The notes beneath the pieces are model-generated. The model saw only the letters and a program-made list of their open reading frames with translations, was not told the DNA's origin and did no database searches. Source: Thelephora terrestris (Eukaryota > Basidiomycota > Agaricomycetes > Thelephorales > Thelephoraceae). Taken from it: a stretch of DNA of 64,000 bases. The stretch lies in assembly GCA_015956445.1 (NCBI GenBank), contig WIUZ02000008.1, positions 1 to 64,000 of the forward strand, written 5' to 3'. Within the stretch, counting starts at the first letter, position 1. The number at the start of each line of letters is the position of its first letter. Below, in pieces: positions 1 through 64,000 of the stretch. A program made the translations under genes and the position numbers.

Positions 1-60
1 AGGCTGCGAAACACTAACACTCAGCTTCTCCCGTAGTTTGCAGCGCACCCAACATCCGCA
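1..60. repeat. End of an R-repeat copy cut by the window edge
   Basis: The first bases (ggctgcgaa ... cagcttct) match the end of other R copies near 4385 and 39604. An R copy therefore runs in from the left of the window and abuts the acetyl-CoA synthetase fragment. Confidence 0.5.
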
Positions 61-1145
61 AGGCTATGGGCTCAAAGAAGAGCGACACCCTCTCCGTCTA
101 CACGCCCACGACCGAATACGCTGTTGCCACATTTCTAGCCTTCGCTCCGATCGGTGTCGTTCACTCCGTCGACTTCGCTGGTTTTTCCTCCGAGTCGCTT
201 CGGGACCACATCAGGGATTGCAAGTCCCGCGCTTTGATCACTACCGTTGAGGACAGACGGGTGGAAAGGCTATTGCGACCGAGGCTATCGTTGACGCCGC
301 TCTCAAGCATGGTTTGTCCAGGGGAGGACCGGAAACACTGTTTCCTGGACCAAGGGTCGCGACAAGCGGTGGCGTGAAGAGACCATCGAGGTCCCAAGCT
401 ACTATCCGCCAGAGGTTATGTCTGCTGAAGACCCGTTGTTCATCCTTCACGTGAGTATCGGAAGCTTATCCCCCATCCATACACCGTCACTGACAGTGCT
501 CCTCGACGTTCCTAGGCCTCTGGATCTATCGAAAGGGAGTCGTCCACATTGCTGTTGGATGCCTTCTCGGAGCCCCACTGACCGTCAAGTACGCCTCTGT
601 TGTCCACCCCGGGAGGACAGGTTCGCATGCATGGCCGATGTCGGCTAGGTCACCGGTCACTTGTATGTTCGCTATCTTACACCACTGCGTCTTCTCGTCT
701 CATATCCGATCAGATACATCGTCTAAGGTCCCCTTCTCAACGGTGTCACCACCACCGTCTTCGAGTCTACCACTATCTACCCTATTCCATCCCGTTATTG
801 GCAGGTCGTCGAGAAACACAAGATAACTCATTTCTATACTGCTCTCACCGCCATCCTTTTCCTTCGTCGTCTCGGTGAACGCCACACCCAAGCTGACCTC
901 AGCACGGCTCGAGTGCTGGGTATGCCACTGTCGGTGAACTTATCAATTCCGAAGCTTGGGATTGGTGTGACGAGCACGTCGAAAAGAAGCAATTTGCCAT
1001 CGTCGACACACGGTGGCACGCCGAGACCGGACCGATCACGATAACGCCATTCCCTGGTGCCTTTGAAACCAAACCAGGATCTGCCACTGCACCATTCTTC
1101 GACATCGAGCCAGTCATTCTCGACCCAGTGTCGGACAAGGCCTGA
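46..1145 (+). pseudogene. Acetyl-CoA synthetase fragment, decayed (copy A)
   Basis: The intact enzyme activates acetate with ATP and CoA to acetyl-CoA in the cytosol. Seen here, in several frames: SDTLSVY and a [15 protein letters not shown] block (75-200), SAEDPLFIL (421-450), DRFACMADVG (617-648), a [11 protein letters not shown] block (800-830), [19 protein letters not shown] (860-920) and IVDTRW.ETG plus a [11 protein letters not shown] block (1000-1090). These occur in the order of the AMP-forming acetyl-CoA synthetase family. The N-terminus and the C-terminal lid domain are absent, and frames shift repeatedly between blocks. An intron-like stretch with donor gtgagtat near 451 and acceptor cctag near 515 is kept, so this derives from genomic DNA and not a processed transcript. 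The same fragment recurs at 32128-33115. It is a host gene relic with no likely product. Confidence 0.8.
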
Positions 1146-1159
1146 TTAACCTCGCATGT

Positions 1160-2880
1160 GCCTCTGGTGTACACCGAGGAAATCTCGCGGTCTCATGCTG
1201 TCGCTGATTTGGCGTAGATAGGCGCAGATAAAGGGACACGTGGAACCCGTGGCGTTTTTCGCACCTCAAACCAACACTCAGCGTGCAGAATGCGTCTAGG
1301 TACCGTCTGGAAGACTTTCGTCAGAGCAAGAAACTCTCCTTCTCCTAGTTGCATCGCCCTATTTTCTCTGCACTCAACACCCTCAAGTTCCACTTTCTGA
1401 GGGTCGCCAGGCGTATTCTTGATCGACTCACCGATCCAACCGCCACTTCTCCCAACGTTGACGGCCGTAAGCGAATGGGTGGGGAGGCCATCGAAGGAGG
1501 AAGATGTCCAGACGCATTCTAAAGTCAGCCTTCGTGCGGCAGTCACGCGCCGCCGCTCTCTTCGAACAGGGCAGATCAAGATATGCTAGACAACCGCTGG
1601 GGGTCCAGGTCTTTCGTAGCCATGTCCTTGGGCGTTCTCGCACATGAAACTACGTTCTACCGCACCCCTTGTAGGATGCGGGTGCTCGTGAAGCAGCTAT
1701 CCAGGGCACCCTAGAGGTAGTCCTCGCAGATCGATCTCCCCGAAGTGACCGCGGCCTTGCAGTTTCACGTGTTCTGCGTTCATCTCCATTGTCCAAGTCT
1801 CCTGGACCCTCAACTTACTTCGCTCATCATCGAACTCATCGAATTTCAGACGATCTGCCGATTTGTCTTATTCGACAGAGTCATGTGCAACGGGGAAAGA
1901 GAAAGTCTTTCGTGGGTATTGTCTTCCTCCTGCTTTACCTGTGGATCGCAAAGGAAGCTCACTACACGTCTTTCAGCTTGCCCTGCCACCATTCACACTA
2001 TTCATCAATCTCAGGTAAACCTAATATTAGCAAAAGTTACAATCTTGCTCAAACACGACTCAAGTCGCGGACGCTTTCGTTCCGGTCGTCTTGTTGTCTT
2101 GATCGACACTCCCGGGCTCGACTATGCCTCACCCAGCAAGAAAGGTGGTGTGTATATTCCCAGCATCCCCCGCAAGTCGTAAGTGGAATTGAAACTCAGC
2201 CCGTCGCCGACAAAATCGGTTGAACCCTACGTAGGATGTATCAAATCATAACCGCACTTCACCATGTCCAGACACTTTTTGTGTGTCCCGGAAGCTCTGT
2301 GGCGACAGCGCTCCTGGGGCGTCAATATGAGGGGGGTAATGCACCCCGAAGTTGGTAACGAACGAGTGGCCAAGTTGAAGAATTTCTCCGAGGTCATTCT
2401 CGGAAAGGTGCTTGATTAGGAAGTCACGAAAGCACCGCTCTGTCGGCGGAGACTTATCCGCCTCATCCCTGGTAATGTCCCTGATCACTGCAGACCCAGA
2501 ACGAACCTTTCGATGAGCGCAAGGGTATCACCGCGACTGCCGCTGAACATTGGGCTCAACGCCAAGATCGAGACGGGATGTTATGGAGCATGCGGTAAAG
2601 GACAAGGATGAAGAGACCCTGAAGGGACTTGACATGGGTAGGGTATCCCGGCATTGGGGATGACGAGCAAAGAATTCTTGGGCGACAGCAAGGGGATGAC
2701 ATCAAACTTCGAACGACGGGTAGACGGGCCTACGGACGCGCTCCGATTCAATGCCGCAGCCGCAAAGAAGGAGAGGGCTCGAACACGCAAAGCAAACCAC
2801 TGCGTTCCAGAATCCTCGACTCTCCGCGACGGATTTTTCTCAAGACTTGGGCATACCTTCATTACATCACGTTGTAGGGC
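1160..2880 (+). pseudogene. Decayed fungal G-domain P-loop GTPase (copy 1)
   Basis: Fragments match the Agaricomycete family of G-domain (AIG1-like) P-loop NTPases. A Walker A remnant lies near 1880-1915. LQSC.xTTQVADA followed by LVVLIDTPGLD (G3-type DTPG) lies at 2040-2130. An exon with VPEALWRQRSWG and EVGNERVAKLKN lies at 2280-2400, then a basic, Ala/Lys-rich tail to about 2870 that would be coiled coil. The frame is broken at many points. 1160-1740 contains the variable upstream part shared with 5950-6990 and 33120-33760, including an FLIDSP-like block at 1405-1425 that may come from a second G-domain copy. Functions of this family are not established to my knowledge; GTP binding is inferred from motifs. 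Confidence 0.6.
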
Positions 2881-4400
2881 AGTTGTTTTCTCGTGGACGT
2901 TGACTTATTCAGCCTTGTGCATGATGCCCACGTAAAACAATTCGAACTTCGTTCAGACTGCCCCGTCAATCTGCTGATTCAAAATCGTGATTTCTTGTGA
3001 GCAGACCGACAGTAACATAACACCTTCAACGTCCAGAGGTCTCCTGCCGCGGTTACTCACGCTAGTGGCCAGCCCTGGAGATGAGAACTTGGGTCCAAGT
3101 AGTCGAATGTTCTCCAAGGTGTGATACGGCTCAGGGAGGGGTCATTCAGGGCAAACCGGTCACGTCGTAATTTCCGCGGACCGCAATAAATTGTTTCAGA
3201 TAGTATACAATTACAAGAAATACTGTCGGGAACCAGTCGAGGGTATAGGTAAGGTCGATTACATCAGAATACTTGAGAATGTCGTCCCCAAACTGGTGTG
3301 ACCATGCGAGTGACCACGGCACCAAATTAGAAAGCATCGACAGGCCCTGAGATGTCACTGCAAGCCAGAGAAACTAAACCTCAATCCCGATGTTTGTCCA
3401 CCCATCGCCTCTTATTGACGACGGCCCGAGTGGATGACTTCTGTAGGATAGTCGCAGAAGGGGAAGAAGTACCGAAATCTGAACCACCTCTTATAACATC
3501 AGCGCAAGGCCTGGAAAGATCTCAAGTCTCCCTCAATACGGTCGATTACGAGTTGGATCGGGGCCTCAGTGATCATGGAATCTCAGCTGAAGTTGGGCAT
3601 AGTCTCGAACTCACGGCGGAAGGATGGCTCCCCGAGTTCGGATGGTGAGACGCAGGTCGTGCAAGTGATGAGAGGATTCCATAACCACAAGACCCTGCAA
3701 GTAGAAAGAGACGGGCGTCCGTGAGAGAGATCTCCACCGTCCATGGCCGCGTGATCTTCTGGTGGCAATCCTCTTGACCATCTCCGACCATGCAGCTGTC
3801 GACGTTGGTCCAAGTCGGTAACGAGATGGACTAACCCGGCCGAAAAACGATGAGTGGGATTGTTCTGTACGGGTTGGATTGAATGCAAGCTTGCCGCGTT
3901 GATGTGATTCTCAATGAGGGCCAGCCTGGTCTGTTCCGACGCAGGATTTTTGCGCAGAGTTAGCCCACGCGCGGACAACAACGGCATCGATGACCAACTG
4001 TGACCTCACGCCAGCATTTTGGTGTCAAACGGGGTTCCTTGGGGATTGTGGACTCGACGAGCTGGCGGGGAGCCGTATCAATGAGCGAGCGCGCATGACA
4101 TGCGATGGTGCTTTGAGTGGGACCCAGAGGAAAGCTCAGAGGGTGAGATTTTGGGAACAAGAGTGAGCGGATGTCGATCGTCACATCGTTTAGAGCCGAC
4201 GATCCTCGACGTCCTGAATCTTTCAATAAACCAGTACCGTCGCTCTCCAGCCAGTTCTGCTCTGGTGATGACGCCCAGGATTAGTCGGAGTGGGACAGGG
4301 ACTCGTCAAGGTTTGGATAATATCGTGAATCAAGGATCCTCTGAACAGACTGCAACCAGTATACGAGGCCGATGAGCCGAGCGAAGGCTGCGAATCACCT
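2880..4400. repeat. R repeat copy 1
   Basis: The landmark ggccagccctggagatgagaa (near 3070) and an ATTACAAG.AATACT block (near 3210) recur in the other R copies at 4560-4760, 8560-8750, 35220-35420, 37050-37220 and 40280-40480. The minus strand of every copy gives protein-like pieces (ETMPNFS, NAASLHS.QPVQN), so R probably descends from a gene lying tail to tail with the GTPase. No copy is open over any useful length and I do not recognise the protein. Confidence 0.6.
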
Positions 4401-5950
4401 ACCTTCAGCTTCTATGCGAGGTTTTCTGATTCCATGTGGAAAAAGCGACAGCACATGATAGCAGGCGCTGTGAATAATCCTGCACCTTCATTTCAGTCGA
4501 TTTCGGGTACCGGATTCCAGTCACCAGTCTTGACCCCTCGTTGCATTTGGTGGGTAGCCTCGGCACTTGCCCTAGAGATGGAAACTTAAGTTTCCGAGTA
4601 GTCGAATCTTCCTTGCGATGTAGCAGAGTTTAGGACAAGCCGTTCAAGGTAAACACCGCCGGGAGACCTGCGAGTCCGCACGTGCAACGGTGACTAACGG
4701 ATGAAAGAAGCAATCGAGAATTGTTCCAGATGGTATCTGATTACGAAAAGAACTATTAGATCCTTGCCAAAGCAGCTCCAGAGTTAATCGATGCGCTCGA
4801 GTCAAGACAGTGCGTCTACTCCACAAAGAAAGGTTCGTAAACACAAACAACGTTATAGGTAAAGTGGATCGACCTTAGGTAACGAGGAAGAGTATCTTCG
4901 AGCTGGAGCGAAGGCGCACGGCCAAAGAATAAACGACAACGACGACAAGTCGGTAAGAACATGCTGGATGTAAGTCTTCAATCTTGACGTTCGTCCGTAC
5001 GTCACCTTCTGTTGACGAGGGCCGGGCCGTACTATGTCCTCTGCGGGGGGTGGAAGGGGAAGAAGCGCAGGAAGCCGAATCATCTCGAGCCATTCGAAGG
5101 GGCTTCAGGTCCCAATCCAACTCGTCATCGAGCGTGTCGTGGGTGTATGCGGATTCGAGATCTTCCCAGTCCTCCTCGCTGAAGACCGCTGAGATTGTCG
5201 GAGGTCACGGCATCTCGGCTGAAGTCAGACGTGGTCTCGAACTCGTGGTAGAAAGAAGGCTCTCCGGGTTCGGATGGCGGGACGAAGGACGCTCGAGAGA
5301 CGGACGGGAGGACTTCGTGACCACGAGCCTTGCCTGAAAGAAGAGACTCTGATAAGCACCCCACGGATGAAGAAACGAACGCTTGGTCGTCACGTACGTT
5401 GCTTAGGCTTGCGAACCTTCATTGAGACGTCTGCGAGGGAGATCTCGAATGCCCGTGGCCGTGTATCCTTCTGGTCATGATACTCTTGACCGTCCTAGAC
5501 CACGCAGCCGTCAACGACTGAGTCGAAGTTGGGGGAGTCCGAGTCAGTCTGACCGGGGCTGGTGTGCGAGACACCAGTATGGGTCAAACCGCCGTTCCGC
5601 CTTGGGTTTCGATGACGCCCAGTGGAGTGGGTAGCCAAGACAGACCAATCTTGCTGGAAGCGATGAGCGAGGTCGTTCTGAACGCGGCAGGCAGTTTCTT
5701 TGGCGGAATGCAAGCGTGTCGCGTTGATATAAGCCTTGATGCATGATGGGCCTGGTCTTCTCCGATACGAGATTCAATCTGCGCGGCTCATTAGCTCCAA
5801 CGCGCTAACAATAATTCCACTGACGACTCACCCGGTGGTCGGTAACCCCACGAAACCGTTTGGGTGTCGTAAAATGCTTCTTGGAGTTTGTGGACTTGAT
5901 GTGTTGGGTCGACGCGCGGGATACGTGATGATGGTTTGAGGAGGTTCTGA
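4400..5950. repeat. R repeat copy 2
   Basis: Closely resembles copies at 8215-9820 and 39940-41640. On the minus strand it reads pieces such as RLNLVSEKTRPIMHQ (around 5740-5790), RFQQDWSVLATHS (around 5640) and EPSFYHEFETTSDFS (around 5230-5280). These are conserved between copies but lie in different frames. A possible donor (gtgagtcg on the minus strand near 5830) suggests the ancestral minus-strand gene had introns. Confidence 0.6.
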
Positions 5951-6990
5951 AGAGAGGGGAGTTCAGATGGACTCCGAGGGAGAGTGCGCTGGTCGATCGA
6001 TCGATTCCGTTGTCACCGGTCCGAATATAGGCTATGGGACAGCAACTTGTCATCCTTTTCTTCCTTCGTTCCATGATGCTTCATCGTAAACTCACGGAGG
6101 GAGCTCATGGACACACACGACTTCATGTTTTTCTTTCTGGCGATGAGAGTTTCGCGAGTGCTTCACTGCGAAGCGCGGAGGGTTGGCGGCACTGGTAAAT
6201 CGAATTTCTTTCGATTGCACTCGCCGCACTGGGTGAGAGCAAGAGATTGTTTGCTCAACCAGGGTAGGCTGGAATTCAGCCTCGAAAGCCTGACCAACTT
6301 GTCCTGTGCCCTCGTTGGGGCCGATCTCGCTCCTTGCTATGCTTCGCCCTCGGCGATGGACTTTCGGTACACCGAGGAAATCTCGCGATCCCATATCGTC
6401 GCTGGTTCGGTGTAGATGATGGGATGGCAACAGGAGACGGACACCTGGGACTCGTACCATTTTACGCACCTCAAGCCACCAAACACTAAGCGTGTGGAAT
6501 ACCCGTCTGCAGATGGGCAGATTCCTTTAAATCTCATCCCTGACCAGTGAGAAACCACCCTTCTCTGGTTTCCTTGCATTGAATTATCCGCACTCAACGC
6601 TGACGCCTTGCAGGACACTCCGGTTTCGCCTCCCGAGGGTCGTCAGGTGTATATATCCTTCATCGACTCACAGATGCAACGGCACTCCTCCCAATGTCGA
6701 TGGCCATATGGCCATCGTAAGCGAACGGGTGCAAAGACCGAAGACCTCTAGACGCATCCCAAAGCTGGTCATCGTGCGGTACCTCCTCACGCCATCGCGC
6801 TCCTCGAAAAGGGCAGAACGCGATACGCTAGACACCCCTGAGGGTTCAGGTCTTTCGTAGCCGTCTCCTTGGGCTTCCTCTTACACGGATTTTTGTCATA
6901 CCGCACCCCTTGTAGGATGCGGCTGCTCTAGAAGCAGCCATCGCGGGCATTCCACAGGTAGCCATCGCGGATCGATGTCCCCCAAGTAAA
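5950..6990 (+). pseudogene. Upstream part of a G-domain GTPase unit, decayed
   Basis: The piece VGGTGKSNFF (6182-6212) looks like a Walker A loop and is followed at 6275-6300 by SLESLTN, resembling the LESCT motif after the P-loop in fungal G-domain proteins. A GRQVYISFID-like block near 6645 could be the G3 strand. Equivalent sequence lies at 1150-1740, 33115-33760 and 41700-42480. Frames are broken. It may be a second, more diverged GTPase copy sitting upstream of the better one at 7000-8215. Confidence 0.4.
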
Positions 6991-6999
6991 CGCGGCATC

Positions 7000-8215
7000 G
7001 GGGTCCCATGTTTTCTCCATACATCGCCCCCCCCGATCACGTCTCCGGTACCCTCAACTTTCTTCGCCTCCACCGAATCCAGGAAATTCGCCGATTTTTC
7101 TTATCCGACGGAGTGATGGTGCAACGAGAAACGGGCAAGCCATTCGTGCGTACTCGTTTTTTTTCTGAATCGACGGTGGATCGCAAATGGACCTCATCAC
7201 ACGTCTGTCAGGTGGACCCTCAAGGAGATGGAAATCGACCCCAACTGAGACATTGAGCGCACCGCAAGAAGAAACAGATAAGGGGCCAGGAGAACGTACT
7301 GGCAAGAAGTGAAAGGCTCCTCGTGCGGAGAAGAGCTTAGATGTTTTCTTCGTGCTTAGTGTTGGCACGCAATGCAATGGATGCCTCGAGAGGACACAGC
7401 CGGTCGTCGTGTGGTTTTGATCGATACTCTCGGGTTCGACGACACCTCACTCAGCGATGTAGACGTCCTCAATATGATCGCGGCCTTCCTCAAACTCGTA
7501 GGTGAGGCTCAAACCCAGCCCCCTGTGAATGAAAATGACTGAACCTTTCTCACGCACGGTGTATCGCGTCTCAAATATAATGCTTTTGTTTGCAGATACG
7601 AGGGGGGAAGCTTGCCGGGGTCCTTTATGTCCACCGGATCTCCGATCCCAAGATGACTGGAATATCGAGGAGGAACTTTGGGATGTTCCGGAGGCTCTGT
7701 GGCGACAATGCTTTTCAGAACGTCGTCATCGTCACCAACATGTGGGGGAAAGTGGACGTCGAGGTCGGCAAGGAACGTGAGGCCGAGTTGAAGAGGGAGG
7801 ATGACTTCTTCAAGCCGGTTCTCGACAAGGGCGCTCGGATGGAACGTCACGAGAATACCGCTCTCTCGGCGGAAAGGATCGTTCGCCTCAACCTTCGGTA
7901 ATAACCCCTTGCCGCTGCACATCCAGAAGGAACTTGTCGATGAAGGAAGGCAAGGCCATCCCCGACACTGCCGCTGGCGAGGAGCTGACCAAGGAGCTCA
8001 ACGCCCAAATCGAGAGACATCGAGAGGAAATGCGGGCGCTCGGGAAGGATTCGGGGCAGGCGATAAAGAAGAAGGACGAGGAGACCCACGAGATTAGGGA
8101 CACGCTCCGAAAGGAGAAAGCTCGAGGAAACAGACAGGCTAGGATCCCCAACCGTCTCCGTGAAGGATTTGTCTCCAGAATCGCAGCATACCTCGATGGC
8201 GTCGACTTGTAGGAC
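7000..8215 (+). pseudogene. Fungal G-domain P-loop GTPase, best-preserved copy
   Basis: This copy keeps the family pattern most clearly. A decayed Walker A lies at 7110-7140 (ancestrally GATGxGKS-like by comparison with the copies at 1885 and 33930). The exon at 7390-7500 reads GRRVVLIDTLGFDDTSLSD, the G3 region. An intron-like gap follows to the acceptor ttgcag ending at 7595. The next exon (7596-7900) has GVLYVHRISDPKMTG, MFRRLCGDNAF and VVIVTNMWG (G4-like). The last exon after about 7930 is charged and coiled-coil-like (TKELNAQIERHREEMRALG) and runs to a stop at 8210. The Walker A lesion and the frame changes around 7140-7390 make it a probable pseudogene. R copy 3 follows directly. Confidence 0.7.
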
Positions 8216-9820
8216 TCTTTTTTCTTTCATTTCTTTGACGGTGAGCTTCGTATGTGGTGCTCTTGTAAACCGGTCGGAAACTCGCACGAAATTCCCACTA
8301 TATATCTTATCGAAAATCTGATTCCGTGTGGACAGAGCAACAGCATATGATAGCACACGCTGTGGAAAATCCCGCGCCTTGAATTCATTGCGATGTGGCA
8401 AAATTTGGGCAAAATCACAGATAAAGTCAGTGTGGGGCATTGGTTTCAGTCGCTTACTTTTTGAAAGGTGACATAAATCGCCTTGATCCCAGTCGTTACA
8501 GTCTTTACAGCGATACGAGGCCTTCCCTTGCGTTCGGTGGCCAGCCTCAATACTGGATCTAGAAATGAGTACTTGAGTACTTGAGTCCCCAAGCAGTTGA
8601 ACCCTCCTCATGACGCGGTGCAACTCAGGGTAAATCCTCCAAGATCGACCATCGCCGGGAGTTCCAGTGCGAGTCCGGACGTGCAACCAACCGACGAAGG
8701 AAGCAATCGAGTTGTTTCGGATGGCATCTAATTACGAGACATACTATTAAATTATACTCAAAACAACTCCAAAGTTGTGTCCATGCGCTCGGGTCAAAAA
8801 CAGTACGTCTTCGGACTCCGCAGAGAAAGGTTCATAAACGCAGCCAAGGGTCTAGGTAAAGTTGATCAACCTTAGGTACCGGAGAATGGTATCTTCGAAC
8901 TCGAGCGATGTCGTACGGCCTAATAGAAACGAGAATGCCCACAAATCGGTAAGCACGTGCTAGCCGCACGTCGTTTCAATCTTGACGTTCGTTCGTATTT
9001 CACCTCTTGTTGGCGAGGGCCTGAGCGTATGACCTCTGCGGGGGAGTCGTGGAAGGGGGAGAAGCGCTGGAATCAGAATCATTCCGAGCCATTCGAGGGA
9101 GCTTCAAGTCCCGATCCAACTCGTAATCGAGGGCGTCGTGGGTGTAGGCGGACTCGAGGTCTTCCCAGTCCTCTTCGCTGGAGACGCTTAATTATCGGAA
9201 GTCACGGCATCCTAGCTGAAGTTAGACGTGATCTCGAACTCGTGGTGGAAAGATTGCTCTCCAGGTTCGGATGGCGGGACGGGGAATATTCGAGGGACGG
9301 ATAGGAGAACTTCGTAACCACGAGCCTTCCTGTAAGAAGAGACTCTGATAAGCACCCCACGGATGAAGAAACGGACGCTTGATCATCACGTACGTTGCTT
9401 AGGCTTGTGAACCTTCATTGGGAAGTCGGCGAGATAGATATCAAATGGCCGTGGCCGTGTATCCTTCTGCTCAATGCTCTTGACCGTCATAGACCGCGCA
9501 GCCGTCGACAACTGGGTCGACGTCGGGAGGCCCAAGTCAGTCTGGCCGGGGCTGGTGTGCGAAACACCAGTGTAGGTCAAACCGCCGTTCCCCCTTGGGT
9601 TTCGATGGCGCCGACTGGAGTGAGTAGCCAAGACCGACCACTTTTGCTGGAAGCGATGAATGAGGGCATTCTGAACGCGGCAGACGGTTCCTTGGCGGAA
9701 CGCAAGCGTGTCGCGTTGAAGCAGTTCTTGATGAGGCCGACCGCCTGGTCTTCTCCGATACGAGACTTCTGCGCGCAAAACTGTTTGGGTGTCAAACTGT
9801 GCTTCTTGGAGTGTGTGGAC
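8215..9820. repeat. R repeat copy 3, truncated by the hAT element
   Basis: Matches 4400-5950 and 39940-41640 along its length. It stops at ggagtgtgtggac (9807-9820), where other copies continue with ttga. The hAT terminus begins at 9821. Confidence 0.6.
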
Positions 9821-9990
9821 TAGGGTTCTGTGCGGAATTCCCCGACATTCCTAACTAACAGTTAGTAACTGGCGCGCGAGGCAGCCAATTCCAAACAGAA
9901 ATTCTAACCGTTACTAACACAATTCTAACTGCGCACATTGCGCACAAATCATAACAGATGTTTGATTGTTAACAGTGTTAGGAATAGTTA
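9821..9990. repeat. hAT left terminal and subterminal repeats
   Basis: A 19-bp terminal repeat is followed by several GTTAGTAAC-type 9-mers in both orientations, the probable transposase binding sites by analogy with other hAT elements. Confidence 0.65.
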
Positions 9991-10011
9991 GAAACTATTC
10001 TATGTGTGCAA

Positions 10012-13000
10012 TCACATGTTCGCCCACTCCTCCTTGGTTGGTTCACGGTCACTCGTTTCTGTGCGCGCAGCGACTACAGGGGCCATGAAGCCCTCAAAGT
10101 TTAGTCCTGGCCGTTCGTCCGAAAGTATGCTGCAAAGAAAGGGTGATGCGAGATCAATATCACCATCGAACTCAATTTCTTCATCTTTATCAGCAAGAGT
10201 TTCGCTCCCATCCCGATCACTGCCCTCCTCTTCACTCAGCACTTCAGCGGAGTCATCAGCTTGCTGTCTTGCCTTTGTGTAGATCTCCTCCTCGATGTCA
10301 TAGAAAGCAACAACTGGCTTCGTCAGGGGCTTGGCCTTCTTATTTTGCTTATTCCAAAAGAGCATTATCAAGGCTGCTCTCCGCGCGCATGGGACTAGAT
10401 TCTCACCAAGTGAAGGGCCCACTGACGGATTTGTATCATCCACGTGAGTGTCGCAACGTTCTGTCGATTCCGCAAGCTGGAGTTGAACCACGTGAAGTTT
10501 GACACCGTCCGTTCGTCCGCCATCGAATTGACAGAGGCTGAATATATGCGAATTGCAAGAAACTGGCAGCTGATCAGTCCAAGCCATCAGAGTTCGCGTG
10601 AGCAACGAACCGCTAAAATGTTCGCATTGCTTGATGACGAGAGCGCCCGCCACCATGAGAGAGTATCAGAACTCGGAGTGGAGTTGAAGGGGGCATCCCG
10701 CCGCGCATATAGCTTGAACTGACGAGCGAGCTCTCTGAGAGCAGCCAGTGACCCGATGTTCACTATGAACTCATCCCTGGCAATCCATAGCTTTTGCAAT
10801 AGGTTCTTCAAGAATTCCTTTGCACGTTTTGCAGCTGCGGGATACGGCACTTCATTGGGACCAGAGAATTGAGCAGGCACGGTGATGGTTGGACGCATCG
10901 TAGTTGGTCGTTTGAGTACTTCGGAGTGGCTGTAGCCTATCCCACTGAGTCAGCAGAGTTTCTCATACTTGTTGAGACTTACGGGGATCGAGGAAGAAGG
11001 CAGTAAAGTATATGTCCGTGGGGGAATTATCAATGAATTCCTTGTAACGCCTATTCACAATTGCGGTTACTTTCTCTGCTAGCTCTTTGTCAATATCTTG
11101 ATCGCGTCGAAATATGTTTCGAAGAGACGCAGCGATTGCAAGCCAGAAGATGTATACATCTGCGGCATTTGCGGTTCGTCCCTCGAGCGCCTTGATGGAA
11201 CGCGCTATTGGTGCCATGACAGCAATGTAGGTTGCAAGTTCGGTCGTGTATGTTGTACTTGCTTTTGAATGCGGCCGTGTAAAAAGGCCGTCGTCCAACC
11301 CCTGAGGTTGAAACATTAGTGACTACACAATGTGAAGCTTTGTAGGGATATTACCTTGATAGTTGCGGAACCGTCTTTTACGAGCAAAGAAATGCATGAC
11401 ATATTACGCACAACGGAGAGTGATGACCAGTATTGTGTTGCAAATCTTGTTTTCCCGACTTTTTCAAGACCACGTGCCACTCCAACCTCACGTCGCAGCT
11501 CAGCCAGCTTGCTTGCGTTGTGCGTTGAGTGAGAGAAGTAACTGATAACCTTTTTTGTGGTCGAAAGGGCCTAAAATGCAATCATCTGATCAACGAACGC
11601 AAAATATTGAAAGATCGGGTACTGTGACCACTATCGTACCTTCTGGAACTCCGGAAGCCTCGAAATGTCTTTGGCCGTATTGGCAAGGTGATGACACACA
11701 TCAGCGAGATTCATTACTGTCAGAAACTTTTCGGTAATATTCCTCCGAGCCTTCTTAGTGTTGCCAGTGTTATCAGAACAGATCGCAGTGAAGCGATGGG
11801 TCCCGATTGAGTTTATCACCTGTGGATTTTCAATCCTGTGCAGGGTCGCTGAAAGTTGGGACTAGGTTTATCACATACCCTGGTAACCAGCCCCTCAATG
11901 TACTCTGCTGTATGACGTTCGTCGGTCGCATCACGGCCTTCTACAAAGAATGTCTCCCTATCTGCAGTGGTGATGTGTATGGTGTACACAGAGGATGGCT
12001 TCCGTGTGGATCCACCATCGAATGTTAACGTGAGGTTGGTGCAGGTCCGGAGAAAGTCTGTCTGATATTTGCGGACGAGTGCGGCTTGTGCCGGGATCAA
12101 TTTTTCTGTCAACATCGTTGATGAAGGAGGGTTGCATTTTGAGTGCGTCGCCACATCCACAAATTCCTTCCATTGTGGTGAGTCTAAAACACTTGCTGGG
12201 ATTCCACTGACGGAAAATAGCTCGACTATTGCAAGATAAACTTTGTCTTGGTATTTGATTTTTCCTGTGGTGACTGCGATGTCCGCAAGTGAGCTCTGGA
12301 TAGTTTTTGCTTTCTTGTGCGTAGCTTCCTCGTTTTCTACATCAGCCAGAATCAACTTTGGATTAACCTTTACCCCAGGTGCATTTTGATTGATAGCTGT
12401 GTCGTTTGCAAGATCTTTCAGCTCAGGTGGGAGATGTGGGCACTCCATTGCATGCAAGAGTATCCGCGATTGTTGACGATTCCCAGCGCGGAAGTGGTTG
12501 CACGCTGTCGAGTTTGCTAGGGTTGTAGTGAAGAGGTCTATAAGAACTCTTACTAGTCCTTCTTGGTTTACTTAGAAGCTAAGCGTTAACAACTAAGTAG
12601 GCTGGTTGAGAAGTCAGTTATCCCGACTATCAACTCCACAGGGTGGGCGGGGTTTCGTACTTTCCGGCTCCTTGTCCTGATGAGTTCGCTGAAGGAGGTT
12701 GTAGGTCCTTCAGATGTGTTCAGAGGGGTTCAGTAACCTTTATCACTACTGCACGTATATTCCCTGGTCCAAACACCTAGTAAGAATGTAAAGGGGGTTG
12801 CTGATCTTGATAAGAATGGAGTTCCTGATCTACGCTGATGATCGGGAATGGAGATAATGATGTGTGAAACTGATACAATCGAGGCTGTGTATGAGGCTGT
12901 GAAGAAGGCTGTGTAGAATGCTGTGCACTGTGGCTGTGTAAGTGGCTGTGCTGTGGCTGTGTTAAGGGGGTGGCTGTGCTAATACTTCTGAGGCTGTGCT

Positions 13001-16000
13001 GATATGTCTGAGTGGTTTTGATGATCTGTCAATATACTGCTGAGGTGCGTCCAAATGCTGCTGAGATACGTCTGATAACTTGATACTGCTGAAACTTGAG
13101 AACCTGTCTTGATAAGATAAACTTCTTGATATGTCTGAGATACTGATATGTCGGATACCAATGTGGTACTATTACTAAATCTGTCTGTCACCTAGTCAGT
13201 CACTAGTCTGAGGTAGAATACTCTCTGCCTGAAGGGTCTGCCTTCAGCACTAACAGAGATAAGGATATTGCTACGTCACAGAGTCAAGTGTACTAAGCTT
13301 ATTCAGAAGTCCAAACTTAGAACTTATTCACACAGAGGTGGGGCTCAAAATGGTATGTGATTACTGAAAATCACTCAACCACTCAGGCCTAAGGAGGTGA
13401 GGCAAAGTAGGGGTCTTGGTGAAAAGGGGTAGAGTAAAAGAGGGTGGGTTATAGAGAGAAGAGGGGATAGAGGGGGGCAACTACTGGCCAGTGGCCAACA
13501 GCTGTTGGGTAGAGAGAGAGAGGGGTAAAAGGTTATGGGTGAGTTGCCTTTCCTTAGAACTGGGGGTGAGTTCTTTATATACTTTTTCATGTGAGATTAT
13601 TCTAGAACGTTCTATGGCCTTCTACTGTATTCTATGGTAATTAATGGAGTGACAGACGTCACAAGCGTGACAAAATGTCACAAAAGCGTGACTGGTGTCA
13701 CATGGGGTGTGACGTTCCGTCACCTTCTAGAACATTCCGGCAAGTTCCAGGATGTTCCGGCGCATTCCAGGGTGTTCCTGAACATTCTGTAACATTCTGT
13801 AACTTTCCATGAGTTTCTTGTCCTTATCTAATCTTATCTTATCTGATAAGACTGTTATCTAATCTAATTTAATCTTGCTGTGGTGAATTATCATAAATAA
13901 TGACATGGTTGTTCTCATGTCCGACATCCGCGGGGAACTTTTAAACGATCGTCCCTGATCGCAATCATCCCAACTAGTCTAGAACAATAGTGACTTATTT
14001 ATGATAATGCACATAAGGTAGCTGCAATACCTTGAACAGCATAGTCTTGAGAAAAGTCAAATCCTATGTCTTGGAGGAGATATTCGATGTGCCGTACAAA
14101 TGACTCGTCGGTTTGCCCTACCATAAGGCATATAGACCAGGGGGCGCAGCGATGATGAATGAGGAATATTCGGTTATTGTTGTTTCCTAACTGATCGACC
14201 ATTGTCCGTAAGCGGGTGCGTTCGCTTTCGTTACAATATAGGTAGCAGAAAAGTTCGAGAGGGGTTGTCCAGTAAGTATCCAATCCTTGTGGATTTACGT
14301 GGTAGTGGATGATTTGCATGTGAAGGAGAGGTAGGGTGTGATAGTGAGATGGTTTTGCCGTTGAAGGTGATGTGCTGGCAGACTCGGTTTGTAACTACGT
14401 CAACTCCTTTTTTTGGGTTGTGTGTGTGTGGGTCCAGTCGAGTTGAGACGCCGATTCTTGTGTTATGACAATTTCGTGGGTCCGTCTTTCATTATTTAGG
14501 TAGACGTTTTCCCACGATGTCATATGCATGGTGGGTTAGGTGAGGCGAAGTACATGTGTGTAATTTCTAACCAGCGCGGACTCGTTGTTCAGTGGCTAGC
14601 CTATTATTAATTAATTCTATGAACTCGTCGTCGCTGAGGTAAGTATTGAGGCATAATGGTGGGTTAAGGAGGGGGTGGACAATGTAGGTAGTGTCCCATC
14701 CTGTGAGCAGGACGTCTTCAGATATTCTTCGGAGGAGGCGTCTGGCGCTCTGGTTTTGCTGGAGGTATTCGAGGACGTCTTTGGGGGTTGCCCAGTTTAA
14801 TCCCATGTAGTCGACTACAAGGATTTCTTCGTAGAAATAGGGGTGGTGGTGTACCTTCCAGGGCGTTTCCCAGGAAAGGCTGAGCGCGCGTCAAAAATCT
14901 TGATAAAAAAATACGTAAGAAAATGAGCGTACGTGCTTTTCCATTGGCGGGTGCAGGGGTCTAAAATAAAGCAGTGTTGCGTGTCCATGAGGGTACACCG
15001 TAGAGTAAGCAGTGTTCTGGGGGGGGATAAGAACTAGGGGAAGGGAGAAAGAGAAAGGAAAGCGAGAGGAACACGCTGGTGAAGCAATGTGAATGACAAA
15101 TATTAAACGTGGGGAAGAAGGAAGCCATATACGTAATAAGTAATGATCCGGTGCCGAAAAGAAGGAGGCACCAGGGTCTCGATCGAAACGTTGTGATATA
15201 CTAAAATAAAGTTTGATGGCTTGGTGAACTGGAGAAGGGTGTCATCATCGGAAGTCCCATGATGAGATGATGAAATGTATGAATGATGAAAAGTCCGTTT
15301 ATTCCTTGGTTGAACGAACGAAGGGGAAGGGAATAATGGGGCGTCGTAAACATAGGGGTGGCAAGGTAGGGAATACCGTACATAGGGTAATTAAACGTTC
15401 CCAGAGTACTTGTCTGCTACCCTCTTTAAAGTATCCAGCCGTATAGTAACCTTGCGTAATATACTTTCCTCGCTGTCATGGGGGCCAAGGACTAGGGGTA
15501 CCTCGAAAAGGGGGTGGACGATGTACATTACTCCTGCTCCTTGATACATGTAAGTCCAAGCTTGACGTGAGATCAGTTTTCGGGCGCTCTTCTTGGTCTT
15601 TAAGTATTCCAGGGCTTCGACGTCAGTCTTCCAGCCCTGTCCCATGTAATCGATGAGAGGTATGGTGTCATATCGGTGGTACTCGTCTGAGCTTGGTGGG
15701 GTAGGGTTGATACTGGGGCCGATTTGAGGTCAGAGTGTTAAAATGTTGTGCATAGCGTAGAGCTTACGCTAGTTCCCATTGATGTGTTTTGGGATCTTGA
15801 ACGTAGTAAACCAATTTTACTCCCATGATTTCCGATGTGTAGGTTTTCTGGGTGCGCTGAGTTGGAATATGAAAGGCGGCCACAAAGACGAAAGTTGTGA
15901 GAGGTTGTTTCGTTGTGACGTGGCATTCGTGGTTGGCCGATATATTGAGTCATCATGATGACAACTCATCGTTCCTCCATTTTAATTTGATCGTTCTTTT

Positions 16001-19000
16001 GATGGCGTTAACATGGTGGGATATACGCATAGATTTAATGGGGGAGCAGTTTTGTATCTAGATAGAGGAGGGTTACCGACTATACATCTAGATGTATGAC
16101 CACGGGTCAAGTATAGACAGCTGGTATTCGAATAGTTCCTCTATATAGTCTTCGGACGTATTGGGGTAGATTGTGATAGGATAATGGAGGAGATGGTGTC
16201 TAAAATAAACGATGGCCTCCGTGTTGCCTTGCTCTTGTCGGACAGCCTGGAGTAGGGCGAGGCGGGCGTCCTTATTCTCGTAATAGTGTTTGAGGAGTTC
16301 CTTTTCCGTTTGGAAGTCGGCTTTGGTGGGAAAAGCAAGGATTGATTGGGAACGACGGAGGGTCTTGGTGGACATGGTAGGAAAAAACTTGAAGTGGGGG
16401 AAGGAGGGTTTGTTTGTCTGTTGAAACGACGGAGGTTGAATGAGGGAGTAATGACTGGAATGTTTGGTAACGTACCAATGGAATTGTAGCTTTTAATATA
16501 CGCGAGAGTGCCAACACGACTATGTGTTGACGAGAGTTGGTGAAGGTGAAAGGAGAGGAGGTGAACTGGAGTTTTGAGTTCGCCGTCCGGAGCTCTATGT
16601 TGCGGTCTGAGCGCTCCGTGTTTTTGATAAGGTTCGGTGATCGGGCGGTGATTACTCCATTTAGATTAGACTGAATGTCATAACTTTTGACATAATTCCA
16701 TGCGTTTCTTTTGATGGTGTTCTTCTGTTGGGCATACGTTGGCCTATCTTCATGTGTTTGGTGGAGGGAATTTCGTGTAAGGTGTTTGCATTGAGCATAG
16801 GGTAACGAATCTTGGAGAAGGAGGGAAAAGTGATTCTAATGAGCAGATGAATCCGAATCAGAGTCTTGGGTTGCTTCCTGGTTACTGTCATCTGATGGTT
16901 CCTGGGAGATATCACTGTCGTTTCCGTTATCTTCCATAATCCGATCTGCCCATTGGTCTAGGTTTTGTCTTTGTACATAAGGGATCAATCTATAGGCAGC
17001 TACGTGGTCCAATAGTTCACTGCCATCCATTTCTTCAAGGACGTATGATCCTCCTTGGGTTTGTCTCCCAATGCGGTATGGTCCCATGTATCTGTCGGCT
17101 GTCTTCCTTTCGATAGACACACTATTCTCAATCCGATTGTTGCGTACTAGGACCAAGTCATCTGACTGATACGACTTTTTCCTTATTCGTCTAGCGAACT
17201 TCTTCTCATAAGCCTTCTTTGATTGGAATCTAGACTTTTTAAGAATTCTGCGTGCTCTAGCCATGTCTTCTGGGAGTCTTAAGAGCTGACGTGCTCTGGC
17301 TTGTACTAGTTCATCTCTGGTCATTCCTGGTTTGAAGTCTGTTACTAGAAACGTGGCATCAGTGAGGTCTCCTGGTAACAAGGGATGGACTCCGTGTAAC
17401 AAGTAGTATGGGCTATATCCTGTCGCTTTTCGAACCGTGATTCGATCAGCATAGTTAGCTGCTTGAACAAAGAGAGGCCATTTGGATAGGTCTCCTTTGC
17501 ATAACTTTACTAGGGCTTCACGGATGTTATAGTGTCCACGTTCTACTGCTCCATTGGCTTGGGAGTTATAGGGAGAAATTTTGATGTGACGGATTCCATA
17601 CTTCTGGAGAAGATCAGAGAATTCCTTCCCAAATGAGGGTCCATTGTCTGTTACTACTTCCTGAACTATCCCATAACGGAGGATAATCTTCTTGAGGAAA
17701 AAGCGAGCCATGACTTTGGCCTTATCTCTTGCTATAGCTTTGCATTCTGTGACTCCGGAAAGGTCATCCCTACAACTGATGAGCCATCGTTTTCCTTTTG
17801 CGTGAGGCATGCTCATAACGTCCACATGTACTTTACTGAACAGGCTGGGGGGGTGGGAAATTGTGACTGGGATGTGCATCTTCTTGGTACTTCTGATTTG
17901 ACAGGTGTGACAACTGCGTACGTGTTCCTTGATCTGATCTTTCATACCAGGCCAGTAATATCGTAGGGTAAGGTGTTGCTCCACTGCCCAGACTCCGTGA
18001 TGGGCTATGTCTTCATGAGCTTCCCATAGAATTTCCTTCTGTCGTTCTGCTGAGAAGATTACTACTTGAGGAGGTTTTCCTGGACGTTGCTTGTACATAT
18101 GGGCCCCTTTCAGGTAGAAAGGTCTGGCTTTGCTGAGGAACAACTTCTTTTGCTTGGTTGTTCTGAACTTGGGCGTTTCCTTGGTGACTAGGTACCTGAG
18201 AATGTTGTCAAGGTCCTGGTTGGAGTATTGATGGGTGGTGGCAACTGCATACGAGTATTTCATATTGTCGTCTAGGAAGGTGTTATCACCTAAGTTGGGG
18301 AGGGGAAGGGTGTGAGCTGGGGAAAAGGAGGGTATAGGGGTTATGAAGGAGGGTCTTGATGTTTGAGGAGGGTTGTGGACTTCACTTGCTAGTACCAAAC
18401 TGTCGATCCATTCTTCTGCATCTGATTCAGGGTCGTCATCTTCTTCATCTGTGGCATGTCTTCTTCTAGATAAAGCGTCTGGTCCCTTGTGTCTGTGAGC
18501 TGGAACATGTACTAGCTTGAAGGTAAACTGCTGGATTCCATTTATCCATCGGTTCAATACCGCTGGCAGGGTGTCTGGGTGTGCTAACATTCCTCGTATA
18601 CTTGAAGCGTCAACTTCCACAATCAAATTCTTGACACCAGATATATGGGCTCTATATCTGTGGAGGGCACGGAATAATCCATAGAGTTCTAACTTTGACT
18701 GTCCATACTTTAGACTATATCCTGTTAAAGGAATAGATCCATATCTGGCTGGAGCACGTCGTCCGTTTTCATCTTCCTGGGAAAGTATCATTCCAATTCC
18801 GTATTCGCTGGTGTCTACAGATAATATGATTGGCTTGTCACTGGTATAGTCAATTGATCGTAGCGCTGGGGCCTTGGATACTTCTTTCTTGAGACAATCA
18901 AAAGCTTCTTGCTGTTCTGGTCCCCAAGTGAAATCTACTCCTTTTCGGGACAGATGTACCAAAGGTTTGGCAATTAGGCTGAAATTTTCTATCCAAATCC

Positions 19001-22000
19001 GGACAGTTCCACATAGACCAAGGAATCCTCTAACCTCCTTTAGGTTAATAGGTACTGGCCAGGATTCAATTTTCTTGGTACGGTTGTCTACTGGTTGACG
19101 TCCCTTGGCACTGCACTTGTGTCCAACAATTTCTACTTCGGCTTGGCAAAGCTGCATCTTCTTGGCTGAAATGGTTCCACCTGCTTCTCCTATCCTATGA
19201 AGGATTCTGTTAACGTCATTAAGGTGTTCCCATATATATCGTCTGATTCCTGGGTTCTCTGGGATGGTTTCTTCCTTACCATCAGGTCCTTGGTACTTGG
19301 TTGGTGGTCCTTTGATTGGAATGTCGTCAATGAATACACCTGCTTTGTCTGGAATTTCGTCTTGTAGAATGAACATCATACAAGCTTGGAATTCCGCCGG
19401 AGCATTGACATATCCCATGGGTAATGAGGTTAATCTGAAAGATCCTAAAGGGGTGTGGAAAGCGGTCAAGTCTCTACTGTGGACATCCAATACTCTTGCA
19501 TGGAAACCCCAATACATGTCTAGGACAGTATAAACACTTCGTCCGGCATAGGCTTCCACGAATTCTTCTATAATAGGAGGAACTGCTGAATCTCTGATGG
19601 TTATTCCATTAAGGCGTTGGAGGTCATGAACAAGACGTAAACTGCCATCCTTCTTCAGAACTGAAAACCATCTGGATCTGTAGACTGTGTGAGCTCTTTC
19701 ATACACTCCAGCCTTAACCTTTTCCTTGAGAAGGCTAATAATCTGGTCATATTTGCTTTGGGCTAGAGGAATGTTCTTCTCAATCCAGGGTTCATGTTCA
19801 ATAGTCGGAATTACGTAGTCTGAGAAATAGTCATTACGGAAGGTTCCTCTTTCACTTTCATCAAAAGCAATGCTTCTTTCGTTTAGGCAGAGGACCTGTT
19901 GTAGTAGCTTCCGTTCCTCAGGCCACAATTCATCGTGCTTGTCTATGGCTAGTTCATCCATTCGTTCAGCGGTGATCTTGGTGGTAGGGATAAAGTTTGA
20001 GGGATGATGAGGTAGGATAGGGAGGTTTTGTAAGGGATTACCTGGGATTTGTCGTTGAGGTTTTTGGTGTTCTGGGATCTGTATGGCCACTGGTCGGACT
20101 TTCTGGCTGACCTTCTTGTATTTGAAGACAGCGCAGGGTTTTTGATGATAGTCGGAGGGTGGATCGGATTCCAGGTCAGAATCATCTTCTTGAGTTAGTA
20201 GGTCAGGTAAACTATCTTCAAAGTCTGGGTCGGAGTCATTTTCACCAGAACTCGTGTCCTGGGCTAATTGCGATGGGAGGTCGGAGGGACTATTTGTTGA
20301 AGGGAGAATTGGTGGAGAAGATATAGGTTTGACCCATACCTTCTTTCTGGGAAGTACTGGTTTTGCGAACTTGTGGGTCATGGTGACTCTAATAATTTTT
20401 TCTATAAAATCACCTGTACCAACAGGTACCCACAATGAACGGAAAAAAAAAGAAAGAGAAGAAAAAAAAAGATATAAAGCGCAGGGGGGGGAGGGAAAAA
20501 TAAAGGGCGGGTGGGAGGGATGTAGTCTAATTTAATTGAGGGAGAGAGCGAGCGAATTTAAACAGAAATTGAGGAAATGGCGCGTTGATCGGAGGGTGTA
20601 GCAGTCGTGGGAAAAAAAATTGAGGGAAGAATATGCCAGGGAAGAGGCGGAAAAATCGAGATTGAGAAAAAATGGGGAGGAACAAGAACGAGGCCGCGGG
20701 GAACTTTTTGGAGTGAAGTTACCCTTAGATAAGATTAACTGTAGGAAGAAAAATAAAATACCAGATAGCGTGCACCCGCGGGGAACTTTTCGAAGTCAAA
20801 GTTCACCGGTTCCGAAAGTCTTTCAGAGGAGAAAACTTACCGGTAAGTTGATGGGTCGCACACTGATCAGTCGAGGGTAGAGGGAACTAGGCTAAATTTC
20901 TTCGAGTGATGCGCAGGTAGATAGCGGTGATAGTATCAAACTAAATAAAAAGTCCGGCGGGGACGCTTGAGACCGTACGCAAAGAAAAACTAGTAAGTAG
21001 GGGAGGGGCGGGCGTAAAAATAAATCAGGACACGAGGCGGGGAGACACGAGTGTATCGATCAACGGAGGCGGGGTAGAGTCCGGGAAAATTTAAACAAAA
21101 ATACGACGCGCGGGGTATGTAGACGGCGGGGCGGCGGTCAAGCGACGGAAGGAGAAAAGGAAGTGGGAGTGGGGAAGTAGGTGGGAAGGAAAAATAAAGT
21201 TGGGAGGGAAGTGAACGCTCGAGGTATATGGAAAGAGTGGGCGGCGTATACGGGCGGTGAGAAGATAAGGTGGGGTCGATGGAAGGAAGAGGGCGGAGGA
21301 GACGGTCTTGAGGCGCGAGTTCGCAGAACTCGGCTGGTCGAGAGAGAGGAAGGAGGTCTTGAGAGGCAACGAGTCTTGACGTCGCGGAGGTTAGTGAGTC
21401 CGGGGAAAGGGGAGAGGCTCGCTGCTTGTCAGGACGAGGCTAGGAGGAAAGTAATAGACGTCAGAATATACGCGAGAGGCAATTTGAAACGGGGTGAGGG
21501 ACGAGAGAGAGAAAGGGAGAGGGTATAGAAAACAGGCAAGATCTACTCAGCAGAAACCCGTTGTCCCTCCAAATTTTTGCTAGACTTCAAGATGTTGGGG
21601 AGACCTGGGACTGAGAGGGTGCCGATTTGTGCGAAGAGGTGAGATTTGAGAGGGAGGGGAGAGAAAGGCAAGGGGAGTAGGCAAAGACGAGAGAGAGGAA
21701 AAGGAGAGAGGGATTGGTGCTGCTGGAGGCGGCCGTTCGGCGTGAAAATGGTTGGAAATTGTAGGTTGGGGTCGGCGGATTGAGAAAAGAGAGTTTTGAG
21801 GGAGGCAGGGGTAAAGGCGGAGGTGTCGAAGGTCGAGAGGCAAGGTGTGTTTGAGGCGTGACGCGGTCGACGCGAGGAGTGTACCGGGAGTAAACGAGCG
21901 AACGGGAGACCACGCGGAGGGTGGCAAACGTCGTAGAGTTGGACGGCCAGTCGGTTCGCCAGGTTCCGAAGGGGAAAGAGAGAGATGGTAGAAGGCAGGA

Positions 22001-25000
22001 AGGAGAAAGGTGAGGGATGTGGGGAGCGGAGTGAAAGACTTTTCGCTTACCAGCGGAAGACGGGTTCAGGAACCGGAGTTCGGATCAAAGGTTTGACCGA
22101 ATCCGATCCGGGTGACTGAGATTAGAATAGACAAGTGTTTTGATGGCGCGCGCGATAATGAAAACGTCAGAGATGGGGCTGGGAGATTACGAGTTCGTTC
22201 TTACTTTAGAAAACACCGACCGATTTATTGTTAACATAGGAAGGGTGGTTTGCATGGGTGGCGTAGCTTGCGTTCGAGTTGGCGGCGTTGTCCGGGTAAA
22301 GAAGGTGAAGGGCGACTTGATAGAGTTGCTGGTAACGAGTGGTGAGGGCGGTAATTTCGAGGCCGTGTTGCTTGAGTTGGTGTTCGACGCTGGGTCCGAT
22401 GGCGAACTTGAGGGACGCGATCTCCGACATTAGGACACTGTTCATGTCGCCTTGAGCCTTGCGCTGATCCTCAACGGTTTTGGCGAGCTTCTTGACTTCG
22501 AATTCTAGCGCCAGAACTTGATCGAGCTTATCTTTGACAGATCTCAATTCGACGCGCAGGGTCTCGACTTTGACTTCGAGCGCTTTGATCTGATCTGTCA
22601 ATTGTGACAGCTGCTTCCGTACCTCGTTTGCTCTTTCGTTTGAGTTCGCAGTTACGGACCGGGTCTCATAGCGGTGGTTTGCCCTCGGATTGTTCTTCCA
22701 GGACCTTTTCTTATCGGCTCGGACTCTGTTCTCCTGCTTCTTCAACTCGTTCGACCTCCAGTTGAGTTCGGTGAGTAAACATCCGTCTGTGTATACCTGA
22801 TTTTCGAGCTCCCTCAACCGGGTCGTTAAGTCGCTTGTCGTTCCCTCGATCCGTTCTTCGAGTACCACGATCTGCTGTTTGACGTCTTCAAGGTCTTCAA
22901 ATCCGGGTCCTGGCGCGGGCGTGATTTGCTGAACCTTCGGTACGTTAGACGTAATCTCGGCAAGATGATTACCCAGAGTTTTCGAGAGTACTTCGGGTGA
23001 TTCTTCCTTGATCAGGGGGTCGGACGTGGCCGGTTTCAGGGCTTCTTCACGGCGCTTTGCTTCAAGGTAAGTTGCGATGTGTTCCCTTCGGTTGAACAAA
23101 ACTTTCCCTATTTCTCCTCCCCAGTATTCGCGTTTTTGCTGAACTCCCTCCAGGTTGTCCTTCGTCATTTCGTATGTCAACTGGAGGAGTCCGAGTTCAC
23201 CGAGGCATTCGAGGACTTCACGGCGATTCTTCCGGCTCTGGAGGCGTTCGAGGTATGGTGCTAAAAAACTTAGATTTGCTTGAATTCGTTCCAGAGCCTG
23301 CTCGTTTTCTACGGGTGACGAGGGCGGTTCCTCGGGCGGGGAATCAAAGGTAGCAGGGTACAATCTTGACCACGCCTTGAGTTCTGCTTGGTGATCCTTG
23401 GCGTCCGGCAGTTTCTCGTGATCTTCGGAGAGTTCGTCGGTTTCGATGTCGTCCGGGTAGTATAGCATTGGTGGAGAATCTGGGGCGAGATCCATAGAGG
23501 GATCTAGAACTGCAATAGGTGGGTTTCCGGGTTCTTCGATATCGACCTGCGGATTCAATGTACTCATATGTCGGTTTTCTGGATTTTTAGACATGTCACT
23601 TGCCTGGATTATTCCGGCCGCAAACGACCTTGCTACGTGGACATCCGAGGTGGTCTTTTCGTTCTGATTGGGCAAAGGTGGCTCGGGCTCTCCCAAAGCT
23701 AAGTCATTTTTCGTTATCTCGCGATTTTGGGATATACCAGTTGATCGCTTACTCAATTTCCCCAGATCGGGAGCTTCTTTGATGGACTTCTTTGTGGGGT
23801 CGACACTTCCTTCGACGTCTCGTAACTTGTCTAGGACGCTGTCCACGGTCATCGGTTCGTCGGCTTTGTCCTCGACTGGTACGCTCGGGAACCTGTACGG
23901 CGGCGCTGAATCAGGTAAGATAACATTGTGGGTAACGGACTGATCGTGAAAGGGGGTATTGCGGGGAACTGCTAAGTTTTCTTGGGGCTCCGGTCCGGCT
24001 GGCGCATTTGACGCGAAGACTTGGACATGCGCGTTAGCTACGCGGGACGTTGGCGGTGGCCTCGGCGGTTCATTGAGGTTGGCCGAGCTTGAGGCGTAAA
24101 GGCGGACATAGGCTTGTCCCTGGCGTACGTATTGGGAGGGGCCTTCGCCTCCTAGTAGCGTTGCGCCGAACGCGAAGAACGAGTGATCTCCGGGGGGTAA
24201 CATACTCTCTTCTAACTGGACGAGGTGGGCCGCCGCTAACAGTCCGGGAACTTGGTTTTCTGGAGATGGGATTTCGACGTCCATTACTTCTTCCATTGGC
24301 TGGTCGCCTTGCCCTGGTAAGTCGTGGTTCAGACTTGGTCGGACTAGGCTGACTACCCTTCGAGGGTCGTTTCGGGACTGCTGTTGAGGATTGTTAGCTG
24401 CAGGACACTTCCTACAACCACAACAACACTCACCATTCGAGGTGGGCTCCGTCTTGGCTGAATCTTGGGGTTGATCTTTGAGTTTTGGTGATATTTTGTC
24501 CAAGGTGCGTTCGACCTCTTTTATACCTTCTGGTGCTCCCAATAATTTTATTTCCTTGGTGGTCCTATCCCTTTCTAGGTGTACAAAGGTTTCTACAGGG
24601 TCTCCACCGGTTGTGCATGTTTCCGAGCCCTTTTTCCGTCCCATGTGGGCCTCAGACTCAGACGCGTGATCGGAAGTCTGTGGGTCACTTCCTAATTTGG
24701 TAAGTGTTTCTTCTTCTGCTTTCTTCGTTTCCTCGTCGGTGTCACTGACTTCTTATCCTCCTTTCCTTGGTTAGATTTCTCTGGATCCTGGGTTGAGGGC
24801 TTGTTACCTCCATTCTTCGCAGGTAGCCCGCGTCGGACTTCGATTGTTCCGTCATCCAATTTACTAATTGTGTAAGTTCTTATTTCTTCATTCGCGACCA
24901 TCGGGTCCCTACTCAATTCATCTAGCACTCCTTCCAGCTCATCCTGCTCCATTACATTCCACATTACTTCGTTGTCCTCGGGTGTTTTGCCCTTGAATTC

Positions 25001-28000
25001 TGAGCCGAAGACCCTTATCCGCTTTTTCGGTACTGCAGGTTCCGACGGTTCCGGTACGTATGTTTGCTCTATGTTGTTGTTGTCTGGATCGTAATTAAAC
25101 GCATCCGGATATTCGCGCAGAATGTCCAATCCGGCTTCCCGCGGGTCTTGTCGGTATTGTTCCCCATACACGGCATGGTTACCTCCGGGTGATGATTGAC
25201 TACCGGTTCCGACCGTTGCGTCATTCGGTGCCTGGCGCCTTTTTGACTTCTTGTTTTCGTCTTCGGTTCCTGTTCGGTGAGGTTCCCTTTCTTCCGTTAT
25301 TCCTTGCACTGCCTTTGCATTTTCCGGGATGGCCGTGCCGTCTTCTGGATCCCATACGGTCCATTCGTGATTGTTGTTGGGGTCATTGCTCTCTGCCGAT
25401 AGGTTTCCTTTCGAGGTAAGTCTCGATATGTTAGGCCTGTATCTTTCGCGATCGGGTAACCACTGTTCTTCATTCTCGTCTTCTTCGTCCGTGCTCAACT
25501 CCTCAAGTCTATTCGGCCTGGATCCTGGGTCGTCTGACCCATTCCATTCTTCGTGAATTGTTTCAAGTTTCCCGTACCGCGTGGTAAGTCCCGATATGTT
25601 TTCTTCATGTTTTCCGTGATCGGTTAACCTTGATTCCACAGAACTTTCTTCTTCGTCAACGCTGGGTCCCTCGAGGTTATTCGGACTGGATCCTGGGTCG
25701 TTTGACCCATCTCTTTCCATTCCCATCGGTCTCCATACGTTTCTTGTGTCAGTAAGTTCGGATATGTCGTTTTTGTGTTTTCCGTGATCGGTAATTTTTT
25801 GTTGATTAGACCTTTCATCGTCTTCTTCGTCTGGCCCACCAGAGCTATTTGGGCTGGATTCCAGGTCGTCTGACCCATCCATGTCCATTCTTCTCAGTTC
25901 TGGAGGTTTTTCCATGTCGGTAAGTGCGGATCTATTGAATTCGGTCTCCCACTCGTTTACCCACTCATTGTCTGTGCTATCTAGGTCTGCATTCTGGTTC
26001 CCTAGTACTGCTTCCGTTGCAAACACGCAGGCTTCTACGGCCACTGATCGTTCACGGCCTCCGGTTCTCCTTTGTTCCCGGTGCTCCCTTCGTTCGCACG
26101 ATTGCATGTACCTTCGGAATTCGTCTCCTTGGGCCTTCTCGGTAAGTCGTCTCGTACGCCGTGTTCGCGTTACCTTGGCGATGGTGGACTGATTTTCTTC
26201 CTGTAGGTTCCATTTTCGTTTCCGGGAGGTTGGTAGGGTTGAGGGCGGATCCGGTTCAGGGGTAGCGAGAGTTTGAGAGGGTTGAGGGTTTTCCGGGTGG
26301 GGTGGCGTAGATACTTCGGTTTCGTATGGGTCAGGGTCGTTCGTTGCGGCCCTATCTTCATTCTTTAAGTCTTCGCTACATAGCCTTGTCCACGGCTTCT
26401 GGTCGCGCATGGCTTTCTTTCGTTCGAGTTCACACAATGCATTCCATTCTTCGTCGGAAGCTCCTTTCCGGACCATTTTAATATATGTTTCGTACAGGTC
26501 CGAACTAATGGTATTTTCGTTCGACTGTTTATTTATATCTTCGTCCGAATATTCTTCCGTCCCCTTTTCCGCGCGTGTTTCCTCCAGCTTCCGTAGATCT
26601 TCTTCCGTCCCGATCCGTCCGATTTCATCATCTGTCTCGCTTCTTCTGTCGTCTTCATCAAGCACTAGCGCTTCGCGTCGTTGCGCGGGCGTCGGTGGGT
26701 CTTCTCTCGCGATCGTTACTGGTGAGTAAATAAAATCATTTTCTCTTTCCTCCAGGGCTTCCGTTTCGACGCCGGCCATATTACTTCCGATCACGAGGCT
26801 TCCTTCTTCTTCCTCGCTGTCCGGTACCTCGCCTTCTTCAATTTCTTTATTTCCTCCTATTGCGTATACTCTTGCCTGGTAATCCTGTGGTTGATACCTA
26901 TAATTTTGTTGTTTTCTTCATTGTCCCGAGATCCATATGTAGAGGGAAGGGGTCTGATTTTTCGCCAACCTTTATTGGTAATAATTCTCAAATGAGAATT
27001 CCTACCATCTTCTATCCAAGTGGCTTTATGGTCTACACCCCATTCTCTTCCAAGCAGTAGCTGAAATCCTGCATTCTTTTTTACGTAGAGATTTCCGGGT
27101 GCCATAACTCTTCCTTTTGTAGTCTTCATTGTCATCTCTGCACAAGGTATCATTCCTGCACATTGGGAGAGATTTCCGTCAACTGACATCATCGGAATCC
27201 TGTGTTCCTCGGCGTTGGACCAAGGTATGCCTGCTGCTTCTATTAACCTTTGATTAACAATGTTGAGTTGGGATCCACTGTCAAAGACTCCAGTCATCAT
27301 AGTCCCTGCCACATTGACTGGTATCTTGATCAATCCATCCCTGGGCACTGTTACCGTAGGCTCCACAAGGTCTGTTTCATCTTCTTGATCATAGTCTTCT
27401 TCATCTTCTGATTGTTCCTGGACTACAGCTTGAAATGGTTGCTGTTCTTCCTTTTCAATCACCTCGGCGAGGAGGCCAATTTTCTGCTGCGTTGGGACAG
27501 AGACCTCATGCCCTTGTTTCATTGCGCTCACAAGGCCTCGTCGCAAAGAAGGCGCAGCATCGATTGCTTCCTGTACAGTTAGGGTAATGTTGGTGTTTAG
27601 TATTTTAGTGGCAATTGCTGAACTGTCTGGCTTCTTGGTAGTCCTGGGATTAGTGACTTTGGGACCATTGGTTTGCTCCAAATGCGCCGAGTCCTTCCTA
27701 TTGTAGTTAGTAGGCTTTGCAGTGACCTCCTGGTCAACCTCCATTGGAAGCAACTGGTTGTCCGTTTTACCTTTAATTACGCCCTTGTTGGGGTTAGAGG
27801 CAGACCGGATGTTCCCCGTCTGGTTGCTGTTAAGATTGACGTGATTCTTGATTGGGTGCTGTGGCCTACCAGGACTCTTTGCTTCCCTGCTCCTGGGGAG
27901 CTTCTCCATCCCTTGGGGTCGGCTAGGTAAGACTTGCTGTACCTTCTTTCTGTGTTCCTTGCTGATTTGGGTGGTCCTTTCAACACCAAAAGCTTGACAG

Positions 28001-31000
28001 TGTTCTACCTCCCCAGAGGTCCATCCTAATTCCGCTTCTTGTTCATCAGTATCAGCATCGTCTTCATACCTATCCACTCCTATGTAGTTACACGCAGTTT
28101 CCAAAGTAGGGTTGTATGGCAAGGCTTCAGCATAATGGACTTCAGCTGCAACATGTTTAGTAATAGCTTGTATCCATGTCTCATTAGGTGCTCGGTAGAT
28201 TCTTGAGTTGTCAGGCCACTGTAACCGTCCTGACGTTGGGTCCTTTACTATCTTCCCAGCTTTTACCAATTTGTTTATTTCCTCACATGCCCTAATGTGG
28301 TGACCTTGCTGTCCACAACCAAAACAGGTGTAGTTCTGTCCGATTGCGTTGGGGCCTGTTGCCATAGAGAAACTTTGAGGAGGGGGTTGAGACATTCTCT
28401 GGGGTGATGGATTGAAAGGTGGTCGATAGGAGGGATTTGGTCCTTGTCGTGACTGGGGGTTGGTGAATTGTTGGTTGCCAAAGTTCTGATGAGGTGGTAG
28501 ATCCCTCTGGAATGGTCTTCTAGGTTGATTTGGTCTTGCTGAGTTTCGGTTAGGAGGAGGTTCTACGTAATTCTGGAGATGTGGGTACTGCTGAGCAAAG
28601 TGTACATATTTGACCCAGTACTTGGGGTCATCAATCTTGAGGTTACTCAGGTCATCCACTAGCTGGTTGAAGTCTTCATCCTGCTTTCCTTTGTGCTTCT
28701 TGGTCTTTGTGGGTAACTTAGGAGGAGATTTAGGTGGAGTCAGGGGTGACTTGTGTTGGATAAGAGGCTTTGGTTCATCATCTGATTCGTCTTCTGAGTT
28801 ATATCCTGAGAGCTTAAATGGCTTAGTGGATTCCTCTTGGTCTGACTCTTCTTCTTCAGAGGACTGGTATCCGCCTTTGGTTGCCAGGTGCTGATCAAAC
28901 CTATAAGGGTTAAGGACTGAATCAGCTCCTTCTACTATGTCTGCAATGCTGAATGGCACTGTCACATCTAAGTGAGGTGTAACCATTCTCATCTGGGCTT
29001 CAACTTGTCGCCTGAAGGAGGCATTCAAACCTTCCCAGAAATATCTGTTGACATCTCTAGTGGAGATCTTCCTCATTTCTCTGGCACGTCCTACCAACTG
29101 ATGGAATTTGATTTGATATTTCTTGAATCTGTCAAGGGTGTCCATTCGACGTTTTCTCCATTTGGTAGTGAAGGCTTCAATTTTTCCCACATTCAGGGAT
29201 CCTTGCTTGTCCCCAAAGAAGTAATCGAGCTCAACCAATAGAGTTCCATAGTCCCTTTTGGCATGGGAAGGCCAAGTTCGCAGCAGGTTAGCGATTCCAG
29301 GGCTACAGTATCGAATGAGTCCTTGATACTTTTCCTTTGATGAGGTGACGTCATAGCGGTTGCATAGGTGGTTATAATTCTCCAAGAAGGGCTCCAAGGT
29401 ATTGGCAGCTCCTGTGAAGGTTTCTGGTGCACGTGATTTGTTGGGGGCTGGTAATTCCAAGTAGGAATTTGATTGAGTAAGGAGGTCTTCAACTCCATTG
29501 AAGGGATGTTGTTCGTTTTCTGTATCTGAGATATAAGTCATGTTGGTTGATGTAGAGGAGATGGAGGGAGATGAAGGTGTGATGGTGGGAATGGTGTTTG
29601 TGGTGATAAGATGGTGTTTTATTGAAGCCCCTCGCCGTGGGCTCCAGATGTCGAGTTTGCTAGGGTTGTAGTGAAGAGGTCTATAAGAACTCTTACTAGT
29701 CCTTCTTGGTTTACTTAGAAGCTAAGCGTTAACAACTAAGTAGGCTGGTTGAGAAGTCAGTTATCCCGACTATCAACTCCACAGGGTGGGCGGGGTTTCG
29801 TACTTTCCGGCTCCTTGTCCTGATGAGTTCGCTGAAGGAGGTTGTAGGTCCTTCAGATGTGTTCAGAGGGGTTCAGTAACCTTTATCACTACTGCACGTA
29901 TATTCCCTGGTCCAAACACCTAGTAAGAATGTAAAGGGGGTTGCTGATCTTGATAAGAATGGAGTTCCTGATCTACGCTGATGATCGGGAATGGAGATAA
30001 TGATGTGTGAAACTGATACAATCGAGGCTGTGTATGAGGCTGTGAAGAAGGCTGTGTAGAATGCTGTGCACTGTGGCTGTGTAAGTGGCTGTGCTGTGGC
30101 TGTGTTAAGGGGGTGGCTGTGCTAATACTTCTGAGGCTGTGCTGATATGTCTGAGTGGTTTTGATGATCTGTCAATATACTGCTGAGGTGCGTCCAAATG
30201 CTGCTGAGATACGTCTGATAACTTGATACTGCTGAAACTTGAGAACCTGTCTTGATAAGATAAACTTCTTGATATGTCTGAGATACTGATATGTCGGATA
30301 CCAATGTGGTACTATTACTAAATCTGTCTGTCACCTAGTCAGTCACTAGTCTGAGGTAGAATACTCTCTGCCTGAAGGGTCTGCCTTCAGCACTAACAGA
30401 GATAAGGATATTGCTACGTCACAGAGTCAAGTGTACTAAGCTTATTCAGAAGTCCAAACTTAGAACTTATTCACACAGAGGTGGGGCTCAAAATGGTATG
30501 TGATTACTGAAAATCACTCAACCACTCAGGCCTAAGGAGGTGAGGCAAAGTAGGGGTCTTGGTGAAAAGGGGTAGAGTAAAAGAGGGTGGGTTATAGAGA
30601 GAAGAGGGGATAGAGGGGGGCAACTACTGGCCAGTGGCCAACAGCTGTTGGGTAGAGAGAGAGAGGGGTAAAAGGTTATGGGTGAGTTGCCTTTCCTTAG
30701 AACTGGGGGTGAGTTCTTTATATACTTTTTCATGTGAGATTATTCTAGAACGTTCTATGGCCTTCTACTGTATTCTATGGTAATTAATGGAGTGACAGAC
30801 GTCACAAGCGTGACAAAATGTCACAAAAGCGTGACTGGTGTCACATGGGGTGTGACGTTCCGTCACCTTCTAGAACATTCCGGCAAGTTCCAGGATGTTC
30901 CGGCGCATTCCAGGGTGTTCCTGAACATTCTGTAACATTCTGTAACTTTCCATGAGTTTCTTGTCCTTATCTAATCTTATCTTATCTGATAAGACTGTTA

Positions 31001-31408
31001 TCTAATCTAATTTAATCTTGCTGTGGTGAATTATCATAAATAATGACATGGTTGTTCTCATGTCCGACAACGCCGGTGCGATGCATTTCCAGTAATGTGC
31101 CCCGCTCTCGGCATGCTTGCAGGCAACGGATAACTGATTCGTCACGGTGTTTACCTTTCTGCCAGCTCCATTCTTTGGGGAGTCAATCACGGTCAGATCT
31201 TTGATTGACACCCGTTCCTTTGATATAGATGTGAATGTTTGCTCATGATATTTCTAAAGATTTCCTATACCTTCGCGTTGTTGTTCACCTCATCATCACC
31301 GACGAGGTCGATGACCTCTGCCATGCTCTCAGATAACTTCCTCTTCTTGCTTGTATGAAATGGAGGTATGTTCGGCAACTGTGCTCCGCCAGGTAAGCTC
31401 GATGCCAT
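10012..31408 (-). CDS. hAT transposase (BED-type zinc finger, DUF659-like core, hAT dimerisation domain), split by an LTR insertion
   Basis: Cuts and rejoins transposon ends in the nucleus. Eight exons on the minus strand fit GT..AG introns of 46-69 bp and keep one frame: 31408-31271, 31217-31070 continuing at 12505-11879, 11819-11640, 11570-11355, 11301-10983, 10936-10611, 10562-10407 and 10338-10012. With the LTR element and one 4-bp duplication ignored this gives 810 residues. The N-terminus has KKRK (nuclear signal) and EVIDLVGDDE. A C-x4-C-x15-H-x3-C zinc finger follows. The core has TLTFDGGSTRKPS, FTAICSDNTGN and DVCHHLANT. The C-terminus has SSDTLSWWRAL and NSMADERTVSNFTW, the classic hAT dimerisation block, and an acidic tail. 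No inactivating change is seen outside the insertion. The start at 31408 is chosen because a stop lies just upstream in frame. The last intron (10339-10406) is the least certain. Confidence 0.8.
12506..13926 (-). repeat. 3' LTR (1421 bp)
   Basis: Same length as, and by eye identical to, 29649-31069 (constant offset 17143; the same chance ORFs appear in both). It contains a ggctgtg-rich minisatellite (12885-13010), GTGAC/GTCAC inverted motifs (13650-13725) and two heat-shock-element-like sites. Confidence 0.95.
13928..13942. repeat. 15-mer at the inner edge of the 3' LTR, repeated in the central spacer
   Basis: ccgcggggaactttt lies 1 bp inside the 3' LTR and recurs exactly at 20694-20708 and 20776-20790. 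A clear polypurine tract is not visible at this LTR edge, so the motif may mark the plus-strand priming site. That role is inferred. Confidence 0.5.
13999..14319 (-). CDS. Small accessory protein d of the LTR element (106 aa)
   Basis: Unrecognised. It shares the pattern of the three other small ORFs nearby: an N-terminal YWTTPLELFCYLY segment matching WxTxxExLxYL, and a central IFLIHH segment in the position of YIVHPL. It is the most diverged of the four and has a longer C-terminus. ATG start; it lies closest to the 3' LTR. It has no signal peptide or membrane segment. Confidence 0.5.
   Translation of the reverse strand: MQIIHYHVNPQGLDTYWTTPLELFCYLYCNESERTRLRTMVDQLGNNNNRIFLIHHRCAPWSICLMVGQTDESFVRHIEYLLQDIGFDFSQDYAVQGIAATLCALS
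14567..14806 (-). CDS. Small accessory protein c of the LTR element (79 aa)
   Basis: Unrecognised. It reads NWATPKDVLEYLQQNQSARR at residues 4-23, then TTYIVHPLLNPPLCL and SDDEFIELINNRL. The same landmarks, in the same order and spacing, occur in the ORF at 15645-15391. ATG start. Its helix-strand-helix look and the YIVHPL core suggest a small folded domain. No function is proposed. Confidence 0.6.
   Translation of the reverse strand: MGLNWATPKDVLEYLQQNQSARRLLRRISEDVLLTGWDTTYIVHPLLNPPLCLNTYLSDDEFIELINNRLATEQRVRAG
15391..15645 (-). CDS. Small accessory protein b of the LTR element (84 aa)
   Basis: Unrecognised. GWKTDVEALEYLKTKKSARK (residues 4-23), MYIVHPLFEVPLVL and SEESILRKVTIRL align with the ORFs at 14806-14567, 16375-16088 and 14319-13999. 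ATG start, separated from the next copy by about 0.6 kb of non-coding sequence. Confidence 0.6.
   Translation of the reverse strand: MGQGWKTDVEALEYLKTKKSARKLISRQAWTYMYQGAGVMYIVHPLFEVPLVLGPHDSEESILRKVTIRLDTLKRVADKYSGNV
16088..16375 (-). CDS. Small accessory protein a of the LTR element (95 aa)
   Basis: Unrecognised. It is the first of four related ORFs downstream of integrase. It has TEKELLKHYYENKDARLALL and IVYFRHHLLHYPITI in the positions of ExLxYL...AR and YIVHPL...PL, and an EDYIEELFEYQL end matching the (D/E)Exhhxxh segment of the others. ATG start. Confidence 0.55.
   Translation of the reverse strand: MSTKTLRRSQSILAFPTKADFQTEKELLKHYYENKDARLALLQAVRQEQGNTEAIVYFRHHLLHYPITIYPNTSEDYIEELFEYQLSILDPWSYI
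16836..20381 (-). CDS. pol: Pol: reverse transcriptase, RNase H, integrase (Ty3/Gypsy)
   Basis: Copies element RNA into DNA and inserts it. Positions are from the ATG at 20381. RT has LTSLPMGYVNAPAEFQ and the VFIDDIP catalytic box (about residue 350). RNase H has ILSVDTSEYGIGMIL (about residue 520). Integrase has an HHCC zinc-binding region ending in CHTCQ (about 830), catalytic VTDNGPSFG (about 915) and NSQANGAVERGH (about 950), and a GPYRIGRQ module near 1100. The frame also extends upstream of this ATG to 20435. The protease is not here but in the gag frame, 6 kb upstream. About 1181 residues, open throughout. Confidence 0.9.
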   Translation of the reverse strand: MTHKFAKPVLPRKKVWVKPISSPPILPSTNSPSDLPSQLAQDTSSGENDSDPDFEDSLPDLLTQEDDSDLESDPPSDYHQKPCAVFKYKKVSQKVRPVAIQIPEHQKPQRQIPGNPLQNLPILPHHPSNFIPTTKITAERMDELAIDKHDELWPEERKLLQQVLCLNERSIAFDESERGTFRNDYFSDYVIPTIEHEPWIEKNIPLAQSKYDQIISLLKEKVKAGVYERAHTVYRSRWFSVLKKDGSLRLVHDLQRLNGITIRDSAVPPIIEEFVEAYAGRSVYTVLDMYWGFHARVLDVHSRDLTAFHTPLGSFRLTSLPMGYVNAPAEFQACMMFILQDEIPDKAGVFIDDIPIKGPPTKYQGPDGKEETIPENPGIRRYIWEHLNDVNRILHRIGEAGGTISAKKMQLCQAEVEIVGHKCSAKGRQPVDNRTKKIESWPVPINLKEVRGFLGLCGTVRIWIENFSLIAKPLVHLSRKGVDFTWGPEQQEAFDCLKKEVSKAPALRSIDYTSDKPIILSVDTSEYGIGMILSQEDENGRRAPARYGSIPLTGYSLKYGQSKLELYGLFRALHRYRAHISGVKNLIVEVDASSIRGMLAHPDTLPAVLNRWINGIQQFTFKLVHVPAHRHKGPDALSRRRHATDEEDDDPESDAEEWIDSLVLASEVHNPPQTSRPSFITPIPSFSPAHTLPLPNLGDNTFLDDNMKYSYAVATTHQYSNQDLDNILRYLVTKETPKFRTTKQKKLFLSKARPFYLKGAHMYKQRPGKPPQVVIFSAERQKEILWEAHEDIAHHGVWAVEQHLTLRYYWPGMKDQIKEHVRSCHTCQIRSTKKMHIPVTISHPPSLFSKVHVDVMSMPHAKGKRWLISCRDDLSGVTECKAIARDKAKVMARFFLKKIILRYGIVQEVVTDNGPSFGKEFSDLLQKYGIRHIKISPYNSQANGAVERGHYNIREALVKLCKGDLSKWPLFVQAANYADRITVRKATGYSPYYLLHGVHPLLPGDLTDATFLVTDFKPGMTRDELVQARARQLLRLPEDMARARRILKKSRFQSKKAYEKKFARRIRKKSYQSDDLVLVRNNRIENSVSIERKTADRYMGPYRIGRQTQGGSYVLEEMDGSELLDHVAAYRLIPYVQRQNLDQWADRIMEDNGNDSDISQEPSDDSNQEATQDSDSDSSAH
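20382..22205. other. Purine-rich spacer between ORF3 and pol
   Basis: About 1.7 kb is strongly purine-rich on the plus strand (pyrimidine-rich in the sense of the element), with runs such as ggagagagaaagg. No ORF in it looks like a protein. It carries two exact copies of the 15-mer found beside the 3' LTR. Such a tract could serve splicing or internal initiation for pol; this is inference. Confidence 0.5.
22206..24644 (-). CDS. Unknown 812-aa ORF of the LTR element (ORF3), coiled-coil C-terminus
   Basis: Unrecognised. A basic start (MGRKKGS) is followed by IKLLGAPEGIKEVERTLDKI (residues 33-52), which faintly recalls a KH-type helix-turn-helix, and a short Cys cluster CCCGCRKC near 73-80. The middle (about 85-450) is Pro/Glu/Asp-rich and probably disordered. 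The C-terminal third has long heptad-like stretches (VKQQIVVLEERIE; KALEVKVETLRVELRSVKDKL), so it probably oligomerises. It stands where retroviral-type elements normally continue into pol. Open frame, ATG start. Confidence 0.65.
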   Translation of the reverse strand: MGRKKGSETCTTGGDPVETFVHLERDRTTKEIKLLGAPEGIKEVERTLDKISPKLKDQPQDSAKTEPTSNGECCCGCRKCPAANNPQQQSRNDPRRVVSLVRPSLNHDLPGQGDQPMEEVMDVEIPSPENQVPGLLAAAHLVQLEESMLPPGDHSFFAFGATLLGGEGPSQYVRQGQAYVRLYASSSANLNEPPRPPPTSRVANAHVQVFASNAPAGPEPQENLAVPRNTPFHDQSVTHNVILPDSAPPYRFPSVPVEDKADEPMTVDSVLDKLRDVEGSVDPTKKSIKEAPDLGKLSKRSTGISQNREITKNDLALGEPEPPLPNQNEKTTSDVHVARSFAAGIIQASDMSKNPENRHMSTLNPQVDIEEPGNPPIAVLDPSMDLAPDSPPMLYYPDDIETDELSEDHEKLPDAKDHQAELKAWSRLYPATFDSPPEEPPSSPVENEQALERIQANLSFLAPYLERLQSRKNRREVLECLGELGLLQLTYEMTKDNLEGVQQKREYWGGEIGKVLFNRREHIATYLEAKRREEALKPATSDPLIKEESPEVLSKTLGNHLAEITSNVPKVQQITPAPGPGFEDLEDVKQQIVVLEERIEGTTSDLTTRLRELENQVYTDGCLLTELNWRSNELKKQENRVRADKKRSWKNNPRANHRYETRSVTANSNERANEVRKQLSQLTDQIKALEVKVETLRVELRSVKDKLDQVLALEFEVKKLAKTVEDQRKAQGDMNSVLMSEIASLKFAIGPSVEHQLKQHGLEITALTTRYQQLYQVALHLLYPDNAANSNASYATHANHPSYVNNKSVGVF
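24692..26779 (-). CDS. Unknown 695-aa acidic ORF of the LTR element (ORF2)
   Basis: Unrecognised. Highly acidic and probably disordered, with a PTSRKRKWN basic patch and a C-terminal nuclear-signal-like RKRRKQKKK. It holds three imperfect repeats of about 58 residues, each with a GSxDxxSxPNxxxxxxxDEE core followed by LTDHGKH-like and ISxLT segments (DNA about 25420-25900). The gag-protease frame ends just upstream at 26857. The start is set at the first ATG, 26779. Confidence 0.6.
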   Translation of the reverse strand: MAGVETEALEERENDFIYSPVTIAREDPPTPAQRREALVLDEDDRRSETDDEIGRIGTEEDLRKLEETRAEKGTEEYSDEDINKQSNENTISSDLYETYIKMVRKGASDEEWNALCELERKKAMRDQKPWTRLCSEDLKNEDRAATNDPDPYETEVSTPPHPENPQPSQTLATPEPDPPSTLPTSRKRKWNLQEENQSTIAKVTRTRRTRRLTEKAQGDEFRRYMQSCERREHREQRRTGGRERSVAVEACVFATEAVLGNQNADLDSTDNEWVNEWETEFNRSALTDMEKPPELRRMDMDGSDDLESSPNSSGGPDEEDDERSNQQKITDHGKHKNDISELTDTRNVWRPMGMERDGSNDPGSSPNNLEGPSVDEEESSVESRLTDHGKHEENISGLTTRYGKLETIHEEWNGSDDPGSRPNRLEELSTDEEDENEEQWLPDRERYRPNISRLTSKGNLSAESNDPNNNHEWTVWDPEDGTAIPENAKAVQGITEEREPHRTGTEDENKKSKRRQAPNDATVGTGSQSSPGGNHAVYGEQYRQDPREAGLDILREYPDAFNYDPDNNNIEQTYVPEPSEPAVPKKRIRVFGSEFKGKTPEDNEVMWNVMEQDELEGVLDELSRDPMVANEEIRTYTISKLDDGTIEVRRGLPAKNGGNKPSTQDPEKSNQGKEDKKSVTPTRKRRKQKKKHLPN
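26857..29541 (-). CDS. gag: Gag with zinc knuckle and fused aspartic protease
   Basis: Builds the particle and matures it. Residues 1-210 fit a Ty3-type Gag (PETFTGAANTLEPFLENYN, WRKRRMDTLDRFKKYQIKFH). Around 240-400 it is acidic, then Pro/Asn/Gln-rich. A CCHC knuckle CFGCGQQGHHIRAC lies near residue 407. The protease active site GVFDSGSQLNIVN lies near 750, followed by LLLGREWG. 894 residues from an ATG about 110 bp downstream of the 5' LTR. Protease fused to Gag is common in this superfamily; the large distance to pol is not. Confidence 0.85.
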   Translation of the reverse strand: MTYISDTENEQHPFNGVEDLLTQSNSYLELPAPNKSRAPETFTGAANTLEPFLENYNHLCNRYDVTSSKEKYQGLIRYCSPGIANLLRTWPSHAKRDYGTLLVELDYFFGDKQGSLNVGKIEAFTTKWRKRRMDTLDRFKKYQIKFHQLVGRAREMRKISTRDVNRYFWEGLNASFRRQVEAQMRMVTPHLDVTVPFSIADIVEGADSVLNPYRFDQHLATKGGYQSSEEEESDQEESTKPFKLSGYNSEDESDDEPKPLIQHKSPLTPPKSPPKLPTKTKKHKGKQDEDFNQLVDDLSNLKIDDPKYWVKYVHFAQQYPHLQNYVEPPPNRNSARPNQPRRPFQRDLPPHQNFGNQQFTNPQSRQGPNPSYRPPFNPSPQRMSQPPPQSFSMATGPNAIGQNYTCFGCGQQGHHIRACEEINKLVKAGKIVKDPTSGRLQWPDNSRIYRAPNETWIQAITKHVAAEVHYAEALPYNPTLETACNYIGVDRYEDDADTDEQEAELGWTSGEVEHCQAFGVERTTQISKEHRKKVQQVLPSRPQGMEKLPRSREAKSPGRPQHPIKNHVNLNSNQTGNIRSASNPNKGVIKGKTDNQLLPMEVDQEVTAKPTNYNRKDSAHLEQTNGPKVTNPRTTKKPDSSAIATKILNTNITLTVQEAIDAAPSLRRGLVSAMKQGHEVSVPTQQKIGLLAEVIEKEEQQPFQAVVQEQSEDEEDYDQEDETDLVEPTVTVPRDGLIKIPVNVAGTMMTGVFDSGSQLNIVNQRLIEAAGIPWSNAEEHRIPMMSVDGNLSQCAGMIPCAEMTMKTTKGRVMAPGNLYVKKNAGFQLLLGREWGVDHKATWIEDGRNSHLRIITNKGWRKIRPLPSTYGSRDNEENNKIIGINHRITRQEYTQ
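29629..29646 (-). promoter_or_regulatory. Putative primer-binding site
   Basis: Two bases inside the 5' LTR the sense strand reads TGGAGCCCACGGCGAGGG. It begins with TGG, as expected for pairing with a tRNA CCA end. I cannot name the tRNA. Confidence 0.5.
29649..31069 (-). repeat. 5' LTR (1421 bp)
   Basis: TGTCG...CGACA ends. Apparently identical to 12506-13926. The promoter elements described separately lie in its right-hand part, which is U3 for this minus-strand element. Confidence 0.95.
30716..30880 (-). promoter_or_regulatory. LTR promoter: two heat-shock elements and a TATA box
   Basis: TTCTAGAACATTC (30868-30880) and TTCTAGAACGTTC (30743-30755) are perfect three-unit alternating nTTCnnGAAn sites, the binding pattern of heat-shock factor. 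TATATAAAG on the minus strand (30716-30724) lies just downstream. The 3' LTR has the same sites at 13725-13737, 13600-13612 and 13573-13581. Transcription would then run into the gag leader. Confidence 0.6.
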
Positions 31409-31781
31409 GATTGGAGTCTAATAGATATATTCTGCCCTCCTTTCCTGATTCGGTGTACCGGTTCTCGGCACTGGAGCAAAGGTTTTCAATCCAAAGGCAA
31501 ATCCGGCCGTCGGATAGAGGACATTTTGCAAGGACTGAAACAACCGCGCAAATCCCTGGCCCTCGTTCAACTATCGGTACAATCCCACCCGTGTTGTGAC
31601 GAGAACCAAAAACAATTTCCAGCCTGCGGTTAATTGCGGAGGTTTCGTCACCGTAGTCCTCGATCTCCTCGCCACTGACGGAGAAGGAGTAGTGAGTTGA
31701 TTTTAGGTCGTGGAATGGAATTGAGTTTGGGAGGTTCTCTAGCAGATGCTGGAGGCGCGCAAGTTGTTTTTTAGTATCCAT
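31329..31781 (-). CDS. 150-aa ORF overlapping the hAT transposase start
   Basis: Unrecognised. It begins at an ATG and ends at 31329, overlapping the first transposase exon by about 80 bp in another frame. Pieces such as VSVLAKCPLSDGRICLWIENL look protein-like. It may be an accessory gene of the hAT element, an alternative 5' exon, or chance. Confidence 0.3.
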   Translation of the reverse strand: MDTKKQLARLQHLLENLPNSIPFHDLKSTHYSFSVSGEEIEDYGDETSAINRRLEIVFGSRHNTGGIVPIVERGPGICAVVSVLAKCPLSDGRICLWIENLCSSAENRYTESGKEGRIYLLDSNHGIELTWRSTVAEHTSISYKQEEEVI

Positions 31782-31989
31782 TCGTCGGCAGGATATTTGG
31801 GCGGATGGTTGAGGAGTGGAACGTTGGATTTGTTTGGCTTCGGCAGAGTACTGCTCGATGCTTGGCTAACGGAGATCCCATCGGCCCGGGAACATATCTA
31901 ATTGGCTGCTGACTATTTTACACTCTATTTGTACCTGAGCACGCACTCTCCTTCCTTGATTCGCGCAGTGGGCGGCCTTGAGCCGTCAG

Positions 31990-32108
31990 AATAGCCGATG
32001 TTAGTAACAGGCCGCCCGAACACTTAAATTTCCCCACGGTTAGTAACAGTTAGTAACTCTGTTACTAACAGGGCTGTTAGAAATTCGGCAATTCCGCACG
32101 GGACCCTA
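31990..32108. repeat. hAT right terminal and subterminal repeats
   Basis: Several GTTAGTAAC/GTTACTAAC 9-mers (from about 32000) are followed by the terminal repeat ending CCGCACGGGACCCTA at 32108, the complement of the left end with two or three mismatches. Confidence 0.7.
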
Positions 32109-32127
32109 GGGCCCAACGTCCTCAAGA

Positions 32128-33115
32128 CTACGGGCTTAACGAAGGGCGACACTGTCTCCGTCTACAGGCCTGCTGCCACTTTCTGGGCCTTCGCTCGTAT
32201 TGGTGTCGTTCACTCCGTCGTCTTCGCTGGTTTCTCTTTTGAGCCGCTTCGAGGCCATATTACACAAGTCCCTTGTTTTGAAGTGCCCCGAGGTCGAGTA
32301 TATTATTGTCCAGAGGAGGACTGGAAACACCGTTGCCTGAACCGAGGGACGCGATAAGTGGTGGCATGAAGCAACCCCCAAGGTCTCCAACCACTCTCCG
32401 CCGGAGGTTATGTCCGCTGAAGACCCGTTGTCCATCCTTAATGTGAGCATTGGAAGGCTATCCTCCATTCATAAACTGTCGCTGACAGTGCTCCTCGACG
32501 TTCTTAGGCCTCTGGATTCATCAAAAGGGTATCGTCCACGCCGCTGGTAGATGCCTTCTCCGAGCCGCGCTGACCGTCAAGTACGCCTTTGTTGTCCATC
32601 CCGAGGACAGGTTTGCGTGCATGACCGATGTCGGCTGGTCACTGGTCACGCGTAAGTTTTCTATCTTACGCCGCTGCATATTCTCGTCTCATATCTGATC
32701 AGAAACATCGCCTAAGGTCCTCTTCTCGACGGTGTCACCGCCACCGTCCTCGAGTCTACCCCTGTCTACCCTACTCCATCCCGTCATTGGCAAGTTGTCG
32801 AGAAGCACAAAATCACTCAATTCTACACTGCTCCCACCGCCATCCGTCTCCTTCGTTGTCTCGGTGAACGCCACACCCAAGATGACCTCAGCACGGTCAG
32901 AGTGTTGGGCAGTGTCAGTGAACCTATCGACCCCGAAGCTTGCTTGGGATTGGTGTGACGAGCACGTCGGAAATAAGCAATGTGCCATCGTTGACACTCG
33001 GTGGCAAACCGAGACCGGATCGTTTCATGATAACGCCATTCCCCGGCGCCACCGAAACAAAACCAGGATCTGCTACTCTGCTCTTCTTCTCCTCGACCCA
33101 GTGTCCGGACAAGGT
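32128..33115 (+). pseudogene. Acetyl-CoA synthetase fragment, decayed (copy B)
   Basis: Same span of the enzyme as at 46-1145: [72 protein letters not shown] and [11 protein letters not shown]. An intron-like stretch between gtgagcat (near 32441) and tcttag (near 32508) matches copy A. This copy keeps slightly better motifs ([11 protein letters not shown]) but is also frame-broken and lacks both ends. The hAT terminus abuts its left side. Confidence 0.8.
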
Positions 33116-35085
33116 CTGAGTAACTTCGCCTGCGCCCTCGGTGAGGCAGATCTCACTCCTTGTTTTCGGAGAAGGCGTTTCGGTACGCCGAAGGACTCTC
33201 GCAGTCCCATGTTGTCGCTGATTTGGCGTAGATAGGCCTAGATGATGGGGAGGTGGCAGATAAGACGGGAACGTGGGATTCGTGGCGTTGTTCGCACCTC
33301 CATCCAACATGAAGCGCGCAGGCATCTAAGTCTCGTCTGGAAGACTCGACAGTAATGAACTCTCCTTCTCCTATTCGCATCGCCTTATTTTCTCTGCACT
33401 CAAGTTTCACTTCCTGAGGGTCGCTAGGCGTAACCTCCATCGACTCACAGATGCAGCTGCCACAAATTCTCCCAACATTGACGGCTGTCTGGTCGTCGTA
33501 AACAAACGGGTACGGAGGCCGTCGAAGGGGGAAGCTCTCCAGACGCATCCAAAAATTAGCCCTGGTGCGGTACCCACTCGCGCGCCACCGCGCTCCTCGA
33601 ACAGGGCAGAGCACGATACGCTAGACACCCGCTGAGGGTCCAGATCTGTCGCAGCCATGTCCTTGGGCTTTATCTTACACGCGGTTGGTTTTGCGTCCTA
33701 CCGCTCCCTTTGTAGGATGCGGGCGCTCCTGAAGCATCTATCCCAGGCACCCCAGAGGTAGCCATTGCGGACTGATGTCCCCGAAGTAACCCCGGCATTG
33801 GGGTTCCGCCTTTTCTGCGTTCATCTCCATCATTCACGTCTCCTGGACCCTCAACTTACTTCGCTCCTCATCGAACTCCTCATCGAATTTCAGACGATCG
33901 GCAGATTGATCTTATTCGACGGAGTCATGGTGCAACGAGGAAAGAAAAAGTCTTTCGTGCGTACTGGCTTCCTCCTGCTTTACCTGTGGATCCCAAAGGA
34001 AGCTCATCACATGCCTTCCAGCTGGCCCCGCCACGATGCACACGATTCATCAATTTCAGGCAATCCTAACCTCGGTATTAGCAAAAGGTTACAATCTTGC
34101 TCGAACCCGACTCAAGTTACGGATGCTTCGATCCAGCCGGTCGTCGTGTCGTCTTGATCGACACTCCCTGGCTCGACTATGCCTCGCCCTGCAAGACAGA
34201 GGGTGTCTATGTTCGCAGCATGCCACACAAGTCGTAAGTTGAATTGAAACTCAGTCCGTCGCCAATAAAATCGGTTGAACCCTACGTAGGATGTATCGTG
34301 TTGTAATCGCATGTCACCATGTCCAGACGCCAACGAGGTAGAAAGCTCGCTGGTGTCCCTTACTTCCACCGATCTCCGACTCCAAGATTTCCAGGATGTT
34401 GACGTCGAGGAAGGAGTTTGGTGTGTCCCGGAAGCTCTGTGGCTGCAGCGCTCCTGGGGCATCAGCGCGACGGGACCAGTGAAGCTCGAGGCTGGTAACG
34501 AGCGAGAGGCCAAGTTGAAGAATTCCTTCAAGGTCATTCTCGGAAGAGGCAACCGGGATAAGACGTCACGAGAGTAACGCTCTGTCGGCGGAGACTTAAC
34601 CGCCTCATCTCCGGTAATCGCTCCTGATCACTGCAGATCGAGAACGAACTCGTCGATGAACGCAAGGATATCACCGCGACTGCCGCTGAACAGGGACTCA
34701 ACGCTCAAATCGAGACGCCGACAGGAGATGAGAGCGCCTCGGGATGATACGGAGCATGCGGTAGGGGACAAGGATGAAGCGACCGTGAAGGGACTTGACA
34801 TGGGTAGAGTATCCAGGCATTGGGGCTGACGAGCAAAGAGATCTAGAACGACAGCAAGGGGATGGCATCCAACTACAAAGGATGGGTCGACGAGCCTACG
34901 GACACGCTCCGATCAAATGCCGCAGCATCAAAGGAGGAGGGGACTCGAACACGCAAAGGAGGTCAACCACGTGCGTTGCAAGATCCCCGACTCTCCTCGA
35001 CGGGTTTCCTCAAGACTTGGGCATACCTTCATTACATAGGGCAGTCGTTTTCTCGTGGACGTTATCTTGTTTAGCCTCGTGGGTG
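33116..35085 (+). pseudogene. Decayed G-domain P-loop GTPase (copy 3)
   Basis: A degraded Walker A lies near 33920-33960. LQSCSNPTQVTDA (34093-34131) is followed by a VVLIDTPWLDYASP block. An exon with VPEALWLQRSW and GNEREAKLKN lies at 34420-34530, then the charged tail to about 35050. It parallels 1160-2880 base by base over long stretches, including 33120-33760 against 1150-1740. Many frame changes; no product expected. Confidence 0.6.
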
Positions 35086-36600
35086 ATACCTATGTAAAAC
35101 ACTTCGAACTTTGTTCAAAATGCCCCGTTGTTCTGTTAATTCAGACTCGTGATTTCGTGTGAGCACACCGACAGCAAAATAACACCGTCGAGGTCCGGAG
35201 GCTTCCTGCCGCGTTTACTCGGGTTGATGACAAGCCCAAAAAAAGAGCGATTGGGTCTCCAAGTAGTTGAATGATGTTCACGGTGTGTTCTGGCTCAGGA
35301 GGGGGTCGTTTAAGGCGAACCAGCGTCGGGGTTTCCACACCCCCGCAAGCGACCAGTAGGTGCATAAAGCAATCACATTGTTTCAAGCGGTATCGGGTAC
35401 AAAAAATACTGTTAGGCACCGGCCAAACCCCCGACACAGTGTGAATGTGCCAAGGTCGAAACGGCGTGTGCGGTGAACCCACGAGGAGGGTTTTGTAAAG
35501 TCAATCGAGGGTAGGGGCGAGGCTGATCGATCCTGGATACCCAAGAATGACGTCCCCAAACTGAAGTGATCTCGTATGGGAAAGGGTGAATGAACCCAAC
35601 CCCAGATCGCGAAGCATAGACAGGATATATGGGCAAAATACACCTCGATCGTGACGCTCGTCCACCTCTCGCCCCTGATTTACCAAGAGCCTGAGCATAT
35701 GTCCCGTGCAGATGAATCGCAGAAGAGGAAGGCACCGGATCCGAACAACTTCTAGCCATTCGAAGGAGCCTGAGGACCCGATCCAACTCGTGATCGACAG
35801 TGTTGTGGGTGCAGGCACAAGATCTTTCCGGGCCTGCTCGCTGAAGGTGTCCAGGTTACAGAGGTCACGGAATCCCAGAGGAACTTGGGCGTGGTCTTCT
35901 CATTGCGAAAAGACATCACCTCGGGTTCGAACGGTGGGACGAAGAAGCCACAAGGAATGCATGCGAACCTTTGTAACCACAGGACATCGCCTGTAAAACA
36001 GACTTCGATAAGTTTCATATGCACAAAAAAACAGAGGTCTGCGCTTCACGCACGTTGGTTATGCTTCTGAACCTTTGTAGAGGCATCTGCGAGAGAAATC
36101 TCCACTATCCGCGAGCTTCTGGAGGCTTCTGGCCTCTTGATCGTCGCCGACCATGCGGTTTTCGAGGTTGGACCAGTCCAAGTCGGTCTGACCGGAGCTA
36201 AGAGGTCGGACTCCATCACACGCGGGAAGAGTGTAAACAAAACGGTACGCACTTACTGCAAAAAATTGAGTGAGAACGTCCTGAACGCGCCGGGTGGAAT
36301 GCAAGTGTGTCGCGTCGGTGTAATCCTTGATGAGGCCGCCTGCTTCGTCGGTTCCGACGCGAGATTTCTGCGCAGGTTAGCTCCGACGGAGGAACAATAA
36401 TGGCGTTGGCAACTTACCCGGTGGTCTGTGACCCCACGCAGCATTCAGGTCTTAGACGGTGCTTGAAGTTTGTGCTCTCAGGTGTGCTGGCGGAGAGAAA
36501 CGATGGTCGTAGGGGAGCCATATCAATAGTTCAAAGCGCGGGATATGCGATGAAGCTTTGAGAGGGGAGTGAAGGGAGGAGAATTCTGAAGGAGAGTGCG
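35085..36600. repeat. R repeat copy 4
   Basis: Matches R copy 1 (2880-4400) after the GTPase, as in block A. The minus strand has pieces such as EVMSFRNEKTTPKF (around 35900) and GANLRRNLASEPTK (around 36350-36390). Confidence 0.55.
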
Positions 36601-36609
36601 CAGTTGATC

Positions 36610-36940
36610 GTGGTTTCGGCCAGCGCCTAGCCGTCACGAGAACACCTCTCTGTCGGCGGAAAACCTGATCCGCCCCATCCCCGGTAATCGTCCAAGAGTG
36701 CAGAACGAACTCAGCGGTGGGGGGGCTGAGTGGTGCTATCGGAGCAGGCGGAAAAGGGAATCCGGAGATTGCGGGTGAAGATCGGAGGATTCCGATAACG
36801 CGGCAAGAGGACTCCAAACGGCAGATCGACGACGTACGCATGGGCAAACCAGGATCCGCGGCGGAGGCTTGTCAGGGATCGGGATCATGTTGTACGGTGT
36901 GGAGGTTCTTTTATCCAGCCTCGTGCACCATGCCCGTGTG
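36610..36940 (+). pseudogene. Remnant of a G-domain GTPase 3' end
   Basis: cggaaaacctgatccgcc and cagaacgaactca (near 36657-36715) match the last intron and exon boundary at 34588-34655. Only a tail is left between two R copies. Confidence 0.45.
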
Positions 36941-39610
36941 TGAAATGCCCCGCCATCCTATCAATTCAAGACTGTGCTTCTCTGCGAGCGAGCCAACCGT
37001 ACAACAGCACCGTAAATGTCCAGAGGCCTGCTGCCGCGTTTACTCACGCTAGTGGCCAGCCCTGGAGATGAGAACTTGGGTCTCCAAATGGTTGGATGCT
37101 CCCCACGGTGTGATACGGCTCAGGGAGGGGTCATTCAGGGCAAACCAGTCACGTCGGGATTTCGCAACGTGTACGAAGCAACCGCATTGTTCCAGATAGT
37201 ATCCAATTACAAGAGATACTATTGGGCACCGGCCAAAACTCCAAACTCCTATTAATGCGGCCCGGTCAAAACAGTGTGCGAGTCCGTCGAACCCGCAGGG
37301 AAAGGTGGTCAAGGGCATAGGCGAGGTTAAGCACCCTCAGAGTATCCAAGAATGTCGGCCCCAAATTGGCTTGATTGTGTAAACGGCCACGGCACCAGAT
37401 CCTGTCGCCTCTCAATGACGAAAGCTCGAGTGAATGTCTTTTGTAGGATAGTCGCGGCAGGGGAAGAGCACCGAGACTCGCACCACATCTAGCTGTCCGA
37501 AGGAACTAGAGTTCCCGATCCAACTCGTAATCGACGGGATCATGGCGTACTAGGCAGACTTGATATCTTTCCAGGCTTCGCGCTAAGGCCATCAGGAGTA
37601 ATGAGACTCAGCTGACGTCGGACACGGTCTCGAACTCATGGCAGAAGGATAGCTCCCTGAAGAGACGGGCGTCTGTGAGCGAGATTTCCACCGTCCAGGC
37701 CGGGTGTCCTTCTGGTGGCGATGCTCTTGACCATCGCCGACCATGCAGCCGTCAAGGTTGGGACTGTACAAGTCTGTCTGTCCGACGTTGAGGGGAGAGT
37801 CGCTATTGAAAGTCCGGATTTTTGGATGACATCCAAGGGAGAGTGTAAACAAGACGGACCAACCTTGCCGAAAAACAATGAGTGGGATCGATCTGTACGC
37901 GCCGAATTGGATGCAAACTTGTCGCGCTGGTGTGGTTCTTATATAATGAGGGCCGCCTGTCTAGTCTGTTCCGACGCGGGATTTTTCCGAGGGTTAGCTC
38001 CAATGCGCGAATAAAAATGGCATTGATGACCAACTGTGACCTCACGCAAGCATTTGGGTGTCAAGCGGTGTTTCTATGGCGGTCGAAGTGCACAAAAAAT
38101 ATTCTCGCGCGCGCGATGCAATCACATCGCGCGAAACCTGTCACCCCGCACGAAACTCCCCAATCATCTCGCACGAATCTTGTCGCTCACCTCGCACGTG
38201 TTGTCCCCCACGTCGCACGAACACCCAGACTCCTCCTGAGGGGGATTCCCGCCTTTTTTCTAATAGACCCGAAGGTAGGCAGTCTATTCCGTCAGTTTGC
38301 ACACTATATAGAGGTAGTTTCGGGGCGGTATTCCCATTTTTCTGACCTTCGGAACGGCCTCGGGACTTTCCGAGACCGAGATCCGATCAATTCCTCGGTA
38401 TTCCGCCCAACATTGGCGTTGCATTGGCGTTAGAAAACTCGCCGGGGCGTCGGACTGCCACTGAGACTCCTTTTATAATATTTTCAAGTATGTATTTACC
38501 CCTCTAGGACTCACGACGGCCTTCTTATATTTGTTTTCATCTTATGTTATTTTCGACATATTTTAGTAGTTTGACTGTTTTATCATGAAATGGTGAAGGA
38601 GTGTTCGGCGGGATCACATCTAGACAGACAGGATAGAATGGTCTCAGTACATGAGAAATAAAAGCAATGCTAAGGGGTGGAAGTGGACAAACCGCAGTGA
38701 GGTTACTATCTACTGAGTGGGAAGCGGAATGTCTCGAAACGGGATGCGGCCAAGGCCGAAAACGGGCGAACATATAATCGATAATATGTCGAAAATAACA
38801 TAGGATCAAATTAAACATAGGAATGCTAGCAAGTCTCAATTAAAACAGGAGCCTCAGTGGCAATATCACGCCCGGGCGAGTATTCTAATGTCAATTCGCG
38901 GCAATACTAAGCGGAATCTAGCGGAAGACTGAAGAATTGATCGGATCACGGTCTCGGAAAGTCCCGAGGCCGTTCCGAAGGTCAGAAAAATGGGAATACC
39001 GCCCCGAAACTACCTCTATATAGTGTGCAAACTTACGGAATAGACTGCCTACCTTCGGGTCTATTAGAAAAAAGGCGGGAATCCCCCTCAGGAGGAGTCT
39101 GGGTGTTCGTGCGACGTGGGGGACAACACGTGCGAGGTGAGCGACAAGATTCGTGCGAGATGATTGGGGAGTTTCGTGCGGGGTGACAGGTTTCGCGCGA
39201 TGTGATTGCATCGCGCGCGTGAGAATATTTTTTGTGCACTTCGACCGCCATATGTTTCTTGGAGTTTGTGGACTTGACGAGCTGGTGGGGAGCCATATAA
39301 ATGAGCGAGCGCGCAGAACATGCGATGATGCTTTAGGAGAGACCTAGAAGACAGCTCAGAGGGTGAGATTCTGAGAAAAAGAGTGAGCGGATGTAGATCG
39401 TCACATCGATCAGAGCCGTCGGATGATCCTCGACGTCCTGAATCATCCAACAAACCAGTGCCGTCGCTCTCCAGCCAGTTCTGCTCTGGCAATGACGCGT
39501 CGGAACAGTCAGTGGAACAGTAACTCGTCAAGATTTGGATAATATCGTGAGTTAAGGACCATCTGAACAGATTGCAACCACTTACGAGGCCGATGAGCCG
39601 AGCGAAGGCT
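36940..39610. repeat. R repeat copy 5, interrupted by an inverted-end element
   Basis: The landmark gtggccagccctggagatgagaa lies near 37053. The copy is cut at 38074 and resumes at 39253, matching 4020-4400. Confidence 0.6.
38075..39252. mobile_element. Non-autonomous element with ~329-bp terminal inverted repeats
   Basis: The left arm 38075-38403 and right arm 38924-39252 are near-perfect inverted copies beginning TATGGCGGTCGAAG. The insertion is flanked by tgtttc at 38069-38074 and 39253-39258. Each arm contains a spaced series of TCGCACGAA-like 9-mers (near 38135-38225), like transposase-binding arrays. The 520-bp centre has no convincing gene. The long arms suggest a MULE-like or other TIR superfamily; I cannot assign one. 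Confidence 0.8.
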
Positions 39611-39940
39611 GCGAATCACCTACGTCCAGCTTCTCTGCGAGGTGTGCAGAGTAACCAACCTTAAGACTAAGTACCAAGGGATCAAGAAAGGCGTCACAGT
39701 CTCCACCCCCTCCGGTCAGCCAACACCTGTTTGCAGTCCTACCACCATCGATGGCAGATACATCGATCAGCGACGGTCGTGTCAGCCTTGGCTGACAATC
39801 TCAGTCCCGGGTCATGTAACAACTCGTCGGGGTTCTTTCCTTCATCCCACGATACTTAATCGTGAACTCGGAGTCTCTTCCTCTGCATAGACGGGTCTTT
39901 CTCGAGGATTGCAGTGTACCTCGATGGCGTCAACTTGCAG
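39610..39940 (+). pseudogene. G-domain unit remnant with its middle deleted
   Basis: 39840-39875 matches the start of the upstream part (compare 6060-6090 and 41775-41800), and 39890-39960 matches the last GTPase exon near 8160-8240. 39640-39800 is sequence I do not recognise. Confidence 0.4.
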
Positions 39941-41640
39941 GACTGTTGTTTTATTTAAATTTCTTCGACGGTGTATCATTGCGCCTCGTATGGTGCTCAT
40001 GTGAAACACGCACAAAATTTCCCACTATCTCTTCAAAATCCTGATCCCATGCGGACAAAGCGACAGCACATGATAGCAGGCGTTGTGAGCAATCCCGCGC
40101 CTTGCGTTCAGTGAAGTGACAAATTCGGTTGATGTAAGGCGCTGAATATGGGCGCTTACATGAAATGCGCATGCGACATATATCGCCTTGATTTCAGCCG
40201 ATTTCGGTTGGCGCATTCCGGCCACCGCAGTCTTGGCGGCGGTACTAGGCCCTCGTTGCGTTAGTGGCTAGCCTCGGCACTGGCTCTATACATGAGAACT
40301 TGAGCACCTAAGTAGTTGGATGCTCCTCACGATGTAGCACGGTTTAGGTTAAATCGTTCAAGGCGAACACCGCCGGGAGTCCTGCGAGTGCGCACGTGCA
40401 ACGGTGACCGGATGATCAAAGTTGAGAGTCGTTCCAGATGGTATCTGATTACGGGAATTACTATCAGATTTTTGCCAAGACAGCCCCAAAGTTATATCGA
40501 TGCGCTCGGGTCAAGAGAGTGCGTCCACTCCGCAAAAAAAGCTCCCTAAACGCAAACAACGGGATAGGTAAAGTGGATCAACCTTAGGTAACGAGGAAGA
40601 GTATCTTCAAACTGGAGCGATGCCGCACGGCAAAAAATAAACGACAAAGACGACAAGTCGGTAAGAAAACGCTGGAAGTACGTCGTTTCAATCTTGACGT
40701 TCGTCCGTACGTCACCTCTTGTTGACGAGGGCCGGACCGTACGTCCTCTGCGAGCGGTGGAAGAGAACGAAGCGTTGGAATCCGAATTATTTCGAGCCAT
40801 TGGAAGGAGCTTCAGGTCCCGGTCCAACCCGTGATCGAGGGTGTCATGGGTGTAGGCGGATTAGAGGTCTTTCCAGTCCTCCTCGCTGGAGACGCTGGGG
40901 TTACCGGAGGTCACGGCGTTCTAGCTGAATTTAGACATGATCTCGAACTCGTGGAGGAAATATTGTTCTCCGGGTTCGGATGGCGGGACGAGGGACACCC
41001 GAGGGACAGATGGGAGAACTTCATGAACACGAGCCTTGCCTGCGAGAAGATACTCTAGTAAGCGCCCTGTGGATGAAGAAACAAAAGCTTGATCGTCACG
41101 TACGTTGCTTAGGCTTGCAAACCTTCATTGGGACGTCGGCAAGAGAAATCCCAAATGACCGTCGCTGTGTATCCTTCTGATGATGATATCCTAGACCGCG
41201 CAGCCGTCGACAACTGGGTCGGCATTGGGAGGGGGGGGGAATCCAAGTCAGGCTAGCCAGCGCTGGTGTGCGAGACCCCAGTGTAGGTCAAACCGCTGTT
41301 TCGCCTTGGGTTTCGATGACGCTCAGTGGAGTGAGTAGCCAAGACCGACCAATCTTGCTGGAAGCGATGAGTGAGGTCGTTCTGAACGCGGCAGGCGGTT
41401 TCCTTGGCGGAATGCAAGCGTGTCACGTTGAGATAATCCTTGATGCATGATGCATGATGAGCCTGGTCTTCTCCGATACGAGATTCAATCTGCGCGGCTC
41501 ATTAGCTTCAACACGCCAACAACAATTACACTGATGACTTACCCAGTGGTCGGTAACCCTACGAAACCGTTTGCGTGTCAAAAAATGCTTCCAGGAGTTT
41601 GGGGACTTGTTGTGCTGGGTTAACGCGCGGGATGCGTGAC
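39940..41640. repeat. R repeat copy 6
   Basis: Closely parallels 4400-5950 and 8215-9820, including the minus-strand pieces RRLNLVSEKTR (around 41490) and RTNVKIE (around 40700). Confidence 0.6.
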
Positions 41641-42480
41641 GATGCTTTGTAAGGGTTGGGAGCTCAGAGGGACTCCGAGAGAGTGCGCAGGTCGATCGAT
41701 CGATTCCGCCGTCACTCACAAGTTCTGATCTGAGACCGGAACGGTCGGAATATGGGACAGCAGTTTTCTTCCTTCATTCCACGATGCTTCATCGTAAACT
41801 CACACATGGAGCCCATGAACACACTTCTGACGATGAGAGTTTTACGAGGGCTTCGCTGCGGAGGTTTGGCGGCACCGGTGAATCGCACTTCTTTTGATTG
41901 TACTCGCCGCACTGGGTGAGTTCAGTAGATCGTTTACTCAGCCAGTGTGGGCTGGAATCCAGCTTCGAAAGCCTGACCAACTTTTCCTATGTCCTCGGCG
42001 GGGCAAATCCTGCTTTTTGCCATGCTTCACTCTCGACGATGGCCTTTCGGTATCCCGAGGAAATCTCGCAATTCCATTTTGTCGCTGATTTGGTGTAGAT
42101 GATAGGGTGACAGCAGATAGACGGACACGTGAGACTTGGCGTTCTTCGAACCTCAAGCCGCCAAACGCGAAGAGTGGGGAATACTTGTCTGCAGATGGGC
42201 AGACTTCAAATCTCATCCCTGACCAGTGAGAAACTGCCCTTCTCTAGTTTCCTTGCATCGAATTATCCGCACTCAACGCTGACGCCTTGCAGGACACTCC
42301 AGTTTCACTTCCCGAGGGTTCCCAGGCGTATTCTTCATCGAATTACAGATGCAACCGCCACTTCTCCCAATGTTGGGGTCGTCGTAAGCGAACGTGTGCG
42401 GAGGCGGTGGAAGGAGGAGGATCTCCAGACGTATCTCAAAGTCAGCCCTCGTGTTTGAAGGGAATTCCTGGACAAAAATC
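41640..42480 (+). pseudogene. G-domain unit upstream part, truncated
   Basis: Matches 5950-6800: SPHWVSSVDRLLSQCG and SFESLTNFSYVLGGA at 41900-42000, and a TDATATSPNVG block at 42345-42380. It ends near 42480 where block B stops. Confidence 0.45.
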
Positions 42481-43797
42481 CGGAGATTACACAACGGCAT
42501 GTCAATTTAGGCGCTTCCATCGGGGATCATCGATGGTCATCGATGGCCACTCTTCGCCACTGTTTATCACTGTGGCAGTGAAGTGGAATGGGATGAGAGA
42601 GGATGAGAGACAGTTGTTGCACATGGAATGGGGTGAAGCACTACAGAAACCAGAGGTATGTCGACCTAGATGGTTCCAGTGAGCCGCAGTGACTGGGGAT
42701 GAGGTAGAGTGGAGATTGATTGTGACTTTGCAATCAATCTCCATTTCGTGTATCAGTCGATGTCTGACCAGTGAAATAGAATGGGGATTGATTGCCGATT
42801 GCATGTCAACCCCATCCCTAGAGCGAGGGAGAGTGGATATTGATTGCCGACGGTATGTCAGTCCATCCCCCATCACTTCGTACCACTGGAAGTCACTCTC
42901 GACTTTATCCCAACCCTCAGGCACCCCCAATTTCCCCTTCTGATGTCATGAGTGGTACCATATATAGGCTTATTCATTGGATAAATGGCAGATCGACAGT
43001 AGATAGCCGGTGCCTGGTAGGTACTTATCATTGCAAATAGACCACTTATCATTGCAAATAGACACTTATCTTTTCAAATTGGCGGCTTTTGAGAGGGAAG
43101 TTCGTCCCAAAAAGCAAGTCATTGAGTCAAATTAGAAGGCTGCGGAACGGCCTTTGAGAAATTGGAGTTGACGCTGACAGATTGCCGGTTCTCATGGCCA
43201 AATATTGCACTCTATATCATAACCTTCGATGTCCCCTACCTATAGAACGTACATAGGACAGCTGTATCCACACCACCTCCCTCTATTTCTCAGCTTTTCT
43301 TGCACTTGAATCGGCAGAGGTTGAGAGATGGAAGCGGCTTTAGCTACCCACACTGACGAGGACATTCACGTAATTGTAAGACGTCGCTAAGCACATATGA
43401 TTCTGAGTTTCAGGTTGACTGTGGGAGGGAGTGCGGACAACGGGATTACTTTGACATCACACCCAGCCATCCGCTAACCAAGTAATCTAGATATGGGCCC
43501 AATGTTGCAGGGTCAGAGCGGCAGGGAGGGCGGGTTCCGACAATGAGGGAAGCTGGTGGAATTCAAGTGGGGATGGATACCTTGAAGATGGGCGGAGTGA
43601 GGAATGAGGGAAGCGAGGAATCAGAGAAGCGAGTTTCGGATCTCTGCAAACATGGTATCTTTAGCTGGTAGTAATGTCAAATAAGTGTTTTCAAATAGTA
43701 CCTAATAACTCATCATTGCCGACAGTGCTGAGAACCCAAAAGCAAAGTTTACGCCCCAATGTTCTGATGATCCCCCCTTTCCCTTCAGGTTGCTATC
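42480..43797. other. No gene seen; short inverted and direct repeats
   Basis: A perfect 12-bp stem (GGAGATTGATTG, 42711-42722, with its complement 42731-42742) lies here. Direct repeats of gattgattgccga (42795-42860) and of cttatcattgcaaatagac (about 43025-43065) are also present. Nothing protein-like. Confidence 0.5.
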
Positions 43798-46700
43798 ATG
43801 GATATTGACCGGCTGGGCAATCTTCGTCGAGCATACGAAGAGCTGGAGAGGCGCGTTCAACGGGCTCTCAACACGCAAGTGGGCGACAGCGTTCGTTTGA
43901 CTGAGGCTCAGAATGAGGTCTTGTCGTATAGCCAAGCTGTCGAGCGGGTCTGTAAAATACTCCTCTGGCTAAAAAAGGTGTAATAACATAAATTTGAACA
44001 TATGTTGTAGCACTCCCACCTCTTCTTGCCCGAAGAACTCTCACATTGCCGGCAAAACACAGAATCGATGACAAATTACTTGGACCGAGCACGGCATGCC
44101 TCCAGCGACCCACTGGAAGACGCAGCTATTCCGTTCGTAAGCATCGTTAGAACTGGTAAACGCGGACGTCCAAGGGTTGAGATAGAGCCAAATCTGCTCT
44201 CAACTGCTCTTTCGTTGCGACCGAAGACAAAGGTTGCAAAGACTGCAAGTTGTTCAGCTCGAACCATCCGTAGAAGACAGCTGGACTATGGGATTGAGAT
44301 GCCCGGAGCAAGCCATCCCCATCCCCAACAGGTTGGCAGAGATAACACCAACTCTCTCCCCCACTCAGAAGAAATCAGCGACGAGGAACTTGACCGGTGT
44401 TTGGCCATCGTCATACAAGATTTTCCCTCTTTTGGACGACGGATGGCGACATCATGTCTTCGAGAAAACGGTGTTATGGTTTCGGAGGCACGTGTGAGGG
44501 AGTCGTTTCTCCGAACCAGTGGAGTTCCTGGCACATTTGGCGGTCGAAGGGTCCACCGCCGCAGGTATCAGGTAGCTGGCGCTAACTCGCTCTGGCATCA
44601 TGACGGTCAACACGGTATTTGTCGTGCCCAGACGCCAGCATTTGAAAGACTTAACTAGCCCTAGGCTTAATTCGATGGAAGATTGTGATCCACGCATTTG
44701 TTGACGGCAAGAGTCGACTGGTGGTTGGCATCCGAGCCAATAATAACAACCGCGCAGATCAATAGCTTCAGCTCAGTTAATACAAAAGAGCAAGCTTGTT
44801 AGCTCATCAATTTATGCAATTCTGCCAGTTAAAAAAGCTTTTGTAAAAGTGGGTCATGCCTGGTGTGCCAGGCTGGGTGCGCTTACCTAATAAAAAAGAT
44901 TAAATGGCCAGAAATACCAAAAATGAAACTCCCACGGTTTAGTGAATATACCAAAAAGGAAAGGTTGATGGCTGACATAAGCGAGTCACATGACTGAAAA
45001 AAAGTGGATGTTGCTTATGTAATCAGGTCATGTGACCAACCAAAAAAGGAAAGTTTTGATGGCTTACATAAGTGTTTCAAAAAAGCTTTTGGGGGGGTCT
45101 TTCCCAAAAAGGAAATTCCTTTTTGGGAAATATTTGATGGATTACCAAAAAGGAAATTTGATGGCTTACATAAACAACTCAGAAACAGTTTTGGAATGAA
45201 ATTTCCAAAAAAGGCAATTTAATGGATTACATAAGCGACTCAGAAATGGTTCTGGAGAAAATTACCAAAAAAGGAAATTTCCTTTTTAGGAAAGACTTTC
45301 CAAAATAGGAAATTTGATGGCTTACATAAGCAACTCAGAAATGGTTTTGGCAAAAATTACCAAAAAAGAAATTTTCCCAAAAAGGAAATTATATGCCAGA
45401 AACCTCGGAAAAATGCCAGAAAAATCCCAAAAAATACTGAAAAAATTCCCACAGGTCCAGAAAGCATCAAAATCTCAATTAAAACCCAGAAATACTCAAA
45501 TAAATCCTTTTACTGGCTGGAAAATGCTGGAAAATTTCCGAAAAAATCACCAAAAATTCCACATTAAATACAAAAAACTTATGAAAATTATTTCAAATTA
45601 TTTCCTCAATTAAACAACCCATAAATTCAAATAAACATATTTTTGGCTCCTAAAAATGCATAAAATTCCAAAATTGTCAAAAATTCCTAACATGAATAAA
45701 ATCTTTAACTACCAATATCAACTATAGTCACAGTAACTAGGTAAGCCACAAATTTCCTACAATCTTCATTACAAAATTAAGCATAGATCTGTTCGTGGTC
45801 ATAGCCTAACCATAAACCTAACCTGCCCTAAACCTAACCTGCCCTAAACCTAACCTGCCCTAAACCTAACCTGCCCTAAACCTAACCCCAACCCTAATCT
45901 AACCTAAACCTAAACCTAACCCCAATCCTAATCTAACCTAAACCTAACCTCACCTACCCTAACCTAACCTAATCTAACCTAAACCCAAACCTAACCTCAC
46001 CTAACCTAAACCTAACCTGACCTAACCTAACTCAATCCAAAAAAACCTACAGTGGTTCACTTAACCTATCTTATCCTTATCTTATCTGATCTTATCTGAT
46101 CTAATTGACCTAACCCTGTCCAACCTAACCTCAACCTAACCCAGAACACCTAACCTAGTTCACTAACCTGACTTGGCCTGGCCTGGCCAAATCTGACCCA
46201 ATCTTATCTAACCTGTCCTTATCTTATCTTATCTTATCTTATCTTATCTTATCTTGTCTAATCCAGTCTAACCTTATCTGACCTTGATCTAAAATTCTTT
46301 AACCCACCCTGTTACAGCCCAACCTCACCCAACTCACCAACATGTGGGTTGGGCTACAGGAACACAATGTGAACCACAACCCCCCATGCTGTGTGCACAA
46401 CCATCACTCAAGCACTCCTATCTGCTGGATCCACCTGTCAGTAGACCTACAAGCCCACAGACCCACACACATATAGACCTATAACTCAGTGGAAATGTCA
46501 ATTAACCAAACCTGCCCACTGACCACCCTCACTCCATCACTGTCAAAATACTGCAGCTTGCACACAGCTCAAGTCTATCCACAAGGCTGACCACAGGTTG
46601 GTTGGGGAACACTACCAAGTTATAGGACTATGAACTTGTAGGCCTGTGAGTTTATGGGCCCAACCATATGGGTGAACTTGAGTTGTGTGCAAGCTGCAGT

Positions 46701-49397
46701 ATTTTGACAGTGATGGAGTGAGGGTGGTCAGTGGGCAGGTTTGGTTAATTGACATTTCCACTGAGTTATAGGTCTATATGTGTGTGGGTCTGTGGGCTTG
46801 TAGGTCTACTGACAGGTGGATCCAGCAGATAGGAGTGCTTGAGTGATGGTTGTGCACACAGCATGGGGGGTTGTGGTTCACATTGTGTTCCTGTAGCCCA
46901 ACCCACATGTTGGTGAGTTGGGTGAGGTTGGGCTGTAACAGGGTGGGTTAAAGAATTTTAGATCAAGGTCAGATAAGGTTAGACTGGATTAGACAAGATA
47001 AGATAAGATAAGATAAGATAAGATAAGATAAGGACAGGTTAGATAAGATTGGGTCAGATTTGGCCAGGCCAGGCCAAGTCAGGTTAGTGAACTAGGTTAG
47101 GTGTTCTGGGTTAGGTTGAGGTTAGGTTGGACAGGGTTAGGTCAATTAGATCAGATAAGATAAGGATAAGATAGGTTAAGTGAACCACTGTAGGTTTTTT
47201 TGGATTGAGTTAGGTTAGGTCAGGTTAGGTTTAGGTTAGGTGAGGTTAGGTTTGGGTTTAGGTTAGATTAGGTTAGGTTAGGGTAGGTGAGGTTAGGTTT
47301 AGGTTAGATTAGGATTGGGGTTAGGTTTAGGTTTAGGTTAGATTAGGGTTGGGATTAGGGTTAGGGCAGGTTAGGTTTAGGGCAGGTTAGGTTTAGGGCA
47401 GGTTAGGTTTAGGGCAGGTTAGGTTTAGGGCAGGTTAGGTTTAGGGCAGGTTTAGGGCAGGTTTAGGTTAGGTTAGGTTAGGTTTAGAGCAGGTTTAGGT
47501 TTAGGGCAGGTTCAGGTTTATGGTTAGGCTATGACCACGAACAGATCTATGCTTAATTTTGTAATGAAGATTGTAGGAAATTTGTGGCTTACCTAGTTAC
47601 TGTGACTATAGTTGATATTGGTAATTAAAGATTTTATTCATGTTAGGAATTTTTGACAATTTTTGGAATTTTTATGCATTTTTAGGAGCCAAAAATATGT
47701 TTATTTTGAATTTATGGGTTGTTTAATTGAGGAAATAATTTGAAATAATTTTCATAAGTTTTTTGTATTTAATGTGGAATTTTTGGTGATTTTTTCGGAA
47801 ATTTTCCAGCATTTTCCAGCCAGTAAAAGGATTTATTTGAGTATTTCTGGGTTTTAATTGAGATTTTTGATGCTTTCTGGACCTGTGGGAATTTTTTCAG
47901 TATTTTTGGGATTTTTCTGGCATTTTCCGAGGTTTCTGGCATATAATTTCCTTTTTGGGAAAATTTCTTTTTTGGTAATTTTTGCCAAAACCATTTCTGA
48001 GTTGCTTATGTAAGCCATCAATTTCCTATTTTGGAAAGTCTTTCCTAAAAAGGAAATTTCCTTTTTTGGTAATTTTCTCCAGAACCATTTCTGAGTCGCT
48101 TATGTAATCCATTAAATTGCCTTTTTTGGAAATTTCATTCCAAAACTGTTTCTGAGTTGCTTATGTAAGCCATCAAAATTTCCTTTTTTGGTAATCCATC
48201 AAATATTTCCCAAAAAGGAATTTCCTTTTTGGGAAAGACCCCCCCAAAAGCTTTTTTGAAACACTTATGTAAGCCATCAAAACTTTCCTTTTTTGGTTGG
48301 TCACATGACCTGATTACATAAGCAACATCCACTTTTTTTCAGTCATGTGACTCGCTTATGTCAGCCATCAACCTTTCCTTTTTGGTATATTCACTAAACC
48401 GTGGGAGTTTCATTTTTGGTATTTCTGGCCATTTAATCTTTTTATTAGGTAAGCGCACCCAGCCTGGCACACCAGGCATGACCCACTTTTACAAAAGCTT
48501 TTTTAACTGGCAGAATTGCATTTGGCTCGAAGTTAACTAACTTGACCTTTTGCAAAAAGTAAGCCAAAGCTGCTGCGCAGATACAGTGCTTGGGCTCTTC
48601 CTCGATGCCGCCTCCGTCCACGGGATACCCAGCCGTGTAAGGGGAGACCATGGTACAGAGAATGTGAGAGTGGCAGAGTGGATGGAGGAGAACCAGGGCA
48701 CAGGGAGGGGGTCTTATATCTGGGGGAGGTTAATTAGCCCGTTTTCTGCCTTTTGAGATTGCAGTTCTCACAACCCTTCCTTGATAGAAGCGTCCACAAC
48801 AGTCGGATTGAAAGGATCTGGTACGACGTCACTGAGGGGTTTGGTGGAAAGTGGAAGAACCTTTTCACCGACCTAGAGGCCAACGAAGGGCTAGATGTCG
48901 ACAACCCAGCTCACATTTGGCTCCTCCAACACCTTTTCCTGAACCAAATCAACCAGGACTCTCTTTCGTGGGCGGAAGCTTGGAATAACCATAAGCTCCA
49001 GATTAGAGGTGAACCGCAACAGACCCCGCATGAAATGTTCTTTTTCAGTATGATTGAGGACGGCCCTCGAGGTCTCAACGGCCCGCGTCAGGGGGACCAG
49101 GATGGTTTAGAAGGTGGGGACCTGTATTTGTACGGGGTCGATTGGGAGGTTATGGAAGACGATGAGCTCATGACCAATCACCGTTATTACAATCCCACCC
49201 CGCCCGACAATCCATTCAGCACCGCTCCCTCTTCCCTATCCGAGGTAGAATGCACCCCCCCAAACTGTCCTCTCTCTGCCGAGGGTGTTAGTCAGCTGGA
49301 TCGTTACCTCTCCCAAGTCGCAGACGTTGACTCACGAAGCATGCTCGTCCGAAGAACTATCTGGATTCAAGCCCTCCGCGCTTGTAGTCAGATTTAA
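43798..49397 (+). CDS. DD35E integrase-domain protein, split by a 3.8-kb palindrome
   Basis: Four exons: 43798-43947, 44011-44614, 44665-44759 continuing at 48583-48728, and 48791-49397. Introns are 50-63 bp with GT..AG ends. Counted across the insertion it is 533 residues. Residues 1-90 are helical and charged. GKRGRPRVEI and SARTIRRRQLDYGI form a probable helix-turn-helix. The catalytic core has WHHDGQHG (first Asp), IPSRVRGDHGTENVRVAEW (second Asp) and VHNSRIERIWYDV (Glu), with the last two about 35 apart. An AWNNHKLQ segment follows, then an acidic tail. This is the rve-like integrase found in many Agaricomycetes, probably from a transposon. Outside the insertion the frame is open. The 3' end converges on the next gene with a 73-bp gap. 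Confidence 0.75.
45785..46060. repeat. Telomere-like minisatellite, left arm
   Basis: About four copies of a 16-mer (cctaacctgccctaaa) grade into CCTAA/CCTAAA variants. The plus strand is C-rich here. A short CTTAT array follows at 46195-46255. Confidence 0.75.
47200..47525. repeat. Telomere-like minisatellite, right arm (expanded)
   Basis: Complementary G-rich copy (ggttaggtttagggca units) with roughly five more units than the left arm, which accounts for most of the ~85-bp difference in arm length. Confidence 0.75.
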
Positions 49398-49470
49398 TAG
49401 GTTTCTGCCGCCCTGGGGGTTGGTCGATAATATAATCCAACATATGTTTACCGATGTACAAATCTTCGAC

Positions 49471-50748
49471 CTAAGACTCCTCTGCATACTCCAGACCACC
49501 TTGTAAAACAGGTCTGAGCTCAGCACTCGACAACTGACGACCTGATTGAGAGAACTCGGTGCACTTACCTTGGTTGGCTTCCTGCACCATTGCTGAAAGC
49601 AACGGCTTAAGCTCTGTATTCCCGTACCTCGTTGTGGTCCAATCTACAGGAAGCAGCTTGTCTCTGTCCCCCACCCACAAACCCACTACACTCCAAGCAG
49701 CTCGGTGTGCATCAAGCCCAAAACTTGCCCCACCCCTGTGCTCAACATAAGATTGGAGGGACATGATCCTGTTGTACATAGTCAACTTATTTCTCCAGGT
49801 GGTCGACGAGTAAGTTAGACCCATGCTGTCTATGAAATAATCCAGAGTAAGAGGGTATCGACCCCCTGCGCTGGTGCAAAACTCTCCCTTGCTGATTCTG
49901 TTATTGCTCCGGACCTTGATTCCTAGTGCTTCCACTGCGTGAAGTAGGAGTACAGAATCGACAAAGTCCCTGTAAGCAGTGCCCCACCCGGTATCTTGGT
50001 TGTCCCGGATCATTTGAACCAGCCATCCAAACTGGGCTCGCATCTCTGCCACTGTCTGACGTTCCTCCTCCTCCTCCTCTTCGTTGACAGGAAGAGACAC
50101 AACAGGAGAAGGTGGACCCCAACCTGTAATTGACGAGTGTTCTGGAAATAGATCAGGGGCCGGAGAGGGAGACCTTCTATCCAAAACAGAGCTGCCTTCC
50201 AAGAACAAAGGAAGAGGTGAACAGCTGGATCTTTGTTCTCCAGCCGGCGGGTCTGGAAACAAGATCAACTTTCATTCCTTCAACGAGGACCTGAGAGTCA
50301 CCTTCAGCGGAGGATTCCATTGGCCCTGGCCAGTCTGTGCCGTAGGTAAAAAGATTCTCAAACAGAGAGGAAGCGGTCATTGAGGTTGGGACGGCGCCTT
50401 CGTGAGTGTGAGACTCCAGTATCTCGGAAGGGGGTTCCTGGGGATTCGGAGAAACTTGGTTGGGATTTAAAGAGGCTTCCTCGGGCTGCGAAGCTGTTTC
50501 ATCGGGATGCGAAGCTGTTTCATCGGGATCTGAAGCTGTTTCTTCAGGATTCAATGGAGTTCATAGGAGCGAGATGTTATCCTGAAAAGCTCCGGGGTAG
50601 TCGAGAACTGTGCTTCCATACCATCTGCCCGGGCGCGTTCTACCTGCGCTTCTGTCAGCGTAAAAGCCTCCCGACGGTTGATTTTTTGCCTTCGGCGGCG
50701 ACTAGATCTTCTTAGGAGAGGCTCATCGGATTGTTCTCCACCTTGCAT
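49471..50748 (-). CDS. Unknown multi-exon gene, convergent with the integrase gene
   Basis: Unrecognised. It starts at the ATG at 50748 (MQGGEQSDEPLLRRSSRRRR, basic). A good intron runs from 50621 to 50542 and joins into an Asp/Glu repeat (DETASDPDETASHPDETAS). At least one further intron is needed near 50250-50290, and another probably lies near 49500-49570 (donor gtaagtgc). The middle has Pro/Ser-rich sequence and a run of seven Glu (about 50065-50085). The last large exon, ending near 49570, reads as a folded domain: AQFGWLVQMIRDNQDTGWGTAYRDFVDS, FIDSMGLTYSSTTWRNKL and WSVVGLWVGDRDKLLPVDW. No transmembrane segments. The exact exon set is uncertain. Confidence 0.55.
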
Positions 50749-51043
50749 TTTGACTTTTGGTGGGGTGCCGGGGATGGGAGATACGCAGAAAATGGCACTA
50801 TTCCCTGACAGCCCAAAATGAAGTCACGTGAGCCTGTGAAGTTTTTGGCCGCCAGGAGCCTTTGTAGGTCACAGAGGAAGTCGGAAGGCCGTTTCAAAAA
50901 TGCAGTCTAAGTGAAGAGGAGATCCGTCGTATCTGCTGGCTGAAAAAATTAGGGGACTGGCAATGCGTATGTACTTGAAAATTGAGGGGGGGGGGGGGAA
51001 ACCAGGGGCGAGGTGGAAGATATTCTAGACAATCGCAGGAAAG

Positions 51044-51902
51044 TTACAAGGTTGCTATTGAACACTCCTTTGTCAAAAATTCCCTCCCGATGATCCTCCA
51101 CTTATCGAAAAACTGCTTTGTTTGGGACTGGTATCTCAGGTTTTTTGCCCATTGTCTCGTAGCATATGGTTGGGTTCTGCCCTCTTGGATTTTCTTGAGA
51201 TGCCCCTGGAACCATCTTTCACACAACGGCGTCCAGCACCCAAAATCAAGACCGGATCCTTCCCAGGTGTTAACCTTGGGCCACCAAGACAAGTCCTTCG
51301 TCTGATTCCCCTTCCCTGCTCCAGGGTGAGCTCAACGAAGTTGGTTGAAGTGAAATCACCAACCGGTTAGGATCTCGTAACCTCCGACAAGGTAAAACCA
51401 CTCGCCCTCGGTAAGCTCGTGACGCCAGTACTCCTTCTTCTCCACCTTCAAAGAGGACCCTGAGTCGGGATAGGTGTCGAGTATGATGTCGAAGGACCCT
51501 TCTATCCCGAGCACCTCTATAGCAATTCGCCAGGCAATCCCCCCCCCGAGAAAAGGCCGCTGCTGCAACGTAAGGACGTTCATGGAAGAGGGTCCGGACC
51601 CTCGACATGTAGGCCCCGAAATCCTCTGGGTTGAGCTGCCAATTTTCTTCCCGGACAGGAAATGTGAGGATGTTGAAGTTTGGGGGAACAGAAGGTCCGG
51701 CAGCTGGGTACAAGAGGGTGAACTTTGAACCGTTGAGCAAAAGGTAGTTCAAGTGGCTTTCGAGCTTCGCCGCAGTCCCTGCTCTCCATACCTCAAGAAC
51801 GGACAAGGGATGGTGGAACACCAACTGCCTCGAGTCGCCCGCATCGATGAAAGTGAAAACTTCGCCCTGGGTGGAAAGCTCGACTGAACTTGAGACAATC
51901 AT
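51044..51902 (-). pseudogene. Unknown conserved-looking protein, frameshifted
   Basis: Unrecognised by name. The first part (51902-51550) reads FTFIDAGDSRQLVFHHPLS and NPEDFGAYMSRVRTLFHERP. The continuation GGGIAWRIAIEVLGIEG and GEWFYLVGGYEILTG is in another frame from 51545 on. The change falls at a run of nine C (51540-51548), so it could be a real lesion or a sequencing slip. After a short intron the last exon (about 51290-51044) reads SWWPKVNTWEGSGLDFGCWTP and GHLKKIQEGRTQPYATRQW. Its Trp-rich, compact look suggests a folded enzyme-like or DNA-binding domain. It lies in the same orientation as the gene at 50748-49471, 296 bp upstream of it. Confidence 0.5.
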
Positions 51903-53375
51903 CGTGTTTCTGATTCCATTCTTCCAGGTCTGTTGAAACCTCTCATCGTGGGGAGAATTTTTGCTGAGGTCAGAATGTCCATCGGGGAGCTGGCCAGTGT
52001 CAGGGCCACTCTACCCCAACAACTACCAGTGCACTGAGCCGACTCCGCAGAGTACTCACTAGTCCAACTAGCTTGTGAGAGAACGATCACGTCTCTATTC
52101 TTCCGGTAGGTTGTCCGAGGTCACTACAAGTCAGGTCGAAATCCTAAAGAGAAACCCAACCTAAACCGCACTTCGTTCGGTTTAACAAGCAAGGGTTGAT
52201 CCCTACAACAGGATTTGATAACTCCACCAGTTGATCGACTGGACGCTCGAGGTGTTCTAATATGACTGCTGGGAGTCTATAGTTACGAGGCGCAGTTGAC
52301 GCGCAGAGCGGGAGGGAGAGCAGATGGGGGTGTCTTGGATCAAACAAGAAACTCTGACTTGGCCTTAACTGCAACTGGGCTGAGAAGGGCAGAGGATTTC
52401 CTGAGGTAACAAAACTAAGGTACTACGATACAGCCACAGTTGCTACTTATACTAAAGGAGTGGCCATGACGTCAATACCCTAATATACCCTTATCAAGTC
52501 CGAACAAAGGGAGATAAGGAGTGTGAGAACGCTAAGTAAGGGAAGCGAACAAAGGTGACGCGTGGGAGAATAAAAGACAAAGGGCCTTACTAGCGTGTGA
52601 AGGATTGCATAAAAGATAAGGAATGTCTGCATGAAACATAGGGGTAAAGATAACACTAGTCCAAATGGAAATAGGAGCATGGGGTCGTGAAAGTTCGTAC
52701 CTGGGGATCTCACCCAAGGGCCAGGTGTCAATCTCCCTTTACATGGCCTCTGCCAGCTGGATTCGGGAGTAGAGACATTCAACATCCCTTGTTGTCTGTA
52801 GGCGGTAACAGCATCACGGACAAGTGGCAACCTCAACGTACGTCCGAACATGAGGAGGTCGGGCCTAGACTCATGGGACATGAGGGATTACAGATTCGCC
52901 GGCGTTTCACGCTAACGGCTACTCCACATGCGCTGAGCTAACCAGAAGGATCCTAAGGCGATGCTTCCGAATAGCGGCGAGTCCTTCCTCCGGTTAGGAG
53001 ACTGTGATGTGACTGTCCACGTGTGTGATCAGGGTCCAGGGTTGATCGTAATCGTAAAGTCATGAGGGGTCGTAAAAGGGGTTCGTGATGTCATAAAAGG
53101 GGTCATCAGGGTCTTGAGACCTATTTTTAGTGCGCGCGCGTTCTAGGCGTTCCGGAACGAAGTTCTTCCAAGGCCGTCCCGCGGGCCGAGGTGTCAGCTT
53201 GATGTAGTAAGCCGACGATGATGGTACAGGGGCGGAAGTTGATGTGACCCGGACCAATGAGGTTCGTCGAGGTAGGTCACGTGAAGGATCACCGATCTAG
53301 GCTATAAGAAGGACGTCTTCTTGGAGCCATCCTTGATCAGCAACACCAGCAACTTCCCCATCATCTTACCAAAAC
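51903..53375. other. Intergenic region; one weak 65-aa minus-strand ORF
   Basis: No convincing gene. A minus-strand ORF at 53257-53060 (PRPAGRPWKNFVPERLERAR, then repeated PFYD motifs) could be an exon remnant. The plus-strand gene starting at 53376 probably has its promoter in 53250-53370, where ctataagaagg (53301-53311) resembles a TATA region. Confidence 0.35.
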
Positions 53376-54955
53376 ATGTCCTTCCCCAACAACCATACCT
53401 ACAAAGTCGCCAATGGTATCTCCACCATCTCTCGCATCGACCGTCGTGCTGCCGCTCGCAAGACCTATGCCTGTGCAGCTGGGACTCCCTATACCACGGA
53501 TGACCAGGTATGGGGGAGACTTAGAGCTTTTGTTTGCTAGCACTAACGCCTTCCTCTAGGTAGAGGAACGTTCTTTTGGGCGTTGATGTCCAGCTAACGG
53601 CTTCTAGATCTTGGAGGTCGTCACGGAGGTGGACGCCGAACGTCTCAGGGAGATGATGCCTCATTTGATGGGGTTGACCTGGGACGATGAGCTCTGGGTC
53701 CGTACGATCATCGCCGAAAAGGTAGCCTTCCGGATGAGGGGTAGGTTCGGGGAGCTGGAGCATCCGATCAAGAAGGAGCTCTGGTACACCCTGCAGAGGG
53801 GAATCTACGATCAGGACCTTTTGGAGCACGGAGCAACCGTTCCTCGAGCCGTCCGCCAGGCCACTGTTGCCACGTCGTTGTTATGGTCGCTCGTTCGGGA
53901 GGGGGAGAGCAAGGTAGGTTCTCCGTTTGAATATTCGAGTATGACTCTCGACTAATCAAACTGCCTAGGTTGAACGTTTGGAGCGCGAGGTGAAGGAGGC
54001 GAAGGCAGACGTTCTTCGTCTGTCGGCGGAGGGTCTTCAACTGAAAGAGACCTTGGCTGCCTTCCAGCAGGGGACGAACGAGGTGTTGGAGGCAATGGTC
54101 GCCAACCATCAAGAGTTGATCGCCGGGTTGAAGGTTAGGGACAACAACATCAAGGGGGCATTGGCCAGGAGGGATGAAAAGGTAATGCCGCTTTCATCAT
54201 TGCTTAAAATGATGGAAGCTGACATTTCCTAGACCGAAGAACTCGAGAACGTGGTGGCTGTGTTGACAGCGCAGGTTGAGTCCTTGCAGGACAAGACCTG
54301 CAACTGTAAGGAGGGTCCCAAATTGATTGGTCAGGGGACTGCCGATGTTCCGTTCGAGTTGGAGTACGCCGACGAGGTGGTACTCCCATCGCCTAACCCG
54401 TCGTCCTATGCGACGCCTCCGATCGAGAACGCAGTTCCCGTTCCGACTCCAGGTCCGGCTTCCACTTTGGCCGCTTCCGACAAGGAGAACTGTGGGCGCT
54501 GTGTCTTGCAGCCGATCCATCAGTTGGTGAAGATCGAGGACGAGGTCATGGGGGTTGACCGAGCTGAAGATGCTCCGAGGGTCGCCGAGGTACGTCCGGT
54601 GACTAAGGGGCAACGCTGCAAGCGCTCTCGACGCCGTCCTGCTCATCGCATGGCTCCATCTGCTAATCCTTACCCTCGACCAGTTGAGTCGGATGGTGAG
54701 CTCTCTGGTCGAGGTGGGGGACGAGAGTTCCGCTATCGAGTCAACCGTCCCTACCGACAGGTTGAGTCGGAGATCCAGCTTCGCCACCAGCGTCGACTCG
54801 CAATCCAGGATTCCGCCCAGGGGTCCGATGAGGGAGACGGAGGGTCGCTTGCCGACTACGTCGACAGTACTGCCGAGCAGTCACCCGGTGATGGAGATGT
54901 GGGACCAGGTGTTCAGCAGTTCGGTGACATCTGGGAGGCTGATCGGTCCGCTTGA
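53376..54955 (+). CDS. Unknown coiled-coil protein, four exons
   Basis: Unrecognised. Exons 53376-53507, 53608-53913, 53969-54181 and 54233-54955 share a frame and have GT..AG introns of 51-100 bp, giving 457 residues. The N-terminus is MSFPNNHTYKVANG. Exon 2 is a helical domain (LREMMPHLMGLTWDDELWVRTIIAEKV). Exons 3 and 4 start with heptads (VERLEREVKEAKADVLRL; TEELENVVAVLTAQVESL). The rest is Pro/Ser-rich and basic, with RCKRSRRRPAHR as a likely nuclear signal. The other frame at 54985-55115 ends in YDLRDGQLMTFRPAVDRVDF and looks like real coding. A donor at 54923 (gtgacatc) joined to an acceptor near 54982 would move the end to 55115. Converges on the next gene. Confidence 0.6.
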
Positions 54956-55220
54956 AGGTATCTCTTCCTATCGGCTTGAACTAGTCGTTCAGCTGAGTGC
55001 CGAAGATGGTGACGCCATGTTCGGGGAGGTCCTAGCGAGGAGGGGCCAGCACTACGATCTCCGGGATGGGCAGTTGATGACCTTTCGACCTGCCGTAGAT
55101 AGAGTCGACTTTTGAGGACGTAGGATAGCACTTGTATAGCTCGTTGTGGATTCGCTGGGAATAGTACGCGCGTGTGTGTGTTTCGAATGATTGGTGTGAA
55201 GGATAAGGAGTGTGAAGCAT

Positions 55221-56945
55221 TCAAAACATAGGAGGTGATAAGAAGAGTTCGAAGAAAGAGCGTGTTATAAAAAGTTTAAAAATACCATGTTCCTGACAGC
55301 CAGAGAGGATGCAGGTGATGAAATTATTGAGGTGTTCTGCCTTTTCTTCGGACGGCTCCAAACCGAGGATTCGGTGTGATTGTGCCTTATCGAATGGAAA
55401 GATGACAGGGTGGGTCGAGGTGGGATCGCAAGTTAGATAACCGTATCGGCGGTATAAGAACTCGAGCGGCGAAGGGTTTTGGTCAGGGAGGGTGGCGGGC
55501 GGGCCGGGTTCTGCGTACCAGCGCCCCAGAATAAGGGGGTCGTTGTTGTTTACTCCTTCGTCCAGGTCATCCGGTGGTCCAGTCTCAACTGCGGGTGCCC
55601 ACTTGAAAGGACAGTAGTCCCAAAAGTTACGTCGTGGATCGAAGACCATCGCCTCTTTGTACCAAAGTTCCCAGCTCTCTGCAACTACGGACCGGTCCTG
55701 TAGAATTCTAAAAAACCCACCAGAATCGCAGGCCTCCCAGACGTAGACCCTTGCTCCAGACTTTCCGGGAGCATGAAACTTTAGGGCGTTCCGTTCCCGA
55801 GACAGCCAGGCCTTCTTCTCGTCATCGGACGCAGTCTCAAAATGATTCTTATCAGCTTCCTCTCGTTCTCGGAAGAAGGATTCCCAACTCCTGTACCATC
55901 GACTGCCAGTTGGAATGCGAGTGGGGGGGGTCGGCGATTCGGGACGGACAGGGGTGTTGAGGTTGACATCGTCGGTCGACAGCTCTGAGGGTGGGTTGTT
56001 GCAAGGAACCGGCAAAGAATCTGTTGGGTTGGCTGGAAGGGAGGGAGCGGCGGCAGGTTTGGCGATCAGGGCTTCGTTGTGCTCAGCTGCCGCTTTGCGT
56101 TGGGCGTCGTAAACCTGCTGCCCAGTCGGCAACCAACTGTTTGCCACAACAAAGCCCCCGTCCAATCTTTCGTAGGAATTGTGTTCGGGGAATAAAACCC
56201 AGATTGGAACGCCGAAGTTCAACGCATTTGAAAGCCATCTGACCGAGGTCGTACGGGGACGGACCCTCACGCCGACGAAATTCCTTTCCTTCCATTGCCT
56301 ATAAACCGCATCCCAGACACTGTCTACCCAAACTGGCCCACATCGGGCCAAAAGGGCCTTCCACCAAAGCTGATCGACCAAGTTTTCGCCCCATTTGTAC
56401 TGCATAGAGACCAAGTACACAAGGTACGCAAGCCTGTGGACAAATCCCTTTCTGCTCTTCTCCGAGGATATACTTGCTCCGCGCTGGGTTTTATGGCCTC
56501 GAGTGAACCTGAAGCGAACGGGCGATTCAGGTTCTACGTGGCCGAGCTCCACTAGCATTCCCCCGCTGACTACTTCGATGGAAGCGGTTAGCTTGTCGTC
56601 CAGAGATGCCCAGAGTATACGAGTGTCCTCGTCCAAGAACCACCGCCCGTCTTTTTGAACGTAGTCCCGGGTTTGGCGCTTGAGGGGCTCCAGAAGGTGA
56701 CTTTGGAACGGACGTTCCTTTGGGAGGTATGCGTGGTAGTCCATGCCCTCCTTGATCCAACTAAGTCTAGCCGGCAAGTTGGGGCTTACTCCAGGGGCCT
56801 CGGCAACAGAGGCAGGCAGATAGCTTTTGAACGATGTCACAACATCTTTCATGTTTGGGCAAAAGACCCGGAGGGATGACTTTTCTCCTGAGGGGAAGAG
56901 GGTCAATTGATTAGGCATGACAAGAATCTGCCATTCAAGCGTCAT
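55221..56945 (-). CDS. Unknown 574-aa protein, single open frame
   Basis: Unrecognised. Residues 1-300 look folded: FCPNMKDVVTSFKSYLP, FVHRLAYLVYLVSMQYKWGE, WWKALLARCGPVWVDSVWDA and VRWLSNALNFGVPIWVLFP. A Pro-rich linker follows (about 310-360), then a second folded part (SWESFFREREEADKNHFETA, VYVWEACDSGGFFRILQDRS, EFLYRRYGYLTCDP). It is Trp-rich throughout, with no signal peptide or clear membrane helix. There is no intron in 1.7 kb, unusual next to its intron-rich neighbours, though a short downstream exon is possible. The ATG at 56945 is the first in the frame; a second lies ten residues later. I recall proteins of this look from other mushrooms but cannot name a family. Confidence 0.65.
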   Translation of the reverse strand: MTLEWQILVMPNQLTLFPSGEKSSLRVFCPNMKDVVTSFKSYLPASVAEAPGVSPNLPARLSWIKEGMDYHAYLPKERPFQSHLLEPLKRQTRDYVQKDGRWFLDEDTRILWASLDDKLTASIEVVSGGMLVELGHVEPESPVRFRFTRGHKTQRGASISSEKSRKGFVHRLAYLVYLVSMQYKWGENLVDQLWWKALLARCGPVWVDSVWDAVYRQWKERNFVGVRVRPRTTSVRWLSNALNFGVPIWVLFPEHNSYERLDGGFVVANSWLPTGQQVYDAQRKAAAEHNEALIAKPAAAPSLPANPTDSLPVPCNNPPSELSTDDVNLNTPVRPESPTPPTRIPTGSRWYRSWESFFREREEADKNHFETASDDEKKAWLSRERNALKFHAPGKSGARVYVWEACDSGGFFRILQDRSVVAESWELWYKEAMVFDPRRNFWDYCPFKWAPAVETGPPDDLDEGVNNNDPLILGRWYAEPGPPATLPDQNPSPLEFLYRRYGYLTCDPTSTHPVIFPFDKAQSHRILGLEPSEEKAEHLNNFITCILSGCQEHGIFKLFITRSFFELFLSPPMF

Positions 56946-57429
56946 CAGCCACGTACAACCCCTGCCGATGCAAGGATCAAAGACGAACCTTTATTTGGGG
57001 TTTGAAATTCTGTGGGGCTGGTTTCGGTCAAAGTTTTTTGCGTCCTACGAATCAGAGGCACAGGGAGGGCGGAAAGGAGATGTCGGGCCAAGCAGGAAGC
57101 AGCGAGCTTAAATCGGGAGGAGGGCACGGTCGTCACGTGAACCGTAGGCAAATTGCTTCAGAGTCCGAGTCCGTAAATATTACTCATTACATAACGATAC
57201 GAGGGGAGGTCGGTTTTGTGAATACAGAAAATGCCATTCTAGAAGACGACATAAAACGAGCTCGTGAGGAGTTCAGGGAGGACTGGTAGGCTGCCTAAGT
57301 GACGATCGGGAAACAACCGAGAAATACCATTCAACGGACACGAATGGACAATACTTGCTGACAATAAAGCCATGTCGTCGGCTAGGTAGACCCCAAAGTG
57401 GAAAAACCACCCAAGAGGACCTAGAGCAG

Positions 57430-57700
57430 TTGGCAAGGATGAGAGAAACCCTCTGACAAGATATCGCATTGTTGACAAGCTGAAAGCCCCCAGAACCCAC
57501 AGCAGCCAGAGCCGCGCAAACCGACAGGCGGTGAACACGGACAGAAGCAAACCTCCGACGAGATAGCAACGTCGTTGACGAGGTGAAAGCCCCCAGAACA
57601 CACAGTAGCCGGAGCCGCGTAAACCGACAGGCGGTGAACGCAGACAGAAGCAAACCTCCGACGCAACAGCGTCTCTTTGACGAGGTACAAAGTTCCAGCA
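57430..57700. repeat. Minisatellite of ~118-bp units (left copy)
   Basis: About two and a half units, each containing ctccgacgagatagcaacgt and ccgacaggcggtgaac. They match the array at 61170-61690. The ORFs on the minus strand are translations of the repeat, not genes. Confidence 0.8.
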
Positions 57701-57705
57701 CAGTT

Positions 57706-57925
57706 CACACCTGATATATCAGGTGAGAACGAGTGCGACGGGGAGGTGCGAGATCCAGTTCACACCCGATAATTCAGGTGAGAACGAGCACAATGGGGAG
57801 CGGATGACGCACAAAGCGTTCAAGAAAAGGGGGCACAGACGACGGGCAGGAACCCTCTTGAGGAGGGGTAGAAGTTGTTGCCATCCGACAAACCAGAGGC
57901 AACACCAAAGGGGAGGAGAAGGCGG
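57706..57925. repeat. Inverted-repeat end with palindromic motif (left)
   Basis: Contains cacctgatatatcaggtg, a perfect 18-bp palindrome (57708-57725), and a second gttcacacccgat..tcaggtgagaac copy near 57757. It matches 62015-62238 in inverted orientation and 61700-61815 in direct orientation. Confidence 0.7.
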
Positions 57926-57928
57926 GAT

Positions 57929-58459
57929 ATGGATTTGAAGAGGGAATTGCCGAGTTTCGATTGGCGATCGGTGCCACGAGGCTCTGAGCCATGCCAGAGG
58001 TTAAACACTGAGAGGGGAGAAGCCTCAGGAGGGGCGGGACTCGGGTGGGACTTCAAGCTTCACCAGTTGCCCGTCAACGTAAGAAATAGCCGAGCCGAAG
58101 TCCCGTTGATCGGTGGCCATGGTGCCATTCTTGATTTAGGTAATCGGAAGCGCCGGTTTGCCGATTCACATGATGTTGTTGTTTTAGCCACTTGTCGGCG
58201 GAATGAGTACTTGTCCATGGTCCGGCAGATACAGAGTAGCAAGCTGGCTGGGAGAGAAAATGTAAGAACTGCCATTTTAAGCACCTTATCCCTCGAGGAG
58301 GAGGACGGAATGGACTGTGTTGAAGAGGGAGACGGAGCTGGGGAGAAAATAGCCGAGCGAAGTTTGATAACCGGCGCTGCATGGTTCTCGGCGCTCCACA
58401 GATCAGGAAGCCAACCAGAGGGAAGCGGGTGCCACGCTGGGATGTTTGCGGTCCCCTGA
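57929..58459 (+). CDS. Unknown protein gene in the minisatellite-flanked unit, probably decayed
   Basis: Unrecognised. The ATG at 57929 opens 176 residues. HGAILDLGNRKRRFADSHDV (58120-58180) and VVVLATCRRNEYLSMVRQIQ look like a structured core, followed by an acidic stretch (EEEDGMDCVEEGDGAGE) and SLITGAAWFSALHR. After the stop, 58560-58720 still looks coding in another frame (IVIVGTKGWRTRFG). The gene may therefore be broken, or may have an intron near 58460-58550. The first 50 residues overlap the inverted-repeat end. Confidence 0.4.
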   Translation: MDLKRELPSFDWRSVPRGSEPCQRLNTERGEASGGAGLGWDFKLHQLPVNVRNSRAEVPLIGGHGAILDLGNRKRRFADSHDVVVLATCRRNEYLSMVRQIQSSKLAGRENVRTAILSTLSLEEEDGMDCVEEGDGAGEKIAERSLITGAAWFSALHRSGSQPEGSGCHAGMFAVP

Positions 58460-59035
58460 GAGAGGCTGCACCAGTGAATCTGTCCAAGACAGTAAAGGAT
58501 GTTGCTGTCCAATAGATCAGAGGCAAGTTTTTGGAGGAGGGGAGGGGAAGGGGAAGGTACTCGAGCGGGAGAAAGAGTGGAATATGCAATAGCCAAGCCG
58601 AAGTCCTGTTGGTCACAAGCTGCGGCACTGCACCCGATATAAGCGATCGGTGTGCAAAATACAATTGTAATAGTTGGGACGAAGGGATGGCGAACAAGGT
58701 TTGGGTTTGCAAAAGGTAGGTGCCCTTGCAAGTTGTCAATTGGGTGACTATCCGTAGGAGTACATTAGACAAGGAATATAGATATCCGTCGTAGAAGGGT
58801 GCCAGTTGCCGAGTTTTGCGGTGTTCCTGAGCCTATGGAACGGTCGGGGTCCTGACACTTATTGACAGTTCCCTTAAACGACCTTAGATATCCATCTGGA
58901 CTCGAGTGTACACCGTGTAAATCCTACGGACAGTCACCCAGTCACTCATTCAATGAGTGTTTTTGCAACCCTGTACAGACAACAGACTGATTTACGACTG
59001 CCTCAAGAGGCAACAGCCGAGTAAATCCGTCGCAT

Positions 59036-60317
59036 TCACAAATGTAAACAACAGTCAAAACTATCCCACACGGTCTGGTGAGTGAAGTATGCAGCCGAGA
59101 TCCTCTGACCGCCCTCCCACCCTTCTACACTATGTGAAAAGGCCCAACCTCTGAAAAAGATAAGGTCCCCAGGCAGATATCTGAGGCGAAGGTTCAGCTC
59201 ATCAATGCGGAAATCTCCACCTTGGGTGAAGGTTCCAGGAGTGCCCTGCCCTGCCAATAAGAAGGGTCTACCGCATTGAAGGCGCGAAGGTAGGGCAGCT
59301 TGTCCATTGAAGTTTCTCTGAGTTTTGAGTACTGGGATGCAGCTCCGGGATCGAGATGTTCCAGTACATTGTTGAGTCTCTTTGCGACAAACTGAAACTC
59401 TGAGAGGGCTTCCGTGGTGGCAGAAAACTTCTGCCCACTCCCAAGGATGGTTGACGATGGGACAGGGGGCTCTTTCTGCTCGGATTTGAGTTTTGCACAC
59501 ACAAAGGGGAGAGACCACCCACCGAGTGACCTATTGCATGCCAACAAGTTACTAGTTTTATCCGGCCGCAAAGTTCGCCTTCAACCTGCCGGTAAGTGGC
59601 CTTGGAGTTCCTCCACTTTCCATCGGCATCTTCTCCTACAGTAGGCTTCGTCGTTTCACAAAGTTTAGCACAATCATCGTTGAACTTGTCCTGTTTCAAA
59701 GTCAGCATGTGAAAATTAGCAAGGCAGAAGGGCGCCAACCAGTGATTTAGTTCGTTGCCAGCAAGGTATGTGGAGGACTATGGGAATGCCGTTCTTGTCC
59801 ACAGCAAGACGGGGTTGGTCGTCAAGCCATGCAGTCTCCAGCTCCGGTACCAAATTACAGGGCGGAGGTCCCTTTCCACCGGCGGCTTCGACAGTCTGAC
59901 GGAGGTCGAAACCGTCAAAGACAACTTGAGAAGAGGATTCAGATCGGTGTTCAATGCAAAACTGAAAGTGACATAGAGCCCCTACCCGGCGCCTCTCTGG
60001 CTTTTAGGAAGGATCCGACATCATGTCTGAGAAGCCCACGGAGGCGTTCGGCATTGCTTGTCTTGGTCGAAGCGCGGCTGGAAGGAAGCCTAATTGAGAG
60101 CTTCAAGTGGGAAAGACAAACCGGCTTACCTTTTTTTCTTTGAGGTAGATGCATTCCCCTCTTTGTTTGATTTGCGCTCCATTGGAGGAGATGAGATTCT
60201 GGGAGCCTGCCCGGAAGGCTCGTCCTCCTCTAAATCAGTCAACACTGGGTCATCGAAATATGCCTTGTTTATCTCTTCCCAACTCCAATCGTCGTACTCG
60301 TGGCCTTGGGAGTCCAT
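59036..60317 (-). pseudogene. TET/JBP-like 2OG-Fe(II) dioxygenase copy, iron site incomplete
   Basis: TET/JBP enzymes oxidise 5-methylcytosine or thymine in DNA using Fe(II) and 2-oxoglutarate. The N-terminal exon (60317-60126) reads SWEEINKAYFDDPVLTDLEED with a Lys-rich end. The middle has RLAVDKNGIPIVLHIP (around 59800-59850), DKFNDDCAKLCE (59670-59705) and KATYRQVEGELCGRI. The core has LRAFNAVDPSYWQGRALL (59240-59295), GGDFRIDELNLRLRYLPGD and GGQRISAAYFTHQ (59080-59110), which keep the distal His (FSHSVE) and the Arg (QRIS). The segment between YWQGRALL and TFTQGGDF, where family members carry the HxD iron ligands, is missing with a frame change, so this copy should be inactive. Family membership is inferred from motif order and is fairly but not fully certain. 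Confidence 0.6.
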
Positions 60318-60337
60318 GGGGCTGAAATTCCACTGGA

Positions 60338-60900
60338 TTAGAAAGGGAGGGCTGACGATTCAACTAGGGGCAAGACAGGACCAACCGGAAAAGGGGGGGG
60401 TGCTGCTGGGGCAAAGATTCGACGGAGACCAAGGCCAAGGTATATCCCGATAATCAAGCAGTGGGTGTCTCCCAAGGGGCGTTGAAGGGAGGAGAGCCAG
60501 AGGGGGTCAAAGAGAAGAGGAAGATGCTGACGATTGTCTTTACGGAACGGCGATTGAATTAGGACCCGGCTATCAGAGACGTCATGGAAGGCTAAAACAC
60601 TTGAGACAGATTCGGCAGAAGAGAGCCGACTCGGAGGTTTTTGCAAAGTTTCCATTGGGAGGTAGAACGTCCCCCGCAGAGGACATGTCCGACGTCTACA
60701 GGACTGTTTGCCGAACAAGAACGACGCAGGCAGCATTTGCCAGGGAGAAAGGGAAGGACCAAAAGCTCTAGGCACTTTGTAATAGTGCCCTTTGCAGCCG
60801 AAACTAAGGCCGAGTTGGCAAGTTGGACTAAAAAAGGAAGTGGAAGGGAAGTCGCGCTTGGGTTCAAACTTAGGCTGGTAAAAAAGGGACGTAATGTGCG
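60338..60900. other. No clear gene; possible coding remnant
   Basis: The plus strand at 60640-60900 reads pieces such as SSRHFVIVPFAAETKAELAS that look protein-like but lie in short frames. I cannot assign them. Confidence 0.3.
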
Positions 60901-60904
60901 GCAT

Positions 60905-61100
60905 AAGCCTATCTAGGATCCGGCACGAAAAGAGCCACCGAACAGGTAAAAAGAGAGAACGCAGAGTATGGCAAGAAACAACCTGTTTAGGATCCGGCAA
61001 ACACAGAGTCACCGAACAGGTTGAGAGGGAAACAAAGAGTGCGGCAAGAAACAACCAGTCCGGGATCCGGCAAACACAGAGTCACCGAACAGGTTGGGAG
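60905..61100. repeat. Tandem repeat of about 70 bp, three copies
   Basis: ggatccggca.. and gccaccgaacagg/gtcaccgaacagg recur at about 60917, 60990 and 61060, each followed by gcaagaaacaacc or a similar purine-rich run. Confidence 0.75.
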
Positions 61101-61169
61101 AGGAAACGAGGTACGGTGGGATTGGGGGGTTAATACTGTAGATACAAAAATACCACGAAGACCGAAGAT

Positions 61170-61690
61170 ACAAAATCTTCAACAACCCAGAACCCACAGC
61201 AGCCAGAGCCGCGTAAACCAACAGGCGGTGAAGGCAGACAGAAGCAAACCTCCGACGAGATAGCAATGTCGTTGACGAGGCGAAACCCCCAGAACCCACA
61301 GTAGCCAGAGCCGCGTAAACCGAGAGGCGGTGAACACGGACAGAAGCAAACCTCCGACGAGATAGCAACGTCGTTGACGAGGCGAAACCCCCAGAACCCA
61401 CAGCAGCCAGAGCCGCGTAAACCGACAGGCGGTGAACGCAGACAGAAGCAAACCTCCGACGAGATAGCAACGTCGTTGATGAGGTGAAAGCCCCCAGAAC
61501 CCACAACAGCCAGAGCCGCACAAACCGAGAGGCGGTGAACGCGGACAGAAGCAAACCTCCGACGAGATAGCAATGTCGTTGAAAAGGTGAAAGCCACCAG
61601 AACCCACGGTAGCCAGAGCCACGCAAACCGACAGGCGGTGAACGCAGACAGAAGCAAACCTCCGACGCAACAGCGTCTCTTTGACGAGGT
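61170..61690. repeat. Minisatellite of ~118-bp units (right copy)
   Basis: At least four units with agagccgcgtaaaccgacagg and gagatagcaacgtcgttgac. They give the repetitive minus-strand reading SEVCFCPCSPPVGLRG, which is not a gene. Confidence 0.85.
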
Positions 61691-62300
61691 ACAAAGTTCC
61701 AGCACAGTTCACACCCGATATATCAGGTGAGAACGAGTGCGACGGGGAGGTGTGAGACCCAGTTCACACCCGATAATTCAGGTGAGAACGAGCACGAGGG
61801 GTGAGCGGATGACGCACAAGGTGTCCAAGAAAAGAGGGGCAGGGAAGAGAAGGTGGGAGTTGAAGTTGAAGAGGGAATAACCGAGCGAAGTTCCATCGCG
61901 ATCAGTGATCGGTACCACGAGGCTCTGAGCTACGCGCCGGTGCGTGTGACGCTTCGCTTGATTCGGTAATCGAAATTCGAATTCCACCGATTGTTGATGT
62001 CAACTCCGCCTCCTGCCTTCTCCTCCCCTTTGGTGTTGCCTCTGATTTATCGGATGGCAACAATTTCTACCCTTCCTAGGAGGGTTCCTTGCCTGTTGTC
62101 TGTGCCCCTTTTTTTTAGACGCCTTGCTCGTCATCCGTTCCCCCTTGTGCTGGTTCTCACCTGATCTATCGGGTATGAACCGGTCTTACGCCACCTGTCT
62201 TGCTTGTTCTCATCTGATTTATCGGGTGTGAACTTTACCGGAACTTAGTACCTACTCAACGATGTTGCCATCTTGTCAGAGTTTTGTTCACTTTGGTGCG
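61690..62300. repeat. Second unit end: direct copy, then inverted end
   Basis: 61690-61985 repeats 57670-58000 in direct orientation. 62015-62290 carries the same end inverted, including two gatNtatcgggtRtgaac copies (near 62163 and 62218) and one diverged minisatellite unit. Together 61170-62300 looks like a short internally deleted copy with both ends. Confidence 0.6.
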
Positions 62301-63470
62301 TTGTCGCAACGTCGAAACTCTCAATCTCCGATTCCTTCCTATTGGTCGTTTGACTCCATTGAGTTCCGGACTCTTCTTGGCCTCGCAACTGCCTCGAGGC
62401 AACCTTCACCCTGATCACCGGACCGCCTCTATTGTTTCTCGAACGTTCTTCCCCGCTTCGCGTCCCCTCTCGGGAACCCTGTTTCGAATCCTCGCGTTCT
62501 GCCATCTGCCACCCGCTACTCGACCTTCCGGAACTCTGATATCCCCGACGCCTCGTTCCCCTCGCCTTTCATCCTTGTTTCGACTCTCGTTCTAGCCCTT
62601 CGCCATCGCCATCTATCGTTATCAATTCCTCCCGCCATCGATCTCCGGTTATCCCATCGTTCTGTGCTCTCGTCCCTGCGAATCCTTATCGATCGGAACT
62701 TCCCGGTCGATCGATCAGTTCCATTCCCCGCACCGTTCCGTTCTCTGGGCATTTGCCTCCATTGCTATCTTCCGCTCTCGATTTCTGTTCCCCTGCATTT
62801 TCTCCTGTATGATGCGGCTTCCTCTCGTGCCGTCGTCACCCCTTCGTCATCGTCCCTGTAGTTACTCAGCCTTCGTCGTCGTTTCCCCCCCTAGTAGTTA
62901 CCCCTCTTACCAAGTTCCTCTTAGTTTCGCTTTTCCGTTCCCCTTCTCTCTCACGGACTATCTCGACACTGCTTATTTAGGAGATTCTTCGGTTTCCTTT
63001 ATATACTGTGTCTTAGATAGCCTGGAATGCATCGACTCAGATCCCCCAGTTCAGTTTCAGTCCGAGTTCTCCAGTTCTCCGGTTCGCTCTCCAGTTCTCA
63101 AGTCAAGTTCTCGGCTTCTCTGTGTCTTCTCTCTTGCTCCTACCAAAAGCCTGCCTCAGCTACTTTACGACTTCGCGGTGATTCTCTATCGCAACTCTCA
63201 GCAACCTCGGTTCCTATCCCCCTCTGCTTTGTCTCAAATCTCGCGCTTTACTCTAGTCGTCGCGGTCTTCCCCGGCGATTCTCCAGACATCTTCGGGCAC
63301 CTCTGAACAGATCTTCTGTTCCGGTGGTCGTACAGAACTCAACACTCAACCGGTACCCACCTCAACTGCTTGTACACTCTTTTTAGGATATCCAACTACC
63401 CGGAGTGTTCAGTTAGTTCAGCGTGCTCCTCCTAAATGGCGCTGGAACCAGCTGCCATAGGCGTCGGGTG
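62300..63470. other. Pyrimidine-rich stretch, no gene supported
   Basis: Strongly C/T-rich plus strand. Long frames exist but read as low-complexity Ser/Pro/Leu. tttatatact near 62998 resembles a TATA region, and atggcgctgg near 63435 follows the CT-rich stretch. This could be the leader of a gene or a solo LTR; neither can be shown. Confidence 0.35.
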
Positions 63471-63499
63471 GTTTCTGACGCTCTCGTCGTTTGGTTGCG

Positions 63500-64000
63500 C
63501 AGGTCAGACTGGTTTGGGAAAGTCGACATCGATTAACACGCTCTTCACGTCGCACTTGATTGATTCGAAAGGCCGCTTCGCTTCAGATGAGGAGGTCCGG
63601 CAGACGACGGAAATTCATCCAGTCTCGCATAGTAAGTCGTTCATTCAAGCACGCTTTGCCGTTGGAGCTTAAACAAGCTGGGGCAAATGAATGCTGGTTA
63701 CTGATGGGGTACTTCGTGTCCGCTTGATTCGTTGCTGTAGTTATCGTGGAAATGGTGTGAGGCTGAGGTTGAACATCGTCGATACGCCCGCTTGTATTAG
63801 ATAGGGAGAATCCAGGACCCTTTACGACAGTTCTTGCTTTCGCGTGTTTGCTTCAACCTCCCTTGCTCTCACCCGGTTATAGGAGTCCTCTGAACAGGAA
63901 CCAGTTCGTACTGAGGTTGAAGCTTCACACTCTTGCGGCAATTCAGGATCACGTGGAGGAAACGAAACAAGGAGCTGGATATTGTTTTGGTTTGCAAAAA
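63500..64000 (+). pseudogene. Septin fragment, decayed and cut by the window end
   Basis: Septins are GTP-binding filament proteins of the cell cortex and division site. GQTGLGKSTSINTLFTSHL (Walker A/G1, 63503-63560) follows an acceptor-like gcgcag. VRQTTEIHPVSH leads to a donor (gtaagtcg, near 63631). After a ~105-bp intron ending tgtag (63740), NGVRLRLNIVDTPA (G3) continues with one base missing just before it. The next part (to about 63830) is only faintly septin-like. The N-terminus before G1 is absent, so this is probably a relic of a Cdc3/Cdc11-type septin. Confidence 0.65.

Follow-up and report, generated by a model that had tools for sequence, protein, structure and literature searches.

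Predicted module of small paralogous genes between integrase and the 3' LTR in large Ty3-type retrotransposons of the fungus Thelephora terrestris

The window analysed here, 64,000 nt of contig WIUZ02000008.1 of T. terrestris (assembly GCA_015956445.1, positions 1 to 64,000), contains four small genes, g1–g4, which are carried by an 18.6-kb LTR retrotransposon on the minus strand of this fungal genome (12506–31069; Table 1). The element is of the Ty3 type: its direct LTRs are identical and have TG..CA ends, it is flanked by a target-site duplication, and its pol order is RT–RNase H–integrase. The Gag-protease ORF has a zf-CCHC_2 match of 18.9 bits (cut-off 27) and an Asp_protease_2 match of 15.5 bits (cut-off 24.3). 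In another copy of the element, ORF2 is continuous in frame with ORF3 and a portion of Gag.

Table 1. Annotated features of the four-gene element in the window
Feature	Position	Strand	Remarks
Target-site duplication, left copy	12502..12505	.	ACGC (4 bp)
3' LTR	12506..13926	-	1421/1421 identical to 29649-31069; TG..CA ends
g4	13999..14319	-	single exon, 106 aa; stop 72 bp short of 3' LTR
g3 exon 2	14567..14879	-	complete g3 protein 122 aa
g3 intron	14880..14932	-	GT..AG, phase 2
g3 exon 1	14933..14988	-	56 nt; overlooked in the initial annotation
g2 exon 2	15391..15712	-	complete g2 protein 126 aa
g2 intron	15713..15767	-	GT..AG, phase 2
g2 exon 1	15768..15826	-	59 nt; overlooked in the initial annotation
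g1	16088..16375	-	single exon, 95 aa
RT-RNase H-integrase ORF	16836..20435	-	Pfam RVT_1, RT_RNaseH, Integrase_H2C2 and rve above cut-off
ORF3	22206..24644	-	no Pfam match above cut-off; weak coiled-coil-type matches
ORF2	24692..26794	-	no Pfam match
Gag-protease ORF	26857..29541	-	zinc knuckle and aspartyl protease, both under Pfam cut-off
5' LTR	29649..31069	-	1421/1421 identical to 3' LTR; TG..CA ends
Target-site duplication, right copy	31070..31073	.	ACGC (4 bp)

The four ORFs that the initial annotation had delimited are all open. Its ATG codons for g2 and g3 turned out to be internal; the frame upstream of them is conserved, and further up lie a 5' exon and a phase-2 intron. Such a phase-2 GT-AG intron is found in 35 of the 36 copies tested (14/14 for g3, 13/14 for g2 and 8/8 for the g2/3-type gene), a figure which counts the copies fitting splice-site patterns derived from an earlier alignment and is not a chance estimate. 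All introns found are in phase 2 and leave the reading frame intact once spliced; in g3 the intron varies from 51 to 55 nt among 14 copies, with the coding frame kept in every one of them. Judging from these gene models, production of whole g2 and g3 proteins would require intron removal; both splicing and expression are predicted from the sequence. g1 and g4 are apparently intronless. The four ORFs were also considered as exons of one gene, which was rejected because all four terminate in separate stop codons and because g2 and g3 begin with first exons of their own. The g1–g4 proteins are small and have negative mean hydropathy; in the window g1, g3 and g4 are acidic (pI 5.3–5.7) and g2 has a pI of 7.9, while the g2/3-type protein of element groups 2 and 3 (see below) is basic (pI 10.2–10.5).

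The mutual relatedness of the four ORFs, proposed initially from a shared residue pattern, proved to be well above chance. A single-sequence phmmer search with g3 against 1716 six-frame ORFs retrieved g2 (E = 2.8e-12), g4 (8.4e-4) and g1 (0.0085). Moreover, profiles were built with one class left out at a time (g1 with g1'; g2 with g3 and the g2/3-type gene; g4) and run against 5161 ORFs and 20,644 shuffled decoys, with E-values set for 5161 sequences. The left-out window members were recovered at 5.1e-7 (g1), 1.6e-6 (g2), 8.4e-11 (g3) and 6.1e-7 (g4), whereas the best decoys in the three tests reached 0.18, 0.065 and 0.45, and 0.042 in finer tests. The weakest family member is g4 of group 3 (E = 0.091, where the best decoy had 0.45), and an earlier profile built without g4 recovered the g4 copies of group 1 and missed those of groups 2 and 3. 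Support for the g1' class in the family tree is weak (56/37), and a long-branch warning applies. Overall, g1–g4 are best described, at the level of sequence, as one paralogous family.

Known families offer little to which this one could be assigned. No Pfam match above cut-off was obtained for g1–g4 or for 21 family members, and the spliced forms of g2 and g3 and the g2/3-type protein of group 2 had no match even at E ≤ 1. The best hint of a link to RNA-binding proteins is RRM_PARP14_3 (PF23085; E = 0.0058, 17.1 bits against a cut-off of 24), seen at E ≤ 1 in two of the 21 members; none of the 21 reaches the Pfam cut-off for this RRM domain. Six proteins had no NCBIfam match at E ≤ 0.1, and the best PHROGs match was 0.044. 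Among PDB sequences there was no match for g4, the best for two family profiles were 0.78 and none, and the best for spliced g2 was 1.1. IMG/VR scans with g4 and with the g3 ORF as initially delimited gave no confirmed relative. The initial description of the family as undescribed agrees with the searches made of open-licence literature, which turned up no account of such a family.

The fungal nature of the genome is borne out by PF04082 (34 matches) and by PF20151 (43 matches), a family that marks Agaricomycetes; a search of the genome for hydrophobins gave 0 hits, which is no proof of their absence. Within this genome the family is present at 30 loci, which belong to three element groups. 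Every genome match at E ≤ 0.01 was assigned to one of these loci; at this threshold no homologue was found in the genome outside the elements, and the family is missing from two further Ty3-type elements in it. Equivalents exist in related elements of this genome, although four genes in a row, as first described, hold for group 1 and not for groups 2 and 3, which have three genes, the copies examined carrying three or fewer. The g2/g3 pair is restricted to group 1. Among the 13 main copies of that group g3 is open in all and g2 fully open in ten; another three loci of group 1 have decayed or undergone rearrangement. Three elements have a decayed fifth family copy upstream of g1, with 56% identity to g3 across 43 residues, and several diverged g3 and g4 alleles occur side by side in the genome. 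At the level of sequence, these data show an accessory module of three to four small paralogous genes between integrase and the 3' LTR that is conserved across one clade of large Ty3-type fungal retrotransposons.

The dN/dS values obtained (g1–g4 and g1') are mostly 0.15–0.4, in line with the values well below 1 that the initial annotation named as support, and all four genes are under purifying selection. With NG86 every computable pair is below 1 except one (1.26, resting on six differences), and therefore there is no sign of whole-gene positive selection. In the pairs yielding values, YN00 estimates are mostly above those of NG86 for g1–g4 and below them for g1', where dS is saturated in several pairs; for g1 of the window against locus L035 the two methods give 0.84 (YN00) and 0.57 (NG86). 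Between the same two elements, g4 is 39% identical and RT 85%, with dN of 0.54 and 0.095, respectively, and the family proteins change far faster than RT. Furthermore, five other group-1 copies have an RT 99–100% identical to that of the window and a g4 that is only 67–99% identical, with steps in identity near g4. The initial description of diverged paralogues kept open between integrase and the 3' LTR is supported, and the two LTRs of their element are identical.

Seven of the 13 main group-1 copies are without RT and retain the module, some members being damaged. LTRs identical at 1469 of 1469 positions occur in one of the RT-less copies; the RT-less copy on contig C1, whose LTRs are identical, has no matching target-site repeat. 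Long Gag–ORF3 frames are kept in both RT-less copies whose 5' part was examined. Retention of the module, together with Gag–ORF3, while RT and integrase, which can be supplied in trans, were lost points to functions that may be exerted most effectively in cis. The Gag–ORF3 omega between the window and an RT-less copy is 0.24–0.34; this low value may predate the loss of RT in that copy, and the RT-less copies may be too young for gene loss. Both selection and this retention speak for the claim that the genes are important to the element.

Additional genes are known from other retroelements. Small accessory genes have been duplicated in retroviruses (Vpr/Vpx; OrfA/OrfB of walleye dermal sarcoma virus), as here, in other hosts and likened by description only. 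Boty-like elements of Botrytis cinerea, also fungal LTR retrotransposons with an added gene, reportedly carry a single antisense gene, brtn; this comparison, too, is by description. Plant LTR elements have additional sense or antisense ORFs between pol and the 3' LTR; the ORFs of Retand are antisense and mostly of the TRP28 type, and copies missing some coding domains occur (PMC7264820; PMC11963269). Position and domain-lacking copies are shared, whereas the genes described here are in sense orientation, paralogous and fungal. Bdelloid rotifer LTR elements likewise have a third ORF, which was captured, is modular among elements and mostly encodes recognisable enzymes or env, unlike the unrecognised family of several paralogues found here (PMC5408684). 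A further parallel is CERV of the C. elegans LTR retrotransposon Cer1, which has its ORF between pol and the 3' LTR and is translated from a spliced mRNA; export of unspliced Cer1 genomic RNA depends on it. CERV is a fast-diverging protein of 517 aa, with its first three exons in the gag frame and no obvious homology outside nematodes (PMC10309623). The T. terrestris genes resemble CERV in their position, in a spliced mRNA (here predicted for g2 and g3), in fast divergence and in an unspliced genome existing alongside splicing. They differ in being three to four paralogues of 95–126 aa, each with its own start and, in g2 and g3, its own intron.

Tentatively, we favour the possibility that the paralogues are accessory proteins with a part in the RNA cycle of the element itself. 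An element that keeps introns must reverse-transcribe unspliced genomic RNA while also producing spliced mRNA. Acting as subunits that are specialised or that work as partners, the paralogues might bind element RNA or Gag, and such binding would promote the export, translation or packaging of unspliced genomic RNA in the manner of CERV in Cer1. Rev plays a comparable role for lentiviruses. On this view, fast divergence and exchange of g3 and g4 alleles would result from coevolution with the variable RNA or Gag of the element itself, or with host factors. Homology, in-frame introns, low dN/dS, retention in RT-less copies, variation of g4 at near-constant RT and the CERV precedent speak for such a role. 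Against it, no link to RNA-binding proteins, by fold or by sequence, came from the searches made, acidic g1, g3 and g4 are ill-suited to simple RNA binding, conserved introns need only the chance escape of some genomic RNA from splicing, and the RT-less copies are perhaps too young, with some members damaged.

The rapid change of g4 relative to RT, allele replacement among copies of nearly identical RT, paralogue expansion and confinement of the family to these elements within this genome would also fit antagonists of the host that prevent silencing by the fungus (through RNAi, methylation or similar surveillance), an arms race driving both fast change and allele exchange. This reading is possible but doubtful: dN/dS exceeds 1 in a single NG86 pair, and a diffusible silencing suppressor would be expected to be dispensable in dependent copies, yet the RT-less ones retain the genes. 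The site between integrase and the 3' LTR is where other LTR elements carry env-like ORFs (PMC7264820, PMC10309623), and this position would suit structural or transfer proteins, either minor particle components or movers of particles between nuclei or cells. Small size, negative mean hydropathy and the lack of any env or membrane-protein/glycoprotein family among the Pfam matches of 21 members at E ≤ 1 make this improbable. Diverged g3 and g4 alleles within one genome and the decayed fifth copy could suggest interference or drive, with paralogues limiting competing copies (copy-number control) or forming a poison–antidote set that protects carriers; no separable poison/antidote pair is visible, the genes occur together in most copies, and we regard this as quite improbable. 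Stops in some copies, the incompletely open g2 and the decayed or rearranged loci are what chance ORFs or functionless relics would leave, but this extremely improbable reading is already contradicted by leave-one-out homology, low dN/dS, frame-preserving introns and the consistently open g3.

A broader form of the favoured RNA-cycle role, possible although rather unlikely in full, is an accessory system resembling that of complex retroviruses, in which paralogous regulators, some of them intron-bearing, with alleles exchanged and kept by RT-less copies, would jointly control unspliced RNA and evade silencing. Non-retroviral LTR elements are usually viewed as consisting of gag and pol with no more than a single additional gene. 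A selected set of paralogous, partly intron-bearing genes in a fungal element would mean that elaborate sets of accessory genes evolved outside retroviruses as well, and would provide a tractable fungal system for studying how an unspliced genome is reconciled with splicing of the element's own mRNA, or how fungal silencing is answered.

The element carrying the four small genes g1–g4 is of Ty3 type and is organised as Gag-protease ORF, ORF2, ORF3, RT-RNase H-integrase ORF and g1–g4 ORFs. Its LTRs (1421 bp each, with TG..CA ends) are 100% identical, and the 4-bp repeat ACGC is found on both sides. The four small ORFs of the initial annotation are all uninterrupted (table below). ORF2 and ORF3 have no Pfam match above cut-off and lie between protease and RT, where such an addition is unusual. 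In L052, the 5′ part of the related copy L032, a single 2397-residue frame spans part of Gag together with ORF2 and ORF3, with the Gag start in another frame; thus the polyprotein frame of the window copy looks disrupted (or misassembled) despite the identical LTRs. Since a gap devoid of long sense ORFs separates ORF3 from pol, pol seems to depend on splicing or on a transcription start of its own and not on a gag-pol frameshift. Diverged repeats common to both flanks suggest that the element was inserted into older repeated sequence.

Coordinates of features in the window and of decayed family copies at other loci
Feature	Sequence	Position	Strand	Observation
LTR retrotransposon	window	12506-31069	-	18.6 kb
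Gag-protease, ORF2, ORF3	window	22206-29541	-	three ORFs in three frames
Interval between ORF3 and pol	window	20532-22205	-	~1.7 kb without sense ORF >115 aa
g1 ORF	window	16375-16088	-	
g2 ORF	window	15645-15391	-	
g3 ORF	window	14806-14567	-	
g4 ORF	window	14319-13999	-	
Repeats in the two element flanks	window	48-9775 vs 32112-42453		long, diverged, about 65-87% identity
Inverted match	window	44814-48521		~2.7 kb, 93% identity, both arms overlapping
Related repeats	window	57444-57989 and 61186-62262		80-92% alike, ~100 bp offset, two places, partly inverted
Decayed fifth family copy	L037	1209-1502		5′ of g1
Decayed fifth family copy	L036	1162-1500		5′ of g1
Decayed fifth family copy	L032	4680-5018		5′ of g1

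The proposal that g1–g4 are mutually related was confirmed by single-sequence phmmer searches and by leave-one-class-out profiles compared with decoys. Among 1716 six-frame ORFs from the window element and twenty fetched loci, g3 as a single query recovered g2 (E = 2.8e-12), g4 (8.4e-4) and g1 (0.0085). A g4-free profile detected g4 in 13/13 main copies of group 1, the element group of the window (8.9e-8 to 0.0069), and in L045, with nothing beyond family loci among matches up to E 10; g4 of the other two groups carrying the family, 2 and 3, was not recovered by it. For each withheld class, a profile of the remaining ones was then run on 5161 ORFs together with 20,644 shuffled decoys (E-values calculated for 5161 sequences); the left-out window members scored 5.1e-7 (g1), 1.6e-6 (g2), 8.4e-11 (g3) and 6.1e-7 (g4), with top decoys at 0.18, 0.065 and 0.45 in three tests and at 0.042 in finer ones. 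The weakest left-out member was group-3 g4 (0.091), and an extra ORF (L048_3244_3360, 1.4e-5) overlaps a g1-type remnant detected in the genome searches. In the family tree, to which a long-branch warning applies, a branch supported at 100/99 sets g4 of all three groups apart from the other members, which places this split before that of the element groups. Support is 88/81 for g1 with the related class g1′ and 90/87 for g2 with g3; g1′ alone is weak (56/37).

The ATG initially taken as the start of g2 and g3 had to be abandoned: the frame upstream of it is conserved between genes and groups (e.g. ..PLIDYMG.., ..LVVDYMG..), and still farther 5′ there is a short exon 1 carrying an ATG of its own. 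Exon 1 measures 59 nt in g2 and 56 nt both in g3 and in the g2/3-type gene, the single counterpart of the pair in groups 2 and 3; all the introns start with GT, end with AG and are in phase 2. The g3 intron ranges from 51 to 55 nt across copies and varies in length modulo three, and the spliced frame is the same in 14/14. Exon 1 of g2 is present in 13 of the 14 copies tested (none was found in L045), all 13 of which splice in frame, with exon 2 of one (L041) containing a stop; in-frame splicing also holds for the g2/3-type gene in 8/8 fetched copies. The predicted window proteins are therefore 95 (g1), 126 (g2), 122 (g3) and 106 (g4) residues long. Family members matched no Pfam family above cut-off, nothing in NCBIfam at E ≤ 0.1, PHROGs at best at 0.044 and no solved structure better than E 0.78; spliced g2 and g3 were used for Pfam and spliced g2 for PDB, the other searches including little or no exon 1. 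A sub-threshold RRM-type Pfam match of g1 (0.0058) was seen in 2 of 21 members, and the conserved pattern, which looks by eye like strand-helix-strand-strand-helix, would be compatible with an RRM- or ferredoxin-like fold.

The genome (40.6 Mb, 60 contigs), identified as fungal by 34 matches to the fungal-specific transcription-factor domain PF04082, was searched with six family proteins and every match at E ≤ 0.01 was assigned to a locus, giving at least 30 family loci (16 in group 1 and 7 in each of groups 2 and 3), a lower bound because the search scores best candidates only. Group 1 comprises 13 main copies and three decayed or rearranged ones (L044/L045, L046, L047); family regions were fetched for 16/16, 6/7 and 2/7 loci of the three groups, respectively. 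The initial description of four genes in a row holds for the group-1 main copies (g1 or g1′, g2, g3, g4), whereas the copies fetched for groups 2 and 3 have one g2/3-type gene in place of g2 and g3, between g1 or g1′ and g4. In the rearranged L044/L045 g3 precedes g1; in group 2, L048 has only a g1′ remnant in that place and L060 a broken g2/3-type frame. The decayed fifth family copy matches g3 at 56% identity along a 43-residue stretch of its C-terminal half. Of 21 RT matches at ≥84% identity, 20 adjoin family loci; the remaining one is a short fragment located where contig C45 ends. About 50 further matches, including fragments, have roughly 41–55% identity. Two of these more distant elements, L054 and L055, contain no family member, so the family appears to mark one element clade within the elements tested.

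The idea that the genes have been kept under purifying constraint is borne out by NG86 dN/dS (pairs with at least 6 differences), which is below 1 in g1 (0.15–0.57), g2 (0.16–0.18, two pairs), g3 (0.14–0.56) and g4 (0.15–0.72, the highest from a pair with 8 differences); g1′ gave 0.17–0.38 where computable and 1.26 in one pair with 6 differences. YN00 estimates, where computable, are mostly higher for g1–g4 (up to 0.84) and lower for g1′. Judged by these values, all four genes are constrained, but not as strongly as RT, which is 85% identical (dN 0.095, dS saturated) between the window element and a group-3 element; g4 of this pair is 39% identical (dN 0.54). Five other group-1 copies have RT 99–100% identical to that of the window and g4 only 67–99%, identity steps occur near g4 in most of nine copies compared (L033 stays at 96–100% throughout), and the RT-less copy L038 differs from the window in g1 and has g4 100% identical to the window's. 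Such mosaics suggest that recombination replaces alleles of the 3′ module.

RT is missing from 7/13 main group-1 copies (L032/L052, L036, L037, L038/L051, L039, L040/L041, L043), in at least two different structures. Alignments of L038, L039, L041 and L043 with the window element skip pol, and in these copies g1′, g2, g3 and g4 are present (g3 and g4 of the contig C5 copy lie in L040, beyond an insertion); in L032, L036 and L037, among which the 5′ part was fetched for L032 only, the RT search gave no match at the expected place and g1–g4 are kept. The RT-less copies include a g2 stop (C5), an insertion between g3 and g4 (L037) and a frame change near the g4 end (L039). The LTRs of the C1 copy (L038/L051) are identical at 1469/1469 positions, with no target-site repeat visible. 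Both RT-less copies with a fetched 5′ part (L051, L052) keep long open Gag-ORF3 frames; omega of L052 versus the window is 0.26 (Gag part), 0.24 (ORF2) and 0.34 (ORF3), low values that may date partly from before RT loss. Across the 13 main copies, g3 and the g4 family domain are open in 13, g1 or g1′ in 12 and g2 fully in 10.

Extra genes between pol and the 3′ LTR are already known from LTR elements of plants (PMC7264820; PMC11963269) and bdelloid rotifers (PMC5408684) and from Cer1 of C. elegans (PMC10309623), and PMC7264820 further cites, by title, a fungal LTR element that has a single antisense gene. For a fungal element, a set of paralogous genes with introns appears to be new, the titles and abstract openings of the open-licence literature having given no description of one. 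Homology, introns and selection are established at the sequence level. The g2 and g3 introns are the best clue to how the module is likely to work. Introns are present in 35/36 copies tested, so the reverse-transcribed RNA was unspliced there; full g2 and g3 proteins would need splicing, and the element would thus have to balance both RNA forms. The same problem is met by Cer1, whose lineage-specific CERV protein is made from spliced mRNA, has its main ORF between pol and the 3′ LTR and is needed to export the unspliced genomic RNA, according to PMC10309623.

By analogy with CERV, the g1–g4 module would handle the element's own RNA, a role that we favour tentatively. That the proteins antagonize silencing is possible but rather doubtful, and both a transfer or structural role and action as drive genes seem improbable. 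As to the RNA-handling role, the retention of the module in RT-less copies suggests that its function may be used preferentially by the RNA encoding it.
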